Origin: an uncultured Pelagibacteraceae bacterium
GTDB taxonomy: Bacteria; Pseudomonadota; Alphaproteobacteria; Pelagibacterales; Pelagibacteraceae
DNA: 57,186 nt
Reading direction: 5' to 3'
Assembly: GCA_902552475.1 (NCBI GenBank)
Contig: CACDJC010000005.1
Span: 1 to 57,186, forward strand
Shown one piece after another: positions 1 to 57,186 of the stretch; the first letter of the stretch is position 1; each line of letters opens with the position of its first letter. A model generated the notes under the pieces. The model had not been told where the DNA came from, searched no databases, and saw nothing but the letters and a program-made list of their open reading frames with translations. A program made the position numbers and the translations under genes.

Positions 1-128
1 ATTTATATAGCGTGTTAAGGAAAATAAAAAAAAATAAATTTAAGAGTATTGCAATAGAAAAAATTCCAAATAAAGGACTGGGCGAAACAATTAATGATAG
101 ATTAATCAGAGCATCAAAATTTTTATGA
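1..128 (+). CDS. C-terminal fragment of Sua5/YrdC-type threonylcarbamoyl-AMP synthase (partial)
   Basis: An open frame (codons starting at base 3) runs in from the left edge and stops with TGA at 126-128, so only the last 41 residues are present. The tail reads IPNKGLGETINDRLIRAS near its end, which resembles the 'IPxxGLGxAINDRLxRAA' C-terminus I know from alphaproteobacterial Sua5 proteins. That enzyme makes the threonylcarbamoyl-adenylate used for t6A37 modification of tRNA. Its stop overlaps the start of the next ABC transporter gene (ATGA). Identification rests on this short tail only, so another protein is possible. Confidence 0.55.
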   Translation, partial: LYSVLRKIKKNKFKSIAIEKIPNKGLGETINDRLIRASKFL

Positions 129-859
129 AAGATTTAGTAAAAGTAACAAACTTAAAAAAAAATTATGGATTAAAAGAAGCTGTAAAAGGAATATCATTTA
201 ATATCAAACAAAATGAAATTATAGGATTGCTTGGACCCAATGGATCAGGGAAAACTACAACTATAGGTATGATGCTTGGTTTGTTAAAACCATCTTATGG
301 GGAAATATTAATTGATGGAGTAAATATTGAGAAAAATAGAATAGAGATCCTAAAAAAAATAAATTTTATTTCTCCTTATATAGAATTGCCAAAAAAACTA
401 AAAGTAAAACAAAATTTAATTGTCTACGGAAAATTATATTCTGTTAAAAATTTAGATCAAAGAATTAATTATCTTGTTGAAAAGTTAAGGTTAGAAGATT
501 TATTAGATAGTGTCACAGGAGAATTGTCATCAGGACAAAAAAATAGAGTTAGTTTAGCTAAAGCATTAATAAATGACCCTGAAGTATTACTTTTAGACGA
601 ACCAACTGCTTCCTTAGATCCAGAAATTGGAGATTTTGTAAGAACATTTTTGGAAAATTATAAGAAGGAAAATAAAATATCAATTTTATTGGCTTCACAT
701 AATATGAATGAAGTCACAAGACTTTGTAAATCAATATTAATGATGAAAGATGGAATTATAATTGACAAAGGTGATCCAAATGAATTGATAAAAAAACATG
801 GAAGAAAAAACTTAGAAGAAGTCTTTCTAAAACTTACAAGGAGTAATGGTGAATTTTAA
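125..859 (+). CDS. ABC-2 type exporter, ATP-binding protein
   Basis: This 244-residue protein is a single ABC nucleotide-binding domain. Walker A is GPNGSGKT at residues 37-44, the signature is LSSGQ at 134-138, Walker B is LLLDEP at 155-160, and the switch histidine follows in ASH at 190-192. It should energise export by the membrane protein encoded immediately downstream, whose start overlaps this gene by 14 bases. The family (CcmA/NodI/DrrA-like) exports lipids, polysaccharides or drugs. The substrate cannot be told from the sequence. Confidence 0.93.
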   Translation: MKDLVKVTNLKKNYGLKEAVKGISFNIKQNEIIGLLGPNGSGKTTTIGMMLGLLKPSYGEILIDGVNIEKNRIEILKKINFISPYIELPKKLKVKQNLIVYGKLYSVKNLDQRINYLVEKLRLEDLLDSVTGELSSGQKNRVSLAKALINDPEVLLLDEPTASLDPEIGDFVRTFLENYKKENKISILLASHNMNEVTRLCKSILMMKDGIIIDKGDPNELIKKHGRKNLEEVFLKLTRSNGEF

Positions 860-1640
860 TAGAATGTATGGTCTATTTTTAAGACATTTTTATTTAATTA
901 CTAGATCTTTTCCAAGAATATTAGATTTAATTTATTGGCCAACAATTCAAATTACTTTGTGGGGATTTATATCAATTTTTTTTGCATCTAGTTCTTCTTA
1001 CTATAACAACGGAGTTGGAGTAATCCTAACATGCGCAATACTTTATGATTTTCTTTTTAGAACAAGTATTGGTTTTAATATGTTATTTTTAGAAGAAATT
1101 TATAGCAGAAATTTTACAAACTTATTTATTGCCCCAATAAAAATTCGAGAAATAATTTTTTGTTTAGTATTTACTGCCTTAATAAGGGCTTTAATTGGGC
1201 TGATACCAGCAATACTGCTTACATCTCCTCTTTTTGGTATATCAATATTAGATTTAGGCATTTATCTTTTTTTACTTTTTCTTAGTTTATATATATTTGG
1301 TGTAACGCTAGGAATATTAGTTTCAGCGGGACTATTAAGATTTGGACCTTCTTTCGAAAATATTGCTTGGTCAACAATGTTTTTATTGGCACCTTTCGGC
1401 TGCATATATTATCCAATTGAAATCTTGCCAGAATTTTTTCAAAAAATTGCTTATGGGTTGCCCCTAGTTTATATTTTTGAAGAAGCAAGAAATATACTAA
1501 TAAATCAAACAGTAAATATAAATAATATTTTAACAGCCCTAGGTTTAAATTTATTATATTTATCGATTTCAGTATCTTTGTTTTATTATTGTTTTTTTCA
1601 AGCAAGAAAAAAAGGTACATTAATCAATGTAGGGGAATAA
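846..1640 (+). CDS. ABC-2 type exporter, permease protein
   Basis: This 264-residue protein is very hydrophobic, with about six predicted membrane segments, a layout typical of the ABC2_membrane family (NodJ/DrrB-like). It starts inside the 3' end of the ATPase gene, so the two are almost certainly co-translated and form one exporter. A tRNA gene on the opposite strand follows five bases after the stop. The transported compound is unknown. Confidence 0.9.
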   Translation: MVNFNRMYGLFLRHFYLITRSFPRILDLIYWPTIQITLWGFISIFFASSSSYYNNGVGVILTCAILYDFLFRTSIGFNMLFLEEIYSRNFTNLFIAPIKIREIIFCLVFTALIRALIGLIPAILLTSPLFGISILDLGIYLFLLFLSLYIFGVTLGILVSAGLLRFGPSFENIAWSTMFLLAPFGCIYYPIEILPEFFQKIAYGLPLVYIFEEARNILINQTVNINNILTALGLNLLYLSISVSLFYYCFFQARKKGTLINVGE

Positions 1641-1644
1641 ATCG

Positions 1645-1718
1645 TGCGCCCGCAAGGAGTCGAACCCTGAACCTCCAGAGCCGAAATCTGGCGCTCTATC
1701 CAGTTGAGCTACGGACGC
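1645..1718 (-). tRNA. tRNA-Arg (anticodon TCG)
   Basis: The reverse strand folds as a full cloverleaf. The acceptor GCGTCCG pairs with CGGGCGC, the D stem is GCTC/GAGC, the anticodon stem CCAGA/TCTGG encloses loop TTTCGGC, and the T arm has loop TTCGACT. Anticodon TCG (complement of bases 1682-1684) reads CGN arginine codons. The discriminator is A. CCA is not encoded in the DNA and must be added after transcription. The gene lies antisense in the gap between the ABC permease and rluD. Confidence 0.96.
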
Positions 1719-1741
1719 ATATAGTATTAGTATTATAAATT

Positions 1742-2719
1742 ATGAAAAATATCATTAATTTAATAGCTGAAGATCAAGATAAAAATTTAAGAATAGACTT
1801 ATTTTTATCTAAAAAAAAAGAATTAAGCAGAACTAGAATAAAAAATTTAATTTTAGCAAAAAATCTAAAAATAAATAATAAAATTATAGAAGACCCATCA
1901 AAGAAAATATCAAAGGGAGATAAAATAATTTTTGAAATACCAGAGCCAAAAAAAGCATCATTAAAACCTTATAATTATAAATTGGATATTTTTTATGAAG
2001 ATAAAGATTTAATTGTAATTAACAAATCTTCAGGAATATCTATGCATCCAGGTGCAGGAAATTATGATAATACTTTGGTAAATGCTTTAATAAATTATAA
2101 CGGAAAAAAATTATCAAACATAGGTGATGAGCTCAGACCTGGAATCGTACATAGAATAGATAAAGATACCTCGGGTTTAGTTTTAATTGCTAAAAATAAT
2201 CTAAGTCACGAACATTTATCAAATCAATTTGCAAATCATACTATATCTAGAGTTTATCAGGCTTTAATATGGGGAAAGTTGAGACCACAAAATGGAATAA
2301 TAGAAACATTAATTACAAGAAGCTCAAAAAATAGACAAATGATGGAGGTAGGAATAAAAAAAGGAAAAAAATCAATCACAAATTATAAAACAATAGAGGT
2401 TTTTGAAAATAATAAAGTTCCTACTTTTAGTTTAGTAGAATGTGTTCTTGAAACAGGAAGAACTCATCAAATTAGAGTTCATATGAGTTATAAAGGAAAT
2501 AATATACTAGGTGATAAAAAGTATAAAAAAAAATATAAAAAATTTAAAAATATAGATCCTGATTTAGAACAATCTATTTTAAATCTAAATAGACAATTTT
2601 TGCATGCCAAAACTATTGGATTTAAACATCCTAGATCTGGAAAAAATTTAAGATATTCTTCAAAATTGCCAGAAGAATTAGAAAATATTTTAAAAAAGCT
2701 AAGAAATACTAGTAAATAA
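1742..2719 (+). CDS. rluD: Ribosomal large subunit pseudouridine synthase, RluD type
   Basis: The 325-residue protein has an N-terminal S4 RNA-binding domain (about residues 17-65) and an RluA-family catalytic domain. The motif HRIDKDTSGL at 137-146 carries the catalytic aspartate D140. RluD converts uridines of 23S rRNA helix 69 to pseudouridine during 50S assembly. Length and domain order match RluD rather than the shorter RluA. It lies directly upstream of rpoH on the same strand, a pairing also familiar from other Alphaproteobacteria. Confidence 0.92.
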   Translation: MKNIINLIAEDQDKNLRIDLFLSKKKELSRTRIKNLILAKNLKINNKIIEDPSKKISKGDKIIFEIPEPKKASLKPYNYKLDIFYEDKDLIVINKSSGISMHPGAGNYDNTLVNALINYNGKKLSNIGDELRPGIVHRIDKDTSGLVLIAKNNLSHEHLSNQFANHTISRVYQALIWGKLRPQNGIIETLITRSSKNRQMMEVGIKKGKKSITNYKTIEVFENNKVPTFSLVECVLETGRTHQIRVHMSYKGNNILGDKKYKKKYKKFKNIDPDLEQSILNLNRQFLHAKTIGFKHPRSGKNLRYSSKLPEELENILKKLRNTSK

Positions 2720-2762
2720 AGATGTTGTAATATTTTTAATCTTTATTAAATAAATATCTCCA

Positions 2763-3653
2763 ATGAGTACAACAACTTATAACTTACCGACTCTATCTAA
2801 TGAAGGTGGTTTGGCTATATATTTGGCACAAATAAAAAAATTTCCTATGTTAGATGCAGAAGAGGAATATATGTTAGCCAAAAACTGGCAAACAACCGGA
2901 AATGTTAAATCTGCTGAAAAACTTGTTACTAGTCATTTAAGATTAGTTGCTAAAATAGCAATGGGCTACAAAGGATATGGGCTTCCACTTAATGAAATGA
3001 TTTCTGAGGGCAATGTTGGTTTAATGCAAGCTGTAAAAAAATTTGAACCAGAAAAAGGTTTTAGATTAGCTACTTATGCAATGTGGTGGATCAAAGCTTC
3101 GATCCAAGAATATATACTACGTTCTTGGAGTTTAGTAAAAATTGGAACAACTACTGCTCAGAAAAAATTATTTTTTAATTTAAAAAAATTAAAAAATCAG
3201 ATTGCACCAAAATCAGAGGGTGATTTAAGAGACGAACATGTGAAAGATATCGCAAATAGACTTAATGTAAGTGAAGAAGAGGTTGTATCTATGAATAGAA
3301 GACTTTCAGGAAAAGAGCAGTCTTTGAACGCGCCTATAGGAGAAGATGGAGACGAATGGCAAGACTGGGTAGTTGATAAAGAAATGGATCATGAACTTAA
3401 ATTTGCGCAAAATGAAGAAATGGAGCAAAGAAAAGACTTGCTTACAGACTCAATTAAAATCTTAAATGATAGAGAAAAAAAAATATTATATTCAAGAAGA
3501 TTGACCGATGATCCGATTACTCTTGATGAACTAAGTAAAAAATTTAAAATTAGTAGAGAAAGAATAAGACAAATAGAAAATAAAGCATTTGAAAAACTAC
3601 AAAAGCATATGCTTAATTCTGCAAAATCAAAAAATTTGCTCCCAGCAAACTAA
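2763..3653 (+). CDS. rpoH: RNA polymerase heat-shock sigma factor RpoH (sigma-32)
   Basis: This 296-residue group 3-like sigma factor has the conserved N-terminus ending LAKNWQ, region 2 with [20 protein letters not shown], the RpoH-box sequence [12 protein letters not shown], and a region 4.2 helix-turn-helix ([16 protein letters not shown]). RpoH directs RNA polymerase to heat-shock promoters. The RpoH box distinguishes it from RpoD. Its stop codon overlaps the stop of convergent purA, so no terminator separates them. Confidence 0.95.
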
Positions 3654-4942
3654 TTTTTAAAAGGATCTTCAAGTAATATAGTATCATTTCTTTCAGGGCT
3701 TGTTGATATACTTGAAATTTTTGTTTCTAAAAATTTTTCCAAATCTTTGACATAAACTTTTGCATTATCAGGCAAATCCTCAAATTTTTTGATACCTGCA
3801 GTAGATGTTTTCCATCCATTATATGTTTTGTATATCGGTTTTATTTTGACTTGTTCGTTAACAGCTGACGGCAAATAATCTATTTTTTTTCCATCTATTT
3901 CATACGCCACGCACATTTTTATTTCTTCTAATTCATCTAAAACATCAAGTTTGGTTAAAGCAATTCCATCAATTCCTGATATTTTAATAGTTTGTCTAAC
4001 TAAAACACCATCAAACCATCCACATCTTCTTTTTCTACTTGTGACAGTTCCAAATTCTTTTCCTCTTGTGCCTAAAATTTCTCCAATATCATCTTTTAAT
4101 TCTGTTGGGAAAGGTCCTTCTCCCACTCTGGTTGTATATGCTTTTGTTATTCCTAAAACATAATTTATAGAATTTGGACCACAACCAGAACCAGTTGCTG
4201 CTGATGAAGCAACTGTATTTGAAGATGTTACAAATGGGTATGTTCCATGATCTACATCTAACAATATTCCTTGCGCTCCCTCAAATAAAATTTTTTTTTT
4301 ATTTTTTTTAAATTCTTCAATTTTTTTCCAAACCGGTTTAGAAAATTTAAGTATTTTTGGTGCAATCTTTAACAATTCTTTCTTTAAATTTTCTTTTGTA
4401 AAAATATCTTTTCCTAAACCTTTCCTAATTGCATTGTGATGTATTAATACGTTATCTAATCTCTCATCAAGATTTTTCTCTGAAACTAAATCCATAACTC
4501 TAATTGATCTTCTTCCAACTTTATCTTCGTATGCTGGTCCAATTCCTCTTCTGGTAGTACCAATTTTTGATTTTCCTGCTGAGTCTTCTCGTATTTCATC
4601 CATTTCTTTATGAAATGGCAATATCAAAGTTGCTGACTCAGATACTATTAAATTATTTTCATCTACATTGACTCCTTTTGACTTTATTTCATCTATTTCG
4701 TCAAGAAGAGCCCAAGGATCAATTACTACACCATTTCCTATTACGGAAATTTTATTTTTTCTAACAATGCCTGAAGGTAATAATCTTAATTTATAAGTTA
4801 TTCCATCAATGACTAAAGTATGACCAGCGTTATGTCCTCCTTGAAATCTTATAACAATATCTGCCTCGCTCGAAAGCCAATCAACTATCTTTCCTTTTCC
4901 TTCATCTCCCCACTGAGAACCTACTACTACAACATTTTTCAT
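3650..4942 (-). CDS. purA: Adenylosuccinate synthetase
   Basis: The 430-residue protein carries the P-loop-like GDEGKGK at 12-18 with catalytic D13, and GGHNAGHT with H41. It also has conserved GIGPAYEDK and [15 protein letters not shown] blocks. PurA catalyses GTP-dependent ligation of IMP and aspartate, the first committed step to AMP. Full length. The start overlaps the thiD stop by four bases (ATGA), so it is translated in the same run as thiD. Confidence 0.97.
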
Positions 4943-5751
4943 TTAAGTTTTTTTTTAATAGTAAATGTATTTAAATGGTTTATTGGTCCATGACCTTTGC
5001 CAAATTTAGGCCCTGAACGTATTGCATGGTTAACATAATTAATGGCCATTTCACAAGATTTCTTTAGAGTTTTTCCACAAGAATAGAATGTGGCTACAGC
5101 ACTTGATAATGTACAACCTGTACCATGCGTATTCTTAGTATTAAATCTTTTGCTATGAAACTTTACTATTTCATTTTTATTTAAAAAAATATCAGTAACT
5201 ATTTTTGATTTCAAATGTCCTCCTTTAATAAGAACATTTTTTGCACCAAGTTTTAAGATTTTATTTGCTGCAAATATCATATCTTCAATATTTAATATTT
5301 TTGTACTCGAAAGTATTTCTGCCTCTGGAATATTTGGTGTTATCAAAGAAACTTTTTTAATTAATTTATTCTTTAATATTTGAATTGATTTTTTATCAAT
5401 AAGTTTAGTTCCTCCTTTTGCTACCATAACAGGATCCAAAATAATTTTTTTAATCTTTATTTTATTTAAAGATTTAATTACAGAATTAATCACTGGTGGG
5501 GTGTGCAACATTCCAATTTTAATTGCATCTGGTTTAATATCTGTAGAAGTAAATTCAATTTGTCTTGATATTTCCTTTGCAGGAATAGAGATTATAGATG
5601 AAATACCAGTTGTATTTTGTGAAGTGACTGCGGTTATTGCCGACATTGCATAAGAGCCAAGAGAAGTAACTGTTTTTATATCTGCTTGTATTCCCGCGCC
5701 TCCAGATGAGTCAGATCCTGCAATAATTAAAACTTTAGATTTTATTTTCAA
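4939..5751 (-). CDS. thiD: Hydroxymethylpyrimidine/phosphomethylpyrimidine kinase
   Basis: The 270-residue ribokinase-fold protein has the ThiD N-terminal signature [17 protein letters not shown] (11-27) and the anion hole GTGC at 210-213. ThiD phosphorylates HMP and then HMP-P to HMP-PP, the pyrimidine half of thiamine. As I recall, SAR11 cells lack de novo HMP synthesis (ThiC) and depend on imported HMP, so this kinase would act on salvaged precursor. thiE is also in this window at about 25 kb, but thiC is not. Confidence 0.95.
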
Positions 5752-5752
5752 G

Positions 5753-7084
5753 TTACTTAATTGATTTTTTTACAATATTTACACATTTGTTAAGCAAAGC
5801 TTTATTTTCACTTTCACACATTATTCTTATTTTTGGCTCTGTGCCAGATTTTCTAACCAACATTCTGCCCTTACCTTTGACTAAATTATTTGCATTTTTT
5901 ATTGCTTTTTTGCATTTAATACTATGAATTACTGATTTATTTTTCACTTCTATATTTACAAGTAATTGTGGCGTTGGTATGAAATTCTTAAATAGGTCGC
6001 TCGCTTTTTTCCCTTTTCTCATTGAAAACAATATTTCTAAAGCAACCAGTAATCCATCTCCTGTTGTTGCAAATTTACCTAGAATTATGTGGCCAGATTG
6101 CTCACCACCTAAGTTAAATTTTTTTTTCTTCATCAAATCTTTTACATATCTGTCACCAACATTCGATCTTAAAAATTTTATTTTATTTTTAGCAAAAAAT
6201 TTTTCTAAACCATAATTAGACATTAAGGTTCCAACAACACCTCCTTTTAAAATTTTTTTTCTTTTCCATCTTTCTGCCAACATTGCAATTATTTTATCAC
6301 CATCTATAATATTACCTTTTTCATCACATATAATGATTCTATCTGCATCTCCATCTAAAGAAATTCCAATATGTGCCTTAGTTTTTTTTGTTAAATATCT
6401 AATTTTATTTGGAAAAGTAGACCCACATTTTTCATTTATATTAAGTCCATTAGGTGCAGTCCCGACTTCATAAACTACTGCTCCTAATGATCTTAATAAT
6501 TTTGGCCCAACTTTATAAGCTGCTCCATTTGCACAATCTATAGCGATTTTTAAACCTCTTAGATTAAATTGACTTGGAAAGTTTGATTTTAAAATTTCGG
6601 TATATTTTTCTGAACCATTCTCTAATCTTTTTACTCTTCCTAATATTTTTGGCTTTGATAATTTATCATTTATTCTTGAATCAATAAGCTTTTCTATTTT
6701 TTTTTCTATTTTATCAGATAATTTTAAGCCATCCGGACCAAATAATTTCAGTCCATTGTCATAGTAAGGATTATGAGATGCAGTGATCATTATACCCATA
6801 TTAGCTTTCATTTTTTTTGTAAGCATGGCCAATCCATTAGTTGGCAAAGGTCCAAAGGTATAAACATGTACTCCAGTAGAGGCCAATCCAGACACTAAAG
6901 CTGGTTCTAATGTATATCCGGATAATCTAGTGTCTTTAGCAATAATAGCAATTTGTTTACTCTTTTTTTGATTTTTAAAATATGTTCCGGCTGCCAATCC
7001 AAACTTAAAAAACATTTCTCCATTTATCTTTTCTTGATTTACTTTTCCTCTTATTCCGTCAGTTCCAAAATATTTTTTACTCAT
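5753..7084 (-). CDS. glmM: Phosphoglucosamine mutase
   Basis: The 443-residue alpha-D-phosphohexomutase begins with the family's FGTDGIRG motif. It has the phosphoserine loop TASHNP with S103 and the metal-binding loop DGDADR at 244-249. The C-terminal sugar-phosphate loop reads RKSGTEPKIRIM. GlmM converts glucosamine-6-P to glucosamine-1-P on the way to UDP-GlcNAc. UDP-GlcNAc feeds peptidoglycan, LPS and also the pseudaminic-acid genes at the right end of this window. The start overlaps the folP stop by one base. Confidence 0.97.
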   Translation of the reverse strand: MSKKYFGTDGIRGKVNQEKINGEMFFKFGLAAGTYFKNQKKSKQIAIIAKDTRLSGYTLEPALVSGLASTGVHVYTFGPLPTNGLAMLTKKMKANMGIMITASHNPYYDNGLKLFGPDGLKLSDKIEKKIEKLIDSRINDKLSKPKILGRVKRLENGSEKYTEILKSNFPSQFNLRGLKIAIDCANGAAYKVGPKLLRSLGAVVYEVGTAPNGLNINEKCGSTFPNKIRYLTKKTKAHIGISLDGDADRIIICDEKGNIIDGDKIIAMLAERWKRKKILKGGVVGTLMSNYGLEKFFAKNKIKFLRSNVGDRYVKDLMKKKKFNLGGEQSGHIILGKFATTGDGLLVALEILFSMRKGKKASDLFKNFIPTPQLLVNIEVKNKSVIHSIKCKKAIKNANNLVKGKGRMLVRKSGTEPKIRIMCESENKALLNKCVNIVKKSIK

Positions 7085-8136
7085 TACTTATAGTTTAATT
7101 TTTTAAATACCTTAATCCCTTGATTTATTTCATTAATATCATGCACTCTCAATATTTGTACACCTTGCTGTATACTAAAAATACAAGATGAAACTGTACC
7201 ACCAATTCTTTTATCACTATCATTTAATCTCGATATGTCTTTTATAAATTTTTTTCTAGAGAGACCTAACATTATTGGAAAACCCAAGGAATGAAAAATA
7301 GAAATATTATTAATTAGAGTAATATTATGTTTCAAATTTTTACCAAATCCAATTCCAGGATCTAATATTATGCTTTTGTGCTTAATGCCTTTTTTTCTAA
7401 TTAGTTTCAATTTTTCCTCAAAATAATCATATATATCAAGCAAAACATTTTTATAATTAGGATTAATTTGCATAGTTTTTGGTGTACCCTTTATATGATG
7501 AAGAACAAATGGTAATTTACTTTTTTTTAAAAGTTTTATTGTATCTTTATCATAGCTTAAGCCAGATATATCATTAATTAAATTTAATTTATAATTTAAA
7601 GCTTTTTTCATTACAAAACTTTTTCTAGAATCTAGAGAAACAAAAATTTTTTTCTTTTTTAAATATTTCATAGAATTTTTTATTCTATTCCATTCACTTA
7701 ATTCTTTAATTTCTTTTGAACCTGGTCTTGTTGACTCGCCCCCAATATCAATAATGTTTGCCCCGTCCCTTATTAGTTTATTTATTTGTTTTTTTGCTAA
7801 TTTAAATTTATTAAAATTACCACCATCAGAAAAACTATCAGGAGTAATATTTATAATGCCCATTAATATCGGAAATTTTTTTGGATTTAATCCTGGTATT
7901 TTTTTATTTTTACAAATATTTTTAATATCAACTAAAACTTTTTTTTTAATTTTAGTTGGAAGTTTATTAATATTTTTAATATTTATAATTTTTTTTGATT
8001 TTCGAGAAATTATCTCAATACAGTCAAAAGATATTGAGTCACTGCCACCTACAGATAATGACAATTTTTTTTTAATTTTTTCTTTTGAAGTTTTGTTATA
8101 ATAAAAATTACACGCTCTTGTGTAATATTTTTGCAT
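7084..8136 (-). CDS. folP: Dihydropteroate synthase with N-terminal extension
   Basis: The catalytic TIM-barrel domain begins near residue 90 with MGIINITPDSFSDGG (92-106), followed by DIGGESTRPGS. DHPS joins 7,8-dihydropterin-CH2-PP to p-aminobenzoate in folate synthesis. At 350 residues it is about 70-80 longer than the E. coli enzyme. Residues 1-88 form a lysine-rich extension with no motif I recognise. The position between ftsH and glmM is the usual alphaproteobacterial order. Confidence 0.93.
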   Translation of the reverse strand: MQKYYTRACNFYYNKTSKEKIKKKLSLSVGGSDSISFDCIEIISRKSKKIINIKNINKLPTKIKKKVLVDIKNICKNKKIPGLNPKKFPILMGIINITPDSFSDGGNFNKFKLAKKQINKLIRDGANIIDIGGESTRPGSKEIKELSEWNRIKNSMKYLKKKKIFVSLDSRKSFVMKKALNYKLNLINDISGLSYDKDTIKLLKKSKLPFVLHHIKGTPKTMQINPNYKNVLLDIYDYFEEKLKLIRKKGIKHKSIILDPGIGFGKNLKHNITLINNISIFHSLGFPIMLGLSRKKFIKDISRLNDSDKRIGGTVSSCIFSIQQGVQILRVHDINEINQGIKVFKKLNYK

Positions 8137-8141
8137 TAATG

Positions 8142-10034
8142 CTAATGTACTATTTTTGGTTTAAGGCCAATAGAACCTAAAGCTGAACTTTGGTCATCAT
8201 CTTCAACTTTTAAATCTTCTTTATTAGCTGGATATACATTTTTATTGATTAAATCCTCAATTTCTGAGCCAGTCAAAGTTTCATAAGTAAGTAATGCTTT
8301 TGCTAATTTGTGCAAGTCATCTTTTTTTTCACTCAATACCTTTTTTGCTCTTTCGTAGCCTTGTTCAACAAATTTTTTAATTTCTGAGTCTACTTTTTTT
8401 GCTGTTTCTTCAGACATATTTTGTTGTCTTGCAACCGATCTACCTAAAAATACTTCTTCTTCATTTTCCCCATAGGCTATAGGCCCTAATTCTTTACTTA
8501 AACCAGCTCTCATAACCATGGCTCTTGCTCTTTTTGTGGCTTGCTCAATATCACTTGAAGCTCCTGTGGTAACTTTATCATAACCAAATATTAATTCCTC
8601 TGCAACTCTCCCTCCCATAGCAATGGCCATTTGTGCATGTAACTGTTCTCTTGTTTGTGAAACTTCATCCTTTTCTGGTAACTGCATTACCATACCCAAT
8701 GCTCTTCCTCTTGGAATAATAGTTGCTTTGTGTATTGGATAGGCAGCTTTTTCATTAATAGTAACTATTGCATGACCTGCTTCATGATATGCTGTTAATT
8801 TTTTTTCTTCCTCAGTCATTACCATAGACCTTCTTTCGGCACCCATCATTACTTTATCTTTTGCTTCCTCAAATTCTTGATATGTAACTATTCTTTTATT
8901 TTTTCTCGCAGCAAGTAATGCTGATTCATTTACTAAATTAGCAAGATCGGCTCCTGAAAATCCTGGCGTTCCTCTTGCAATCGTTCGTAAATTTATATCT
9001 GGAGTCATAGATATTTTTTTTGCATGAACTTTTAATATTTTCTCTCTACCAATTATATCTGGCAAAGATACTACTACCTGTCGGTCAAATCTACCAGGTC
9101 GCAACAAAGCTGGATCTAAAACGTCTGGTCTGTTTGTGGCTGCTATTATTATAACACCTTCGTTTGTATCAAAACCATCCATCTCAACTAATAATTGATT
9201 TAAAGTTTGTTCTCTCTCATCGTTTCCTCCACCGAGACCCGCACCTCTACTTCTTCCAACTGCATCTATTTCGTCAATAAAAATAATGCAAGGAGAATGT
9301 TTTTTTCCTTGTTCAAACATATCTCTTACTCTAGACGCTCCAACACCTACAAACATTTCAACAAAATCAGATCCTGATATTGTAAAGAAAGGTACTCCAG
9401 CTTCGCCAGCAATTGCTCTTGCTAATAATGTTTTTCCTGTTCCTGGAGGACCTACAAGTAAACATCCTCTTGGTATCTTTCCACCTAGTCTACTAAACTT
9501 TCTTGGGTCTTTTAAAAATTCAACAACTTCTTCAACTTCTTCCTTTGCTTCTTCAACTCCAGCAACATCGTTAAAAGTAACCTTACCTTTAATTTCATTC
9601 ATCATTTTAGCTTTAGATCTTCCAAAACCCATTGCTCCACCTTTTCCGCCTTGCATTTGTCTCATAAAAAATATCCAAACAGCAATAAGTAAAAGCATTG
9701 GAAACCAAGAAAGTAATATGCCTAACAATGAAGGCATTTTTTCTTCAAGGGGGCTTGCTGAAATGCTAACACCTTTGTCACTAAGTTTTTGAATTAAATT
9801 TGGATCATCGGGAGCATAGGTAATAAATTGCTCTCCATTAGACATTACTCCTTTAATATTCTTTCCTTGAATTTCAACTTGAACAACTCTTCCATTATCT
9901 ACTTCTGATAAAAACTCTGAAAAAATAATATTATTTTTTTGACTCACAGATCCTTGTGGATTTTTAAACATATTATAAAGACCAATAGTCAATACAACTA
10001 TAATTCCCCACATTGCTAAATTTTTGAAATTCAT
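8142..10034 (-). CDS. ftsH: ATP-dependent zinc metalloprotease FtsH
   Basis: This 630-residue inner-membrane AAA+ protease has two N-terminal membrane segments (about 8-24 and 103-123) flanking a small periplasmic domain. Walker A is GPPGTGKT at 195-202, the Walker B region is [10 protein letters not shown] at 251-260, and the second region of homology follows. The zinc site HEAGH is at 417-421. FtsH degrades misfolded membrane proteins and regulators such as RpoH, whose gene is also in this window. Full length. Confidence 0.98.
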
Positions 10035-10101
10035 AATGTTATAAAGTAAGAATTATTATTAAATTAACAAGTGTCATTTTGCGACATAATCTCTATATTT
10101 T

Positions 10102-11139
10102 TTATCTTTCTCTTGAAATAATGATTGATTTATTGGTTTTTTCAAAAATACATCCAGAAAGTGTTTTTTTTTTGTAATTTTTAGAAAAATTAATTTCATG
10201 AATCAAATTTAATATTTTTCTACCTCTTGTTAGCTTGTTTCTATTTCCAATTTTATGGATTATTTCTGAAAATGATCTAAAAACTATTTCCTCAGGTTGA
10301 TTAAAAAAATTTTCATTAATAATAATTTTTTTACATTTTAAAAATTTTGAATTTTTATTAATATTTTTTTTAACGTAAAATTCGATTGTTTGATTACTTG
10401 CGTAAAGATTCTTAAGAGTTAATTCGAATTTACTTGAATTCAAACCTTCTTGATCAAGTTTATTTATTAATTTTCTTATTTTAATTCTTAAAAATTTTTC
10501 ATTTTCATTTGAAGGATCTTTTATAAAAAAACCATATGTTTTATTTACCACATATTCTAAATCGTATTTTGAAATATCTAGCAATGGTCTAAAAATATAA
10601 ACATTTTTGTCTTTATTTATTTTGGTTTTCAAACTATTAAATGAGCTTAATCCTTTTAAGCCTGAACCTCTAATCAATCTAATAAAAAAATTCTCGTAAT
10701 TATCATTTTTGTGATGAGCTGTTAAAACTAAATTAATTTTTTTTTTTAAACATTCTTTAAAAATTAAATTATATCTATTTTCTCTAGCAATAGATTGTAA
10801 ATTAGAAATTTTTTTATTACCTTTCCAAGTTAAAATTTTACAATTTATTCCAAATGTTTTTAATTTCTTTTTAGTTGTTTCTGCTTCTCTAGTAGAATCT
10901 TTTCTAATTTTATGATCAACAATAAAATAAAAAAATTGTTTATTGCTATCTAATGAATAACACTTTGATAAATAAGCCAAAGCAATGCTATCTGATCCGC
11001 CAGAAATAGCTACGGCTATTCTTTTTACTTTTTCGCTATCTAATTTTTTTTTAAATTTAAAGTATATTTTATTAATTTTTAAATTTTTTAAATAAAAACT
11101 ATGAATTTTCTTTTTTGCACTCAAATTTCTTTTCTTCAT
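10102..11139 (-). CDS. tilS: tRNA(Ile)-lysidine synthetase
   Basis: The N-type ATP pyrophosphatase PP-loop SGGSDS identifies TilS, along with TAHHKNDNYENFFIRLIRGSGLKGL. TilS changes C34 of tRNA-Ile(CAU) to lysidine. The open frame reaches up to 11199, overlapping cpoB by about 100 bases. I prefer the ATG at 11139, which leaves a 41-base overlap and places the PP-loop near residue 46. A later non-ATG start (for example TTG at 11124) is possible. Gene order cpoB-tilS-ftsH is typical of Alphaproteobacteria. Confidence 0.88.
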   Translation of the reverse strand: MKKRNLSAKKKIHSFYLKNLKINKIYFKFKKKLDSEKVKRIAVAISGGSDSIALAYLSKCYSLDSNKQFFYFIVDHKIRKDSTREAETTKKKLKTFGINCKILTWKGNKKISNLQSIARENRYNLIFKECLKKKINLVLTAHHKNDNYENFFIRLIRGSGLKGLSSFNSLKTKINKDKNVYIFRPLLDISKYDLEYVVNKTYGFFIKDPSNENEKFLRIKIRKLINKLDQEGLNSSKFELTLKNLYASNQTIEFYVKKNINKNSKFLKCKKIIINENFFNQPEEIVFRSFSEIIHKIGNRNKLTRGRKILNLIHEINFSKNYKKKTLSGCIFEKTNKSIIISRER

Positions 11140-12097
11140 ATTTTGCTTTCTGAAGCACTGATTGAGTTGCATTTGGATACTGTTGTTTGACACCTGCAAT
11201 CATTAAACATCCTTGATCCTTTTCTCCTATTTGAACTAACGATACTCCAAGTTTTAATAAATTTATAGGAGCCTTTTCGCTTTTAGGATATTTTTGATAT
11301 CCTTCTAAATATGCAGAAGCTGCATCTGTATATAGTTGTCTTATTCTAAAAGTTTCAGCATACCAATATTGAGCATTACCAGATAATTTGTTATCTGGAT
11401 TTATTAAAACAAATTCTCTAAATGCTTTCTCTGCCATATTATAATCTCCCACTTTTAAAAAACTTGTTGCGAATTCATATTGTTCTTGAGGAGTGCCTTC
11501 TGGTAATATTTTTTCCTCAGATTCAAAAACTTCTTGTACTATAGCATTAGTGGTTTCCACAGATTTCAATACTTGAGTATCACTATCATCTGTCATATCT
11601 TTATATGATATTTCTCCTAGCTGCTGTGGTTGAGATGTTCCTGGTAATATTTTTTTTTTATTGATTTCTGATTTGGTAAGAGAGGTTAATGAATTGTCTG
11701 TTTCATTAATCTTAGTACTATTCTCTAATTGTTCAAATCTTAATTGATTGTTTGCTTGAAGTTTAGAAAGTCTTGATGATAATTTATCTAATTTAAAATT
11801 TATTTCTTCAAACTTATTGGTTAATTCCTGAAATTGCTTTTCAATTTCACCTATTTTTAGCAAATGCTTAGTTAGGGCATGTTCCTCTTCTTTGGAAACT
11901 GTTTGTCTATTTTCTGAATTATTTGATGATGAAGAAAATGATTCTGAGTAAACTGCTCTTTCTAACGTCCTTAGATCTTTCTGAATATTTTCTAAAATTT
12001 CTTTCACCTCTTCACTTTTAGCGTTTACAAAAGTTAGAGCGTAAAAAAATAGCAAAATAAGAAAAAAACTGAAAACTTTCTTAAGATCTAAAATCAT
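11099..12097 (-). CDS. cpoB: Tol-Pal system protein CpoB/YbgF
   Basis: The 332-residue protein has an N-terminal signal peptide ending in the FVNAKSEE region, a coiled-coil segment rich in E, K and Q (about residues 30-125), and C-terminal TPR repeats starting around residue 200 (EQYEFATSFLKVGDYNMAEKAF). CpoB is periplasmic, binds TolA, and links outer-membrane constriction to peptidoglycan synthesis at division. It lies downstream of pal across an 87-base gap that holds a strong hairpin. Confidence 0.93.
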   Translation of the reverse strand: MILDLKKVFSFFLILLFFYALTFVNAKSEEVKEILENIQKDLRTLERAVYSESFSSSSNNSENRQTVSKEEEHALTKHLLKIGEIEKQFQELTNKFEEINFKLDKLSSRLSKLQANNQLRFEQLENSTKINETDNSLTSLTKSEINKKKILPGTSQPQQLGEISYKDMTDDSDTQVLKSVETTNAIVQEVFESEEKILPEGTPQEQYEFATSFLKVGDYNMAEKAFREFVLINPDNKLSGNAQYWYAETFRIRQLYTDAASAYLEGYQKYPKSEKAPINLLKLGVSLVQIGEKDQGCLMIAGVKQQYPNATQSVLQKAKYEEKKFECKKENS

Positions 12098-12130
12098 TTA
12101 ATGATTAATATTTAAAAAAGTGGCCAAAAG

Positions 12131-12165
12131 AAGACCTTGTCTAAAAGTTTTAAAGACAAGGTCTT
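12131..12165 (-). terminator. Strong intercistronic hairpin between pal and cpoB
   Basis: AAGACCTTGTCT at 12131-12142 is matched perfectly by AGACAAGGTCTT at 12154-12165, giving a 12-bp stem with an 11-base loop. In the direction of transcription the stem is followed by CTTTTGG, a weak U-run. It could be a partial terminator, or an mRNA-stabilising or processing hairpin that keeps pal expression above cpoB. Such a GC-containing stem stands out in this AT-rich sequence. The structure is seen directly; the function is inferred. Confidence 0.55.
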
Positions 12166-12184
12166 AATTTTAAATTTTAAATTC

Positions 12185-12745
12185 TTAATTAGCTTTTACT
12201 GTAACAGATCTTCTGTTTTTTGACCAAGATAAAGGATTAGAACCAGAGTCTACTGGTTTTTCTTTTCCATAACTTATCACTTGAATTCTGTCAGAGGAAA
12301 CACCGTAAGTCATTAGATAATCTTTTGCAGCATTTGCTCTTCTTTCACCTAATGCTAAGTTATATTCTCTAGTGCCTCTCTCGTCGGCATGACCTTCTAC
12401 AACAACTGTGACACCTGGATTCTGTCTCAACCAAGCCGCTTGTTTTCTTAGTGTCTCTCTAGACATAGTTGTTAAAATTGACTCGTTTGTTGCAAAGAAA
12501 ACTCTATCTGGAACTCCGCTAGCTAACTCTCCAACTGTATCAGATCCTATATAAACATCCCCCTGCATTAGAGAACCAAGTTGTTTAATTGGCTCTGCTT
12601 TCTCTTCTTTTGCAGTCGTTGCCGTCGTTGAAGAAGAAGAAGATGTGTCTGTTGTTTTTACGGTTTTTTTAGTTGCGCAAGCCGTTACCACTAAACCGAA
12701 AATGATCACCAAAAAAACATTCTTTAAAATTTTGTTTAGATTCAT
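12185..12745 (-). CDS. pal: Peptidoglycan-associated lipoprotein Pal
   Basis: The 186-residue precursor has a lipoprotein signal with lipobox VTAC, so mature Pal begins at C23. A Ser/Thr-rich linker (about 30-45) and a C-terminal OmpA-like peptidoglycan-binding domain (GHADERGTREYNLALGERRA region) follow. Pal anchors the outer membrane to murein and is the partner of TolB. An AAGGAG ribosome-binding site (12751-12756) lies five bases before the ATG, stronger than most here and consistent with high expression. Confidence 0.97.
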   Translation of the reverse strand: MNLNKILKNVFLVIIFGLVVTACATKKTVKTTDTSSSSSTTATTAKEEKAEPIKQLGSLMQGDVYIGSDTVGELASGVPDRVFFATNESILTTMSRETLRKQAAWLRQNPGVTVVVEGHADERGTREYNLALGERRANAAKDYLMTYGVSSDRIQVISYGKEKPVDSGSNPLSWSKNRRSVTVKAN

Positions 12746-12781
12746 TACTGCTCCTTAATAAATATTAGAATATTTGCACTT

Positions 12782-12810
12782 ATTTATTCACAAGTAAATA
12801 GATGTTTCAA
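12782..12810 (-). promoter_or_regulatory. Possible sigma-70 promoter for pal
   Basis: In the 110-base gap between tolB and pal, the minus strand reads TTGAAA (complement of 12805-12810), a 17-base spacer, then ATAAAT (complement of 12782-12787). The -35 element is good but the -10 element is poor. It lies about 36 bases before the pal start codon. A separate pal promoter is common in other bacteria, but this site is only a visual match. Confidence 0.28.
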
Positions 12811-12855
12811 GCATAAAAATCAACTTAATTTAAATATAATTTTAAATAAAATCGC

Positions 12856-14220
12856 TTAATTACCTAGCAAAGATGACCAAGATGGGTCTGAAGCATCCGT
12901 TTCGGTTTTAACCAACCTCTCGTTGTATCCGGTTAAATCAATTGACCACAATTTTGCGCTAAATCCTTCACCTTTTTCATTTGTTTTAGTTTCTCTATAA
13001 AAAATTATTACTCTTCCATTTGGAGCCCAGGATGGGGCTTCTTGATAAAAATTCTTTGTTAAAAGTCTTTCGCCAGTTCCGTCTATTCTCATCACTCCAA
13101 TATAAAATTCACCTTTATGTAATTTTGTAAATGCAATTAAATCTCCTCTCGGTGACCATACTGGAGTTCCGTATATCCCCTTCCCAAAAGATATTCTTTT
13201 AACCGAAGAACCATCATTTTTCATTACATAAATTTGTTGGTAACCACTTCTATCCGAATTAAAAGTAATAAACTTTCCATTTGGAGAGTAAGAAGGCGAA
13301 GTATCTATAGAAGGATGGTTAGTCAATTGTATTTGAATCCCTGTTTCAAGATCTCTTGTCCAAATCTCAGAATTTCCGTCTTTAGCTAAGCTCATAATTA
13401 TTTTTTTTCCATCTGGAGAAAATCTTGGAGCAAATGTCATTCCTGGAAAATCTCCAACAACTCTTTGTTCTCCTTTTTCAATATCTAAATAATAAACTCT
13501 AGGTTTATTTTTAAAAAATGACATATATACTACTTTTTGGCTAGTAGGATCAAATCTTGGGGTCAATACAAGCTCGTTGCCTAAAGTTAAATATTTTGTG
13601 TTAAATCCATCTTGATCCATGATTGCAAGCTTTTTAATTCTTTGAGTTTTCGGACCAGTTTCAGCCACATAAATAATTCTTGTATCAAAGTAACCTTCTT
13701 CACCTGTTAATGTGCCGTAGACTTTATCTGAAATCACATGACCAACTCTTCTCCAGTTGTTAGGTGTAGTTGTAAAAGACAAAGCCATCATTTCCTTGGC
13801 AGCTAATACATCCCAAAGTCTAAACTCAACCTTAAGCATGTTTTTTTCGTCTAATGTTAAAGAAGACACTTTTCCAGTAATCAATGCTTGTGCTTTAATT
13901 AAGGCCCAATCTTCAAACCTTGGTTTTAAGTGTGCTATATCAGGTTTTTGTAAATAAGCTTCTCTGTTAATTGTATTGAACAAACCTGTATTTTTTAAAT
14001 TATTTTCAACTACTTTTGAAATTTCCAAACCTAAGTCTTCTAAATTTAATTGATTTTTGAAATCATTTTTAGATTTATCATCAAGAGAAAGAGGAGAAAT
14101 CGCAATTGGTAATGGATCAAGATTACCTCTTGTAATATCAATTTCTACCAAAGCAAAAGAATAATTAAACTTAAATATAGTTAAAATAAAAATTATTATT
14201 AAAAGTTTTAAATTTTTCAT
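12856..14220 (-). CDS. tolB: Tol-Pal system beta-propeller protein TolB
   Basis: The 454-residue protein has an N-terminal signal peptide (about residues 1-23), an alpha/beta domain, then a six-bladed WD40-like/PD40 beta-propeller. The propeller repeats read [35 protein letters not shown] and [11 protein letters not shown]. TolB is periplasmic, binds Pal, and is part of the machine that keeps the outer membrane attached during division. Its start overlaps the tolA stop by four bases. Confidence 0.97.
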
Positions 14221-15293
14221 AAACTTCCTTGCATTTCTAATGGACTAAATCTTAATACCATAACTTTCCACTTTTCGTAAGTAGCTGTTGGGAGTTGTTT
14301 AAGGGGATTGCACAGTCTGATAGCTCTTATAACGCTATCCGCAAAAGCTTTAAATCTTTTATCTATACCCATTCTCTCACGTTCAAGTACTTCAATTTTT
14401 TCATATTCACCAGTTTTTTTTAAACTAAGTTTAACTGTTAGCAAAAAACTATCATTTAATGGTAACCCAGCTGGAACTGCCCAACAAAAAAAATACTGGC
14501 TTTTAACAGCGTCTATTTGTGACAAAGTTAATTTATCAATATCTAACATTGTTGGATCATCTGATTGGGTAATACCTTTGGCTTTTTTCTTAACCTGACC
14601 CAATTCTTCAGATTGTTTGTCTATAAGACCTTTGATTTTATTTGGATCAAATAATTCTTTTTTCTCAAACTCTGAGACTTGCATTACTTTTTCATCTTTT
14701 TTTATTGGTTTTTTAGTTTTAGCAAAGTTTTTAATCACTTTATCATCTTTTAATTTTTTTTCAGGTTTAAGTTTTTTTTCCTCTTTAAGCAAATTTTTCT
14801 CTTTTTCTTTTGAAGGTTGTTGCTCTTTTTCTTCTTGTGCTATTATTTTTTCTTTCTTTTTATCAGGCATAGGAACTGCATCTGCATTTTCTTTTTTTAA
14901 AATTTCTTTTTTATTTTCTGGGGTAGGAGTTTTTTTTGATTTTGATTTTTCAATATCATCTTTTTGTTTATCTAAATTTACTTTTTTAATACTATCTTTT
15001 TTAATAGTGTCTTTTTTTTGATCTAATTTTGTCTCTTTTACCTTCTCCTTCTTTATTTTTTTTGGAGGAGCTTGATCTGATAATAATTTTTCTTTTTTTT
15101 TTTTAACTTTATCAATTATTTTTGCTGCTTTAGGAGCGTAAGGAATATTTGTTAAATCCGATACTTGTATAAGTTCAACTGAAATTAAAGGGGGAACATC
15201 AATTGGTTTCTTGGCCAAAAAAGGCAAAGTAAATATACTAAGTATAATTATAGCAATATGAAAACCAGAAGAAGCTAATAAACTTTTGTACAC
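14217..15293 (-). CDS. tolA: TolA, membrane-anchored periplasm-spanning protein
   Basis: This 358-residue protein has one N-terminal membrane segment (about residues 7-25), a long K/E/D-rich helical region (about 60-240), and a C-terminal TonB/TolA-like domain with two cysteines (YFFCW and AIRLCNPL). It transmits energy from TolQR to TolB-Pal. The low-complexity middle holds a 12-base poly-T tract near 15100. Identification is firm from the architecture and from tolR and tolB on either side. Confidence 0.93.
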
Positions 15294-15295
15294 TA

Positions 15296-15712
15296 TTATC
15301 TTTCTTTATTAGGCTCAGAAATAAGTGCTACTTTTGTAAATCCTGAACCCGACAACAATCCCATAATTTCTAATACTCTTCCATAATTAATAGTTTTATC
15401 TCCTCTTACATATATTCTTGTATCAGTTCTATTATTTGACACTGCAAGAATTTTTTGGATTATATTGTTAAATTCAATTTTTGTTTCTTGGATAAATACT
15501 TCTCCTTTTGAATTAATTGTTAGTGTTAAAGGCTCGTTTTCTTCTGGAAGTGTGTCAGCGGAAGTTTCTGGTAAATCAACTTGGACTCCTACTGTTAATA
15601 ATGGAGCCGTTACCATAAAAATAATTAAGAGTACAAGCATCACATCTACAAAGGGAGTTACGTTTATTTCACTAATAGGATCTTGTTCAGAACTTCTAAA
15701 TTTAAATGCCAT
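15296..15712 (-). CDS. tolR: TolR, ExbD-family proton channel subunit
   Basis: The 138-residue protein is a typical ExbD/TolR. One N-terminal membrane helix begins INVTPFVDVMLVLLIIFM, with the proton-relay aspartate at D23, and a small periplasmic domain follows. It assembles with TolQ into the proton-driven motor that energises TolA. It is two bases from tolA and one base from tolQ, so the genes form an operon. Confidence 0.96.
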   Translation of the reverse strand: MAFKFRSSEQDPISEINVTPFVDVMLVLLIIFMVTAPLLTVGVQVDLPETSADTLPEENEPLTLTINSKGEVFIQETKIEFNNIIQKILAVSNNRTDTRIYVRGDKTINYGRVLEIMGLLSGSGFTKVALISEPNKER

Positions 15713-15713
15713 G

Positions 15714-16388
15714 CTAAATTATAGAAATAAATCTTTTAGAAAAATTTTCCAATTTCTGAGAATATTTTTTTGAATCGTTTCCAAACTTATTATAAGCAAC
15801 AACAGCTGGGATTGCAGCTAATAAGCCTAGAGCAGTTGCAAACAGTGCTTCAGCTATTCCTGGTGCAACAATTGCCAAGCTTGTATTTCTAGAAATTGCT
15901 ATTGATTGAAATGAATTCATTATGCCCCATACAGTACCAAATAATCCAATAAATGGAGCAGTAGAGCCTACAGTTGCAAGAAAAGTAAATTTAGCATTTA
16001 CAACGTTCATCTGTTTTTCAACATTTACCTCTAAAATGTTCTCTAATCTTTGACTAAGATTTGTTTTTGACCTTGATTTCATAACGGCTTGCATTGAGTC
16101 TTTAAATAATTGTGCCATTGGATTTTCTAAATTTGAAGGCAGACTATTATAGAATGTTTCTGCTGATTTAGATTTCCAAAATTTATCTTCAAATTCTTCT
16201 GACTCCTTATTTATTTTTCGGAACATCATAAATTTATCAAAAATAATAGCCCATGAATAAACTGAACTGGCAATTAAAATAATTATTACCGACTTAACAA
16301 TAAAGTCAGCTCTTAAGAATAAACTTGTTATCGAAAAATCAGTATTGCTTGCTAATCCTACAGCTTGTGAAGTTATATCAGCTTCCAT
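15714..16388 (-). CDS. tolQ: TolQ, ExbB-family motor subunit
   Basis: The 224-residue inner-membrane protein has three predicted membrane helices and the MotA/TolQ/ExbB conserved region (TVGSTAPFIGLFGTVWGIMNSF; AIVAPGIAEALFATALGL). With TolR it forms the proton channel of the Tol-Pal system. The usual ybgC thioesterase gene upstream of tolQ is absent, and ruvC sits there instead after a 50-base gap. Confidence 0.96.
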   Translation of the reverse strand: MEADITSQAVGLASNTDFSITSLFLRADFIVKSVIIILIASSVYSWAIIFDKFMMFRKINKESEEFEDKFWKSKSAETFYNSLPSNLENPMAQLFKDSMQAVMKSRSKTNLSQRLENILEVNVEKQMNVVNAKFTFLATVGSTAPFIGLFGTVWGIMNSFQSIAISRNTSLAIVAPGIAEALFATALGLLAAIPAVVAYNKFGNDSKKYSQKLENFSKRFISII

Positions 16389-16438
16389 CTATTCGATTTC
16401 ACACTAAAATGTGTCATGAATTTGTCTAGATAACTCAA

Positions 16439-16933
16439 CTATTTGCTTTTTTTCATACTATTTTCATGAAAACTTGCGATTAATATGGCATCAGCTTTAT
16501 TTGCGTCTTTTTTTCTTGATAGAAGAGATGAAATCTTTGGAAACATTTGAATCACTTTTGTTCTGCTAGAGTCTTTTTGAGAATTTATTAGTTCAAAATG
16601 TTTTTTCCATTTCGCAGGACGTACAAAAAATATAGATAGTTGCATTGCAGCACAAATTCCTTTTAATACACCAAAGGACTGTCCAAAATTAAACATACTG
16701 GTTACTCCTTGACCAGGCATTGCAGAAACTTGTTCTATTACAACATTTATATCTTCGATTTTATAGTTTTTAATTCTTATTGATATTTCGTTAAATATTT
16801 GACTGCCATTTACTTGCTTTTTGTTTTTTTTTCCCTCTGCCATTACCGGCATATCAATTACATCTTTTACTTCTCCATTTTCAAAAAAGCAAATTGCTCC
16901 TGATATCCCAGGGTCTATTCCAATTATTAACAT
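16439..16933 (-). CDS. ruvC: Holliday junction resolvase RuvC
   Basis: The 164-residue RNase H-fold protein starts with IIGIDPGISGAI, carrying catalytic D7. It contains VVIEQVSAMPGQGV in the middle and the C-terminal acidic cluster DANKADAILIA. RuvC cuts Holliday junctions in the RuvABC resolvasome. It follows yebC directly (one base apart), the order usual in Proteobacteria. ruvA and ruvB are not in this window. Confidence 0.92.
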   Translation of the reverse strand: MLIIGIDPGISGAICFFENGEVKDVIDMPVMAEGKKNKKQVNGSQIFNEISIRIKNYKIEDINVVIEQVSAMPGQGVTSMFNFGQSFGVLKGICAAMQLSIFFVRPAKWKKHFELINSQKDSSRTKVIQMFPKISSLLSRKKDANKADAILIASFHENSMKKSK

Positions 16934-17656
16934 TTAATTATCAAATTTAACATTAGTAAAAATATTTTGAACATCGTCATTTTCATCAATCATTTCTAAA
17001 AATTTTATCATTTTGTCTTTATCTTCTCCTCCAATATTGACAAAGTTAGTTGGTATCCACTCAATTTCAGTTGATATAAAATTTAAAATATTTTTTTCTA
17101 ATTTTTTTTTAACATCATATATTTCATCTGGATTAGTTTGAATTTCGTGATTTTCCTCATATGAAATACATTCATTTGCACCTGAGTCTATGGCTAAATC
17201 AAAAATTTTTTCATCATTGATTTCTTTTTTATCTATTTTTATCACACCTTGTTTTTGAAAATTATGAGATGCTGATCCTTGAGTGCCAAGACCTCCTCCA
17301 TATTTTTGAAACAAAGTTCTTATACTAGATGCGGTTCTATTTTTATTGTCTGTTAATGTCTGAACGATAACTGCTGTTTTGCAGGGGCCAAAGCCTTCGT
17401 ATCTTATGCTCTCAAAATTTGAGTCTGCAGCAAAATTTGATTTATCTATTGCTCTTTTTATATTTTCTTTTGGCATATTTGCTGATCTTGCTGCTTGGAT
17501 TGCAGATCTTAGTCTTGCATTTAAATCGGGATCTTTATCACCCAGCTTAGCTGCAACAGTAATTTCTCTTGATAGTTTAGAAAATATTGTAGATCTTTGT
17601 TTATCGGCTCTACCCTTTTTATGTTTTATTCCAGCCCAATGAGAATGACCTGCCAT
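16934..17656 (-). CDS. yebC: YebC/PmpR family protein (TACO1-like)
   Basis: The 240-residue protein starts with the family signature AGHSHWAGIKHKKGRADKQR and keeps YEGFGPCKTAVIVQTLTDN. Family members were annotated as transcription regulators; more recent work links them to relief of ribosome stalling. It lies next to ruvC as in most bacteria. Full length. Confidence 0.95.
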   Translation of the reverse strand: MAGHSHWAGIKHKKGRADKQRSTIFSKLSREITVAAKLGDKDPDLNARLRSAIQAARSANMPKENIKRAIDKSNFAADSNFESIRYEGFGPCKTAVIVQTLTDNKNRTASSIRTLFQKYGGGLGTQGSASHNFQKQGVIKIDKKEINDEKIFDLAIDSGANECISYEENHEIQTNPDEIYDVKKKLEKNILNFISTEIEWIPTNFVNIGGEDKDKMIKFLEMIDENDDVQNIFTNVKFDN

Positions 17657-17659
17657 AAT

Positions 17660-18466
17660 TTATTCTATATTTTTTAAATCTCCACCGAAAATAAAACTAC
17701 TTAAATTAATTGCTAAGCCATTTTCAGTATTGCCTTCAACTATAACTCCACAAATAGAAGCTTCGCCCTCAGAAGGAAAATGTTTAACTGAATTTTTTTT
17801 ATTAAATTTATTTATAGAATTTTCAGTATTCATGCCTATTACAGAATTATAATCGCCACACATTCCTGCATCTGTTAAATAAGCAGTTCCTTTGTTCAAA
17901 ATCCTTCCATCGTTTGTTGGAACATGTGTATGAGTTCCGACCACTAATGTTGCTCGACCGTTAAAAATATGTCCTACTGCCATTTTTTCACTAGTTATTT
18001 CTCCATGAAAATCCACTATTAAAAAATCATATTTATCTCCAAGTCTATTTTTTTCTAAAAATTGGTTAGTTATTTTAAAAACGTCATCACATTTTTTCAT
18101 AAAAATATTTCCCATTAAATTCAATACACCAATCTTAAATCCTTTTTGTGAATTGTATATTTCAAAACCTTTACCTGGTGTATTGTTAGGAAGATTTAAT
18201 GGTCTTAACAATCTTTTTTGTCTTGATATTAATTCGTAAGTTTCTTTTTGATCCCAAACATGGTTTCCCGTTGTAATAACATCGATTCCAGAATTAAGTA
18301 ATTCATTTGTATTATTTTCTGTTATGCCCATTCCATCTTGTGCAGCATTTTCTCCATTAACAATTACAAAATCAATTTTTTTTTTTTTTATTATATTTGG
18401 CAAGTTTTCTTTGATTGCCTTGCAACCAGAATTTCCAACTATATCACCTAGAAACAAAATTTTCAT
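17660..18466 (-). CDS. YmdB-like calcineurin-fold metallophosphoesterase
   Basis: The 268-residue protein has the dimetal phosphodiesterase motifs GDIVGNSG (residues 7-14), VNGENA, TGNHVWD, FHGEITSE and GTHTHVPT. The family (TIGR00282, YmdB) hydrolyses cyclic nucleotides in vitro. Its start overlaps the stop of the upstream cyclo-ligase gene. A 14-base poly-T run (18376-18389) encodes a run of lysines here. Confidence 0.88.
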   Translation of the reverse strand: MKILFLGDIVGNSGCKAIKENLPNIIKKKKIDFVIVNGENAAQDGMGITENNTNELLNSGIDVITTGNHVWDQKETYELISRQKRLLRPLNLPNNTPGKGFEIYNSQKGFKIGVLNLMGNIFMKKCDDVFKITNQFLEKNRLGDKYDFLIVDFHGEITSEKMAVGHIFNGRATLVVGTHTHVPTNDGRILNKGTAYLTDAGMCGDYNSVIGMNTENSINKFNKKNSVKHFPSEGEASICGVIVEGNTENGLAINLSSFIFGGDLKNIE

Positions 18467-19008
18467 TATTTGATATTATTTTCAGTTAAAATAAAATCTA
18501 ATTTTTTATCATAATTATTTTTTGGTAATTTTTTCACTTCTTGAAAAGAAAAAGATAATCCAACAGTAATAATTTTTTTTATCTTATTTATTTTTTTAAT
18601 ATATCTATCGTAATAACCGCCACCATAACCCAATCTATATTTAAATTTATCAAAAGCAAGCAAAGGAACAATTAAAAGATCTGGATACATTTTTTTATTT
18701 TTATGAGGTTCTGGAACTCCCATATTTCCAATTTTCAAAGGATCATTAAATGACCATTTAAAAAAATCCATTTCAAATTTTTTTTTTGTAACTGGTAAAC
18801 AAATGTTATAACCAATTTTTTCAATTTTTTTTAAAATTTCTAAGCAATCAATTTCATAATTAATTGGATAATAGGCTCCAATTGTATTAATTCTTTGTAA
18901 ATTAGATTTTTTAATTATTGATTTAATTGATGAATATTTGATATTTAAAAACCTAAATTTTTCTTCTCTTAAATTTAATAATTTTTTTCTTAAATTTTTT
19001 TTAGACAC
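18466..19008 (-). CDS. 5-formyltetrahydrofolate cyclo-ligase
   Basis: The 180-residue protein matches the 5-FTHF cyclo-ligase family (YgfA/FthC) by its C-terminal motif LGYGGGYYDRYI and by length. It recycles 5-formyl-THF to 5,10-methenyl-THF, consuming ATP. It lies eight bases downstream of zapA, an association common in Proteobacteria, where the 6S RNA gene often sits between the two. Here there is no room for one. Confidence 0.9.
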   Translation of the reverse strand: MSKKNLRKKLLNLREEKFRFLNIKYSSIKSIIKKSNLQRINTIGAYYPINYEIDCLEILKKIEKIGYNICLPVTKKKFEMDFFKWSFNDPLKIGNMGVPEPHKNKKMYPDLLIVPLLAFDKFKYRLGYGGGYYDRYIKKINKIKKIITVGLSFSFQEVKKLPKNNYDKKLDFILTENNIK

Positions 19009-19016
19009 TTTTTTAT

Positions 19017-19463
19017 TTATTGCACTTGTGTATCAGTGTCATGTTTTTTTATGAAACTTTCAATTTCTGAGGTTGCTTTATCAACTAAATTTTCATAATT
19101 AATTTTATAAGTTTCAAGCTCATTTTTTATATTTGTAAGATGTTCGCTCAAATTAGAAATTTCTTTTTCTTTTATATCTTTATAGTCATAAACTAAAGAC
19201 TTAAGTTCCTTAAACTTCTCAGTAATTTTATTTATTTCATTTTTTTGTTGATCTATTTTTTTTTTTGTTTCAAAATATTCGTCCATAACTGTAATGGAAG
19301 TAATTAGTAAAAGTTTATTTTCACCAATATTCCCTAGAGAATTTTTTAAATTGTCAAATTTTTCATTTAAAAAATTTGATAACTCCTCAAGGTGCTCTTC
19401 CTGTCCATTTTCACAAGATAACAAAAAATCCTTGCCATTAAATTTTATATTTACATTTGCCAT
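19017..19463 (-). CDS. zapA: Cell division protein ZapA
   Basis: The N-terminal half reads as ZapA: NVNIKFNGKDFLLSCENGQEEHL, then a helix ending ITVMDEYFETK, which corresponds to the usual 'LALNIADE' region. A long coiled coil follows. At 148 residues it is longer than typical ZapA (about 100-110). ZapA bundles FtsZ at midcell. The neighbouring coiled-coil gene overlaps its start by 13 bases, suggesting a ZapA/ZapB-like pair. Confidence 0.8.
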   Translation of the reverse strand: MANVNIKFNGKDFLLSCENGQEEHLEELSNFLNEKFDNLKNSLGNIGENKLLLITSITVMDEYFETKKKIDQQKNEINKITEKFKELKSLVYDYKDIKEKEISNLSEHLTNIKNELETYKINYENLVDKATSEIESFIKKHDTDTQVQ

Positions 19464-19804
19464 TTTTCGATTTCTGTCATTAAACTATCTGTTTCTTGAT
19501 TTAATTCATCTATTTTTTCTGAAAATTCGGCTTCTTTTCTTTGTTCTTCAATCTCTTTTTTCTTAAAATTATCAAATTTTTCTTTTAGATTTTCGTTTTC
19601 CTGTTCTAAAGATTTATATTTTTTTTGTAATTCTTCATTTTCAATTTCTAATTGATTTTTTTTGATTTCCAAATTTTCAAGCTCTAATATTTTATTTGAA
19701 TTCACAACTTCTAAATTTTTTAACTTATTTAAAACATTATTGAGTTTTTTTTCTTTTGCATCAATTGTTTTCATATATATATCTATATTATTAAATTGAA
19801 TCAC
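19451..19804 (-). CDS. Coiled-coil protein upstream of zapA (ZapB-like, hypothetical)
   Basis: Nearly the whole 117-residue protein is predicted coiled coil rich in K, E, L and N, with no catalytic motif. It starts 23 bases from the divergent transketolase gene; an internal ATG at 19774 would widen the gap to 53 bases. Overlap with zapA points to a division role, but the family cannot be named from sequence alone. Confidence 0.65.
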   Translation of the reverse strand: MIQFNNIDIYMKTIDAKEKKLNNVLNKLKNLEVVNSNKILELENLEIKKNQLEIENEELQKKYKSLEQENENLKEKFDNFKKKEIEEQRKEAEFSEKIDELNQETDSLMTEIEKWQM

Positions 19805-19827
19805 CTAAGTCTATACAGGATAGCTTT

Positions 19828-21783
19828 TTGAATAAAAAAAATAAAATTTTATCTAATGCAATAAGATTCCTATCAATGGATGCGGTACAGAAAGCCAATT
19901 CTGGACACCCTGGAATGCCAATGGGAATGGCTGATGTTGTTACAATTTTATTTAAACATTTTCTAAAATTTAATCCTAAAAATCCAAGTTGGCTGAATAG
20001 AGATAGATTCGTTTTATCTGCAGGTCATGGATCAATGCTCTTATACTCATTACTTTATTTAACGGGCTATAAAAGTATTTCTTTAAAAGATATAAAAAAT
20101 TTTAGACAAATGGACTCTATTTGTGCGGGCCATCCAGAGTATTTTCCCAATACAGGCATTGAGACAACTACAGGGCCACTTGGTCAAGGAATTTCAAATG
20201 CCGTTGGTTTTGCTATTGGTGAAGAAATTTTAAAAAATAAATTGGGAAAAAAAATAATAAATCATAAAACATATTTTTTGGCTGGAGACGGTTGTTTAAT
20301 GGAAGGAATAAGTCATGAAGCAATGAGTCTTGCTGGTCACTTGAAACTAAAAAATTTGGTAATGTTATTTGATAACAACTCAATATCAATTGATGGTCCA
20401 ACTAATTTAGCTGTATCAGATAAATATAGAAAAAGATTTGAAAGTTATGGTTGGAATTATATCCTTATAAATGGGCATAATGGAAATGAGATTTTTAATG
20501 CATTAAAAAATGTTCAGAATACAAATAAGCCTACTGTAATTTCATGCAAAACTAAAATAGGTTTTGGCTCTCCTAATAAAGTTGGAAAGGCTTCCTCACA
20601 TGGTAGTCCTCTTGGCGATGATGAAATTAAACTTGTAAGAAAAAAATTAAACTGGAATTATAAACCTTTTGAAATTCCAAAAAAAATTTTAAATGAGTGG
20701 AGAAAGATTGGTAATAAAGGATACAAAATTGAAAATAGATGGAATAAAAATTATAAAAAGAAAAAAAATTATATAAATAAAATATTCAATAATAAAATAT
20801 ATAAATTTTTAGAAATTGAAAAAAAAGATGCCATCAAAGAAGCAAAAAGCTTGGCTACAAGGAAAGCCTCTGAATTAACTTTAAATGCATTAATAAAAAG
20901 AAGTAATTTGTTAATTGGAGGGTCTGCAGATCTAGCTGGCTCGAACAATACTAAAACTAAATATCATAAAATAATTAAGCCAGGTAACTTTGAGGGAAAT
21001 TATATACATTATGGAGTTAGAGAACATGCCATGTGTGGAATTATGAATGGACTTGCATTACACAGTAAATTTATTCCATATGGTGGTACTTTTTTAATAT
21101 TTTCAGATTATTGTAAGCCTTCAATAAGATTAGCTGCGATGATGAAAAAAAGAGTTATTTATGTAATGACGCATGACTCAATAGGACTTGGTGAAGATGG
21201 ACCGACGCACCAACCTATAGAACAATTATCTGGACTGAGAGAAATACCCAACTTAAATGTTTTTAGACCAGCAGATAGAGTTGAAACTATTGAATGTTGG
21301 GAATTAGCTCTGAAAAATTTAAAAACTCCTAGTGTATTGTGTTTAACGAGGCAAAATCTTAATCCAATTAGAAAAATATATTTAAAGTCAAATAAATGTT
21401 CATTTGGTGCTTATGAAGTATTAAGAACAAACAAAAAAATTAGTTTAACAATACTGGCAACAGGGTCTGAAGTAAACTTAGCAATTAATACAAGTCATAA
21501 ATTGGCCAAAGATAGAATATATTCAAAGGTTATATCTATGCCATGTATTGAGATATTTGAGAAACAAACTAAAGCTTATAAAAATAAAATTCTAGGAGAA
21601 ACAAAATTAAAAATCTCTTTGGAGGCCGGATCATCAAACTTGTGGAAAAAATATATTGGCCCAGATGGTTTAGATTTTGGAATTAATACTTTTGGAAAAA
21701 GTGCTCCTTATAAAGAGATTTATAAACATTTTGGTTTAACAAGTAAAAATATTTCTGAAAAAATAAAGAAAAAAATTAGATAA
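19828..21783 (+). CDS. tkt: Transketolase
   Basis: The 651-residue protein has all transketolase blocks: NAIRFLSMDAVQKANSGHPG, the thiamine-diphosphate/Mg site GDGCLMEG (about residues 152-159), and the central GVREHAMCGIMNGLALH. It transfers two-carbon ketol units in the pentose phosphate network. The start is TTG at 19828, because alignment to the family places the start about ten residues before NAIRFLSMDAV and no ATG lies there. AGGATAG upstream is a plausible ribosome-binding site. It heads a run with gap, pgk and fba. Confidence 0.96.
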   Translation: MNKKNKILSNAIRFLSMDAVQKANSGHPGMPMGMADVVTILFKHFLKFNPKNPSWLNRDRFVLSAGHGSMLLYSLLYLTGYKSISLKDIKNFRQMDSICAGHPEYFPNTGIETTTGPLGQGISNAVGFAIGEEILKNKLGKKIINHKTYFLAGDGCLMEGISHEAMSLAGHLKLKNLVMLFDNNSISIDGPTNLAVSDKYRKRFESYGWNYILINGHNGNEIFNALKNVQNTNKPTVISCKTKIGFGSPNKVGKASSHGSPLGDDEIKLVRKKLNWNYKPFEIPKKILNEWRKIGNKGYKIENRWNKNYKKKKNYINKIFNNKIYKFLEIEKKDAIKEAKSLATRKASELTLNALIKRSNLLIGGSADLAGSNNTKTKYHKIIKPGNFEGNYIHYGVREHAMCGIMNGLALHSKFIPYGGTFLIFSDYCKPSIRLAAMMKKRVIYVMTHDSIGLGEDGPTHQPIEQLSGLREIPNLNVFRPADRVETIECWELALKNLKTPSVLCLTRQNLNPIRKIYLKSNKCSFGAYEVLRTNKKISLTILATGSEVNLAINTSHKLAKDRIYSKVISMPCIEIFEKQTKAYKNKILGETKLKISLEAGSSNLWKKYIGPDGLDFGINTFGKSAPYKEIYKHFGLTSKNISEKIKKKIR

Positions 21784-21788
21784 ATTTT

Positions 21789-22793
21789 ATGACGATAAAA
21801 ATCGGAATTAATGGAATGGGAAGAATAGGTAGAATGGTTGTTAGGGCAATTGTGGAAAGTAAAAATAAAAAAATTATTATAAAACATATTAACAATCGGA
21901 CTAATTCGGAAATTACCTCAGCTCTACTCAAATATGACTCTATACATGGAAAATTTGATGCAAATTTATCTTATAATTCAAATAACTTGTTTATTAACAA
22001 AAAAAAAATTTCTTTTTCTCAAGAGTCAAATATAGATGATATAAACTGGAAAAAATTTGATGTTGACTACGTTTTTGAGTGTACTGGTAAATTTAATTCA
22101 AAAGAAAAATTAATAACTCATATAAAAAATGGAGCAAAAAAAGTAATTGTATCTGCTCCGTGTAAAAATGCAGATAAAACGATAGTATTTGGAGTAAATG
22201 AAAAAAAAGTTACAAAAAAGGATCAAATTATCTCCGCTGCTTCTTGTACTACAAATTGCTTAGCTCCAGTCGTAAAAGTTTTAAACGAAAATTTTATAAT
22301 TGAAAAAGGTTTTATGACAACTGTTCATGCATTTACTTCTGATCAAAAAATATTAGACAATTCTCACAAAGATATAAGAAGAGCAAGGTCAGCAACTCAA
22401 TCAATCGTACCAACCTCTACAGGAGCCACAAAATATATAGGTGAAATAATACCATCATTAAAAGGAAAACTTGATGGTGTTGCCTTGAGGGTGCCAACAC
22501 CAAATGTGTCTCTAATCGAATTTGTTTTTTGTACTAAAAATACATTAACCAAAGAAAAAATAAATAAATCTTTTGAAAAAGCATCTAAAAAACAATTAAA
22601 GAAAATATTATTAATTACTGCAGAAAAATTGGTATCTATTGACTACAATCATAACTCTGCATCTGCAATTATTGACTCCTCTTTAACAAATGTTGTTGGA
22701 AAAAATATGGGAAAAATTTCTGCCTGGTATGACAATGAATGGGGTTTTTCAAATAGAATGTGCGATATTGTTGAATATCTTCATAAATTATAA
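21789..22793 (+). CDS. gap: Glyceraldehyde-3-phosphate dehydrogenase (type I)
   Basis: The 334-residue protein has the Rossmann motif GINGMGRIGR, the catalytic SAASCTTNCLAP with C153, and WYDNEWGFSNR near the end. It interconverts GAP and 1,3-bisphosphoglycerate. The residue that reads the adenosine ribose in NAD enzymes is usually Asp (IND); here it is Asn followed by Arg (INNR, N36-R37), which suggests relaxed or NADP cofactor use. Five bases separate it from tkt and pgk. Confidence 0.96.
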   Translation: MTIKIGINGMGRIGRMVVRAIVESKNKKIIIKHINNRTNSEITSALLKYDSIHGKFDANLSYNSNNLFINKKKISFSQESNIDDINWKKFDVDYVFECTGKFNSKEKLITHIKNGAKKVIVSAPCKNADKTIVFGVNEKKVTKKDQIISAASCTTNCLAPVVKVLNENFIIEKGFMTTVHAFTSDQKILDNSHKDIRRARSATQSIVPTSTGATKYIGEIIPSLKGKLDGVALRVPTPNVSLIEFVFCTKNTLTKEKINKSFEKASKKQLKKILLITAEKLVSIDYNHNSASAIIDSSLTNVVGKNMGKISAWYDNEWGFSNRMCDIVEYLHKL

Positions 22794-22798
22794 AATAA

Positions 22799-23977
22799 AT
22801 GAAAAGCATAGATGATAATGTAGATTTAAATCAAAAAAAAATAATACTTAGACTTGATCTAAATGTGCCTTTAAATAATGGCAATATTACAGATACAACC
22901 AGAATAGACAAAATTATTCCCACAATTAATTTTTTATTAAAAAATAATTCAAAGATAATAATTATATCTCATGTTGGAAGGCCAAAAGGTAAAATTTTAA
23001 ATGAACTTTCCCTTAAACCGATATGTGATGATATTAAAAAAAAAATAAACACAAATATAAAATTAATAACAAAAAATATAAATGAAATTAAAGCTAGTGA
23101 TTTATTTAATAATCCAAATGAAAAAGTTTTAATGCTTGAAAATATAAGATTTTATAAAGAAGAAGAAGAAAATGATACTAACTTTGCAAAACTCATATCT
23201 AGTTTGGGAGACATATATGTAAATGAAGCATTTTCTTGTTCTCATAGAACACATTCTTCAATTCATAAGATTCCAAAATTTCTTCCTTCTTATTCTGGTT
23301 TACAGCTAAATACTGAAATAAATGCTTTAAAAAAATTAACTTCAAAAATTGAAAGACCTATCACATGTATTATTGGCGGTTCAAAAATATCGACTAAAAT
23401 TGATATTATTAAAAACCTAATTTACAAATTTGACAATATTGTAATTGTTGGGGGAATGGCAAATAATATTCTTGAATATAAGGGCTTACAAATTGGAAAT
23501 TCATTAAAAGAAGAAAACTGTAAAAAGATAGTTGAAGAAATATTTTCTATTTCAGAAAAACAAAAATGTAAAATTATTTATCCTAAAGATGTATTAGTAG
23601 GTAAAAACTTAGCAGATGTTTCAAAAATAAAATTATCTACAGATATTAAAAAAGATGACATGATTTTAGACATTGGACCTGAAACTATTAAAAAAATTAA
23701 AAATATAATTAAAATTAGTAATACTGTTTTTTGGAATGGGCCCGCAGGATATTTTGAAAATTCTAATTTTGCAAATGGAAGCTACGAAATAGCTAAAGAA
23801 ATAGCAGAAAATACAAAAAATGGAAAAATTTATTCAGTTATTGGGGGTGGTGATACAGTTTCAGTAATTAAAAAAATAAATTTATTTAGTAGTTTTAATT
23901 TTGTTTCAACTGCTGGTGGTGCATTTCTTGAATATCTTGAAGGTAAAGATTTACCTGGTATAAGTGCTTTAAATTAA
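22799..23977 (+). CDS. pgk: Phosphoglycerate kinase
   Basis: This 392-residue protein has the conserved LRLDLNVPL start, ISHVGRPKG, MLENIRFYKEEE, and the C-terminal GGGDTVSVI nucleotide site followed by STAGGAFLEYLEGK. PGK transfers phosphate between 1,3-bisphosphoglycerate and ADP. Its stop overlaps the fba start by one base (TAATG), showing translational coupling. Confidence 0.97.
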   Translation: MKSIDDNVDLNQKKIILRLDLNVPLNNGNITDTTRIDKIIPTINFLLKNNSKIIIISHVGRPKGKILNELSLKPICDDIKKKINTNIKLITKNINEIKASDLFNNPNEKVLMLENIRFYKEEEENDTNFAKLISSLGDIYVNEAFSCSHRTHSSIHKIPKFLPSYSGLQLNTEINALKKLTSKIERPITCIIGGSKISTKIDIIKNLIYKFDNIVIVGGMANNILEYKGLQIGNSLKEENCKKIVEEIFSISEKQKCKIIYPKDVLVGKNLADVSKIKLSTDIKKDDMILDIGPETIKKIKNIIKISNTVFWNGPAGYFENSNFANGSYEIAKEIAENTKNGKIYSVIGGGDTVSVIKKINLFSSFNFVSTAGGAFLEYLEGKDLPGISALN

Positions 23978-24984
23978 TGTCAGAATTAAACTCCATAGCA
24001 ATAAAAATAATCTCTTCTGGTAAAGGAATTTTAGCAGCTGATGAAAGTACAGCTACAATGACAAAAAGACTTGAAAGTGTAAATGTAGTTTCAAATACTG
24101 AAAGTAGATTAAAATTTAGAAATATACTTTTTTCAGCAGATGCAATGAAAGTTTGCGTGGGAGGAGTAATTTTATATGATGAAACTATTAAACAAACAAT
24201 CAATTCAACTTTGATTAGCAAAATTATATCTAGTTCAGATGTTGTGCCAGGTATAAAAGTAGATACGGGCGCGAAAATATTATCTAGTTCAACAGAAGAA
24301 AAAATAACAGAAGGTCTTGATGGATTAAGAGAGAGATTAAAAGATTATTATAAATTAGGCGCAAGATTTACAAAATGGCGAGCTGTGTATAAAATTTCTA
24401 ATTCTTTTCCTAGTAAAGTAGCGATTTCTACTAATTCACATGCATTAGCAAGATATGCATCGCTAGTTCAAGAAGCTGGAATGGTTCCTGTAGTAGAGCC
24501 TGAAGTATTAATGGATGGAAATCACGATTCTAAAGAATGTTATCAAAAAACATCTGAAGTAATCAAAAAATGTTTTGAGGAATTAATATTACAAAAAGTA
24601 GATTTAAAAGGTGTAATACTTAAACCTAATATGATTTTACCTGGCACAAAATCAAAAGAAGAAATTGATCCAGAACAAATTTCGGAACTTACAATAAAAT
24701 GCTTAATTGAAAGTGTACCAAAAGAAGTTCCTGGTATTGCATTTTTATCTGGAGGCCAATCTGAATTTCAAGCTACAGAAAATTTAAATATGATAAATTT
24801 AAAAAATAATTCAAATTTTACAATGACTTATTCATATGGAAGAGCTCTTCAACAAAGTGCGCTAAAATATTGGGCTAATAATCAGGATGACATTATTGGA
24901 ACTCAAGAAGTTTTTAACCATAGAGCAAAAATGTGTACTCTTGCTGCAAAAGGACAGTGGAAAAAAGAGCTTGAAAAAAACTAA
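23977..24984 (+). CDS. Fructose-bisphosphate aldolase, class I
   Basis: The 335-residue protein is a class I (Schiff-base) aldolase: GKGILAADEST, FTKWRAV with K134, and LKGVILKPNM with the Schiff-base lysine K216. It joins or splits fructose-1,6-bisphosphate without a metal. The neighbourhood of tkt, gap and pgk gives the triose-to-hexose segment of central metabolism; no phosphofructokinase is present in the window. Confidence 0.95.
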   Translation: MSELNSIAIKIISSGKGILAADESTATMTKRLESVNVVSNTESRLKFRNILFSADAMKVCVGGVILYDETIKQTINSTLISKIISSSDVVPGIKVDTGAKILSSSTEEKITEGLDGLRERLKDYYKLGARFTKWRAVYKISNSFPSKVAISTNSHALARYASLVQEAGMVPVVEPEVLMDGNHDSKECYQKTSEVIKKCFEELILQKVDLKGVILKPNMILPGTKSKEEIDPEQISELTIKCLIESVPKEVPGIAFLSGGQSEFQATENLNMINLKNNSNFTMTYSYGRALQQSALKYWANNQDDIIGTQEVFNHRAKMCTLAAKGQWKKELEKN

Positions 24985-25585
24985 AAAGTTTATTTATTTA
25001 ATCTCTCCAAACAAAATTTTATCAAAAAATTTTTACAAAATTTTAACCAAACTATTTAAAACACAAAAAATATATTATTTTCAACTAAGATTAAAAAATG
25101 AAAGAAAAAATAAAATAATAAAAATTGCCAAAAAAGTAAAAAAAATTACTAAAAAATACAATGTAAAGTTAATTATTAATGACGATCCTCATCTAGCAAA
25201 TAAAATTGGTGCTGAAGGTTGTCATATCGGGCAAAAAGATTTCGATATCAAAAAAGCTAGAAAATTATTAAAAAACAAAATATTAGGAGTTACTTGTCAC
25301 AATTCCATAATTTTAGCGCGTAAAGCAATTAAAAATGGAGCAGATTATATTGCTCTAGGTTCTTTTTTTCGTTCTAAAACAAAAAAAGTAAAATTTTTTG
25401 CAGATTTTAACACATTAAAAATAGTCAAAAAGTTTTCAAAAATTGATGTTGTTGCAATTGGAGGTATAAACTATCAAAATTATAAAAAAGTTTTATTGAA
25501 TAAAGCAAAATTTTTAGCTATTTCAGGTTACATTTGGAAAAATAAAATTTTAAGTCCAGAAAAAGCTTTAAAAAAATTAAAATGA
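24971..25585 (+). CDS. thiE: Thiamine-phosphate synthase-like protein
   Basis: The protein is a small TIM barrel with ThiE motifs INDDPHLANKIGAEGCHIGQKD, GVTCHNS, GADYIALGSFF and VVAIGGINYQN. ThiE couples HMP-PP with the thiazole phosphate to give thiamine phosphate. I chose the TTG start at 24971 (14-base overlap with the aldolase stop), because the upstream extension to 24887 runs back through aldolase coding sequence and resembles no ThiE N-terminus. It partners with thiD elsewhere in this window. Confidence 0.8.
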   Translation: MKKTKKFIYLISPNKILSKNFYKILTKLFKTQKIYYFQLRLKNERKNKIIKIAKKVKKITKKYNVKLIINDDPHLANKIGAEGCHIGQKDFDIKKARKLLKNKILGVTCHNSIILARKAIKNGADYIALGSFFRSKTKKVKFFADFNTLKIVKKFSKIDVVAIGGINYQNYKKVLLNKAKFLAISGYIWKNKILSPEKALKKLK

Positions 25586-26142
25586 AAATATTAGGTATAG
25601 AAATTAAACCAGGAATGTTAATTGAACATAAAGATGATTTGTGGGAAGTTTTAAAAACTCAACATGTTAAACCTGGAAAGGGTGGCGCTTTCAACCAGGT
25701 TGAAATGAAAAGTATTAATAAAAATACTAAATTAAATGAAAGATTTAGATCAAGCGATACTGTTGAAAAGGCAAGTATTGAGGAAAATAAATTTACATAT
25801 TTATATGAAGATGAAAATGAATATTACTTTATAGATGGAAAAACTTTTGAGCAGATAAACATAAAAAAAAATATTGTTGGAGAAAAAGGAAAATTTCTAA
25901 AAGAAAATCTTGAAGTGACTATAAGTTTCCACAATGAAAAACCAATATTAATTAAACTTCCAAATCAAATAAATTGTAAAATAGACTCTACTGATGCAGC
26001 TCTCAAAGGGCAAACAGTTTCATCATCATACAAGCCTGCAGTTCTAGATAATGGAATAAAAATACAAGTTCCTCCATTTGTTGAAAATGGAGATGAAATT
26101 GTTGTCGATACAAGATCAATTGAATATGTAAAAAAAATTTGA
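25582..26142 (+). CDS. efp: Translation elongation factor P
   Basis: The 186-residue protein has the three-domain EF-P layout. The modifiable lysine sits at the loop tip PGKGGAF (K33), and the C-terminal OB fold has GLKGQTVSSSYKPA-like sequence (AALKGQTVSSSYKPAVLDNG). EF-P rescues ribosomes stalled on proline runs. Its start overlaps the thiE stop by four bases. Confidence 0.96.
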   Translation: MKILGIEIKPGMLIEHKDDLWEVLKTQHVKPGKGGAFNQVEMKSINKNTKLNERFRSSDTVEKASIEENKFTYLYEDENEYYFIDGKTFEQINIKKNIVGEKGKFLKENLEVTISFHNEKPILIKLPNQINCKIDSTDAALKGQTVSSSYKPAVLDNGIKIQVPPFVENGDEIVVDTRSIEYVKKI

Positions 26143-26146
26143 AATC

Positions 26147-26887
26147 ATGAATTCAATATCGCCTCATTTAAATATAATGATAAAAGCTTGTGAAAAAGTT
26201 TCAAAAGTTATTATTAGGGATTTTGGTGAATTAGAAAATTTACAAGTAAAAAAAAAAGGACCAAAAGATTTTGTAACCAAAACAGATAAACGAGTAGAAA
26301 AAATTTTAATTGAAGAGCTATCTAAAAATAAAAAAAATTATTCATTTATAACTGAAGAAACAGGAGTGATAAAAAATTCAGACCAGGATACTTTTTGGAT
26401 AATAGATCCAATAGATGGTACTACTAATTTTTTGCATGGCATTCCACATTTTGCAATTTCGATTGCTTTAAAATTTAATAATGAAATAAAATGTGGAGTA
26501 ATTTATGACCCGATAAAAAATGAAATATTTTTTGCAGAAAAAAATAATGGTTCTTTTTTTAATAATCAAAGAATTAGAGTCTCAAATAAAAATGATATTG
26601 AAGAATGTCTTTTTGCCACAAATCATGTAGGTGCTAAAAATTCAGATTTAAACTTAAGATATACTGGATGTGCGGCTTTAGATTTAGCATATGTGGGCGC
26701 GGGAAGATTAGATGGTTTTTTTCAAAATAAAATTAATATTTGGGATGTTGCGGCTGGAGCAATAATCATTGAAGAGGCCGGTGGTAAAGTTAATGATTTA
26801 AACTTATTTGAGATAAATGATGTAAATATAAGAGCTGCAAGCAGTAGTATTTACTCTAAAATGATAGAAAAATTAGAGAACTTTTAA
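26147..26887 (+). CDS. suhB: Inositol monophosphatase family protein (SuhB-like)
   Basis: The 246-residue protein has the lithium-sensitive phosphatase motifs: EETG near residue 65, [12 protein letters not shown] around 87-98, and [15 protein letters not shown] near the C-terminus. It hydrolyses inositol phosphates or related sugar phosphates, and SuhB also acts in rRNA antitermination in E. coli. It follows efp by four bases. Confidence 0.92.
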
Positions 26888-26922
26888 TTGTTTTTGTGAA
26901 GACTTTTGCTATAAACCCGTCT

Positions 26923-27153
26923 ATGAAAAAAAACTTACACCCTGACTACCACATAATAAAAGTTGAAATGACTGATGGCTCGCAGTTTGAAACAAGATCA
27001 ACTTGGGGATCTGAAGGTGATATTTTGAAACTTGAAATAGATCCAAAATCTCACGCTGCATGGACTGGTGGAAAGCAAAAAATTTTAGACAAAGGTAGAG
27101 TTAGTAAATTTAACAAAAAATTTCAAAATTTTAGATCAGAGAAAAAAGATTAA
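26923..27153 (+). CDS. rpmE: Ribosomal protein bL31 (zinc-free form)
   Basis: The protein [20 protein letters not shown]... matches the alphaproteobacterial bL31, including [22 protein letters not shown]. The open frame begins at a GTG (26896), but the family's N-terminus fits the ATG at 26923, giving 76 residues. There is no cysteine, so this is the form without a zinc ribbon. Its stop abuts the start of the next gene. Confidence 0.93.
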
Positions 27154-27716
27154 TGTCAAAAGCACCTTTAATGCCGATGGCAACAGCTGTTTGGCTAGTT
27201 GAAAATACCTCTTTAACTTTCAACCAGATTGCAGAATTTTGTAAATTACATGAAGTTGAAGTTCAAGGAATAGCTGATGGAGAAGTAGCAAAAGGTATAG
27301 TTGGTTATAATCCAATCATATCAGGTCAATTGACAAGAGAAGAAATTAATCTTTCATCAGAAGACAATAAAAGACCTTTAAATTTAAAAACAAATGAAAT
27401 TGAAATTGAAAGTCCTGAAAAAAAAACAAAAAAATATGTACCACTTTCAAAACGACAAGATAAACCAGACTCAGCACTTTGGCTTATAAAACAACATCCA
27501 ATTTTAAAAGATTCGCAAATTGCAAAATTAGTTGGAATAACTAAAAATTCTACTACTGCAATTAGAAACAAAAGTTATTGGAATTTTAATAACTTAAATC
27601 CAAAAGATCCTGTTGCAATGGGATTATTCACACAAAAAGAACTTATAGAAGCAACTGAGAAAGCTGAAAGAAGGTTAAAAAGAGAGAAAAAAGAAAAAGA
27701 AAAAAAATTATCTTGA
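27153..27716 (+). CDS. trcR: DUF1013 protein, TrcR-like cell-cycle transcription regulator
   Basis: The 187-residue protein begins APLMPMATAVWLVENTSLTF and contains EFCKLHEVEVQGIADGEVAKGI, the DUF1013 signature known from Alphaproteobacteria. Rhodobacterial and caulobacterial members are named TrcR. The middle has a helix-turn-helix-like segment (DSQIAKLVGITKNSTTAIRN). The C-terminal third is highly charged. It shares a junction base with rpmE. Confidence 0.85.
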   Translation: MSKAPLMPMATAVWLVENTSLTFNQIAEFCKLHEVEVQGIADGEVAKGIVGYNPIISGQLTREEINLSSEDNKRPLNLKTNEIEIESPEKKTKKYVPLSKRQDKPDSALWLIKQHPILKDSQIAKLVGITKNSTTAIRNKSYWNFNNLNPKDPVAMGLFTQKELIEATEKAERRLKREKKEKEKKLS

Positions 27717-27731
27717 TAAAAAACAATGAAA

Positions 27732-27737
27732 TATAAT
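27732..27737 (+). promoter_or_regulatory. Possible -10 element (TATAAT) before rpsU
   Basis: A perfect TATAAT lies 50 bases before the proposed rpsU start, in the 71-base gap after trcR. A TTGATA (27713-27718) precedes it by only 13 bases, too short for a standard sigma-70 promoter, so the -35 element is uncertain. Weak evidence. Confidence 0.25.
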
Positions 27738-27777
27738 AGACAAATAATTTATAAAATGATACTTAATGCCATTTTTT

Positions 27778-27783
27778 GGAGGT
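27778..27783 (+). promoter_or_regulatory. Perfect Shine-Dalgarno that decides the rpsU start
   Basis: GGAGGT is a full anti-Shine-Dalgarno match, unusual among the weak leaders in this window. Its spacing selects the ATT at 27788 and rules out the in-frame TTG at 27776, which lies upstream of it. bS21 sits beside the anti-Shine-Dalgarno end of 16S rRNA, so a strong site here could serve autoregulation; that part is inference. Confidence 0.75.
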
Positions 27784-27787
27784 TGTT

Positions 27788-27982
27788 ATTAAAATAGAAG
27801 TTAAAGATAATAATGTTGAGCAAGCGTTGAGAGTTTTAAAAAGAAAACTTCAACGGGATGGGTTTTTTAAAATTATTAAAATTAAAAATACTTATGAAAA
27901 ACCTTCAGAAAAAAAGAAAAGAATACTCCAAGAAAATATTAAAAGAGTAAAAAAATTAAACAAATTAAAGAACAGAATTTAA
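27788..27982 (+). CDS. rpsU: Ribosomal protein bS21, probable ATT start
   Basis: The protein (VKDNNVEQALRVLKRKLQ then YEKPSEKKKR) is clearly bS21. No ATG or GTG lies in frame at the family start. The frame's TTG at 27776 overlaps the ribosome-binding site itself. Alignment with the usual MxVxVxDNN start puts position 1 at ATT 27788, five bases after a perfect GGAGG (27778-27782). I therefore infer a 64-residue product with a rare ATT start, which would imply special translational control. tRNA-fMet follows closely. Confidence 0.82.
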   Translation: MKIEVKDNNVEQALRVLKRKLQRDGFFKIIKIKNTYEKPSEKKKRILQENIKRVKKLNKLKNRI

Positions 27983-27986
27983 TTAT

Positions 27987-28063
27987 CGCGGGGTGGAGCA
28001 GCCTGGTAGCTCGCAAGGCTCATAACCTTGAGGTCGGCGGTTCAAATCCGTCCCCCGCAACCA
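27987..28063 (+). tRNA. Initiator tRNA-fMet (anticodon CAT)
   Basis: The sequence CGCGGGGTGGAGCAGCCTGG begins a classic initiator tRNA. The first base C does not pair with A72, a hallmark of initiators. The anticodon CAT is at 28021-28023. CCA is encoded at the 3' end (28061-28063), unlike the tRNA-Arg gene in this window. It lies four bases after rpsU and may be cotranscribed with it. Confidence 0.97.
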
Positions 28064-28091
28064 ATTTAATAAATTTTTGATTATCTATTTT

Positions 28092-29486
28092 TTACAGACT
28101 TTTTACTATTTCTTCTGTCATTTTTTTTGCATCTGCAAATAACATAAGAGTATTATCTCTGTAGAATAAATCATTATCAATACCAGCATAGCCAGGTGAT
28201 AAACTTCTTTTTACAAATAATATTGATTTGCTTTTCTCAACATCAAGAACTGGCATACCAAAAATTGGGCTTTGAGGATCAGATTTAGCCACAGGGTTGG
28301 TAACATCATTTGCTCCAATAATGTATGCTACATCACAGTTTGCAAAATCATTATTTATTTCCTCTAGTTCAAACACTTCGTCATATGGTACGTTCGCTTC
28401 TGCAAGTAATACATTCATATGACCAGGCATTCTACCAGCGACTGGATGAATTGCATAAGAAACTTTAACACCATTTTTTTTGAGAGCATCAACCATTTCT
28501 CTTAAAGCATGTTGAGCTTGTGCTACTGCCATACCGTAACCTGGCACAATAATAACTGATGATGCATTTTTCATCAAAAAAGCTGCGTCATCTGCATTTC
28601 CATTTTTAACTGGTTTTTGTTCTTTTGTTTGAGATGATGAAGCTTGATCAGTTGCGCCCCATCCTCCTAAAATTACATTAAAGAAAGATCTATTCATTCC
28701 TTTGCACATAATATAAGAAAGTATGGCTCCAGAAGATCCAACTAGCGCACCAGTTATAATTAAAGCAGTATTTTCTAAAGTAAAGCCAATGCCCGCAGCA
28801 GCCCAACCTGAGTATGAATTAAGCATAGAAATGACTACTGGCATATCTGCGCCACCAATAGGTATTATTAATAAAACTCCTGCTAAAAAGGATATTCCTA
28901 CAATTGCCCAAAACAAATTATTTGATTGGAATTTACATAAGTAAAAAATCAATACTATTACAGAAATTCCTAAAAAAAGGTTTAATAAATGTTGACCTCT
29001 AAATGTAATTGGAGCACCCGACATAATTCCCCTTAACTTTAAGAAGGCAATTATTGAACCTGAAAAAGTTATTGCACCAATGGCCGCTCCTAATGACATT
29101 TCAATTAAACTTGCAAGTTTGATATTACCAACAGTGCCCAAATCAAATGCTTCTGGTTTTAAAAAAGCAGATATTGCTACAAATACTGCTGCTAAACCCA
29201 CTAGACTGTGAAAACCTGCAACTAATTCTGGCATTGCTGTCATTGGTATCCTAAATGCTATAACTGCACCTATTGATCCCCCAACAAGCAAAAAGATCAA
29301 AACATACACAAAGCCCATTCCAAAGTTTCCTACTGATAGAAATGTTACTACGATGGCTATGATCATGCCTGCAATTCCAAAATAGTTACCCTGTCTTGAA
29401 GTCTCTGGTGATGAAAGACCTCTTAAAGCCAAAATAAATAATATTCCTGATAATAGATAAAAAGATGCTGATAAATTTGCTGACAT
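28092..29486 (-). CDS. pntB: NAD(P) transhydrogenase subunit beta
   Basis: The 464-residue protein has an N-terminal membrane domain of about nine helices (to about residue 275). It also has the C-terminal NADP-binding domain III, with VIIVPGYGMAVAQAQHALREM, HPVAGRMPGHMNVLLAEA and IIGANDVTNP. With the two alpha polypeptides it couples proton entry to NADPH production from NADH. The stop lies 28 bases from the convergent tRNA-fMet gene. Confidence 0.97.
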   Translation of the reverse strand: MSANLSASFYLLSGILFILALRGLSSPETSRQGNYFGIAGMIIAIVVTFLSVGNFGMGFVYVLIFLLVGGSIGAVIAFRIPMTAMPELVAGFHSLVGLAAVFVAISAFLKPEAFDLGTVGNIKLASLIEMSLGAAIGAITFSGSIIAFLKLRGIMSGAPITFRGQHLLNLFLGISVIVLIFYLCKFQSNNLFWAIVGISFLAGVLLIIPIGGADMPVVISMLNSYSGWAAAGIGFTLENTALIITGALVGSSGAILSYIMCKGMNRSFFNVILGGWGATDQASSSQTKEQKPVKNGNADDAAFLMKNASSVIIVPGYGMAVAQAQHALREMVDALKKNGVKVSYAIHPVAGRMPGHMNVLLAEANVPYDEVFELEEINNDFANCDVAYIIGANDVTNPVAKSDPQSPIFGMPVLDVEKSKSILFVKRSLSPGYAGIDNDLFYRDNTLMLFADAKKMTEEIVKSL

Positions 29487-29492
29487 ATTTTT

Positions 29493-29795
29493 TTATTTCT
29501 TTTTCTTTTTATACATTTGAAGCATTCTTTGGGTTACTAAAAAGCCTCCAAAAATGTTTACCGCGGCCAATATTATTGCTAAAAATCCAAAAACATTAGA
29601 TGTTTCAAATATTTCCTCACTTGAGCCTGCTAGGGCCGCAATTATTGCTCCAACTATAATTACAGATGATATTGCATTAGTTACTGACATCAAAGGAGTA
29701 TGAAGTGAAGGAGTGACGCTCCAAACAACATAATATCCAATAAATATAGATAATATAAATATGCTGAATCTAAATATAAAAGGATCTATTTCCAT
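29493..29795 (-). CDS. pntAB: NAD(P) transhydrogenase subunit alpha, part 2 (membrane)
   Basis: The 100-residue hydrophobic protein has three to four membrane helices and the conserved VTPSLHTPLMSVTNAISSVI segment. In enterobacteria this is the C-terminal part of PntA; here it is a separate gene, the three-subunit arrangement typical of Alphaproteobacteria. It sits between the other two subunits with gaps of one and six bases. Confidence 0.95.
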   Translation of the reverse strand: MEIDPFIFRFSIFILSIFIGYYVVWSVTPSLHTPLMSVTNAISSVIIVGAIIAALAGSSEEIFETSNVFGFLAIILAAVNIFGGFLVTQRMLQMYKKKKK

Positions 29796-29796
29796 G

Positions 29797-30885
29797 TTAT
29801 TTTACTAAGGTTTTATTTATAATTTCATCTTCCATATTAATATTAATTTTATTTTCTTTTTTATCATAAAGATTTAACACAAAGTTAAATAAATTTTTTG
29901 CATATAAGTTTGATGCTGATGATGGTAATTTATTTAATATTTTACTTTCTCCTATTATTATTACCCCATTTTTTTCAACTATTTCATCTACTTTTGTATA
30001 AGCTGAATTTCCTCCTTGAGAAGCTGCCAAGTCATATACAATAGATCCTGGTTCCATATTTTCTAACATTTTTTCAGTTATTATTTTTGGAGCCTTTTTG
30101 CCTGGAATCAATGCAGTACAAATAACTATGTCAATTTTTTTTAGTGTTTCTGTAATTAAATCTTCCTGTTTTTTTTTAAAATCATCAGAAGCTTCTTTTG
30201 CATATCCTCCTTCGGTTTCTAAATTTTCAGCACCATCAACAACTAAAAATTTGCCTCCAAGACTTTCTACTTGTTCTTTTGAAGCAATTCTCACGTCTGT
30301 AGCAAAAACTATAGCTCCCATTCTTTTAGCTGTAGCTATTGCCTGAAGACCCGCAACTCCGGCCCCAACAACTAAAACTTTTGCTGCAGAAATTGTTCCA
30401 GCAGCCGTCATCATCATTGGAATAGCTTTTTTAAATATTGCAAAAGAATCTATTACAGCTTTATAACCAGACAAATTTGCTTGTGATGATAAAATATCCA
30501 TTGATTGAGCCCTTGTAATTCTTGGCAAAAGTTCTAAGGAAAAAACTGAAGTATTTTTTGATTTTATTTTGTTTATTTTATCTAAATTTTGATTTGAATT
30601 AAAATTTCCAATCATAATACTATTTTCTTTTAAATATTGAAAATAAGACTCATTGGGTAAGTTTAATTGCAAAATAATATCAGCATTTTTTAAAACATCT
30701 TCTTTTTTATTATGAATTTTGCAACCTTCTTGCTTAAACTTTTCATCAGAAATTCCTAAATGTGATCCAAATTCTTTTTCAATCAAAATTTCAAAACCAT
30801 TTGAAATATATTTTTTTGCTATTTCAGGAGTAATAGAAATTCTTTTTTCTATTTCTTTATTTTCTGATACAGATCCAATTATCAT
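29797..30885 (-). CDS. pntAA: NAD(P) transhydrogenase subunit alpha, part 1
   Basis: The 362-residue soluble NAD-binding domain I resembles alanine dehydrogenase. It has KRISITPEIAKKYISNG near the start, the Rossmann loop VVGAGVAGLQAIATAKRMGA, and TALIPGKKAPKIIT. It hands hydride from NADH to the PntB-bound NADP. rpmJ lies 12 bases upstream, but the pnt genes may have their own promoter or share the upstream transcript. Confidence 0.96.
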   Translation of the reverse strand: MIIGSVSENKEIEKRISITPEIAKKYISNGFEILIEKEFGSHLGISDEKFKQEGCKIHNKKEDVLKNADIILQLNLPNESYFQYLKENSIMIGNFNSNQNLDKINKIKSKNTSVFSLELLPRITRAQSMDILSSQANLSGYKAVIDSFAIFKKAIPMMMTAAGTISAAKVLVVGAGVAGLQAIATAKRMGAIVFATDVRIASKEQVESLGGKFLVVDGAENLETEGGYAKEASDDFKKKQEDLITETLKKIDIVICTALIPGKKAPKIITEKMLENMEPGSIVYDLAASQGGNSAYTKVDEIVEKNGVIIIGESKILNKLPSSASNLYAKNLFNFVLNLYDKKENKININMEDEIINKTLVK

Positions 30886-30897
30886 AAAATAAAAAAA

Positions 30898-31023
30898 TTA
30901 TTTTTGTCTTGCTTTAAATTTTGGATTCTTTTTATTAATTATATAAACCCTGCCTCTTCTTCTAACCAACTTAGAATTGAGATCTCTTTTTTTTAAAGAT
31001 TTTAACGAACTTGCAATTTTCAT
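30898..31023 (-). CDS. rpmJ: Ribosomal protein bL36 (zinc-free form)
   Basis: A 41-codon frame encodes [18 protein letters not shown] followed by [23 protein letters not shown]. It matches the cysteine-less bL36 (YkgO type: [26 protein letters not shown]). It is easily missed because of its length. It sits between the sugar epimerase gene (one base away) and pntAA. Its lack of zinc ligands parallels bL31 in this window. Confidence 0.93.
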
Positions 31024-31024
31024 A

Positions 31025-31912
31025 TTATTTAAGAACTCCTTTAATAAACGAAGAAACATAATCTTTCAAACTTATTTTTCCAAATTTTTTAATAACTTTT
31101 TTATTAAATGACATATTTGTCAAAGCTGACGCATATCTTTCCCCTAATCTTGGAGGTAAATACTTAATTTTAGTATTAAATAACTTTGCAACTTTTTTTA
31201 TAGAATAAGATTGTTTATGAGAAATACTATAATATGTACACTTATTTAATCTCCATGCTTCATAACAAACTTTTACAGTATCTGATATATGTGTAAATCT
31301 TCTAGTTTGATTTCCAGGTTTCACTACAGTTAAGGATTTATTATTCTCATATTGATTTTCAAAAATTCCAATAACTGTAGCCATTTCTCCAGTTTTAATT
31401 TGTCTTGGGCCATAAACATTATAAAAATATATAACCTCATATTTTAAATTAAACCATTTTTTTAAATTCTCTAATAACTCAAGATTCTTTGATTTGGTAA
31501 AAGCATAAGGTGATAAATTTTTATCATTTCCTTTATTTCCTAAAGATGCAGATGTGGCTGAATAAATTAATTTTATTTTATTATCTAAACAAAACTTGAA
31601 AACTTCTTTACTTCCAATTGAATTTGAGTCGAAACATTCTTGAAATTTTTTAAAACTTTGAAAAATTCTTGAAAATTCTCCAAAATGAAAAATTGTAGAT
31701 ATTTTTTTTTTATTATTGAATAAAATTTTTCTAATATTTAAAGTATTTCCTTTTAAATATTTGACTCTTTTTGAAATAATATGGTTTTTTTTTGTTCCTG
31801 ATGAATAATTATCTAAACTAATAATTCTAAATTTTGTTTTTTTTAGTAAAAACTCAATAAGATTTGATCCAACAAACCCAGATCCACCAGTAACTACAAT
31901 TATATTTTTCAT
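31025..31912 (-). CDS. NAD-dependent sugar nucleotide epimerase/dehydratase
   Basis: The 295-residue short-chain dehydrogenase of the extended (GalE-like) family has the NAD motif GGSGFVGS at 9-16. The catalytic region has SATSASLG and the YxxxK motif in [11 protein letters not shown]-terminal segment of the substrate domain follows. The substrate is unknown; UDP-glucose/GlcNAc 4-epimerase is most likely. It begins only ten bases after the 3' end of the 5S gene on the same strand, so the two may share a transcript. Confidence 0.85.
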
Positions 31913-31922
31913 CTGAGTTAAA

Positions 31923-32040
31923 AGCCTGGCAATGTCCTACTCTTCCATGTCTTAAGACAAAGTACCATCGGCGCAGAAAGGCTTGACTTCCGAGTTCGGA
32001 ATGGAATCGGGTATTACCCTTTCGCAATAATCACCAGGCA
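31923..32040 (-). rRNA. rrf: 5S ribosomal RNA, detached from 23S
   Basis: The reverse strand reads TGCCTGGTGATTATTGCGAA..., includes CCATTCCGAACTCGGAAGTC and CGCCGATGGTAC, and ends GGACATTGCCAGGCT. The two ends pair (GCCTGG/CCAGGC) as helix I of 5S rRNA. No 23S or 16S sequence lies upstream of it within the 25 kb visible to the right; surface-glycan genes fill that space. This matches the split rRNA arrangement known for SAR11. Confidence 0.97.
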
Positions 32041-32160
32041 CAGGCTTTATATATATTTTTTTAATTTTGTAAATACAATTCGTCAAATCTTATTTTATTA
32101 ATTAATTTTATTAGACCAATTTTTACTTTAAAATCATAGAATTTAATAATATTTATTCAT

Positions 32161-32952
32161 ATGAACAAAGAAAACAAAATAAGAGAAATTGCGGTTAATC
32201 ATCATCACAAATATGCTGAAAAATTTTTTAATTATTATGAACAACTAAAAAAAGATAAATACAAAAATGCCTTCACATATGGAAGATATAAGTTAGATAA
32301 CTTAATAAAAGAATTAATTCATAACGAAAAAAAAAATAGTAAATTTCTTGATGTAGGTTGTGGCACAGGGGAACATTTAAACTTAGCAAAAAAATATAAT
32401 TACGATGCTTATGGTGTAGAACCTGCAGAAGATATGATAAAATTTGCAAAAAATAGTTACCCAGAAATTAAAATAAAAAAAGGAATTTCTAATAATTTGG
32501 AATTTGAAGACAACTTTTTTGATATTGTTTTAATGGTAGAGGTTTTGAGATATTTAGATAAACAGGATATCGAAAAATCTTTAAAAGAAGCTAGAAGAGT
32601 TTTAAAACCTGGAGGAAAAATAATTGTAACACTTGTAAATAAATGGTCTTTAGATTTTTTTTTTATATTTCAGAATTTAAGAAAAATATTTAAAAAATCC
32701 TCAATTGATGAAATAAACCCTCATTGTGAATTTTATACACCTAAAAATGCTGAAAATTTATTTAGAAAAATAGGATTTGTAGAAGTAAAATCACACGGAA
32801 ACATGTTTGCCATTTTAAGAATTGCTTATAAGTTAAATAAAAGTATAGGTTATTGGCTTGCTAAAAAACTTGATAACTTTGATGATAAATTTCATTCTTA
32901 TCAATTAACCAAACCTTTTGCTGGTCATTTAATTTTGACTGCAAAAAAATGA
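32161..32952 (+). CDS. Class I SAM-dependent methyltransferase
   Basis: The 263-residue protein carries the SAM-binding motif LDVGCGTGEHL, followed by VEPAEDMIKFAK and the post-motif ARRVLKPGGKIIVTLVNKW (Methyltransf_11 type). The substrate is unknown. Its stop overlaps the next gene by four bases and the pair is first on the plus strand after the 5S gene, so a role in glycan or lipid methylation is plausible. Confidence 0.85.
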   Translation: MNKENKIREIAVNHHHKYAEKFFNYYEQLKKDKYKNAFTYGRYKLDNLIKELIHNEKKNSKFLDVGCGTGEHLNLAKKYNYDAYGVEPAEDMIKFAKNSYPEIKIKKGISNNLEFEDNFFDIVLMVEVLRYLDKQDIEKSLKEARRVLKPGGKIIVTLVNKWSLDFFFIFQNLRKIFKKSSIDEINPHCEFYTPKNAENLFRKIGFVEVKSHGNMFAILRIAYKLNKSIGYWLAKKLDNFDDKFHSYQLTKPFAGHLILTAKK

Positions 32953-33896
32953 ATAATAAACCAAATTTTATAATTTCATTAGATTGTGAAGGTAAATGGG
33001 GAACCATAGGTCTTAAAGAAATACAGAAGAATATAAATTCTGAAAATTTAAACTTTGTTTATAAAAAAATAAATAATCTTCTAATAAAATATGAAATGCC
33101 TGCTACGTTTGCATTTGTTATGGCTTTTATTTTAAGTGAAGAAGAAGCAAAAAAATTTGAATGCTTAAGTATAGAAAAAAAAAATCAAAATAATTTTTAC
33201 CTTAAAGAATTTTGGAAATCAAAAAAACAAGGTAACATTGAAGGTTGGCTCGAACCCAAAATATTTGATGAAATTATTAAAAATAATAATATAGAGATAG
33301 CCTCTCATGGGTTTACTCATTTTTTATGCGATGATCTTGCCAACAACTTAGAAGTTGAAAATGAATTTAGAAATTCATTAAAAGCATCCAGTATAAAAAA
33401 TTTAAGTTTAAAAACTTTTATATTTCCTGAAAATAAAATTGGCAATTTGCATATTTTAAAAAAATTTAATTTTATAGGTTATAGAAACGCCTATAAACTT
33501 AAATATAAAGGTAATAGTATCAATAGATTTAAAAACTTTTTGGATGAATTTAATATTTTTCAAAAACTGAGGGAAGAAAATAATAAAAATATATCTGAAT
33601 TAATAGCAATTCCTAGTGGATTTTTTTTTAATTCAAAATTTGGTTTAAGAAGTTTAGTTCCTGGATTTATTACATTTGAAAGATGGAAAAGTCTTATTAA
33701 TGATACAATTAAAAAAAATAAGACTCTTCATTTGTGGTTTCATCCCCACAATCTAATTTCTGCACCAAATTCCTTTTCTACTTTAGAAAATATAATTAAA
33801 TATGTAAATGACCTTAGAAAGCTTGGTAAAATTTCTGTTATTACTCAAGAACAATATGTTAAAGAAAAAGTTTTATTTAACTTTAAAGATAAATAG
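32949..33896 (+). CDS. Polysaccharide deacetylase-like protein
   Basis: The 315-residue protein shows the NodB fold pattern: the metal Asp in FIISLDCEGKWG, then ATFAFV, EIASHGFTHF (metal-binding SHxxxH pattern), and LWFHPHNL late in the sequence. Family members remove N- or O-acetyl groups from sugars. The metal triad (D, H, H) looks intact, so it should be active. It overlaps the methyltransferase gene upstream. Its last 24 bases overlap the convergent membrane-protein gene. Confidence 0.82.
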   Translation: MNNKPNFIISLDCEGKWGTIGLKEIQKNINSENLNFVYKKINNLLIKYEMPATFAFVMAFILSEEEAKKFECLSIEKKNQNNFYLKEFWKSKKQGNIEGWLEPKIFDEIIKNNNIEIASHGFTHFLCDDLANNLEVENEFRNSLKASSIKNLSLKTFIFPENKIGNLHILKKFNFIGYRNAYKLKYKGNSINRFKNFLDEFNIFQKLREENNKNISELIAIPSGFFFNSKFGLRSLVPGFITFERWKSLINDTIKKNKTLHLWFHPHNLISAPNSFSTLENIIKYVNDLRKLGKISVITQEQYVKEKVLFNFKDK

Positions 33897-35549
33897 ATAG
33901 CCATACTTATTTCTTTCAAAAACTAAATCATTAAAATTACCAGGTCTACAAACAAATTTAGTTGCCCAACAAACTTGCGTTTTTGGTTCAGAGGTTTGAA
34001 TAACTCTATTTAAGTTAAGGTCGAACTTATTTTTAGTTTCAAATTTTACTTTCATCAAATTTGGCCAAATATTTTTTTGATAACTATTTTCATTAATTCT
34101 GTTAAAATTTTTATTAATAAAAAAAAATATAGATAAAATAAAAATTATTAAATATTTTTTTCTATTTTCAAATGGGTAAGGATATTTATTAAAAAAATTA
34201 AAGTTATATAATGAAAAAAATATTAGAAGCATTATAAAATGATTTCCCATCCTTATTACTGGAGAATTATAAAACCAAACTAAAATACAAATTATTATTG
34301 ATAAAAGTATTGCTCTAAATTCATAAATATAATTAATTTCTTTTAATAGAAAATTTTTTCTTCCACCTAAAATTTTCAATAAAAAAATTGGTAGCAAAAA
34401 AGCAATTAAAAATTCAATAATTTCAATTAAATTTCTACCAAACCATGTAGGTATCCAATAAAAATTTTTATGATATTCTTCTAACGTTTTAATCCCAGTA
34501 TAACTTGCGAAACTTTTATTAACAAAATAAGTGTGAAATTTAAACTCGTTAATAAAACTTTCATAAAACCATGAAGGCTCAATTAAACATGTAAGTTTAC
34601 TTGGAAATATTATACAGCCAGTATAAATGTATTGTTGTATCGTCCAAAAAGAAAAAAATAAGATGGCTATAATTGAAAATTTTGAAAAAATTAATTCTTT
34701 TTTAAATTTTATTTTATAGAGACCGTAAAAAATAAGTAAAGAAATAGGAATATTGCTAATCCTTATAGTAATAGAGAAAATTAAACAAATAACAAATAAT
34801 TTAAAATATAATAATTTTTTTTCATTAAATAAAATAAATTTTAAAAAATATAAAATTGATATTATAAGTATATAATTTCCAGGAACATCTATACCATAAG
34901 AATTAACCCTACAAAATTTTACAATAAAATAAATTAAAAATACAAACGAATATAAAAATAAAATTTTATTCTCATATTTATTTTTATTATAGTTATTAAT
35001 TATTTCATTTATAAAAAAATAAGAACAAGCTATAAAAAATAAAGAATTTAAAATATAAAGGTGTCTATAATCATCTTCAAAAAAATAAAAAATTGAATGC
35101 AGATTTAACCACATTGAATTCCAACCTTGGCTTAATTGTAATGCACTCAAACCAAAAATAATTTTTTCTGAATTTAGATTTACAATATAAGGTAAATGAT
35201 AATATCCAAAATCCTCATTTGGATTATGACCATAAAACATTATTAAAGATAAAAATAGTAATGAAGTAATTATAAATATTTTTAGTTTATTAATTTTAAA
35301 TTTAAAATCTTTAAAAAACAATAAATTTAAAAAAACCCCAATGAAATGTAATATCAAATTGAAATTGTTACTAATCGAAATAAAAAAATGAAAAAAAGTG
35401 GTTAAAAAAGATAGAGAAAAAAAACTTAAGATTAGAGTGTCGTTAATAGATAAATATTTATGCTCTTGTATAAATATTTTTGATATTAGCAAGCCATAGC
35501 CATTTAATGATAATAATATCAATAAAGTAATTAATAAATATTCAAACAT
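33873..35549 (-). CDS. Large integral membrane protein, GT-C glycosyltransferase-like
   Basis: The 558-residue protein has a dozen or so predicted membrane helices. An acidic loop, GHNPNEDFGYYHLPYIVNLN (about residues 107-126), sits just after the third or so helix, as in many GT-C polyprenol-phosphate-sugar transferases. A C-terminal soluble tail contains several Cys and Trp residues. The gene upstream is a DPM1-like transferase overlapping by eight bases, which would supply the lipid-linked sugar donor. Function is inferred from topology and neighbourhood only. Confidence 0.6.
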   Translation of the reverse strand: MFEYLLITLLILLSLNGYGLLISKIFIQEHKYLSINDTLILSFFSLSFLTTFFHFFISISNNFNLILHFIGVFLNLLFFKDFKFKINKLKIFIITSLLFLSLIMFYGHNPNEDFGYYHLPYIVNLNSEKIIFGLSALQLSQGWNSMWLNLHSIFYFFEDDYRHLYILNSLFFIACSYFFINEIINNYNKNKYENKILFLYSFVFLIYFIVKFCRVNSYGIDVPGNYILIISILYFLKFILFNEKKLLYFKLFVICLIFSITIRISNIPISLLIFYGLYKIKFKKELIFSKFSIIAILFFSFWTIQQYIYTGCIIFPSKLTCLIEPSWFYESFINEFKFHTYFVNKSFASYTGIKTLEEYHKNFYWIPTWFGRNLIEIIEFLIAFLLPIFLLKILGGRKNFLLKEINYIYEFRAILLSIIICILVWFYNSPVIRMGNHFIMLLIFFSLYNFNFFNKYPYPFENRKKYLIIFILSIFFFINKNFNRINENSYQKNIWPNLMKVKFETKNKFDLNLNRVIQTSEPKTQVCWATKFVCRPGNFNDLVFERNKYGYLFIFKVK

Positions 35550-36240
35550 TGAAGAAACGATATTTTATTATTACAATTAATGCTCTAATTGCATCAAAAG
35601 CTCTAATTTTTTTTCCTTCTTTATATTCTCTTCCACTATAACTTATTGGTACTTCAATTATTTTTTCTCTCATTTTACTAAGTTTAGTTGTTACTTCTGG
35701 ACAAAAAGCAAAGTCATCTTCTTGAAGATTTAATTGTTTAAATATTTGAGTTTTGAAAACTTTATAACAAGTATGTGCATCTGTAAGTTTATTTGAATTA
35801 AAAATATTTGAAACCATTGTTAAAAGAAAATTAGCAAAAATTCTAAATTTTTCTTTTATTGTATATTTTTTTTTTACTCTACCCAAAACTCTTGATCCAT
35901 ATACTACATTTGTTTCACCATTAATTATTGGAGCTACAAGTTTTTCAAAATCTTTAGGGTCATACTCAAGATCTGCATCTTGGATAATTACAATTTCACC
36001 GGTAACATGCTTAACGGCAGATTTTATTGCAGCACCTTTTCCTTTATTTTTTTCATGAAATATAATTTTAATATTTTCATATTTATTAAATTTTTCTAAA
36101 ATATTTCTTGAACCATCTACTGAACAGTCGTCAACAACTATAATTTCTAATAGAAATTTTTTTTGATCAAGAACCAAACTAATAATTTCATTTATAGTTT
36201 TCATTTCGTTGAAAACTGGAATAATTACTGTAATTTTCAT
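35542..36240 (-). CDS. GT2 glycosyltransferase, DPM1-like polyprenyl-phosphate sugar synthase
   Basis: The 232-residue protein is a GT-A fold transferase with VIIPVFNEMKTI, EIIVVDDCSVDGS and the metal-binding DAD in IIQDADLEYDP. The overall length and pattern match the dolichyl/undecaprenyl-phosphate mannose or glucose synthases. It lacks the C-terminal membrane anchor of GtrB types. It starts an operon of two with the GT-C-like gene and probably charges undecaprenyl phosphate with one sugar. Confidence 0.85.
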   Translation of the reverse strand: MKITVIIPVFNEMKTINEIISLVLDQKKFLLEIIVVDDCSVDGSRNILEKFNKYENIKIIFHEKNKGKGAAIKSAVKHVTGEIVIIQDADLEYDPKDFEKLVAPIINGETNVVYGSRVLGRVKKKYTIKEKFRIFANFLLTMVSNIFNSNKLTDAHTCYKVFKTQIFKQLNLQEDDFAFCPEVTTKLSKMREKIIEVPISYSGREYKEGKKIRAFDAIRALIVIIKYRFFNV

Positions 36241-36325
36241 TTTTAATTATATTTATTAAATATATATAATTTTTTAAATATTAAATTTACAATAAAAAAT
36301 TGTTAGTTAATTAGTATAAATAAAC

Positions 36326-37003
36326 ATGTTAAAAAAAATTTTCAATTTTCCAATTAAAATATTTGTAAAATCAAATATTTTAAAAAAAGAAAAATTGTCT
36401 GAGAGATTTAATGAAATTTATAGAAAGAACTACTGGGGAGATTTTCAAAGTGTTTCTGGACCAGGCTCTTCGCTAAAAAATTCTAAAAACATAAGGATCG
36501 CATTAAAAAAAATTATAAAAGAATATAAAATTTCTAGCATAACTGATGCTCCATGTGGAGATTGCAATTGGATTAAAAATATATTCAAGAATAATAAAAT
36601 TAAATATCTGGGAGTAGATATTGTTGCAGAATTAATAGAAAAAAATAAAATAGAATACAAAAGTAAAAAAAATTTTAATTTTAAATTTTTAGATTTAACT
36701 AAGAATAAAATACCATCGGCTGATTTAATAATTTGTAGAGATTTATTATTTCATTTGAGTTTTAAAGATGGAAAAAAATTTTTGAGAAATTTATTTCAAT
36801 CAAAATATAAATATTTGTTAATGACAAGTCATTCAAATGGAATAGATAATAATTTCAATAATGTGAAAGATATAGAGTCGGGAGATTTCAGAAAAATTAA
36901 TATTTTTAAAAAACCATACAATTTTAATAAAAATTACGAATTATTAATTAAAGATTTTTGTGATGGTAAAGAAAAATACATGATTTTATTTAAATCAAAA
37001 TAA
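36326..37003 (+). CDS. Class I methyltransferase-like protein
   Basis: The 225-residue protein has a motif I variant DAPCGDCNWIKNI with YLGVDIVAELIEKNK after it, and PSADLIICRDLLFHLSF as motif IV. This subtype is frequent in surface-polysaccharide clusters. The substrate is unknown. It ends four bases before the stop of the convergent GT2 gene. It stands alone on the plus strand between two minus-strand blocks. Confidence 0.75.
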   Translation: MLKKIFNFPIKIFVKSNILKKEKLSERFNEIYRKNYWGDFQSVSGPGSSLKNSKNIRIALKKIIKEYKISSITDAPCGDCNWIKNIFKNNKIKYLGVDIVAELIEKNKIEYKSKKNFNFKFLDLTKNKIPSADLIICRDLLFHLSFKDGKKFLRNLFQSKYKYLLMTSHSNGIDNNFNNVKDIESGDFRKINIFKKPYNFNKNYELLIKDFCDGKEKYMILFKSK

Positions 37004-37007
37004 AAAA

Positions 37008-37883
37008 TTATTTTACACTTTCATTTACAAAAATTTTAAAACTATCTATTATTAATTTAAAATTAAATTTATTCAAATTTGATAAAATAAGTCCAAAAAA
37101 ACTTAAAAGAAATATAAAAAAAAAGTAAATATTTTTGTTTTTAAGAAATAAGAGATACATAAATTTTATTCTTAAAATCAAATTTTCTTTTTTAGACTTA
37201 TCCAATATATCATAGGAGAATGAGTTCAATGATATATAAAATTTATATTCTGGAAACTTTTTTTTAAATCTCAAACAAAAATCAACATCTTCATAATTGT
37301 GAGTAATATATTTTTCATCAAATTTTACTTTCCTAAAAATCGAAGTATCAAAACAAGTAATGCCACCAGGTAAAGAATTTATTTTTTTATAGAATATTTT
37401 ATTTTTAATAAATTTTTTATAATTTTGAAAATAATATCTATTATCTTTGAATACGCCATGATTCATTAAATTGTAAAAAAAATTATTCATTTTTTCATTT
37501 CTAAAATTTGTTAAAACGCCACATACGCCATGGGCTTTTTTGTTTGAGATTACTTTAATGATATTCTTAAAAAAATTATTTTTTAAAATAATATCATCGT
37601 CTATAAAAAAAACATATTTTGTCGTAACAAACTTTAAAGATAAATTTTTTGACTTTGTTAAACCTATTTTTTTTAAATTTTTTACTAATTTAAATTTTTT
37701 AAAGTTATATTTTTTTAATATAAGTTTAGATATATTTTCTGTTTTTTTATCTTTGTTTTGATCAACAATAATTATTTTTTTTGGAATTATGCTATTTTCT
37801 AATATATTCTTAAGACAATTTTTTATTTTATTTGGTCTATTGTAGGTGCAAATAACAACAGAAAAGTTATTTTTTAATTTCAT
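37008..37883 (-). CDS. GT2 family glycosyltransferase
   Basis: The 291-residue protein begins FSVVICTYNRPNKIKNCL and has FFIDDDIILKNNF with the DDD metal-binding motif, followed by ITHNYEDVDFCLRFKK as the acceptor-side acidic motif. A hydrophobic C-terminus probably associates with the membrane. It should add one sugar to a growing surface glycan; donor and linkage are not predictable. Confidence 0.88.
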   Translation of the reverse strand: MKLKNNFSVVICTYNRPNKIKNCLKNILENSIIPKKIIIVDQNKDKKTENISKLILKKYNFKKFKLVKNLKKIGLTKSKNLSLKFVTTKYVFFIDDDIILKNNFFKNIIKVISNKKAHGVCGVLTNFRNEKMNNFFYNLMNHGVFKDNRYYFQNYKKFIKNKIFYKKINSLPGGITCFDTSIFRKVKFDEKYITHNYEDVDFCLRFKKKFPEYKFYISLNSFSYDILDKSKKENLILRIKFMYLLFLKNKNIYFFFIFLLSFFGLILSNLNKFNFKLIIDSFKIFVNESVK

Positions 37884-37923
37884 AATTTAAAAAAAATTAA
37901 AATCATTTAATAAAATATTAATT

Positions 37924-39162
37924 TCAATCAATTTTTCTATCTTTAAGCCACAAAAATATACCAACTGGAAAGAAATATATAATATTTATATAATTATTGA
38001 AAAAGCTACCAGTTGGTATTACTGGCCACAATGAAATAAGCATTGATGCCAAAATGCATATTCTAGGAAAATCAAAATAGTAATAACGATCTCTAATCTT
38101 TAAAAATATATGTTTTATGGAAAGAAAGCATAAATATAAGAATATTGAAAATATTATAAAAAAACCTACTAACCCAGTCTCAGATAATAGTTGAAAATAA
38201 GTATTATGTGGGTGACTTGTGCATACATAGGGTAATTTTTGGTATTTTAAATTATTTCTACAATGGTTTTGAAAATTTTTAGGTCCAACACCAAAAAATT
38301 TGTTTGATTTAAATAAATCAAGAGCAATTAAAAAATGTCCTTTGTGTTGATATGAAAAATTATCAGTGATACCGGCCTGATCAAATGTTGATTTAAACAT
38401 CCTATCTGAAATTCTTTTATCCTGTATAGAAAAAATAAATATAATTGAAAAAAATAATATTACTAAAAACAATAAGTATTTTGAATATTTATTGGGCATG
38501 AATATTAAATAAAAAAAAGTAAAAATAACAAATAAAAAAGATGCTCTTTCTCCACTTAAAAAAATAATTACTGAAACAAAAATTAAAAATACTATAAATA
38601 TATATTCATACTTCCTTATCCTAGAAATTTTGCTTAGATAAAATAATGCTATAAGTATAGGTAATAATCTTGATAAATAACTTCCAAATATTAATTCGTC
38701 ACCAAAAAAACTAGAAATTCTAACATTGTGCATTTTATAACCAACAATATTTTCCCCTGTAAAATATTGAATATAACCGTCTACAACTAGAATTAAAAAA
38801 CAAAAAAAGAGAGAATAAAAAATATATTTAACAACATCCTTTTTATAATCAAATAAAAACCAAACTGCTAATGCAAAAATAAAAAATCTAAAATAAACTA
38901 GAGATTTCAATGATGAAACGAATTTATAATCTGAAAAAACAGAACAGATTAAACACCAAAAATAAAAAAAAATAAAAATATAAAAAAACCAATTTTTAAA
39001 ATATTTATATTCTTTGTTAACAAGACTAAAAGTAATAAATAACACAGCTGATAAAGAAATTAAAAAATCAGAAAGTAAAGGGCCAGATATTAAAGCAAGT
39101 GGCAATAAAACAAATGAAAAATATATAGTATTAACAATATAATTGTTTATTTTTTCTTTCAT
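37924..39162 (-). CDS. O-antigen ligase/polymerase family membrane protein (WaaL/Wzy_C)
   Basis: The 412-residue protein has about ten to twelve predicted membrane helices, with FLSGERASFL, and the large periplasmic loop carries CTSHPHNTYFQLLSETGLVG. The HPHN and ETG motif pair is the hallmark of the Wzy_C superfamily, which includes O-antigen ligases and polymerases. It could ligate glycan to lipid A core or polymerise repeat units. It is one base from the WecA-like gene. Confidence 0.87.
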   Translation of the reverse strand: MKEKINNYIVNTIYFSFVLLPLALISGPLLSDFLISLSAVLFITFSLVNKEYKYFKNWFFYIFIFFYFWCLICSVFSDYKFVSSLKSLVYFRFFIFALAVWFLFDYKKDVVKYIFYSLFFCFLILVVDGYIQYFTGENIVGYKMHNVRISSFFGDELIFGSYLSRLLPILIALFYLSKISRIRKYEYIFIVFLIFVSVIIFLSGERASFLFVIFTFFYLIFMPNKYSKYLLFLVILFFSIIFIFSIQDKRISDRMFKSTFDQAGITDNFSYQHKGHFLIALDLFKSNKFFGVGPKNFQNHCRNNLKYQKLPYVCTSHPHNTYFQLLSETGLVGFFIIFSIFLYLCFLSIKHIFLKIRDRYYYFDFPRICILASMLISLWPVIPTGSFFNNYINIIYFFPVGIFLWLKDRKID

Positions 39163-40131
39163 TTAATTGTCAAATTTAAATATTAATACAAAATAAGTAA
39201 AAATTGAAATAAATATAAAATATATAACGGAAGTTTTAATTATATTTGAAATAATAATTGGAAAAAAAGATAGAGAAACATAAATTAAATTAGCATAAAT
39301 CAAATTGAATTTTTTAAATAGAATATAGTGAAAGTGTTTTTGATCTCTGGCAAATGGACTTTTTTTTTTTAATAACCTTAAAAAAAATAATCTGACCATA
39401 TCTATTCCCATGATTAAAAATATAGAAATAATAGAAAAAACATCAACTTTTGAATAATAATTTAATTCGATGGAAGTAAATATAAAATATGATGCTAATA
39501 TAGTTGTTCCAGAATTACCTAAAAAAAGTTTATTATTATAATTAAAAGGAAATAATGCAATCAATGTACTCAACAAAGTTATGTCAATTAAATTTAACCC
39601 ACTAATAGATATTAAGTTTTTCATAATAATTATTGATCCTATTGAAATTAATATTACCAACCCATTTATTCCATCAGCCATATTCATTGCGACATATAAT
39701 AATAATATACATGCTAGGGTTACAATAATTTTTAGTCTACCAAAATAGTATTCAGAATTTAAATTTTCAAAAAAAATTTTTTCGATTACAACAAAATCAT
39801 TTAATAAAATAAAAATTAAAGAAATTATTAGTATGATTAAAATCCTAATTGAAGGGAAAATATTATATTTATCATCAAAAAAACCAACTGCAAAAAAACT
39901 TAACAAATATATAATTAATATAATTTGATTATTTTCAATTGAATTAAATCTAAAAGCAAATAGCAAAGATAATGATAAAAAAATTATTATTCCACCAATT
40001 ATTGGTGTCGCTGTAGAGTGTATTTTTCCTTTATCTGGCATATCTAGCAACTGTAATTTTTCGCCAATAGATTTAGAAAAAAAGGACAGGCAAGTAGTTA
40101 AAATAACAATAGATAATACTAATGAAAACAT
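39163..40131 (-). CDS. WecA/MraY-family undecaprenyl-phosphate sugar-1-phosphate transferase
   Basis: The 322-residue protein has about ten membrane helices, the family motif FFDDKYN, NMADGINGLV, the acidic NYNNKLFLGNSGTT segment, and the KHFHYILF histidine motif seen in WecA. It starts glycan assembly by moving a sugar phosphate (GlcNAc-1-P or a dideoxy derivative) from UDP onto undecaprenyl phosphate. The next gene downstream is the ligase-like protein. The upstream gap to the AsnB gene is about 100 bases of AT-rich DNA with no other feature. Confidence 0.9.
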   Translation of the reverse strand: MFSLVLSIVILTTCLSFFSKSIGEKLQLLDMPDKGKIHSTATPIIGGIIIFLSLSLLFAFRFNSIENNQIILIIYLLSFFAVGFFDDKYNIFPSIRILIILIISLIFILLNDFVVIEKIFFENLNSEYYFGRLKIIVTLACILLLYVAMNMADGINGLVILISIGSIIIMKNLISISGLNLIDITLLSTLIALFPFNYNNKLFLGNSGTTILASYFIFTSIELNYYSKVDVFSIISIFLIMGIDMVRLFFLRLLKKKSPFARDQKHFHYILFKKFNLIYANLIYVSLSFFPIIISNIIKTSVIYFIFISIFTYFVLIFKFDN

Positions 40132-40234
40132 TTTTGATATTAATTAACTATCAGAGTATTTAAAATTTACTAGGAGATTATATTAAACAAAAAGATGTTA
40201 AAAAATAATAACTAATTTTAAGTTTTTATATTAC

Positions 40235-42145
40235 TTAAGATTTTGTTGATTTGTATGCATTTTTTAACTCTTGATACAACAATTCTTTAGATTTTTTTTC
40301 TTTAAAAAGTCTACAAAATAGTTCGATTATAACTATGGAAAACTGATATGTATATTTTTGAATATTCCCACTTTGCAAAAGGTTGTATTTAATATCACTT
40401 TGTTTAATTTTAAAAATTTCTTCACAAAATTTTAAGTCCAAATTTTTTATCAGATTTTCAAGTATTGGATTTAAGTTTAATTCCGTACCAACTTTATTTC
40501 TTTTAATTATTCTATTTGGAACATTATTTTTTTTTGCTAAAAGTTTAATTATATATTTTTGATTATTTGGTAATATAAAATTTTTTTTAATTTTATATTT
40601 CAATTTTGTGTTTAGTGCTAAAGATAAAAAATCTTCATAAAGAAATGGAACTCTTATTTCCACAGAATTACTCATACCTACTCGATCAGCTCTGTGATTA
40701 TATAAATGGATTCGATTTTTAAAAGTGTAAAAAATAAAAGACAAATTTTCATTCTCAAATTTATTATTTACAAATTTATATAGATTTAAACTTTCTTTCC
40801 AATCAGATAGAGCATATGGTTTGTTTAAAACTATATTAAATAAAAATTCTAAATTAAAAAAATTTAAAGGCTGAAATAAATAAGAGTCTGTAGTTGGATT
40901 TATTTCAGAAAAGTTAAAAAAATTTAAACTTGTATATTTTCTAAAAAATTTATTTGTTAATAAAAATTTTTTACTATTATAAAATAAATTCCTTTGAAAA
41001 AAATCATTATGAAATTCATATCCTCCAAATATTTCATCTGCACCATCACCTGCGAGTAATACTTTTACACCAGAATTGTGCGCTTTTTCAGATACTTTAG
41101 ATAAAGCTAACGCTTCACTTTTGTTAGGATTTTCAAAATAATAAGCGAAATCAACTAATTGCTTCAAAAAATCAATGTTTTCATCTTTGATTCTTATTAA
41201 TTCAAATTTTTTTTCTTTATTAATTAATTTAGCATAAGGATAATGAGAATAATCTTTAGATTCATAAAAAAATAAAGGTATTTTACCTTCGATAAATTGT
41301 TTTGATTTATATGCTACCAATGTAGAGTCAATACCACCACTATACATTATTCCAACAGGAACATCTGATTGACAATGTTTTTTTATAGTTTCTGTAAATA
41401 CTTTGTCATAAAGTTCAATTATGTTTTTATTTGAATTAATATTTTTAAACTTATCTTTATTTACAATATTTTCAATTTTGAAATATTTTATATTCTCAAA
41501 TGTATTTTTTTCAAAATTAAATTTAATATAACTTCCTTGTTCAACTTTTTTAATATCTTCAAATATATGATCTTCATCAAAATGTTTACCAAAAAATAAA
41601 TCTTTTTTTATCTTATCAGAATTAAAATTTAATTTTTCAATAAAGGGAATTATTGATTTTATTTCTGAAGAAAAAACTAGTTCATTATTTTTATAAAAAT
41701 AACTAAGTGGTTTTAATGCTATTTTATCAACACAAAGATAAATTTCTTTTTTTGGTAAATCAATTATAGCAAATGAAAACATACCTTTAATTATGTTAAT
41801 GGTTTTTTCAAATCCCCAATTTATATATGATTCATAAATCACTTCAGTATCACTTGAAGTTTCAAATTTTACCCCAACGTCTTCTAGTTCTTTTTTAATT
41901 TCTTTAAAATTATATATTATCCCATTGAACAAAAGATAAACTTGATTATTTTTTTTTATAAATGGTTGCATTGATTTATTGCTAACATCCAAAATTGAAA
42001 GTCTATTAAATCCAATAAATAAATTTTTGTCTGCTATTTCTATTGATCTAGTATTATCTTTTCCCCTATGACTAATTAAATTGAGTGAGTCATTAAATTT
42101 ATATAGAGATATTTTGCTGTTAATTGATCCTAAAAATCCACACAT
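40235..42145 (-). CDS. AsnB-type glutamine-dependent amidotransferase
   Basis: The 636-residue protein has an N-terminal class II glutaminase domain starting MCGFLGS, so C2 is the nucleophile, and HRGKDNT. A C-terminal ATP-pyrophosphatase domain has the PP-loop SGGIDS at 269-274 and LLAGDGADEIFGGYEF. It belongs to the asparagine synthetase B family. In O-antigen loci such enzymes amidate uronic acids. A true asparagine synthetase role is also possible. Confidence 0.85.
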   Translation of the reverse strand: MCGFLGSINSKISLYKFNDSLNLISHRGKDNTRSIEIADKNLFIGFNRLSILDVSNKSMQPFIKKNNQVYLLFNGIIYNFKEIKKELEDVGVKFETSSDTEVIYESYINWGFEKTINIIKGMFSFAIIDLPKKEIYLCVDKIALKPLSYFYKNNELVFSSEIKSIIPFIEKLNFNSDKIKKDLFFGKHFDEDHIFEDIKKVEQGSYIKFNFEKNTFENIKYFKIENIVNKDKFKNINSNKNIIELYDKVFTETIKKHCQSDVPVGIMYSGGIDSTLVAYKSKQFIEGKIPLFFYESKDYSHYPYAKLINKEKKFELIRIKDENIDFLKQLVDFAYYFENPNKSEALALSKVSEKAHNSGVKVLLAGDGADEIFGGYEFHNDFFQRNLFYNSKKFLLTNKFFRKYTSLNFFNFSEINPTTDSYLFQPLNFFNLEFLFNIVLNKPYALSDWKESLNLYKFVNNKFENENLSFIFYTFKNRIHLYNHRADRVGMSNSVEIRVPFLYEDFLSLALNTKLKYKIKKNFILPNNQKYIIKLLAKKNNVPNRIIKRNKVGTELNLNPILENLIKNLDLKFCEEIFKIKQSDIKYNLLQSGNIQKYTYQFSIVIIELFCRLFKEKKSKELLYQELKNAYKSTKS

Positions 42146-42217
42146 AAAAATAAAAAATTTAAATTAATATTCAATAATTAAAAATTGTTTATATTAAATT
42201 TAAAACAAATAACAAAG

Positions 42218-43567
42218 TTAATTTAACTCATTTAATATTTTTTTAATTTTGTTAATATTAAATTTTTCAAAATAAAAATTTTTAAATTTCCTAAGGTATG
42301 AAATGTTTTCAAATCTAATATTTTTAGAGATTATATTTTTAAATTTTTTATTGTTCTTAATAATTAATTCTTTTGGAAAGTTATCGTCAAATAGATTTGG
42401 CTTAATAGTATTTTTAAAGTGAAGAGGTATTACGTTATAAAATAATCCTTCATAAGCAATTGATGAATTTACGAACAAAATATAATTAGAATTTTTTAAA
42501 TCATTATGCAAATTATTGTTTGACAATATTATCTTTTTACTGCCCTGAAGTTTTTTTTTTATTTCTCCAAATCTTTTTTTATTATTTTTAATTATTGGGT
42601 GAACCCTTACAATAATTTTTTTTATATTGATGCTATTTTCTATGTTTTTGCAAAATTTAATCATCTCAATTTCTAAATTTTCGAAATCATCAAGTGCAAT
42701 AACAATATTATTATTTAAATTTTTTTGATTTTTTCTCCATTTGCAGGAGCCTAGTTTAAAAACTTCTGAAAATTTAATTTTATTTTTTAAATAACTTTTT
42801 GTTATACTGCCAGTTGTTGCTATATAATCTGGGTTATATTTTTTTTTTAAATTTCTAAGAATTCCAATTTGATTCTTTTTTAATACTGAAAATTGATATC
42901 CTATAGTTTTAACATTTTGGTCTAAAGTTTTTATTTGATAATTTAATAACCTCTCCCATGCATGTCCCTCAAAAGTAAAAATTACAATTTTTGGTTTTAA
43001 TTTATAAATACATTTCATTAACTGACTAACATGCCGTAAATTTTTTAAAATTGAAAAAAAATCAAAAATTTTAATTTGATCACTTATTGAATTATATTTT
43101 TTTGAAAAAATAAAATTTAATATTTCCTTAAATAATAATAATAAATTTTTAAATTCCTCGGATAAATTAAGTCTTTTTCCCAAAACTTGGTTTTTATAAT
43201 TTTTTTTTGAAAGAGATGAAATATTTATATTAGAAAAATTTCTGTATATTTTTTTACTTTTTATTTTTTTTTTATTGAACTTTTCGTTTAATTTTCCAAA
43301 ATATATGTCATTGTTAAAACTGTCATAGCCAAGAAAATTTGATATTAATAAAATATCGACAGATTCTTTTTTTAAATTTTCATCTAGTTGATGATTGTCA
43401 AAAACATATTTATAAATCCTATTAATAAATTTATTAAAACTGAACTTTTGTATATTTTGAGATTCATAAGCACTGTTAATTTTACTAATGGAATGAGATA
43501 TAAAATCTGAATTTTTTGAATTTAGAAATCTATCAAATTTAAATTGATAAGTTTTTGTTTTAATCAT
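42218..43567 (-). CDS. GT-B-like surface carbohydrate transferase with HP and SS motifs
   Basis: The 449-residue soluble protein has no close family I can name with certainty. I see FEGHAWERLL (E200-G201), RVHPII (H323-P324) and FVNSSIAYEG (S368-S369). An acidic/glycine site followed by HP and SS motifs is the layout of bacterial sialyl/KDO-type GT-B transferases. The N-terminal 150 residues resemble TIGR04326-type surface carbohydrate proteins. It lies one base from the sulfotransferase gene. A CMP-nonulosonate transferase is plausible given the pse genes to the right. Confidence 0.55.
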   Translation of the reverse strand: MIKTKTYQFKFDRFLNSKNSDFISHSISKINSAYESQNIQKFSFNKFINRIYKYVFDNHQLDENLKKESVDILLISNFLGYDSFNNDIYFGKLNEKFNKKKIKSKKIYRNFSNINISSLSKKNYKNQVLGKRLNLSEEFKNLLLLFKEILNFIFSKKYNSISDQIKIFDFFSILKNLRHVSQLMKCIYKLKPKIVIFTFEGHAWERLLNYQIKTLDQNVKTIGYQFSVLKKNQIGILRNLKKKYNPDYIATTGSITKSYLKNKIKFSEVFKLGSCKWRKNQKNLNNNIVIALDDFENLEIEMIKFCKNIENSINIKKIIVRVHPIIKNNKKRFGEIKKKLQGSKKIILSNNNLHNDLKNSNYILFVNSSIAYEGLFYNVIPLHFKNTIKPNLFDDNFPKELIIKNNKKFKNIISKNIRFENISYLRKFKNFYFEKFNINKIKKILNELN

Positions 43568-44214
43568 TAAAATTCGTATTTAAAAAATTCTATATCTTTT
43601 TTAAAGTTTTTATAAATTTTATCTTTCAAAATATCATTATAATATTCTCTATAATTTCTATGGCCAGACATATTCATATGCTTTAGATCATTTCCATCCT
43701 TAAATATTTTTTCAGAAATATTTTTAAAATCTTTATTTATATTTTCAAATCTTATCAACTTATCAAGACAAAAGTTTTTTTTATCTTTTGTGCAAAATTC
43801 ATACTGATGTAAAACATGTGAGTTAAATCTTAAATCAAAATCAATAAATTCCTCTAAAGTAAAATTTTTAAATTTATTACTAATTTTCTTCGAATAAAAA
43901 AATCTAGAAACCATTCTATCCCAAGGATTTCTTATGACTGCAAATTTATAAAAATTATCAAAGTCTTTTTTGTTAAATTTTTCATAAAACTGAAAACAAG
44001 TAATATGAGAATTGAAAAAAAAGAACTCTTTATTTTTTAATGAAAAATAATAATTATTTTTATTACTAGTAAATTTATTCAAAATTGATGTTGAAAATTT
44101 TTTTAGAATTAAACTATACTCTTTATTAATTAATGCATTTGATACTGATACTCCTGCATTTTTTGGTAAGTGAAAAAAAATGTATTTATATTTTTTTGAG
44201 ATAACTAATGCCAT
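43567..44214 (-). CDS. Carbohydrate sulfotransferase family protein
   Basis: The 215-residue protein has the PAPS 5'-phosphosulfate loop in HLPKNAGVS (residues 15-23) and the 3'-phosphate-binding motif VIRNPWDRMVSRF (93-105), both typical of Sulfotransfer_2 enzymes. It would add sulfate from PAPS to a surface sugar. The substrate is unknown. Sulfated surface glycans would fit a marine bacterium. Confidence 0.85.
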   Translation of the reverse strand: MALVISKKYKYIFFHLPKNAGVSVSNALINKEYSLILKKFSTSILNKFTSNKNNYYFSLKNKEFFFFNSHITCFQFYEKFNKKDFDNFYKFAVIRNPWDRMVSRFFYSKKISNKFKNFTLEEFIDFDLRFNSHVLHQYEFCTKDKKNFCLDKLIRFENINKDFKNISEKIFKDGNDLKHMNMSGHRNYREYYNDILKDKIYKNFKKDIEFFKYEF

Positions 44215-44262
44215 ATTCTTAATTGAAATTTGTAATAATATATATACATGATGTGATCAATT

Positions 44263-45096
44263 ATGAAATATAAAGTTATAGATAATTTTTTGAGCGAAGA
44301 ACTATGTAATAATTTAATTGAGGATGCAGAAAAGTTTTCAAAGAACGATCACATAAAAGTTTTGAACGAAAGATTGCTATTACCATCAACAAGCTTATTT
44401 TTTTCAAATCTACTTAAAAAATCAAATTATTGGAATGCACTTCATGAAAAGCTAAATTCTCAAGAATTTTTAAATACTTTAATGAAAAATCTTGAAATAG
44501 ATGACCAGAATTTCGTTATAACAAATTTTTTTTTTAATAAAAATCCTGGTTTTTTTTTAAATAAATATAAAAAATTAAATTCTCAAAAAATTTCAACTAT
44601 CGGAAATTTAAATTTAATTTTTTACTTACTATTTAAATTTTTTAGATCTTTGCATAGAATTTTAAAATATAAATTTACAAATAAAAAATATGTAGAGTTG
44701 CTTTACGATTATTCAAAATCTCCAAATGGTTACAAAAGAGAAATTCATAGAGACTCTGACTCAAGAACAATTGTTTTCCTCATGTATTTAAATAGTCTGA
44801 GCGAAGAAGGAGAAGGTGGAGACTTAAGATTATTTGAATATATTAAGAAAGAAACAAAAATACCTTCAAGACCTTATGAAGAAGATTGTAAAATTTTACA
44901 GAAATTTTCACCAAAACCAGGAAGATTAGTAACTTTTTTAAATTCTTATGACAGCCTGCATGATGTTAGTGAAATGAAAAATCATAAAGGCTTTAGGCAC
45001 TTTCTTTATGGATCGTTTACGCTATTAGCAAAAAAAAATATACTTCTTAAAAAAAGTTCAGGTAATTTAAAAACAAATTTCGAAATTTTTGATTAA
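44263..45096 (+). CDS. 2-oxoglutarate/Fe(II)-dependent dioxygenase
   Basis: The 277-residue protein has the iron triad pattern HRD (H162, D164) and SLHDVSE (H233), with R245 ten or so residues on as the 2OG-binding arginine candidate. GGDLRLFEY and FLNSYDSLH fit the prolyl-hydroxylase-like 2OGFeDO family. A hydrophobic insertion near residues 115-135 may touch the membrane. It overlaps the next aminotransferase gene by one base. The substrate, protein or sugar, is unknown. Confidence 0.8.
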   Translation: MKYKVIDNFLSEELCNNLIEDAEKFSKNDHIKVLNERLLLPSTSLFFSNLLKKSNYWNALHEKLNSQEFLNTLMKNLEIDDQNFVITNFFFNKNPGFFLNKYKKLNSQKISTIGNLNLIFYLLFKFFRSLHRILKYKFTNKKYVELLYDYSKSPNGYKREIHRDSDSRTIVFLMYLNSLSEEGEGGDLRLFEYIKKETKIPSRPYEEDCKILQKFSPKPGRLVTFLNSYDSLHDVSEMKNHKGFRHFLYGSFTLLAKKNILLKKSSGNLKTNFEIFD

Positions 45097-46415
45097 TGAT
45101 AAATTCAAAAGATAAAAATCAAATACTTTATAAACAAGCCAAAAATATTATACCTGGTGGCACAATGCTATTTTCTAAGAGACCTGAAAATTATTTACCA
45201 AACAAATGGCCAACATATTTTAAAAAAGCTAAAGGTGCATATGTGTGGGATTTAAATAATAAAAAATATTTAGATATGTATTTTGGAGTAGGTCAAAGTG
45301 TTCTTGGATATGCAAATTCTAAGGTGGATGATGCTGTAATAAAATCAAATAAATCTGGAAATATTGCAAGCTTAAATTCATTTCAAGAAGTTGAGTTAGC
45401 AAAAAAATTAATAAAAATTCATCCATGGTCTGGTTTTGCTCGTTTTGCTAAAACCGGAGGAGAGGCCGGTGTTATTGCTACAAGAATTGCAAGATCAATA
45501 AATAATAAAGAAAAGATTGCAATATGCGGATATCATGGATGGCATGATTGGTACTTAGCTGCAAATATAAAATCTAAAAATAATTTAAATTCACATTTAT
45601 TAAAAGGTTTAAAGTCTGTAGGAGTTCCAAAATCTTTAAAAAATTCAGTTTATCCATTTCGATTGAATAATTTTGATGATTTTAAAAAAATTACTAAAAT
45701 TAAAAATTTATCAGCTATTGTAATGGAAGTTCAAAGAGAAAAAGATCCAAATATAGAATTTTTAAGAAGTATTAGGAAATTTTGCAATAAAAATGGGGTA
45801 ATTTTAATTTTTGATGAATGCACATCTGGATTTAGAGAAACATATGGAGGAATACATCTAAAATATGGGATTTACCCAGATATATTAACATTGGGTAAAT
45901 GTTTAGGTAACGGTTATCCAATTACTTGCGTTCTTGGTAAAAAAAAATATCTAAAGTATGCTTCTAGGAGCTTTATAAGTAGTACTTTTTGGACAGAAAA
46001 ATCTGGTTTAGTAGCTGCATTAAAAACAATTGAAATAATGAAAAAAAATAAAACTTTTGAAAAAGTAAAAAGAACAGGAAAAAAAATTAAAAGTATTTGG
46101 AAGAAAATTTCAAATAAGTATGATTTACCAATAATAATATATGGATTAGATTCTATTCCATGTTTTAAAATCTTATCAAAAAATTCAAATAAATATAAAA
46201 CGCTAATTACTCAAGAAATGTTAAAGAATAACATTTTAGCTTCAAACCAAATGTACATATCAACTGTACATACAAATAAATTAATAAGAAGATATCAAAT
46301 AGTACTCGATAAAATTTTTTCAACTATTAAAAAATGTGAAAATAATAAAAAATTAATTTATAAAGTATTAAAAAATAAAGAATCAAGTAGTGATTTTAAT
46401 AGATTGACTGGATAA
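45096..46415 (+). CDS. Class III aminotransferase (glutamate-1-semialdehyde aminomutase-like)
   Basis: The 439-residue PLP enzyme has GGEAGVIATRIAR, GYHGWHDWY, LIFDECTSGFRETYGG with D240, and LGKCLGNGYP with the PLP lysine K268. Sequence style is HemL-like, but its place in a polysaccharide locus and its pairing with a dioxygenase suggest a sugar or small-molecule role rather than heme synthesis. It ends five bases from the convergent pseC fusion gene. Confidence 0.87.
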   Translation: MINSKDKNQILYKQAKNIIPGGTMLFSKRPENYLPNKWPTYFKKAKGAYVWDLNNKKYLDMYFGVGQSVLGYANSKVDDAVIKSNKSGNIASLNSFQEVELAKKLIKIHPWSGFARFAKTGGEAGVIATRIARSINNKEKIAICGYHGWHDWYLAANIKSKNNLNSHLLKGLKSVGVPKSLKNSVYPFRLNNFDDFKKITKIKNLSAIVMEVQREKDPNIEFLRSIRKFCNKNGVILIFDECTSGFRETYGGIHLKYGIYPDILTLGKCLGNGYPITCVLGKKKYLKYASRSFISSTFWTEKSGLVAALKTIEIMKKNKTFEKVKRTGKKIKSIWKKISNKYDLPIIIYGLDSIPCFKILSKNSNKYKTLITQEMLKNNILASNQMYISTVHTNKLIRRYQIVLDKIFSTIKKCENNKKLIYKVLKNKESSSDFNRLTG

Positions 46416-46420
46416 AATAC

Positions 46421-48511
46421 TTAAATCTCTTTTGTTAGTTCCTTTATACTATCAATAACATACTTTTGCTCATTAAATTTTAGATCAAAATATAAAGGAA
46501 TGCTTAAACATTGATTATAGTAATCTTTGGTATTATTTAAATATTTCATACTGTACCCTAATTTCTTATAAAAATATTGCATTGGGACAGGAATATAATG
46601 CACTTGAGATATTATATTATATTTTCTTAATTTTTTCATAAAGTCATTTCGATTAATATGTATATTTTTAAAATCTATTTTTATTACATATAAATGGTTT
46701 GAGCTTAAATCTCTAAATTGATTTTGAACCAATTTAATATTTATTTTATTAAAAAATTCTTGGTCATAAATTTTTGTCAATTGATTTCTTTTTTTAAGAA
46801 ATTGATTAACTCTTTTCAATTGCGAAATAATAAGACCTGAATGTATATCAGTTTGTCTGTAGTGATATCCTAATTTGTTCATTTCGTAATACCATATGTT
46901 TTTGACTTTATTTGTATAACCAGTTTTAATATTTTTTACTTGGTCATCCTTCCTTATTCCATGACTTCTTAAAGATATTAAAATTTCATAAAGTTTCTTA
47001 TTATTAGTCGTAATTATACCACCTTCTCCCCCAGCTAAAATTTTTACTGGATGAAAAGAAAAAACTGATAAATCTGAATATTTACAAGAACCAACTTTTG
47101 CACCGCATTCATATTTGGCTCCAAAGGCATGCGCAGCATCTTCAACAATATTTAATCCTCTATTTTTTGAAATATTAAAAATTTTTTTTGAATTTGCTGC
47201 CAAACCTCCAAAATGAACAGGTACAACTACACCTATATTTTTTTCTTTTTTTAAACTTTGATCAAGTATTTCTGGGCACATACCTAAAGTTTCACTTGAA
47301 ATATCAGTAAAACTTGGTTTGGAGTTACAAAATAGTGCTGCGTTAGACGTAGACAAAAACGTATTTGGGGTTGTTATTATTTTGTTATTTTTATTAATAT
47401 TTAAAGCTATATAAGACAAATGAAGTCCTGCTGTTGCACTAGAAACAGCTATAGAATATTTTACACCAAGGTAATTGCATACTTCATTTTCCAAATCTTC
47501 AATGAATTTTCCCTGGGTAAGAGATCCACTTTTAAGAACTTTTTTTACTGCATTTAAGTCTTTTGAATTTATAGAATGACGACCATAAGGAAAATTAACA
47601 GATAAATCTTTTAAAATTTTTTTATCATTGGTTATAAATTCTTTTATTTGACTACTTAAAGTTGGAATTTTAAAATTTAATATCTTTCTTATTTTAGTAT
47701 TTGAAAGAGATAAATCAGTACATCTTTTAGTATGTAAATTAGAATCTTTAATCTTACTCACAACAACAAAATCTTTAAAGGCTTGCTTTTCTTTTACTAA
47801 AATTTTACAAAAATCGTATTTGGATACTCTTTCATTAGATACAACATTAAAAATTCCATTAAAATTTTTCTTAATTAAAAAATTAATAATTTTTACCAAA
47901 TATTTTGAATAAATTGGTGTAAAAAAATAATCATTAAATAAATTAATTTTCTTTTTATTTTTCAAAAAATTTTGAACTTTATAAACTAATTGATCAGAGT
48001 TATTTTTATGTGAAAAAAAATTAGTCCTAATTATTAACGCTTTATTATTTATTTTTTTAATATTTTTTTCTGCCTTAATTTTTTGACTACTATAATTATT
48101 AACTTTTTTTACTGAAAATGACTCATTTTTGAAAGGTCGAATACTTTTGTATAAATGATCAGTAGAAATATGAACAAATTTAATTTTAAGGTCTCTGCAA
48201 ATTAAAGCCAATCTTGTTGGCAAAATGACATTTGCAAACACACTTCTTTCAGGATATTTCTCACAAAAATCAAGATTTACACTAGCCGCTGTATTTAAAA
48301 TTATGTCTGGCGAAATTTCTTTAATTTTTTTTTTAAGATAATCTAGTTTATTTGAAAAATCATTTTTTTTAAATTTTATATATTCGGCATTTGAAAAATA
48401 GATTTTTGTTTCGTGTACATTTAATATAAATTTGTAACTATCTTTAAGAAAATGAACAAAATTAGAACCTAGATTTCCCGAATGACCAAAAACTAATATT
48501 TTTTTTTTCAA
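46421..48511 (-). CDS. Fusion: RmlD-like reductase + PseC-like DegT aminotransferase
   Basis: This 696-residue protein has two domains. Residues 1-295 form an RmlD-like NAD(P)-dependent reductase with GHSGNLG (9-15), HISTDHLY and a YxxxK motif at Y140-K144. Residues 300-696 form a DegT/DnrJ/EryC1 aminotransferase with VEDAAHAFG (D458) and the PLP lysine K490 in SFHPVKILAGGEGG. The latter matches PseC, which aminates the 4-keto sugar made by PseB. The stop of the upstream pseB gene overlaps the start by four bases. The reductase role is not known. Confidence 0.85.
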   Translation of the reverse strand: MKKKILVFGHSGNLGSNFVHFLKDSYKFILNVHETKIYFSNAEYIKFKKNDFSNKLDYLKKKIKEISPDIILNTAASVNLDFCEKYPERSVFANVILPTRLALICRDLKIKFVHISTDHLYKSIRPFKNESFSVKKVNNYSSQKIKAEKNIKKINNKALIIRTNFFSHKNNSDQLVYKVQNFLKNKKKINLFNDYFFTPIYSKYLVKIINFLIKKNFNGIFNVVSNERVSKYDFCKILVKEKQAFKDFVVVSKIKDSNLHTKRCTDLSLSNTKIRKILNFKIPTLSSQIKEFITNDKKILKDLSVNFPYGRHSINSKDLNAVKKVLKSGSLTQGKFIEDLENEVCNYLGVKYSIAVSSATAGLHLSYIALNINKNNKIITTPNTFLSTSNAALFCNSKPSFTDISSETLGMCPEILDQSLKKEKNIGVVVPVHFGGLAANSKKIFNISKNRGLNIVEDAAHAFGAKYECGAKVGSCKYSDLSVFSFHPVKILAGGEGGIITTNNKKLYEILISLRSHGIRKDDQVKNIKTGYTNKVKNIWYYEMNKLGYHYRQTDIHSGLIISQLKRVNQFLKKRNQLTKIYDQEFFNKINIKLVQNQFRDLSSNHLYVIKIDFKNIHINRNDFMKKLRKYNIISQVHYIPVPMQYFYKKLGYSMKYLNNTKDYYNQCLSIPLYFDLKFNEQKYVIDSIKELTKEI

Positions 48512-49515
48512 AATGTCTGTCTTAATTTAATATTTTTGATCTCTTTAATTAAATAATTTCTATTTATTTTGTTTGTATTATTTGATCCATAGTAAAAGTT
48601 TTTACTTACTTTTTTTCCACCTAATTTTATTTTTTTATTTTTTATTGTTAAATTGGGAAGAATTTCGTAATGATTTTTAAACTCAACTGTAAATTCAGAA
48701 TCATCTTTTCCTATCATTTGTTCATGTATTTTTTCACCTTCTCTAATACCAATTATTTTTATTTTAGAGGAAGGACTTATAATTTTTGCAAGTTCTAAAA
48801 TTTTTATCGCGTTTAATTTTTTAACAAAAATCTCACCACCTTTCATTTCTTTAAATGCAAAACATACAAAATCAACAGCATCATTTAATGTTAAAAAAAA
48901 TCTTGTCATATCTTTATGAGTTAATGGAAGATGTTTCTTATTTTTTAAAGATAAAAAGAAAGGTATCACAGATCCTCTAGAACCAAGAACATTTCCATAT
49001 CTAACAACTGAAAAAATAGTTTTGGAGGTATTATTTATTTGAGAACAAAAAAGTTTATCGGAACATAATTTGGATGCACCATAAAGATTTATAGGACTAG
49101 ATGCTTTGTCAGTTGATAGCGCTACAACTTTTTTAATTCCATAGGATATGCTACAACGGATAATATTTATCGCTCCAAAAATGTTAGTTTTTATACATTC
49201 TTCTGGATTTATCTCTGCTGTTGGAACTATTTTTGTTGCTGCTGCATGAATAACATAATCTATTTTATTATTACGAAAAACAGATTCTACTCTCTCATTG
49301 TCTCTAACATCGCCAATGATAAATTTTAATATTTTTATATTTTGATATGCCTCCTTCATGTTCCACTGCTTCATCTCATCCCTAGAAAAAATTATTATTT
49401 TTTTTGGTTTAGCAAACTTCAAAACTTCACTGATTAAAATACTTCCAAAAGATCCTGTCCCGCCAGTTACAAGAATTATTTTGTTGTTAAAATGACTAAA
49501 GTTTTTTTTTTTCAT
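48508..49515 (-). CDS. pseB: UDP-GlcNAc 4,6-dehydratase (inverting), PseB type
   Basis: The 335-residue enzyme has TGGTGSFGS at 17-25, ALSTDKA with D136-K137, and NLYGASK with Y145 and K149, a pattern of the inverting dehydratases FlaA1/PseB. It also has FSRDEMKQWNM and the C-terminal GEKIHEQMI. It turns UDP-GlcNAc into the 4-keto-6-deoxy-L-arabino intermediate of pseudaminic acid. It overlaps the genes on both sides. Confidence 0.92.
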   Translation of the reverse strand: MKKKNFSHFNNKIILVTGGTGSFGSILISEVLKFAKPKKIIIFSRDEMKQWNMKEAYQNIKILKFIIGDVRDNERVESVFRNNKIDYVIHAAATKIVPTAEINPEECIKTNIFGAINIIRCSISYGIKKVVALSTDKASSPINLYGASKLCSDKLFCSQINNTSKTIFSVVRYGNVLGSRGSVIPFFLSLKNKKHLPLTHKDMTRFFLTLNDAVDFVCFAFKEMKGGEIFVKKLNAIKILELAKIISPSSKIKIIGIREGEKIHEQMIGKDDSEFTVEFKNHYEILPNLTIKNKKIKLGGKKVSKNFYYGSNNTNKINRNYLIKEIKNIKLRQTF

Positions 49516-50836
49516 GATAATTCAATTCTTTCCAATTTAATGGATTTATTATACTTTCATCTTTTGTTTTGAGATTATTATAAACATTTTTATAAAATTT
49601 TAATTTTTTAAAATTTAAAATCATTCTTAATTCACTTGCTTGTCTAACACCAATTAGAATTTTATCAATGTTTTTTTCATTTAACACAAAAGATAATAAT
49701 GAATTAACCCTATCAACTTTTTTTTTTAATAACATCTTATCATAAATTAAAGATAATTTACTATTAGTTTTTATTTTGCTTAATAAAGATCCTTGTAAAA
49801 AAATTGATCTGGCTTGGATTTCAATATTTTTGTTTTTTATAATTTTAAAAATTCTTAAAGCTCTTTGATCAACAGCGCTGAAAGGTATTTGCACTACGTC
49901 TATTTTAAAATTATTTAATATTTTTTTTATATTTTTAAAATTATGAAAAGATACTCCTATTTTCTTAATTATTTTTTTTTTTTTTAAATGTAAAATTCTA
50001 TTAAATAGTTCAAAACCTTCCTTTGATATTAAATTATTACCATCATGAATAAATAAAGTGTTAAGTTGAATATTCTTTATTTTGCTTACTTTTTTTAAGT
50101 ACTTTTCGCATTTATCCAAAAATTTTATATCTGATGTTAAAAACTTTGTATTAAACAAGGTTTTTTTTTTTATTTTTTTCAATAATTTAAGATCAACTGT
50201 ATATGAAAAAGCTGAGTCTAATTCATTTATCTGTGATTTTTCAAATTGATTAAGAATTAAATAACTATTTTTTTTAGATAATATTTTTTTTTTTAAATTA
50301 GTAACACCGTATTTACTTTGCAACTGAGCAAGCCCTAAAATTAATTTTTTTGTAAAAATATTACAATTCATAGTAATATAATTTTTATATACTTTCTCAT
50401 TTAAAAAACCTGCTTTGACATATGATTTTATAGCTGAAATGTTTTTTTTGTTTACATTTAATTTTAAAAAATAAATTTTTTCTTTTACTAATAAATCTTT
50501 TATTCTCTCCAGAACTTCTACAAAAGCTCCAATTCCTCTAAATTTTTTTTCCCCTATTAAGACTCCTATCCATGCTTCATTTTTTTTTTTATTAATATTA
50601 TGAATTTTTATATTTCCTATATGTTTTTTTTTGAAAAAAATTGCTAGAAAAACTGTACTTTTATCTTTTAAGTTTTGTTTAATATTTTTTCTAAGTTCAA
50701 TTAAACTTTTTGGTTTAAAATTAATAAATTTTCTTATATCTTCATCATTAAACCAATCGAGATAATTTTTTTTTACTAAGTTTGATGAAAACTTTTTTAT
50801 AACAAATCTTTTAGTTTTAAATGAAGTTAAAATCAT
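49496..50836 (-). CDS. Fusion: GNAT acetyltransferase + aldo/keto reductase
   Basis: Residues 1-155 are a GNAT N-acetyltransferase with the acetyl-CoA region GVLIGEKKFRGIGAF, resembling PseH. Residues 163-446 are an aldo/keto reductase with the full catalytic tetrad D207, Y212, K231 and H264. Aldo/keto reductases occur beside nonulosonate synthase genes in other bacteria, but fusion to a GNAT is new to me. PseH would acetylate the 4-amino group. A 14-base poly-T tract (49972-49985) lies in the reductase part. The last 20 bases overlap pseB. Confidence 0.82.
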   Translation of the reverse strand: MILTSFKTKRFVIKKFSSNLVKKNYLDWFNDEDIRKFINFKPKSLIELRKNIKQNLKDKSTVFLAIFFKKKHIGNIKIHNINKKKNEAWIGVLIGEKKFRGIGAFVEVLERIKDLLVKEKIYFLKLNVNKKNISAIKSYVKAGFLNEKVYKNYITMNCNIFTKKLILGLAQLQSKYGVTNLKKKILSKKNSYLILNQFEKSQINELDSAFSYTVDLKLLKKIKKKTLFNTKFLTSDIKFLDKCEKYLKKVSKIKNIQLNTLFIHDGNNLISKEGFELFNRILHLKKKKIIKKIGVSFHNFKNIKKILNNFKIDVVQIPFSAVDQRALRIFKIIKNKNIEIQARSIFLQGSLLSKIKTNSKLSLIYDKMLLKKKVDRVNSLLSFVLNEKNIDKILIGVRQASELRMILNFKKLKFYKNVYNNLKTKDESIINPLNWKELNYHEKKKL

Positions 50837-50850
50837 AATAAATTATAAAA

Positions 50851-51540
50851 CTAATTCATATAATTTCCTTTAAAAAGAATTTTTGCAAGTTTCCAGTCAT
50901 CTTCTGTATCAATATCTACAGATCTTTCTATTGGTAATTTATATGTACATATTTTTTGATTAAAATTAAAAACGTTATTCTTAATAAACTTCGTTGGAAA
51001 ACAATATATTTGACCAGAGTCATAATATGATTTTATTTTTGATAATTTTTTGTCTCTCATTTTTTTTTCTGATGTTTTGTAAATAAAACCTTTTTTTATT
51101 TGGAAAGCCCAATTTAAAGAAACTGGAAAAGGAGATGCAGCAACTACTGGCTTTTTATATTTTAAAATTATCTTTGAACACTCATTTATATCTTTTTCTG
51201 TAATCAATGGTGAGCAAGGTAATATGCACCATACTTCATCAAAATTTTTACCTACATCTTGATATTTTTTAACAACAAATCTTATTACTTTCATCAAATC
51301 GGTATTATCTTTTGCTAAATTTTTAGGTCTAAGAAAATCTATGTACTTTTGATATTTTTTTAAAACTTTTTTTATATCCTTAGACTCGGTTGAAATATGA
51401 ATTTTATTAAATTTCTTTGATTTTAATGCTTGTTCCAAAGGATAATATATTATTGGTTTGCCAAAAAAATTTCTTATATTTTTATTTTTTATTCTTTTAG
51501 ATCCAGTTCTAGCTGGAATAATTAATAATCTTTTAGTCAC
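50851..51540 (-). CDS. pseF: CMP-nonulosonate (acylneuraminate) cytidylyltransferase, PseF type
   Basis: The 229-residue protein starts with LLIIPARTGSKRIKNKNI, the NeuA/PseF nucleotide-binding loop (with T where G is usual). It also has CILPCSPLITEKDI and DIDTEDDW near the end. It activates the nonulosonic acid with CTP to the CMP-sugar used by transferases. It sits 23 bases from PseI upstream and 14 from the GNAT-reductase fusion, as expected for one operon. Confidence 0.86.
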   Translation of the reverse strand: MTKRLLIIPARTGSKRIKNKNIRNFFGKPIIYYPLEQALKSKKFNKIHISTESKDIKKVLKKYQKYIDFLRPKNLAKDNTDLMKVIRFVVKKYQDVGKNFDEVWCILPCSPLITEKDINECSKIILKYKKPVVAASPFPVSLNWAFQIKKGFIYKTSEKKMRDKKLSKIKSYYDSGQIYCFPTKFIKNNVFNFNQKICTYKLPIERSVDIDTEDDWKLAKILFKGNYMN

Positions 51541-51563
51541 TTTTTAAATAACATTTTTAATAA

Positions 51564-52601
51564 TTATAAAATATTTTTTAATAAAATTTTATCACCAACA
51601 TTAAGGTTTTTTTTAGATTTTTTTCCTATTATTTTTTCATAATAATTAATACTTAATCCATACGAAGGTCTGACTATTTTAACATTATTTTTAGTAATAT
51701 TTTCTCCTTTTTTAATTTTTTTAGATACATAAATTGATCTTCTATATTTTAAAGATTTTTTTTCAGATAAAGTAGGTCCATAAAAATTTTTACCCTTGCA
51801 TATAACAATTTTTTTGCAATTTTGAATTATTCTTTTAAAATCTTTTTCATCAGCAGAAAAAAAATTATCTACTGAGTTTATTTTTTTTGATAAAGTAAAA
51901 TGTTTTTCTATAATAGAAGCGCCTAAAGAAACTGCTGTCATTGCTGCTATTTCTCCCTTAGTGTGGTCAGAAAATCCAATTTCACATTTAGGAAACTTTT
52001 TTTTTAAATCTTTAATTGTTAATAAATTTGAGTCCTTAAGATTTGCAGGATAGTTTACTGTACATTTTAATAATGCAATATTTTTATTTTTAACAAATAT
52101 TTTTACTGCTTTTTTTATTTCTTTGAGGGTTGCTCCCCCTGTAGAAATAATTACAGGCTTTTTTGTTTCGGCAACTTTTTTTAATAAAGGTAAATTAGTA
52201 ATCTCTAATGAGGCAATTTTATAAACGGGACATTTTAGTTTTTGCAACTTATCAACAGTGTTAACGCTAAAAGGAGATGAAAAACATAAAATTTTTTTTT
52301 TTTTACATATCTCTAATGCAACTTTATACCATTCGATCGGGGTCTGTCCTTTTTTATAAATATCGTATAAATATTTTTTATCCCATTTATTTTTACTTCC
52401 TTTAATTAAAAAATCTTTATTTTTTGTATTAATAGTCAGATCTTCTGGGGTGTAAGACTGTAACTTAATTGCATTAACGCCTGAATTTATTGCTGAAATA
52501 ATTGTTTTTTTTAATATATTTTTATTTCCAGCGTGATTTCCTGATATTTCTGCAACAAAAAATGGATTTTTGCTTGATATATTTAAATTATCTATTTTCA
52601 T
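51564..52601 (-). CDS. pseI: Pseudaminic acid synthase, PseI type
   Basis: The 345-residue protein has the NeuB-family TIM barrel (AEISGNHAGN, IKLQSYTPEDLTI, FSSPFS, GFSDHTKG, IEKHFTL) and a C-terminal SAF domain. The block LYDIYKKGQTPIEWYK is characteristic of PseI rather than sialic acid NeuB. It condenses the 2,4-diacetamido-altrose with phosphoenolpyruvate to pseudaminic acid. A PLP- or transport-type role is excluded by the motifs. Confidence 0.92.
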   Translation of the reverse strand: MKIDNLNISSKNPFFVAEISGNHAGNKNILKKTIISAINSGVNAIKLQSYTPEDLTINTKNKDFLIKGSKNKWDKKYLYDIYKKGQTPIEWYKVALEICKKKKILCFSSPFSVNTVDKLQKLKCPVYKIASLEITNLPLLKKVAETKKPVIISTGGATLKEIKKAVKIFVKNKNIALLKCTVNYPANLKDSNLLTIKDLKKKFPKCEIGFSDHTKGEIAAMTAVSLGASIIEKHFTLSKKINSVDNFFSADEKDFKRIIQNCKKIVICKGKNFYGPTLSEKKSLKYRRSIYVSKKIKKGENITKNNVKIVRPSYGLSINYYEKIIGKKSKKNLNVGDKILLKNIL

Positions 52602-52610
52602 CTTAATATT

Positions 52611-53603
52611 TTAATAGGACCATTTTAATATCGTTGTCCCAAAAATAAAACCAGCTCCTACTCCACTGATCAAAACTATATCATTCTTTTTTATTTTTTT
52701 ATTTTTAAAAGCCTCATGCATTGTTATTCCAATTGAGGCATCAGCCGTGTTTCCATATTTGTTTGCTGTTATAAAGGTTTTAGTTAAAGGAATTTCAAGT
52801 CTATGCATAAGAAATTTAATTAAATTATAATTTGCTTGATGAAAAATGAAGAAATCTATGTCCTTTAGTTTTAGTTTTGCATCAATTAAAGCTAAATTAA
52901 TATTTTTAGGCTGATTTGTAATAACTTGTTTCCAAACTTCAAGTCCGCTTATCTCGTATTTTTGAGTATTTTTTAATTTTAAATAATCAGATGTTACAAA
53001 ACTTGATCCACCTCCCCTCATTCTTACGGCATCGTAAACTTTTGTATTACTAATTAAAGACGATCCTAAATATCCATACCCTTTTTTAACTTTTGATACT
53101 ATTGCAGCAGAGGCTCCATCACCAAAGTAAATTGAGCTACTACTATCTCTCCAATCAATATATCTAGATTGCATTGCAACTGCTACAACAAGAATATTTT
53201 TTACATTATTTGAGTTTTTAATTTTTTCAAATGCTATATCTAGTCCAGTTTGAAAACCCGTACAGTTAGCCATTACATCAAAACAACCTGGTTGTTTTAA
53301 ATCTAAAAGTTGTGAAATTTTACATGCTAAAGCTGGATAAATATAATCTCCACTAAATGAACAACATATGACTTGGTCAATATCATATTTTTTTATTTTA
53401 GAATTTTTTATTGCCTGGATAGATGCCTTAAAACCCATATAGGATGCTGTTTCATTTTTTTTTGCAATCCTTCTGAATTTAATGCCTGTTTTTTTAAAAA
53501 TTTCATTATGATTTAATTTACACAATTTTGATAAGGTTAAATTATCTAATTTTTTTTTTGGTAGATATGCTCCAGTACCAATAATTCCAGAAGCATATTT
53601 CAT
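52611..53603 (-). CDS. Beta-ketoacyl-ACP synthase III (FabH-like)
   Basis: The 330-residue thiolase-fold enzyme has the Cys-His-Asn triad C114 (MANCTGFQ), H255 (FHQAN) and N285 (NKYGNTADAS). KAS III condenses a starter acyl-CoA with malonyl-ACP, or acts as an acyltransferase in some antibiotic clusters. Two carrier-protein genes lie in the same operon. Its place between PseI and an SDR suggests a dedicated acyl group for the glycan, not bulk fatty-acid synthesis. Confidence 0.88.
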   Translation of the reverse strand: MKYASGIIGTGAYLPKKKLDNLTLSKLCKLNHNEIFKKTGIKFRRIAKKNETASYMGFKASIQAIKNSKIKKYDIDQVICCSFSGDYIYPALACKISQLLDLKQPGCFDVMANCTGFQTGLDIAFEKIKNSNNVKNILVVAVAMQSRYIDWRDSSSSIYFGDGASAAIVSKVKKGYGYLGSSLISNTKVYDAVRMRGGGSSFVTSDYLKLKNTQKYEISGLEVWKQVITNQPKNINLALIDAKLKLKDIDFFIFHQANYNLIKFLMHRLEIPLTKTFITANKYGNTADASIGITMHEAFKNKKIKKNDIVLISGVGAGFIFGTTILKWSY

Positions 53604-54301
53604 AGTATTGTTCCAATAGAAAGCTCTTGACCAGTAATTAACTTATTATTTTTATCAGATAAAAACCTAACAAGATTAACAAATTGATCAATCTTTCCAT
53701 TTTGTTTTTTATCTTGCATTGACAAAATATTCTTTTTCCAAGTAATACCTCGTTTTTTAGTTTCTTGGTTTTGAATATACATTGGTAAAATAACATTAGC
53801 ATTTATATTAAAATTAATATTTTCCTTGGCTAGAATTTTTGTGAAAGTAGTTATTGCAGATTTAGATGAGGAATATACGGCTGAACCTACTAAATATTTT
53901 TTTGCTGATATAGATGAAATATTTATTATTGATCCGCCTTTACTTTTAATAAAATATTTTAAAACTTCTCGATTACAGATGAAGGTACTTTTTAAAGTTG
54001 AAGAAATGCTATTATTAAACTCATCATCAGAAAAATTGTAAACTAAATTGCCTCCTAATGTTGTTCCTGAAAGACAAATTAAAACATCAATTTTTTTTTC
54101 TTTTTGGTAAACTTTATCAAACCAGTTACGTACCTTTTTTTTATTTGTGGTATCAATTATTGCATGAAAATAATTTTTTTTAGATAACTTTGTTTTTGAT
54201 TTAGAACATCCATAAATTTTACAATCGTTAAAATTTAACAATTTATCAATTAAACCTGAACCTATGGCTCCTGTATCTCCAGTTATACAAATTATATTCA
54301 T
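53600..54301 (-). CDS. Short-chain dehydrogenase/reductase (FabG-like)
   Basis: The 233-residue SDR has TGDTGAIG at 7-14, INISS with S130, and the YxxxK pair Y143-K147 in VYSSSKSA. It is complete for a classical SDR. It overlaps the KAS III gene by four bases. By position it may reduce a 3-ketoacyl-ACP intermediate; a keto-sugar substrate is also possible. Confidence 0.85.
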   Translation of the reverse strand: MNIICITGDTGAIGSGLIDKLLNFNDCKIYGCSKSKTKLSKKNYFHAIIDTTNKKKVRNWFDKVYQKEKKIDVLICLSGTTLGGNLVYNFSDDEFNNSISSTLKSTFICNREVLKYFIKSKGGSIINISSISAKKYLVGSAVYSSSKSAITTFTKILAKENINFNINANVILPMYIQNQETKKRGITWKKNILSMQDKKQNGKIDQFVNLVRFLSDKNNKLITGQELSIGTIL

Positions 54302-54310
54302 TTTAAAAAA

Positions 54311-54607
54311 TTATTTTTTTATCTTTTTTTGAATATAGTTTTTTAGATCTTTAATTTTAAGTTTACCTTCACCTTTTTTAAACTGAGGTATATCATTTAA
54401 TATAATATGAAAACTTTTATTAGTTAATTTTTCCAGATCTTCCTCTAGAGATGTAGTTAACTCAACAAAGGCAACTGAATCAAATGGAGAATTTGTTCCA
54501 TTGATAATAGTTGTATTACTTATTGTTTCGCTTTTTTGTATGCTATTGGATTTTTTTAATTTTTTTATAACACCGTCGAATAGTTTATCTAGATTTTTTT
54601 CTTGCAT
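54311..54607 (-). CDS. Acyl carrier protein-like small protein (atypical)
   Basis: The 98-residue protein has SPFDSVAFVELTTSLEEDLEKLTN, in which S44 of FDSVAFVEL aligns with the phosphopantetheine serine of ACPs. The preceding sequence is not a standard ACP helix and the linker NTTIINGT is unusual. The C-terminus is lysine-rich. It overlaps the methyltransferase gene by 23 bases. A divergent carrier protein is the best guess. Confidence 0.62.
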   Translation of the reverse strand: MQEKNLDKLFDGVIKKLKKSNSIQKSETISNTTIINGTNSPFDSVAFVELTTSLEEDLEKLTNKSFHIILNDIPQFKKGEGKLKIKDLKNYIQKKIKK

Positions 54608-55625
54608 ATTTCTTCTTTGGTCTCAATACCCAAACAAATGCAGAGGGTATCTTTGATGAATTAGCATTATCAAACAACCACTTATATTCAAGAGTATATG
54701 GACTGTCAATTAATAATGATTTGTACTCTTTCCATGACATTATTCCTTGACCTGATATTTTATGAAAAAAAAGATATTCAGGCATTAAACTCTTATTGTA
54801 TATCTCTTTTAAAATCCTATTTTCAAGTCTTACAATCTCGCCAATAATTATGAATGATTTAGGAAATGCATCATACAAATTTGATAAAAATTTTTTTAGA
54901 TTTTTAACTTTATGATCTGAAATTTCGTGAAGCATAAACCACAAAGATATTAATGGTTTTCTGTTTTTTAAAAATTTAGAAATTTTTTTATTCCAAAGTT
55001 TTACTTTTGAAATATCAAATTTAAATATTTTAAAATTATTTTGGTTAACATGTTTCTTTATATTTTTTCTGCAAGTTTGAACTGAGTCTTTTGATAAATC
55101 TATACCGACAATTTTTAAATTTTTTTTTCTTTTCAGAACTTCATTAATGAAATGGCCATTTCCACATCCAAGATCAATTAAAGAGTCATAATTGATATTA
55201 GAATTTGAATAGTTAATTGGTTGAAAAAAGTATCTTAAATGTGTAAGTCCACTACCAAGAATATTTTCATTTCTATCAACTTTGCAAGAATTTAATTTTT
55301 TTTTGTCGGTTAATATATTTCCTAAATTTAAAATAACTTCTCTATATGAATGTGGAACAAAAAATGAATTAGATCTTCTGAATATTTCATATCCGACATT
55401 TGTAAGTTCAAAACCATCTTTCTTTTTTTCTAAAAGTCCTATATTTAGAAGATAATCCAAACATAAATCCAAAACTAATTTATTTTTAATTTTTTTTTTA
55501 TTTTTAAGATTGATTTTTTTTGAAGCTTTAGAAAAAACTCCTAATTTACTTAACTCACATATTATAGGGGTAGCATATAATCCTCTCAAAATATGAGATG
55601 GAGTTGTTTCATCATAATTTTCCAT
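54585..55625 (-). CDS. SAM-dependent methyltransferase with N-terminal winged-helix-like domain
   Basis: The 346-residue protein has an N-terminal helical region similar to the dimerisation/winged-helix part of O-methyltransferases (about residues 10-85). The catalytic domain has motif I DLGCGNG at 151-157 and VGIDLSKDSVQTC after it. Layout fits small-molecule O-methyltransferases of polyketide-type pathways. It could methylate an acyl group or sugar hydroxyl. It overlaps the GNAT gene upstream by 14 bases. Confidence 0.8.
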   Translation of the reverse strand: MENYDETTPSHILRGLYATPIICELSKLGVFSKASKKINLKNKKKIKNKLVLDLCLDYLLNIGLLEKKKDGFELTNVGYEIFRRSNSFFVPHSYREVILNLGNILTDKKKLNSCKVDRNENILGSGLTHLRYFFQPINYSNSNINYDSLIDLGCGNGHFINEVLKRKKNLKIVGIDLSKDSVQTCRKNIKKHVNQNNFKIFKFDISKVKLWNKKISKFLKNRKPLISLWFMLHEISDHKVKNLKKFLSNLYDAFPKSFIIIGEIVRLENRILKEIYNKSLMPEYLFFHKISGQGIMSWKEYKSLLIDSPYTLEYKWLFDNANSSKIPSAFVWVLRPKKKYARKKSR

Positions 55626-56121
55626 AATTATCTTTCAAATATTTATAACCAATGCTTTTTTTCCAACTTCTATCACTCAAACTTGTGAAAATATAATTTT
55701 TTTTAAAATGCTTAAATTCTTTATAACCGCACATCTTATTTAATTTTCTTATTTTATTATTCTTTATATTTATATAACTTTTTATTAATTTTAAATTTAA
55801 TTTAAAAAAAATTTCATAATGAAGCAAATTTATTACAAAAAAAGTCAAATAAGAATATTTTCTTTTAAATATATAAAAACCAGCATTGCATATTTTATTG
55901 TCTATCAATTTTACTTGTGCTAAGCCTATTTTGTCTTTTTTATAGATAATAATCCATGCAAATGATATTTTTTTTTTTAGTTTTTCTTTAAACCAAATAT
56001 CATGCTCTAAAGATGTTATTTTTTTTCTTAATAAATACTGATTAACTTTTTTATTGTTTCTCCATTTAAAAATTAAAGACTTATCTTTATTTTTTAAAGA
56101 GCGAAATTTAAGAAATTTCAT
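55612..56121 (-). CDS. GNAT family N-acyltransferase (PseH-like)
   Basis: The 169-residue protein resembles sugar N-acetyltransferases of the PseH type by its start (RSLKNKDKSLIFKWRNNKKVNQYL) and ending with INIKNNKIRKLNKMCGY. The acetyl-CoA loop is not of a clear Q/RxxGxG/A form. As it lies next to an ACP and FkbH gene, it may take an acyl group from ACP instead of acetyl-CoA; that is inference. Confidence 0.72.
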   Translation of the reverse strand: MKFLKFRSLKNKDKSLIFKWRNNKKVNQYLLRKKITSLEHDIWFKEKLKKKISFAWIIIYKKDKIGLAQVKLIDNKICNAGFYIFKRKYSYLTFFVINLLHYEIFFKLNLKLIKSYINIKNNKIRKLNKMCGYKEFKHFKKNYIFTSLSDRSWKKSIGYKYLKDNYGKL

Positions 56122-56342
56122 TTTTTACTAAGAATTATTTCCTCAATAAGCGCGTAGCTTAACATCTCATTAATTTCATCATCAGTAAATTTTATTTTAA
56201 ATTCTTTTTCATATGCCATTACTAAATTCATATGTGCTAGAGAGTCCCATTTTTTAGTATTTTCAGGAGATGTGTTACTTTTTATTTTAGCTATATTTAA
56301 CCCTGTAATTTTTGAAAATATTTTTTTTATTTTATTTTGCAT
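56118..56342 (-). CDS. Acyl carrier protein
   Basis: The 74-residue protein has the phosphopantetheine site WDSLAHMNL with S34, flanked by a helix-loop pattern of ACPs (KIFSKITG; FKIKFTDDEINEM). In the FkbH/ACP/GNAT arrangement it probably carries a glyceryl or related acyl group. It overlaps both neighbours by four to eleven bases. Confidence 0.9.
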   Translation of the reverse strand: MQNKIKKIFSKITGLNIAKIKSNTSPENTKKWDSLAHMNLVMAYEKEFKIKFTDDEINEMLSYALIEEIILSKK

Positions 56343-57186
56343 AAATTACTTTTATTGGTTCACGTTTTTTTTTCTCATTTAAAAAATCGACAACATTTTT
56401 TGAAAAAATTTTTTTATTTCCTAAATTTTTTATAATTTTAAATCCGTTTTTGCTATAAAAGTTTTCTACAATTTTGTTTTTAGGTCCTTTTATATATAAA
56501 GCCTCAACTTTTTTTATTTTCATTGAATTAATTAATTTAATCAACTCTTTTAAAAATGTTTCTTCTACTTCCCTACCCATTACTCTGCAACTCATCAAAA
56601 AGTTTTCTATAGTTGCTAGGTTTTTTTTAAAATTAATAGAAATATCAGCAAGTCCAATAGTGCCATATTCTCCAAATTTATCTTTAAGTGAAATTGCATA
56701 TATTTTATTTTTTTTATTTTTAATTTTTTTTTTAATTTCATTTAAAGTGTGTCTCTGTAAAGTTAAATTAAATTGATTTGTTTTTTGTGTTAGTTGGGCC
56801 AATCTTTCTATATCGAAAAATTTTGATTGACCAAAATGTAATTCCAAATCTAAAGTTTTAAGATATTCGCTGTAAGAACTTTTTTCTCTAATTTTAATTC
56901 TTTTATTTTCTTGTGAATAAAATTCATTTCTCAACTTATCTTCTTTGGTAATACTCTCATTTTTGTTAAAAAATTTACAAACATCAAATAGAACTTTTTT
57001 ATAATCATTCAAATTTTTTGGTACTTTTACACAATCAATGTCTTTGATAGAATTTTGTACTTCCGAAATCTCAAAATCAGAGTCATCCAAAAATACAAAT
57101 GAACTTGTACCCAAATTTAATTCTTTAGAAATTTCAATTATATTTTTTGATTTTGTTTCCCAGTTAATTTTTTTAATATTAAATTT
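56332..57186 (-). CDS. FkbH-like HAD-IIIC/GNAT protein (N-terminus beyond window)
   Basis: The frame is open through the right edge. It reads KINWETKSKNIIEISKELN before a TTG at 57114, so that codon is internal. Visible are SFVFLDDSDFE (HAD IIIC motif), LAQLTQKTNQFN, and a C-terminal GNAT-like part with IENFLMSCRVMGREVE. FkbH proteins load a glyceryl unit from 1,3-bisphosphoglycerate onto an ACP; an ACP gene follows directly. The nucleophile DxDxT of the HAD part lies outside the window. Confidence 0.85.
   Translation of the reverse strand, partial: KFNIKKINWETKSKNIIEISKELNLGTSSFVFLDDSDFEISEVQNSIKDIDCVKVPKNLNDYKKVLFDVCKFFNKNESITKEDKLRNEFYSQENKRIKIREKSSYSEYLKTLDLELHFGQSKFFDIERLAQLTQKTNQFNLTLQRHTLNEIKKKIKNKKNKIYAISLKDKFGEYGTIGLADISINFKKNLATIENFLMSCRVMGREVEETFLKELIKLINSMKIKKVEALYIKGPKNKIVENFYSKNGFKIIKNLGNKKIFSKNVVDFLNEKKKREPIKVIYAK

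Follow-up and report, generated by a model that had tools for sequence, protein, structure and literature searches.

Pseudaminic-type nonulosonate genes joined to an acyl-carrier-protein-based acylation module in hypervariable region HVR2 of a SAR11 bacterium

Introduction

What does a SAR11 bacterium make from a gene cluster in which a sugar-acid pathway is interlocked with acyl-carrier chemistry? SAR11 bacteria are among the most abundant in the ocean, and to our knowledge hardly anything is known of their surface chemistry. We examined a 57,186-nt stretch of DNA from an uncultured Pelagibacteraceae bacterium (the window), which is the entire contig C5 of its assembly. Between positions 46421 and 57186, genes of a pseudaminic-type nonulosonate (NulO) pathway are combined with those for an FkbH protein, an acyl carrier protein (ACP), a beta-ketoacyl-ACP synthase III (KAS III), a short-chain dehydrogenase/reductase (SDR), a methyltransferase and a PseH-like GNAT. 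Here we argue, with a probability of roughly one in two, that this surface-glycan cluster makes a pseudaminic-type NulO that bears a short, ACP-built acyl group, which yields a testable prediction for one surface structure.

Results

Setting and extent of the cluster

The island is SAR11 HVR2, bordered on one side by a 5S rRNA gene (Table 1). HVR2 is the largest hypervariable region of SAR11 and codes mainly for cell-surface properties (PMC2217521). As the first-pass annotation of the window had described, twelve minus-strand ORFs are packed into 46421-57186, with neighbours overlapping or at most 23 nt apart, and the family assignments bear out its view that a NulO pathway is joined here to an ACP-based acylation module. 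The feature reaches past these limits, since a class III aminotransferase on the opposite strand and the genes of contig C33 of the same assembly belong with it. Because contig C5 ends there, the FkbH of the window is truncated; an N-terminal FkbH portion is found at the end of C33 (matching residues 2-214 of a relative's protein with 64% identity), and upstream of it the contig carries a MaoC-SDR fusion and a second, UbiG-like methyltransferase. This fusion, the class III aminotransferase and an aldo/keto reductase (AKR) domain had been missed by the first-pass annotation.

Table 1. Features of the cluster and its border, with positions in the window and the evidence for each assignment.
Feature	Position	Strand	Evidence
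5S rRNA	31924..32038	-	RF00001 90.4 bits
Class III (GSA-type) aminotransferase	45096..46415	+	PF00202 136.9 bits
RmlD-like reductase domain fused to PseC-type aminotransferase	46421..48511	-	TIGR03588 412.7 bits, just below cut-off 423.5; PF04321 residues 4-295
PseB, UDP-GlcNAc 4,6-dehydratase (inverting)	48508..49515	-	TIGR03589 412.1 bits, above cut-off 407.75
GNAT fused to aldo/keto reductase (KidO-like)	49496..50836	-	PF13302 and PF00248
PseF-like CMP-NulO synthetase	50851..51540	-	TIGR03584 166.3 bits, below cut-off 205.7
PseI, pseudaminic acid synthase	51564..52601	-	TIGR03586 391 bits, above cut-off 340.25
KAS III	52611..53603	-	NF006829 264.9 bits, above cut-off 249
FabG-like SDR, candidate beta-ketoacyl-ACP reductase	53600..54301	-	PF00106 102.7 bits; YSSSK motif
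98-aa acyl-carrier-like protein (putative)	54311..54607	-	Conserved Asp-Ser (D43 S44)
Methyltransferase of C-methyltransferase type	54585..55625	-	AprA winged-helix and AprA MT2-like Pfam domains, above cut-off
PseH-like GNAT (GNAT2), candidate N-acyltransferase of the acyl module	55612..56121	-	TIGR03585 57.6 bits, below cut-off 93.1
ACP1, presumed FkbH partner	56118..56342	-	PF00550 17.0 bits, below cut-off 20.8
FkbH / HAD-IIIC glyceryl-ACP synthase, C-terminal part	56332..57186	-	TIGR01686 204.6 bits, above cut-off 146.65

Nonulosonate genes

PseB, which carries the motif STDKA...Y...K, and PseI pass their curated NCBIfam cut-offs, whereas the PseC, PseF and PseH-like proteins fall below theirs and are therefore Pse-like, not proven equivalents. 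PseG, the UDP-sugar hydrolase, had no match at E<=1 in G000 (assembly ~71% complete), and in a second Pelagibacteraceae genome, L019, its model gave 40.3 and 13.3 bits, below the cut-off of 153.55; a separate PseC of that genome passes its cut-off with 435 bits. In a PDB search, PseH (4xpk, E 7.3e-8) was the only match of GNAT2 at E<=0.01, which by sequence makes this enzyme, lying inside the acyl module, the best PseH candidate of the cluster and agrees with its earlier assignment as a sugar-amine transferase type. The other GNAT had been taken for a plain one; its GNAT domain is confirmed, but it is fused to an AKR. The AKR part has intact motifs (LDSAFSY, NTK and FIHDG), which we take to match the D-Y-K-H tetrad, and the fusion reaches 59.8 bits against the KidO model, below the cut-off of 244. 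The class III aminotransferase holds a presumed PLP lysine in its motif LGKCLGNG, and its top PDB matches are aminopentol and GSA aminotransferases, with C-6' aminotransferases also among them; its ortholog in L019 (14067-15377, 65% identity) is flanked by pseI and pseF and shares their strand.

Acyl module

The KAS III retains the full Cys-His-Asn triad (NCTGF, HQAN, YGNT), aligned with that of 2ebd, scores below the cut-off of the canonical FabH model TIGR00747 (266.7 versus 292.1 bits), and is the only KAS III found in the assembly. The SDR likewise stays below the cut-off of TIGR01830 (118.9 versus 297.75 bits). Assignment of the 98-aa protein as acyl-carrier-like is tentative: its Asp-Ser is kept in three homologs and it weakly matches the ACP 2l4b (E 0.1), whereas searches gave no Pfam or NCBIfam match and, in a structure comparison with 16 chains, none of the five that reached Z>=2 was an ACP. 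Against ten ACP models, ACP1 reached at best 32.9 bits, each score being below its cut-off. Placement of FkbH in the glyceryl-loading family, as previously proposed, is upheld by the window fragment and by the L019 ortholog, which scores 278.2 bits against the same model. The DxDxT nucleophile motif is present in that ortholog (DCDNT, residue 223); the corresponding segment of the window protein falls in the gap between C5 and C33. A MaoC-SDR fusion lies beside or near FkbH in C33, in L019, and in G280, Maritalea and Niveispirillum, with no clear NulO gene found at the G280 locus.

Profile matches, conserved residues and predicted fold all place the in-operon methyltransferase near the metal-dependent C-methyltransferases. 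Residues H233, E263 and H288 are invariant in five of five homologs and align with the His/Glu/His of the 2-ketoarginine C-methyltransferase MrsA; we assume a metal-site role for the Glu. SgvM, a similar methyltransferase, is described as binding zinc through H244 and H296 (PMC10502145), and by analogy the His residues may bind a metal here. In the structure model, whose quality is intermediate overall and low around H288, the nearest folds were S. hygroscopicus MppJ (Z 22.9) and MrsA (Z 22.0), and the best 15 matches comprised MppJ, MrsA, SgvM, SxtA and AprA methyltransferases. The O-methyltransferases MfnG (Z 16.2, 284 residues) and PhzM (Z 16.8, 255 residues) follow closely, near the SgvM, SxtA and AprA rows, so that only MppJ and MrsA stand clear. 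With 62.6 bits against TIGR04543 (cut-off 425), the enzyme is, judged by sequence, a relative of 2-ketoarginine methyltransferase and not that enzyme. The predicted fold is shared with MppJ, MrsA, SgvM, AprA-MT1 and SxtA, which act on free alpha-keto acids or polyketide-type malonyl units, whereas the window enzyme is encoded in a sugar locus.

Conservation and distribution

L019 shows the same arrangement, FkbH-ACP-GNAT-methyltransferase-ACP-like-SDR-KAS III-PseI, so that the proposed linkage of pseI to acyl genes is kept in a second genome. Of 15 same-genus genomes with a KAS III, eight have a PseI-like gene within ~10 kb, which speaks for the joined reading. Identity to L019 is highest for ACP1 (86%), KAS III (84%) and the methyltransferase (80%), and dN/dS ranges from 0.07 to 0.42 across the twelve genes compared; together with the shared order, this is beyond chance. 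Relatives of the window FkbH and methyltransferase are rare, occurring in 11 and 5 of 397 genomes of the order, respectively. The methyltransferase also occurs in G414 and G351, where neither a KAS III nor an FkbH was found in its neighbourhood, and likewise in G319, where the contig begins inside the methyltransferase gene. NeuB-family genes were found in 76 of 101 sampled genomes of the genus. The acyl module, not the sugar, is therefore the unusual part, which narrows the earlier description of an unusual acylated nonulosonate: a rarer ACP-based acylation set comes on top of common NeuB-family genes.

Discussion

Proposed product and pathway

The component types are known, and their combination looks new. 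By sequence family, PseB and the PseC-type enzyme would supply UDP-4-amino-4,6-dideoxy-AltNAc, PseI would condense the freed sugar with PEP, and the PseF-like enzyme would activate the NulO with CMP. In one possible order of the acyl steps, FkbH would load a glyceryl unit from 1,3-bisphosphoglycerate onto ACP1, and the MaoC-SDR fusion would dehydrate and reduce it, in the simplest case yielding a lactyl-type unit. KAS III would elongate a starter by a malonyl unit, the methyltransferase would methylate the 1,3-dicarbonyl so formed at its alpha carbon, and the SDR would reduce the ketone, the C-methylated hydroxyacyl group thus possibly being primed by FkbH. The PseH-like GNAT would transfer this group to the amine that PseH normally acetylates (NulO N7). 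The AKR and the class III aminotransferase may alter C8 of the NulO, which is probably changed to an amine or an epimer. The whole can be read, tentatively, as a polyketide-like mini-line in SAR11 HVR2, with FkbH/MaoC-SDR priming, KAS III extension and branching by a metal-dependent C-methyltransferase, that decorates an 8-amino- or otherwise 8-modified pseudaminic acid with a branched hydroxyacyl group, a NulO not yet described; related modules might be shuffled among strains, diversifying the surface that phages see.

Alternative explanations

In a model that follows the first-pass annotation, the group on the NulO would be glyceryl or (di-)O-methylglyceryl, as described for Campylobacter jejuni, with FkbH loading glycerate, a methyltransferase O-methylating it, the GNAT transferring it and KAS III only shuttling the acyl group. 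FkbH scores above its cut-off with the ACP and GNAT adjoining, and the C. jejuni flagellin-glycosylation locus around Cj1298-Cj1304, with which the first-pass annotation compared the cluster, is by published description a Pse locus with an fkbH-domain gene (Cj1302); on the flagellin of strain NCTC 11168 a di-O-methylglyceric Pse derivative is reported in minor amounts. O-methylation is also possible through the UbiG-like methyltransferase upstream in C33 and L019. This model is nevertheless rather unlikely: the in-operon methyltransferase groups with C-methyltransferases, KAS III keeps its condensing triad, and MaoC and SDR domains are unnecessary for O-methylglycerate. Methyltransferase type and complete triad together make carbon-carbon bond formation more likely, and a short C-methylated hydroxyacyl group is therefore favoured over di-O-methylglycerate. 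The two parts could instead be separate neighbouring modules, in which case the acyl genes would act on a different amino sugar within the polysaccharide and the nonulosonate would bear acetyl groups only. Gene proximity alone is weak evidence, because islands gather unrelated sugar genes. Moreover, acyl-module genes are on the whole better conserved in L019 (61-86% identity) than PseI (65%), PseF and the GNAT-AKR (43-65%), PseB and PseC of that genome lie apart from the acyl module (on L032), and seven of 15 same-genus KAS III contexts showed no PseI-like gene in the stretch examined. Such a split is still unlikely, given that the best PseH candidate is the GNAT inside the acyl module and that KAS III and pseI are spaced by 9 nt in both genomes.

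A third possibility concerns the reductases. Pse5Ac7Ac is reportedly converted to its 8-epimer by EpaA (CTP_transf_3 and aldo/keto reductase domains) and EpaB, an SDR (PMC12053666), and the SDR and AKR here, likened to this known pair by domain description and with AKR motifs intact, could epimerise NulO C8 instead of tailoring an acyl group. We consider this improbable, as the SDR overlaps KAS III, follows on from the gene of the ACP-like protein and has its best score as a FabG type; in addition, the class III aminotransferase accompanies the AKR in L019 and in Aeromonas group I islands, which suggests amination. Lastly, FkbH, an ACP and a FabH-like enzyme are described as members of a five-gene tetronate-type set (PMC7489565), and the module could be a glycerate-utilisation operon making a small molecule. 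Its neighbours are NulO genes, however, annotation of the genes revealed no acyltransferase/dehydratase pair resembling Agg4/Agg5, and the KAS III shares only 22% identity with that of a Pseudalkalibacillus plasmid locus, which we read as tetronate-like and in which KAS III adjoins genes for FkbH, an ACP and an E2-type protein; a tetronate operon is thus very improbable.

Relation to known systems

For an acylated pseudaminic-type NulO, a close precedent in gene content is the Pseudomonas syringae viosamine island (vioA/vioM/vioT/vioS/vioB/vioR/acp), which encodes the KAS III VioS, the acyltransferase VioB, the reductase VioR and an ACP and is reported as needed for N-(3-hydroxy-1-oxobutyl)-viosamine, in a pathway that is its authors' proposal, with vioA, vioB, vioT, vioR and vioM mutants tested (PMC3927599). 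Both loci have, by family, a KAS III, a ketoacyl-ACP reductase, an ACP, a sugar-amine acyltransferase and a methyltransferase, the ACP and GNAT of the window being below their named cut-offs. The sugar there is Qui4N and here a NulO, the published seven-gene list is without FkbH or MaoC, and VioM is described as needed for the O-methyl of the sugar, in contrast to the C-methyltransferase type found here. That type, along with the MaoC-SDR fusion, also sets the window apart from C. jejuni NCTC 11168 with its di-O-methylglyceric product. According to the published gene lists of Aeromonas flagellin glycosylation islands (PMC7874193), group I has, next to pse genes, an 'alpha/keto reductase' (which we read as aldo/keto) and a class III aminotransferase, as here, and in group II an ACP, a 3-oxoacyl-ACP reductase and further genes of fatty-acid type are interspersed with pse genes, these acyl genes having been taken to supply a lipid-type component; FkbH, KAS III and C-methyltransferase are absent from these lists. 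The Maritalea myrionectae plasmid pHL2708Y3 (NZ_CP021332.1) brings pseB, FkbH, the MaoC-SDR fusion and a NeuB-family synthase together within 15 kb, a stretch in which no KAS III or C-methyltransferase was found, and its FkbH, unlike that of the window, has an AAC(3)-like domain as fusion partner. On the product side, the Flexibacter maritimus O-polysaccharide is reported to contain a NulO with 8-amino and 3-hydroxybutyramido groups (PMC3210612). The cluster would bring reactions familiar from polyketides, those of FkbH and of C-methyltransferases, to the decoration of a bacterial sugar.

Gene content and setting of the cluster

The twelve minus-strand ORFs of the cluster overlap their neighbours or lie at most 23 nt from them, which bears out the overlapping or nearly abutting arrangement described in the first-pass annotation. 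Pfam and NCBIfam searches, together with inspection by eye, placed in its first half an RmlD-PseC fusion, PseB, a GNAT-AKR fusion, a PseF-like protein, PseI and KAS III, and in its second half an SDR, an ACP-like protein, a methyltransferase, a PseH-like GNAT (GNAT2), an ACP (ACP1) and FkbH. PseB and PseI scored above the curated NCBIfam cut-offs, whereas PseC (412.7 vs 423.5), PseF (166.3 vs 205.7) and PseH (57.6 vs 93.1) fell below them. The 98-aa ACP-like protein matched no Pfam or NCBIfam model and owes its carrier label to inspection by eye; structure comparison listed no ACP for it.

The window is a complete contig (C5) of an assembly that is ~71% complete. It carries a 5S rRNA gene and, at 32-44 kb, two family-2 glycosyltransferases, one of family 4 and one O-antigen-ligase-type protein, while in L019, a contig of Pelagibacteraceae AG-916-N14 with the same acyl module, a 16S gene, two tRNAs and a 23S gene immediately precede the module. 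Because of this rRNA setting and the glycan genes, we take the locus as an HVR2 surface-glycan island, whose 23S end in the window's genome lies outside the sequence seen. A 2OG-Fe(II) oxygenase-type gene immediately precedes the class III aminotransferase. Promoter and terminator scans of the window returned 82 (86.1 expected) and 3 (1.6 expected) elements, respectively, and a repeat listing gave nothing useful in this AT-rich DNA.

Features of the window and of related loci, with amino-acid identity to the L019 counterparts
Feature	Sequence	Coordinates	Identity (%)
5S rRNA	window	31924-32038	
2OG-Fe(II) oxygenase-type gene	window	44263-45096	
Aminotransferase	window		65
Twelve-ORF cluster, minus strand	window	46421-57186	
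GNAT-AKR fusion	window		43
PseF	window		56
PseI	window		65
KAS III	window		84
SDR	window		72
ACP-like carrier	window	54311-54607	70
Methyltransferase	window	54585-55625	80
GNAT2	window	55612-56121	61
ACP1	window	56118-56342	86
MaoC-SDR fusion	C33		71
Second methyltransferase	C33		72
NeuB-like and SDR-like genes	C33 (L052)	1884-3274	
Methyltransferase relative, PseG-like gene	G319, L037	3-3851	
Methyltransferase relative, carrier-like protein	G414, L035	9753-12171	
FkbH region, Maritalea plasmid	L063, NZ_CP021332.1	133549-148622	
AdoCbl-II riboswitch	L108	4561-4639	

Conservation in a second genome

A scan of genome contigs with the methyltransferase reduced 386 pattern matches to one relative, L019, whose genome belongs to the window's genus (L019, G239 and G101 are counted as one genome, since the L019 and G239 contigs agree in length and match position and G101 is a handle of this genome). 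The FkbH gene is broken by the end of the window. C33, another contig of the same assembly, terminates in an N-terminal part of FkbH that is 64% identical to residues 2-214 of the relative's protein. Upstream of this part, C33 encodes a MaoC-SDR fusion and a UbiG-like second methyltransferase; the two genes keep the order seen in L019 and share about 71-74% identity with their counterparts there. Allowing for the gap between C33 and C5, gene order from the second methyltransferase to PseI is identical in both genomes. The linkage of the acyl genes to pse genes is kept for PseI; PseB (53%) and PseC (47%) lie farther along the contig (L032) in the L019 genome. Across the genes compared, dN/dS was 0.07-0.42, ratios that are rough because dS was 0.8-1.4.

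About 80 FkbH residues, including the DxDxT segment, are absent from both C33 and C5, and the contigs were left unjoined. The nucleophile motif named in the first-pass annotation is kept as DCDNT in the L019 protein, whereas the window's own segment falls in the gap. A second NeuB-like gene, short at 245 aa, and a further SDR-like gene also lie on C33, upstream of the second methyltransferase.

The in-operon methyltransferase is probably of the C-methyltransferase type

Pfam recognised AprA winged-helix and AprA MT2-like domains above cut-off in the in-operon methyltransferase, with the O-methyltransferase domain PF00891 below it. Its top profile matches were AprA-MT1 and 2-ketoarginine methyltransferase, the NCBIfam model of the latter scoring 62.6 against a cut-off of 425. 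H233, E263 and H288, common to five homologs, align with the His, Glu and His of 2-ketoarginine methyltransferase; in SgvM, which was compared by fold without sequence alignment, H244 and H296 are given as zinc ligands (PMC10502145).

The predicted model, built from 5 sequences, is of middling quality (pLDDT 70.4, below 50 in segments 278-282 and 290-292), so that the case for this class is made chiefly by the sequence alignment. Its best fold match was the S. hygroscopicus methyltransferase (Z 22.9, 299 residues, rmsd 4.5), named MppJ in PMC10502145, followed by MrsA (Z 22.0), SgvM (18.6), SxtA (17.7) and AprA (17.6), with further methyltransferases from Z 17.6 downward, most over fewer residues. 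Since full-length O-methyltransferases, among them MfnG (Z 16.2, 284 residues) and PhzM (16.8, 255 residues), come close behind, only MppJ and MrsA stand clear. Domains, His/Glu/His residues and fold indicate a probable C-methyltransferase, which speaks against the earlier idea that this enzyme O-methylates glycerate. The second, UbiG-like enzyme may nevertheless be an O-methyltransferase.

The acyl line and its possible relatives

KAS III retains its catalytic triad. MaoC-SDR fusions lie beside or near FkbH on C33, in L019, in genome G280 (L053) and on plasmids of Maritalea (L063) and Niveispirillum (L065), the plasmid cases being two of five regions opened from 48 records with a match; in Niveispirillum, an ACP gene and an acetyltransferase-type gene separate FkbH from the fusion. 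Such a dehydratase-ketoreductase pair would convert glyceryl-ACP into lactyl-ACP, for which bryostatin loading is a precedent. The Maritalea region comprises pseB, an AAC(3)-FkbH fusion, the MaoC-SDR fusion and NeuB, and AAC(3)-like genes also occur near FkbH in L058 and L060.

Two other readings of the acyl genes were rejected. For a tetronate-type operon, KAS III is just 22% identical to that of a plasmid locus read as tetronate-like, and an Agg4/Agg5-type pair was not recognised in the cluster. One of the two dehydrogenases of the methoxymalonyl-ACP route is of the acyl-CoA-dehydrogenase type, and no such gene was recognised in the locus. The five-gene set given for that route in PMC7489565 includes two dehydrogenases and an O-methyltransferase.

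A precedent for the arrangement as a whole is the P. syringae viosamine island, which, like the present locus, has KAS III, reductase, ACP and acyltransferase genes; the present locus is set apart by FkbH, the MaoC-SDR fusion, a methyltransferase of the probable C-type and the proposed nonulosonate target. The viosamine bears a 3-hydroxybutanoyl group on its amine; deletion of vioR removed modified viosamine from flagellin, deletion of vioM removed a methyl group, and the pathway is one that the authors propose (PMC3927599). PMC7099621 mentions both pseudaminic acid and FkbH.

The sugar side

PseH was the sole PDB match of GNAT2 at E<=0.01, and the GNAT-AKR fusion had none at E<=0.001. No gene could be assigned as PseG, for which a search of the window's assembly gave no match at E<=1. 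An AKR domain and a class III aminotransferase next to pse genes have precedents: Aeromonas group I islands carry an 'alpha/keto reductase' (so named in a legend) and a class III aminotransferase by pse genes (PMC7874193), the AKR-domain protein EpaA acts in 8-epimerisation (PMC12053666), and a Vibrio cluster encodes a cytidylyltransferase-AKR protein (PMC7371886). The kind of product that this gene set predicts would be a nonulosonate like that of Flexibacter maritimus, with an 8-amino group and a 3-hydroxybutyramido group that the review PMC3210612 places at N7 and, in the following sentence, at N5. Among the papers listed, none joined SAR11 or Pelagibacter with 'nonulosonic', which does not imply absence from print; one paper pairs SAR11 with 'sialic acid' in a single mention.

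Rarity of the module and genomic association of its genes

The methyltransferase occurred in 5/397 genomes of the order (E<=1e-25), among them the window's own and that of L019, both with the full module, and in 1/398 of the phylum, the window's own. At E<=0.001, 73 of 101 genus genomes matched, all but the window's own weakly and over short stretches (best, 31.1 bits). A viral scan with the methyltransferase alignment gave 134 pattern matches and 0 relatives, and a plasmid search no match. In G319, a PseG-like gene (73.2 bits, below cut-off) comes after a methyltransferase relative, as do genes that look MaoC-like, CitE-like and NeuD-like by eye; this is a different gene set in another SAR11 nonulosonate locus. 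The relative in G414 lies near an 89-aa carrier-like protein without Pfam match and a 357-aa protein, acetyltransferase-like by eye, without NCBIfam match.

The NeuB family was found in 76/101 genus genomes (14/16 of the nearly complete ones). Some matches lie within ~800-aa open frames (G001:C13, G040:C52, G019:C28), suggesting NeuB fusions in SAR11. The canonical FabH cut-off was passed by 0/397 Pelagibacterales genomes vs 8/14 controls, and fatty-acid initiation in SAR11 may follow another route. KAS III was traced by family model, which found a gene in G104 that the protein query had missed, and absences from that query were not used; matches (E<=1e-20) occurred in 64/397 genomes, 15 of the window's genus, 5 of a sister genus and 44 of another family, and contexts were opened for the first two groups.

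A PseI-like gene lies within about 10 kb of KAS III in 8 of 15 same-genus contexts (the window, L019, G398 (L055) and twelve more, in which PseI-like genes showed 34-47% identity; some shortened by contig ends), but in none of the 5 sister-genus contexts (L099, L101-L104). Islands concentrate such genes, and this nearness is thus an association rather than proof. FkbH, present in 11/397 order genomes (E<=1e-40), has a PseI-like gene nearby in two of nine other genomes (L053-L061), namely in L054 and, at the edge, in L060; L057 has PseB at 47%, and no clear nonulosonate gene was seen in the remaining contexts of this set. KAS III genes of the window's genus often sit in glycan islands, and an AdoCbl-II riboswitch lies near one SAR11 locus with KAS III and PseI-like genes.
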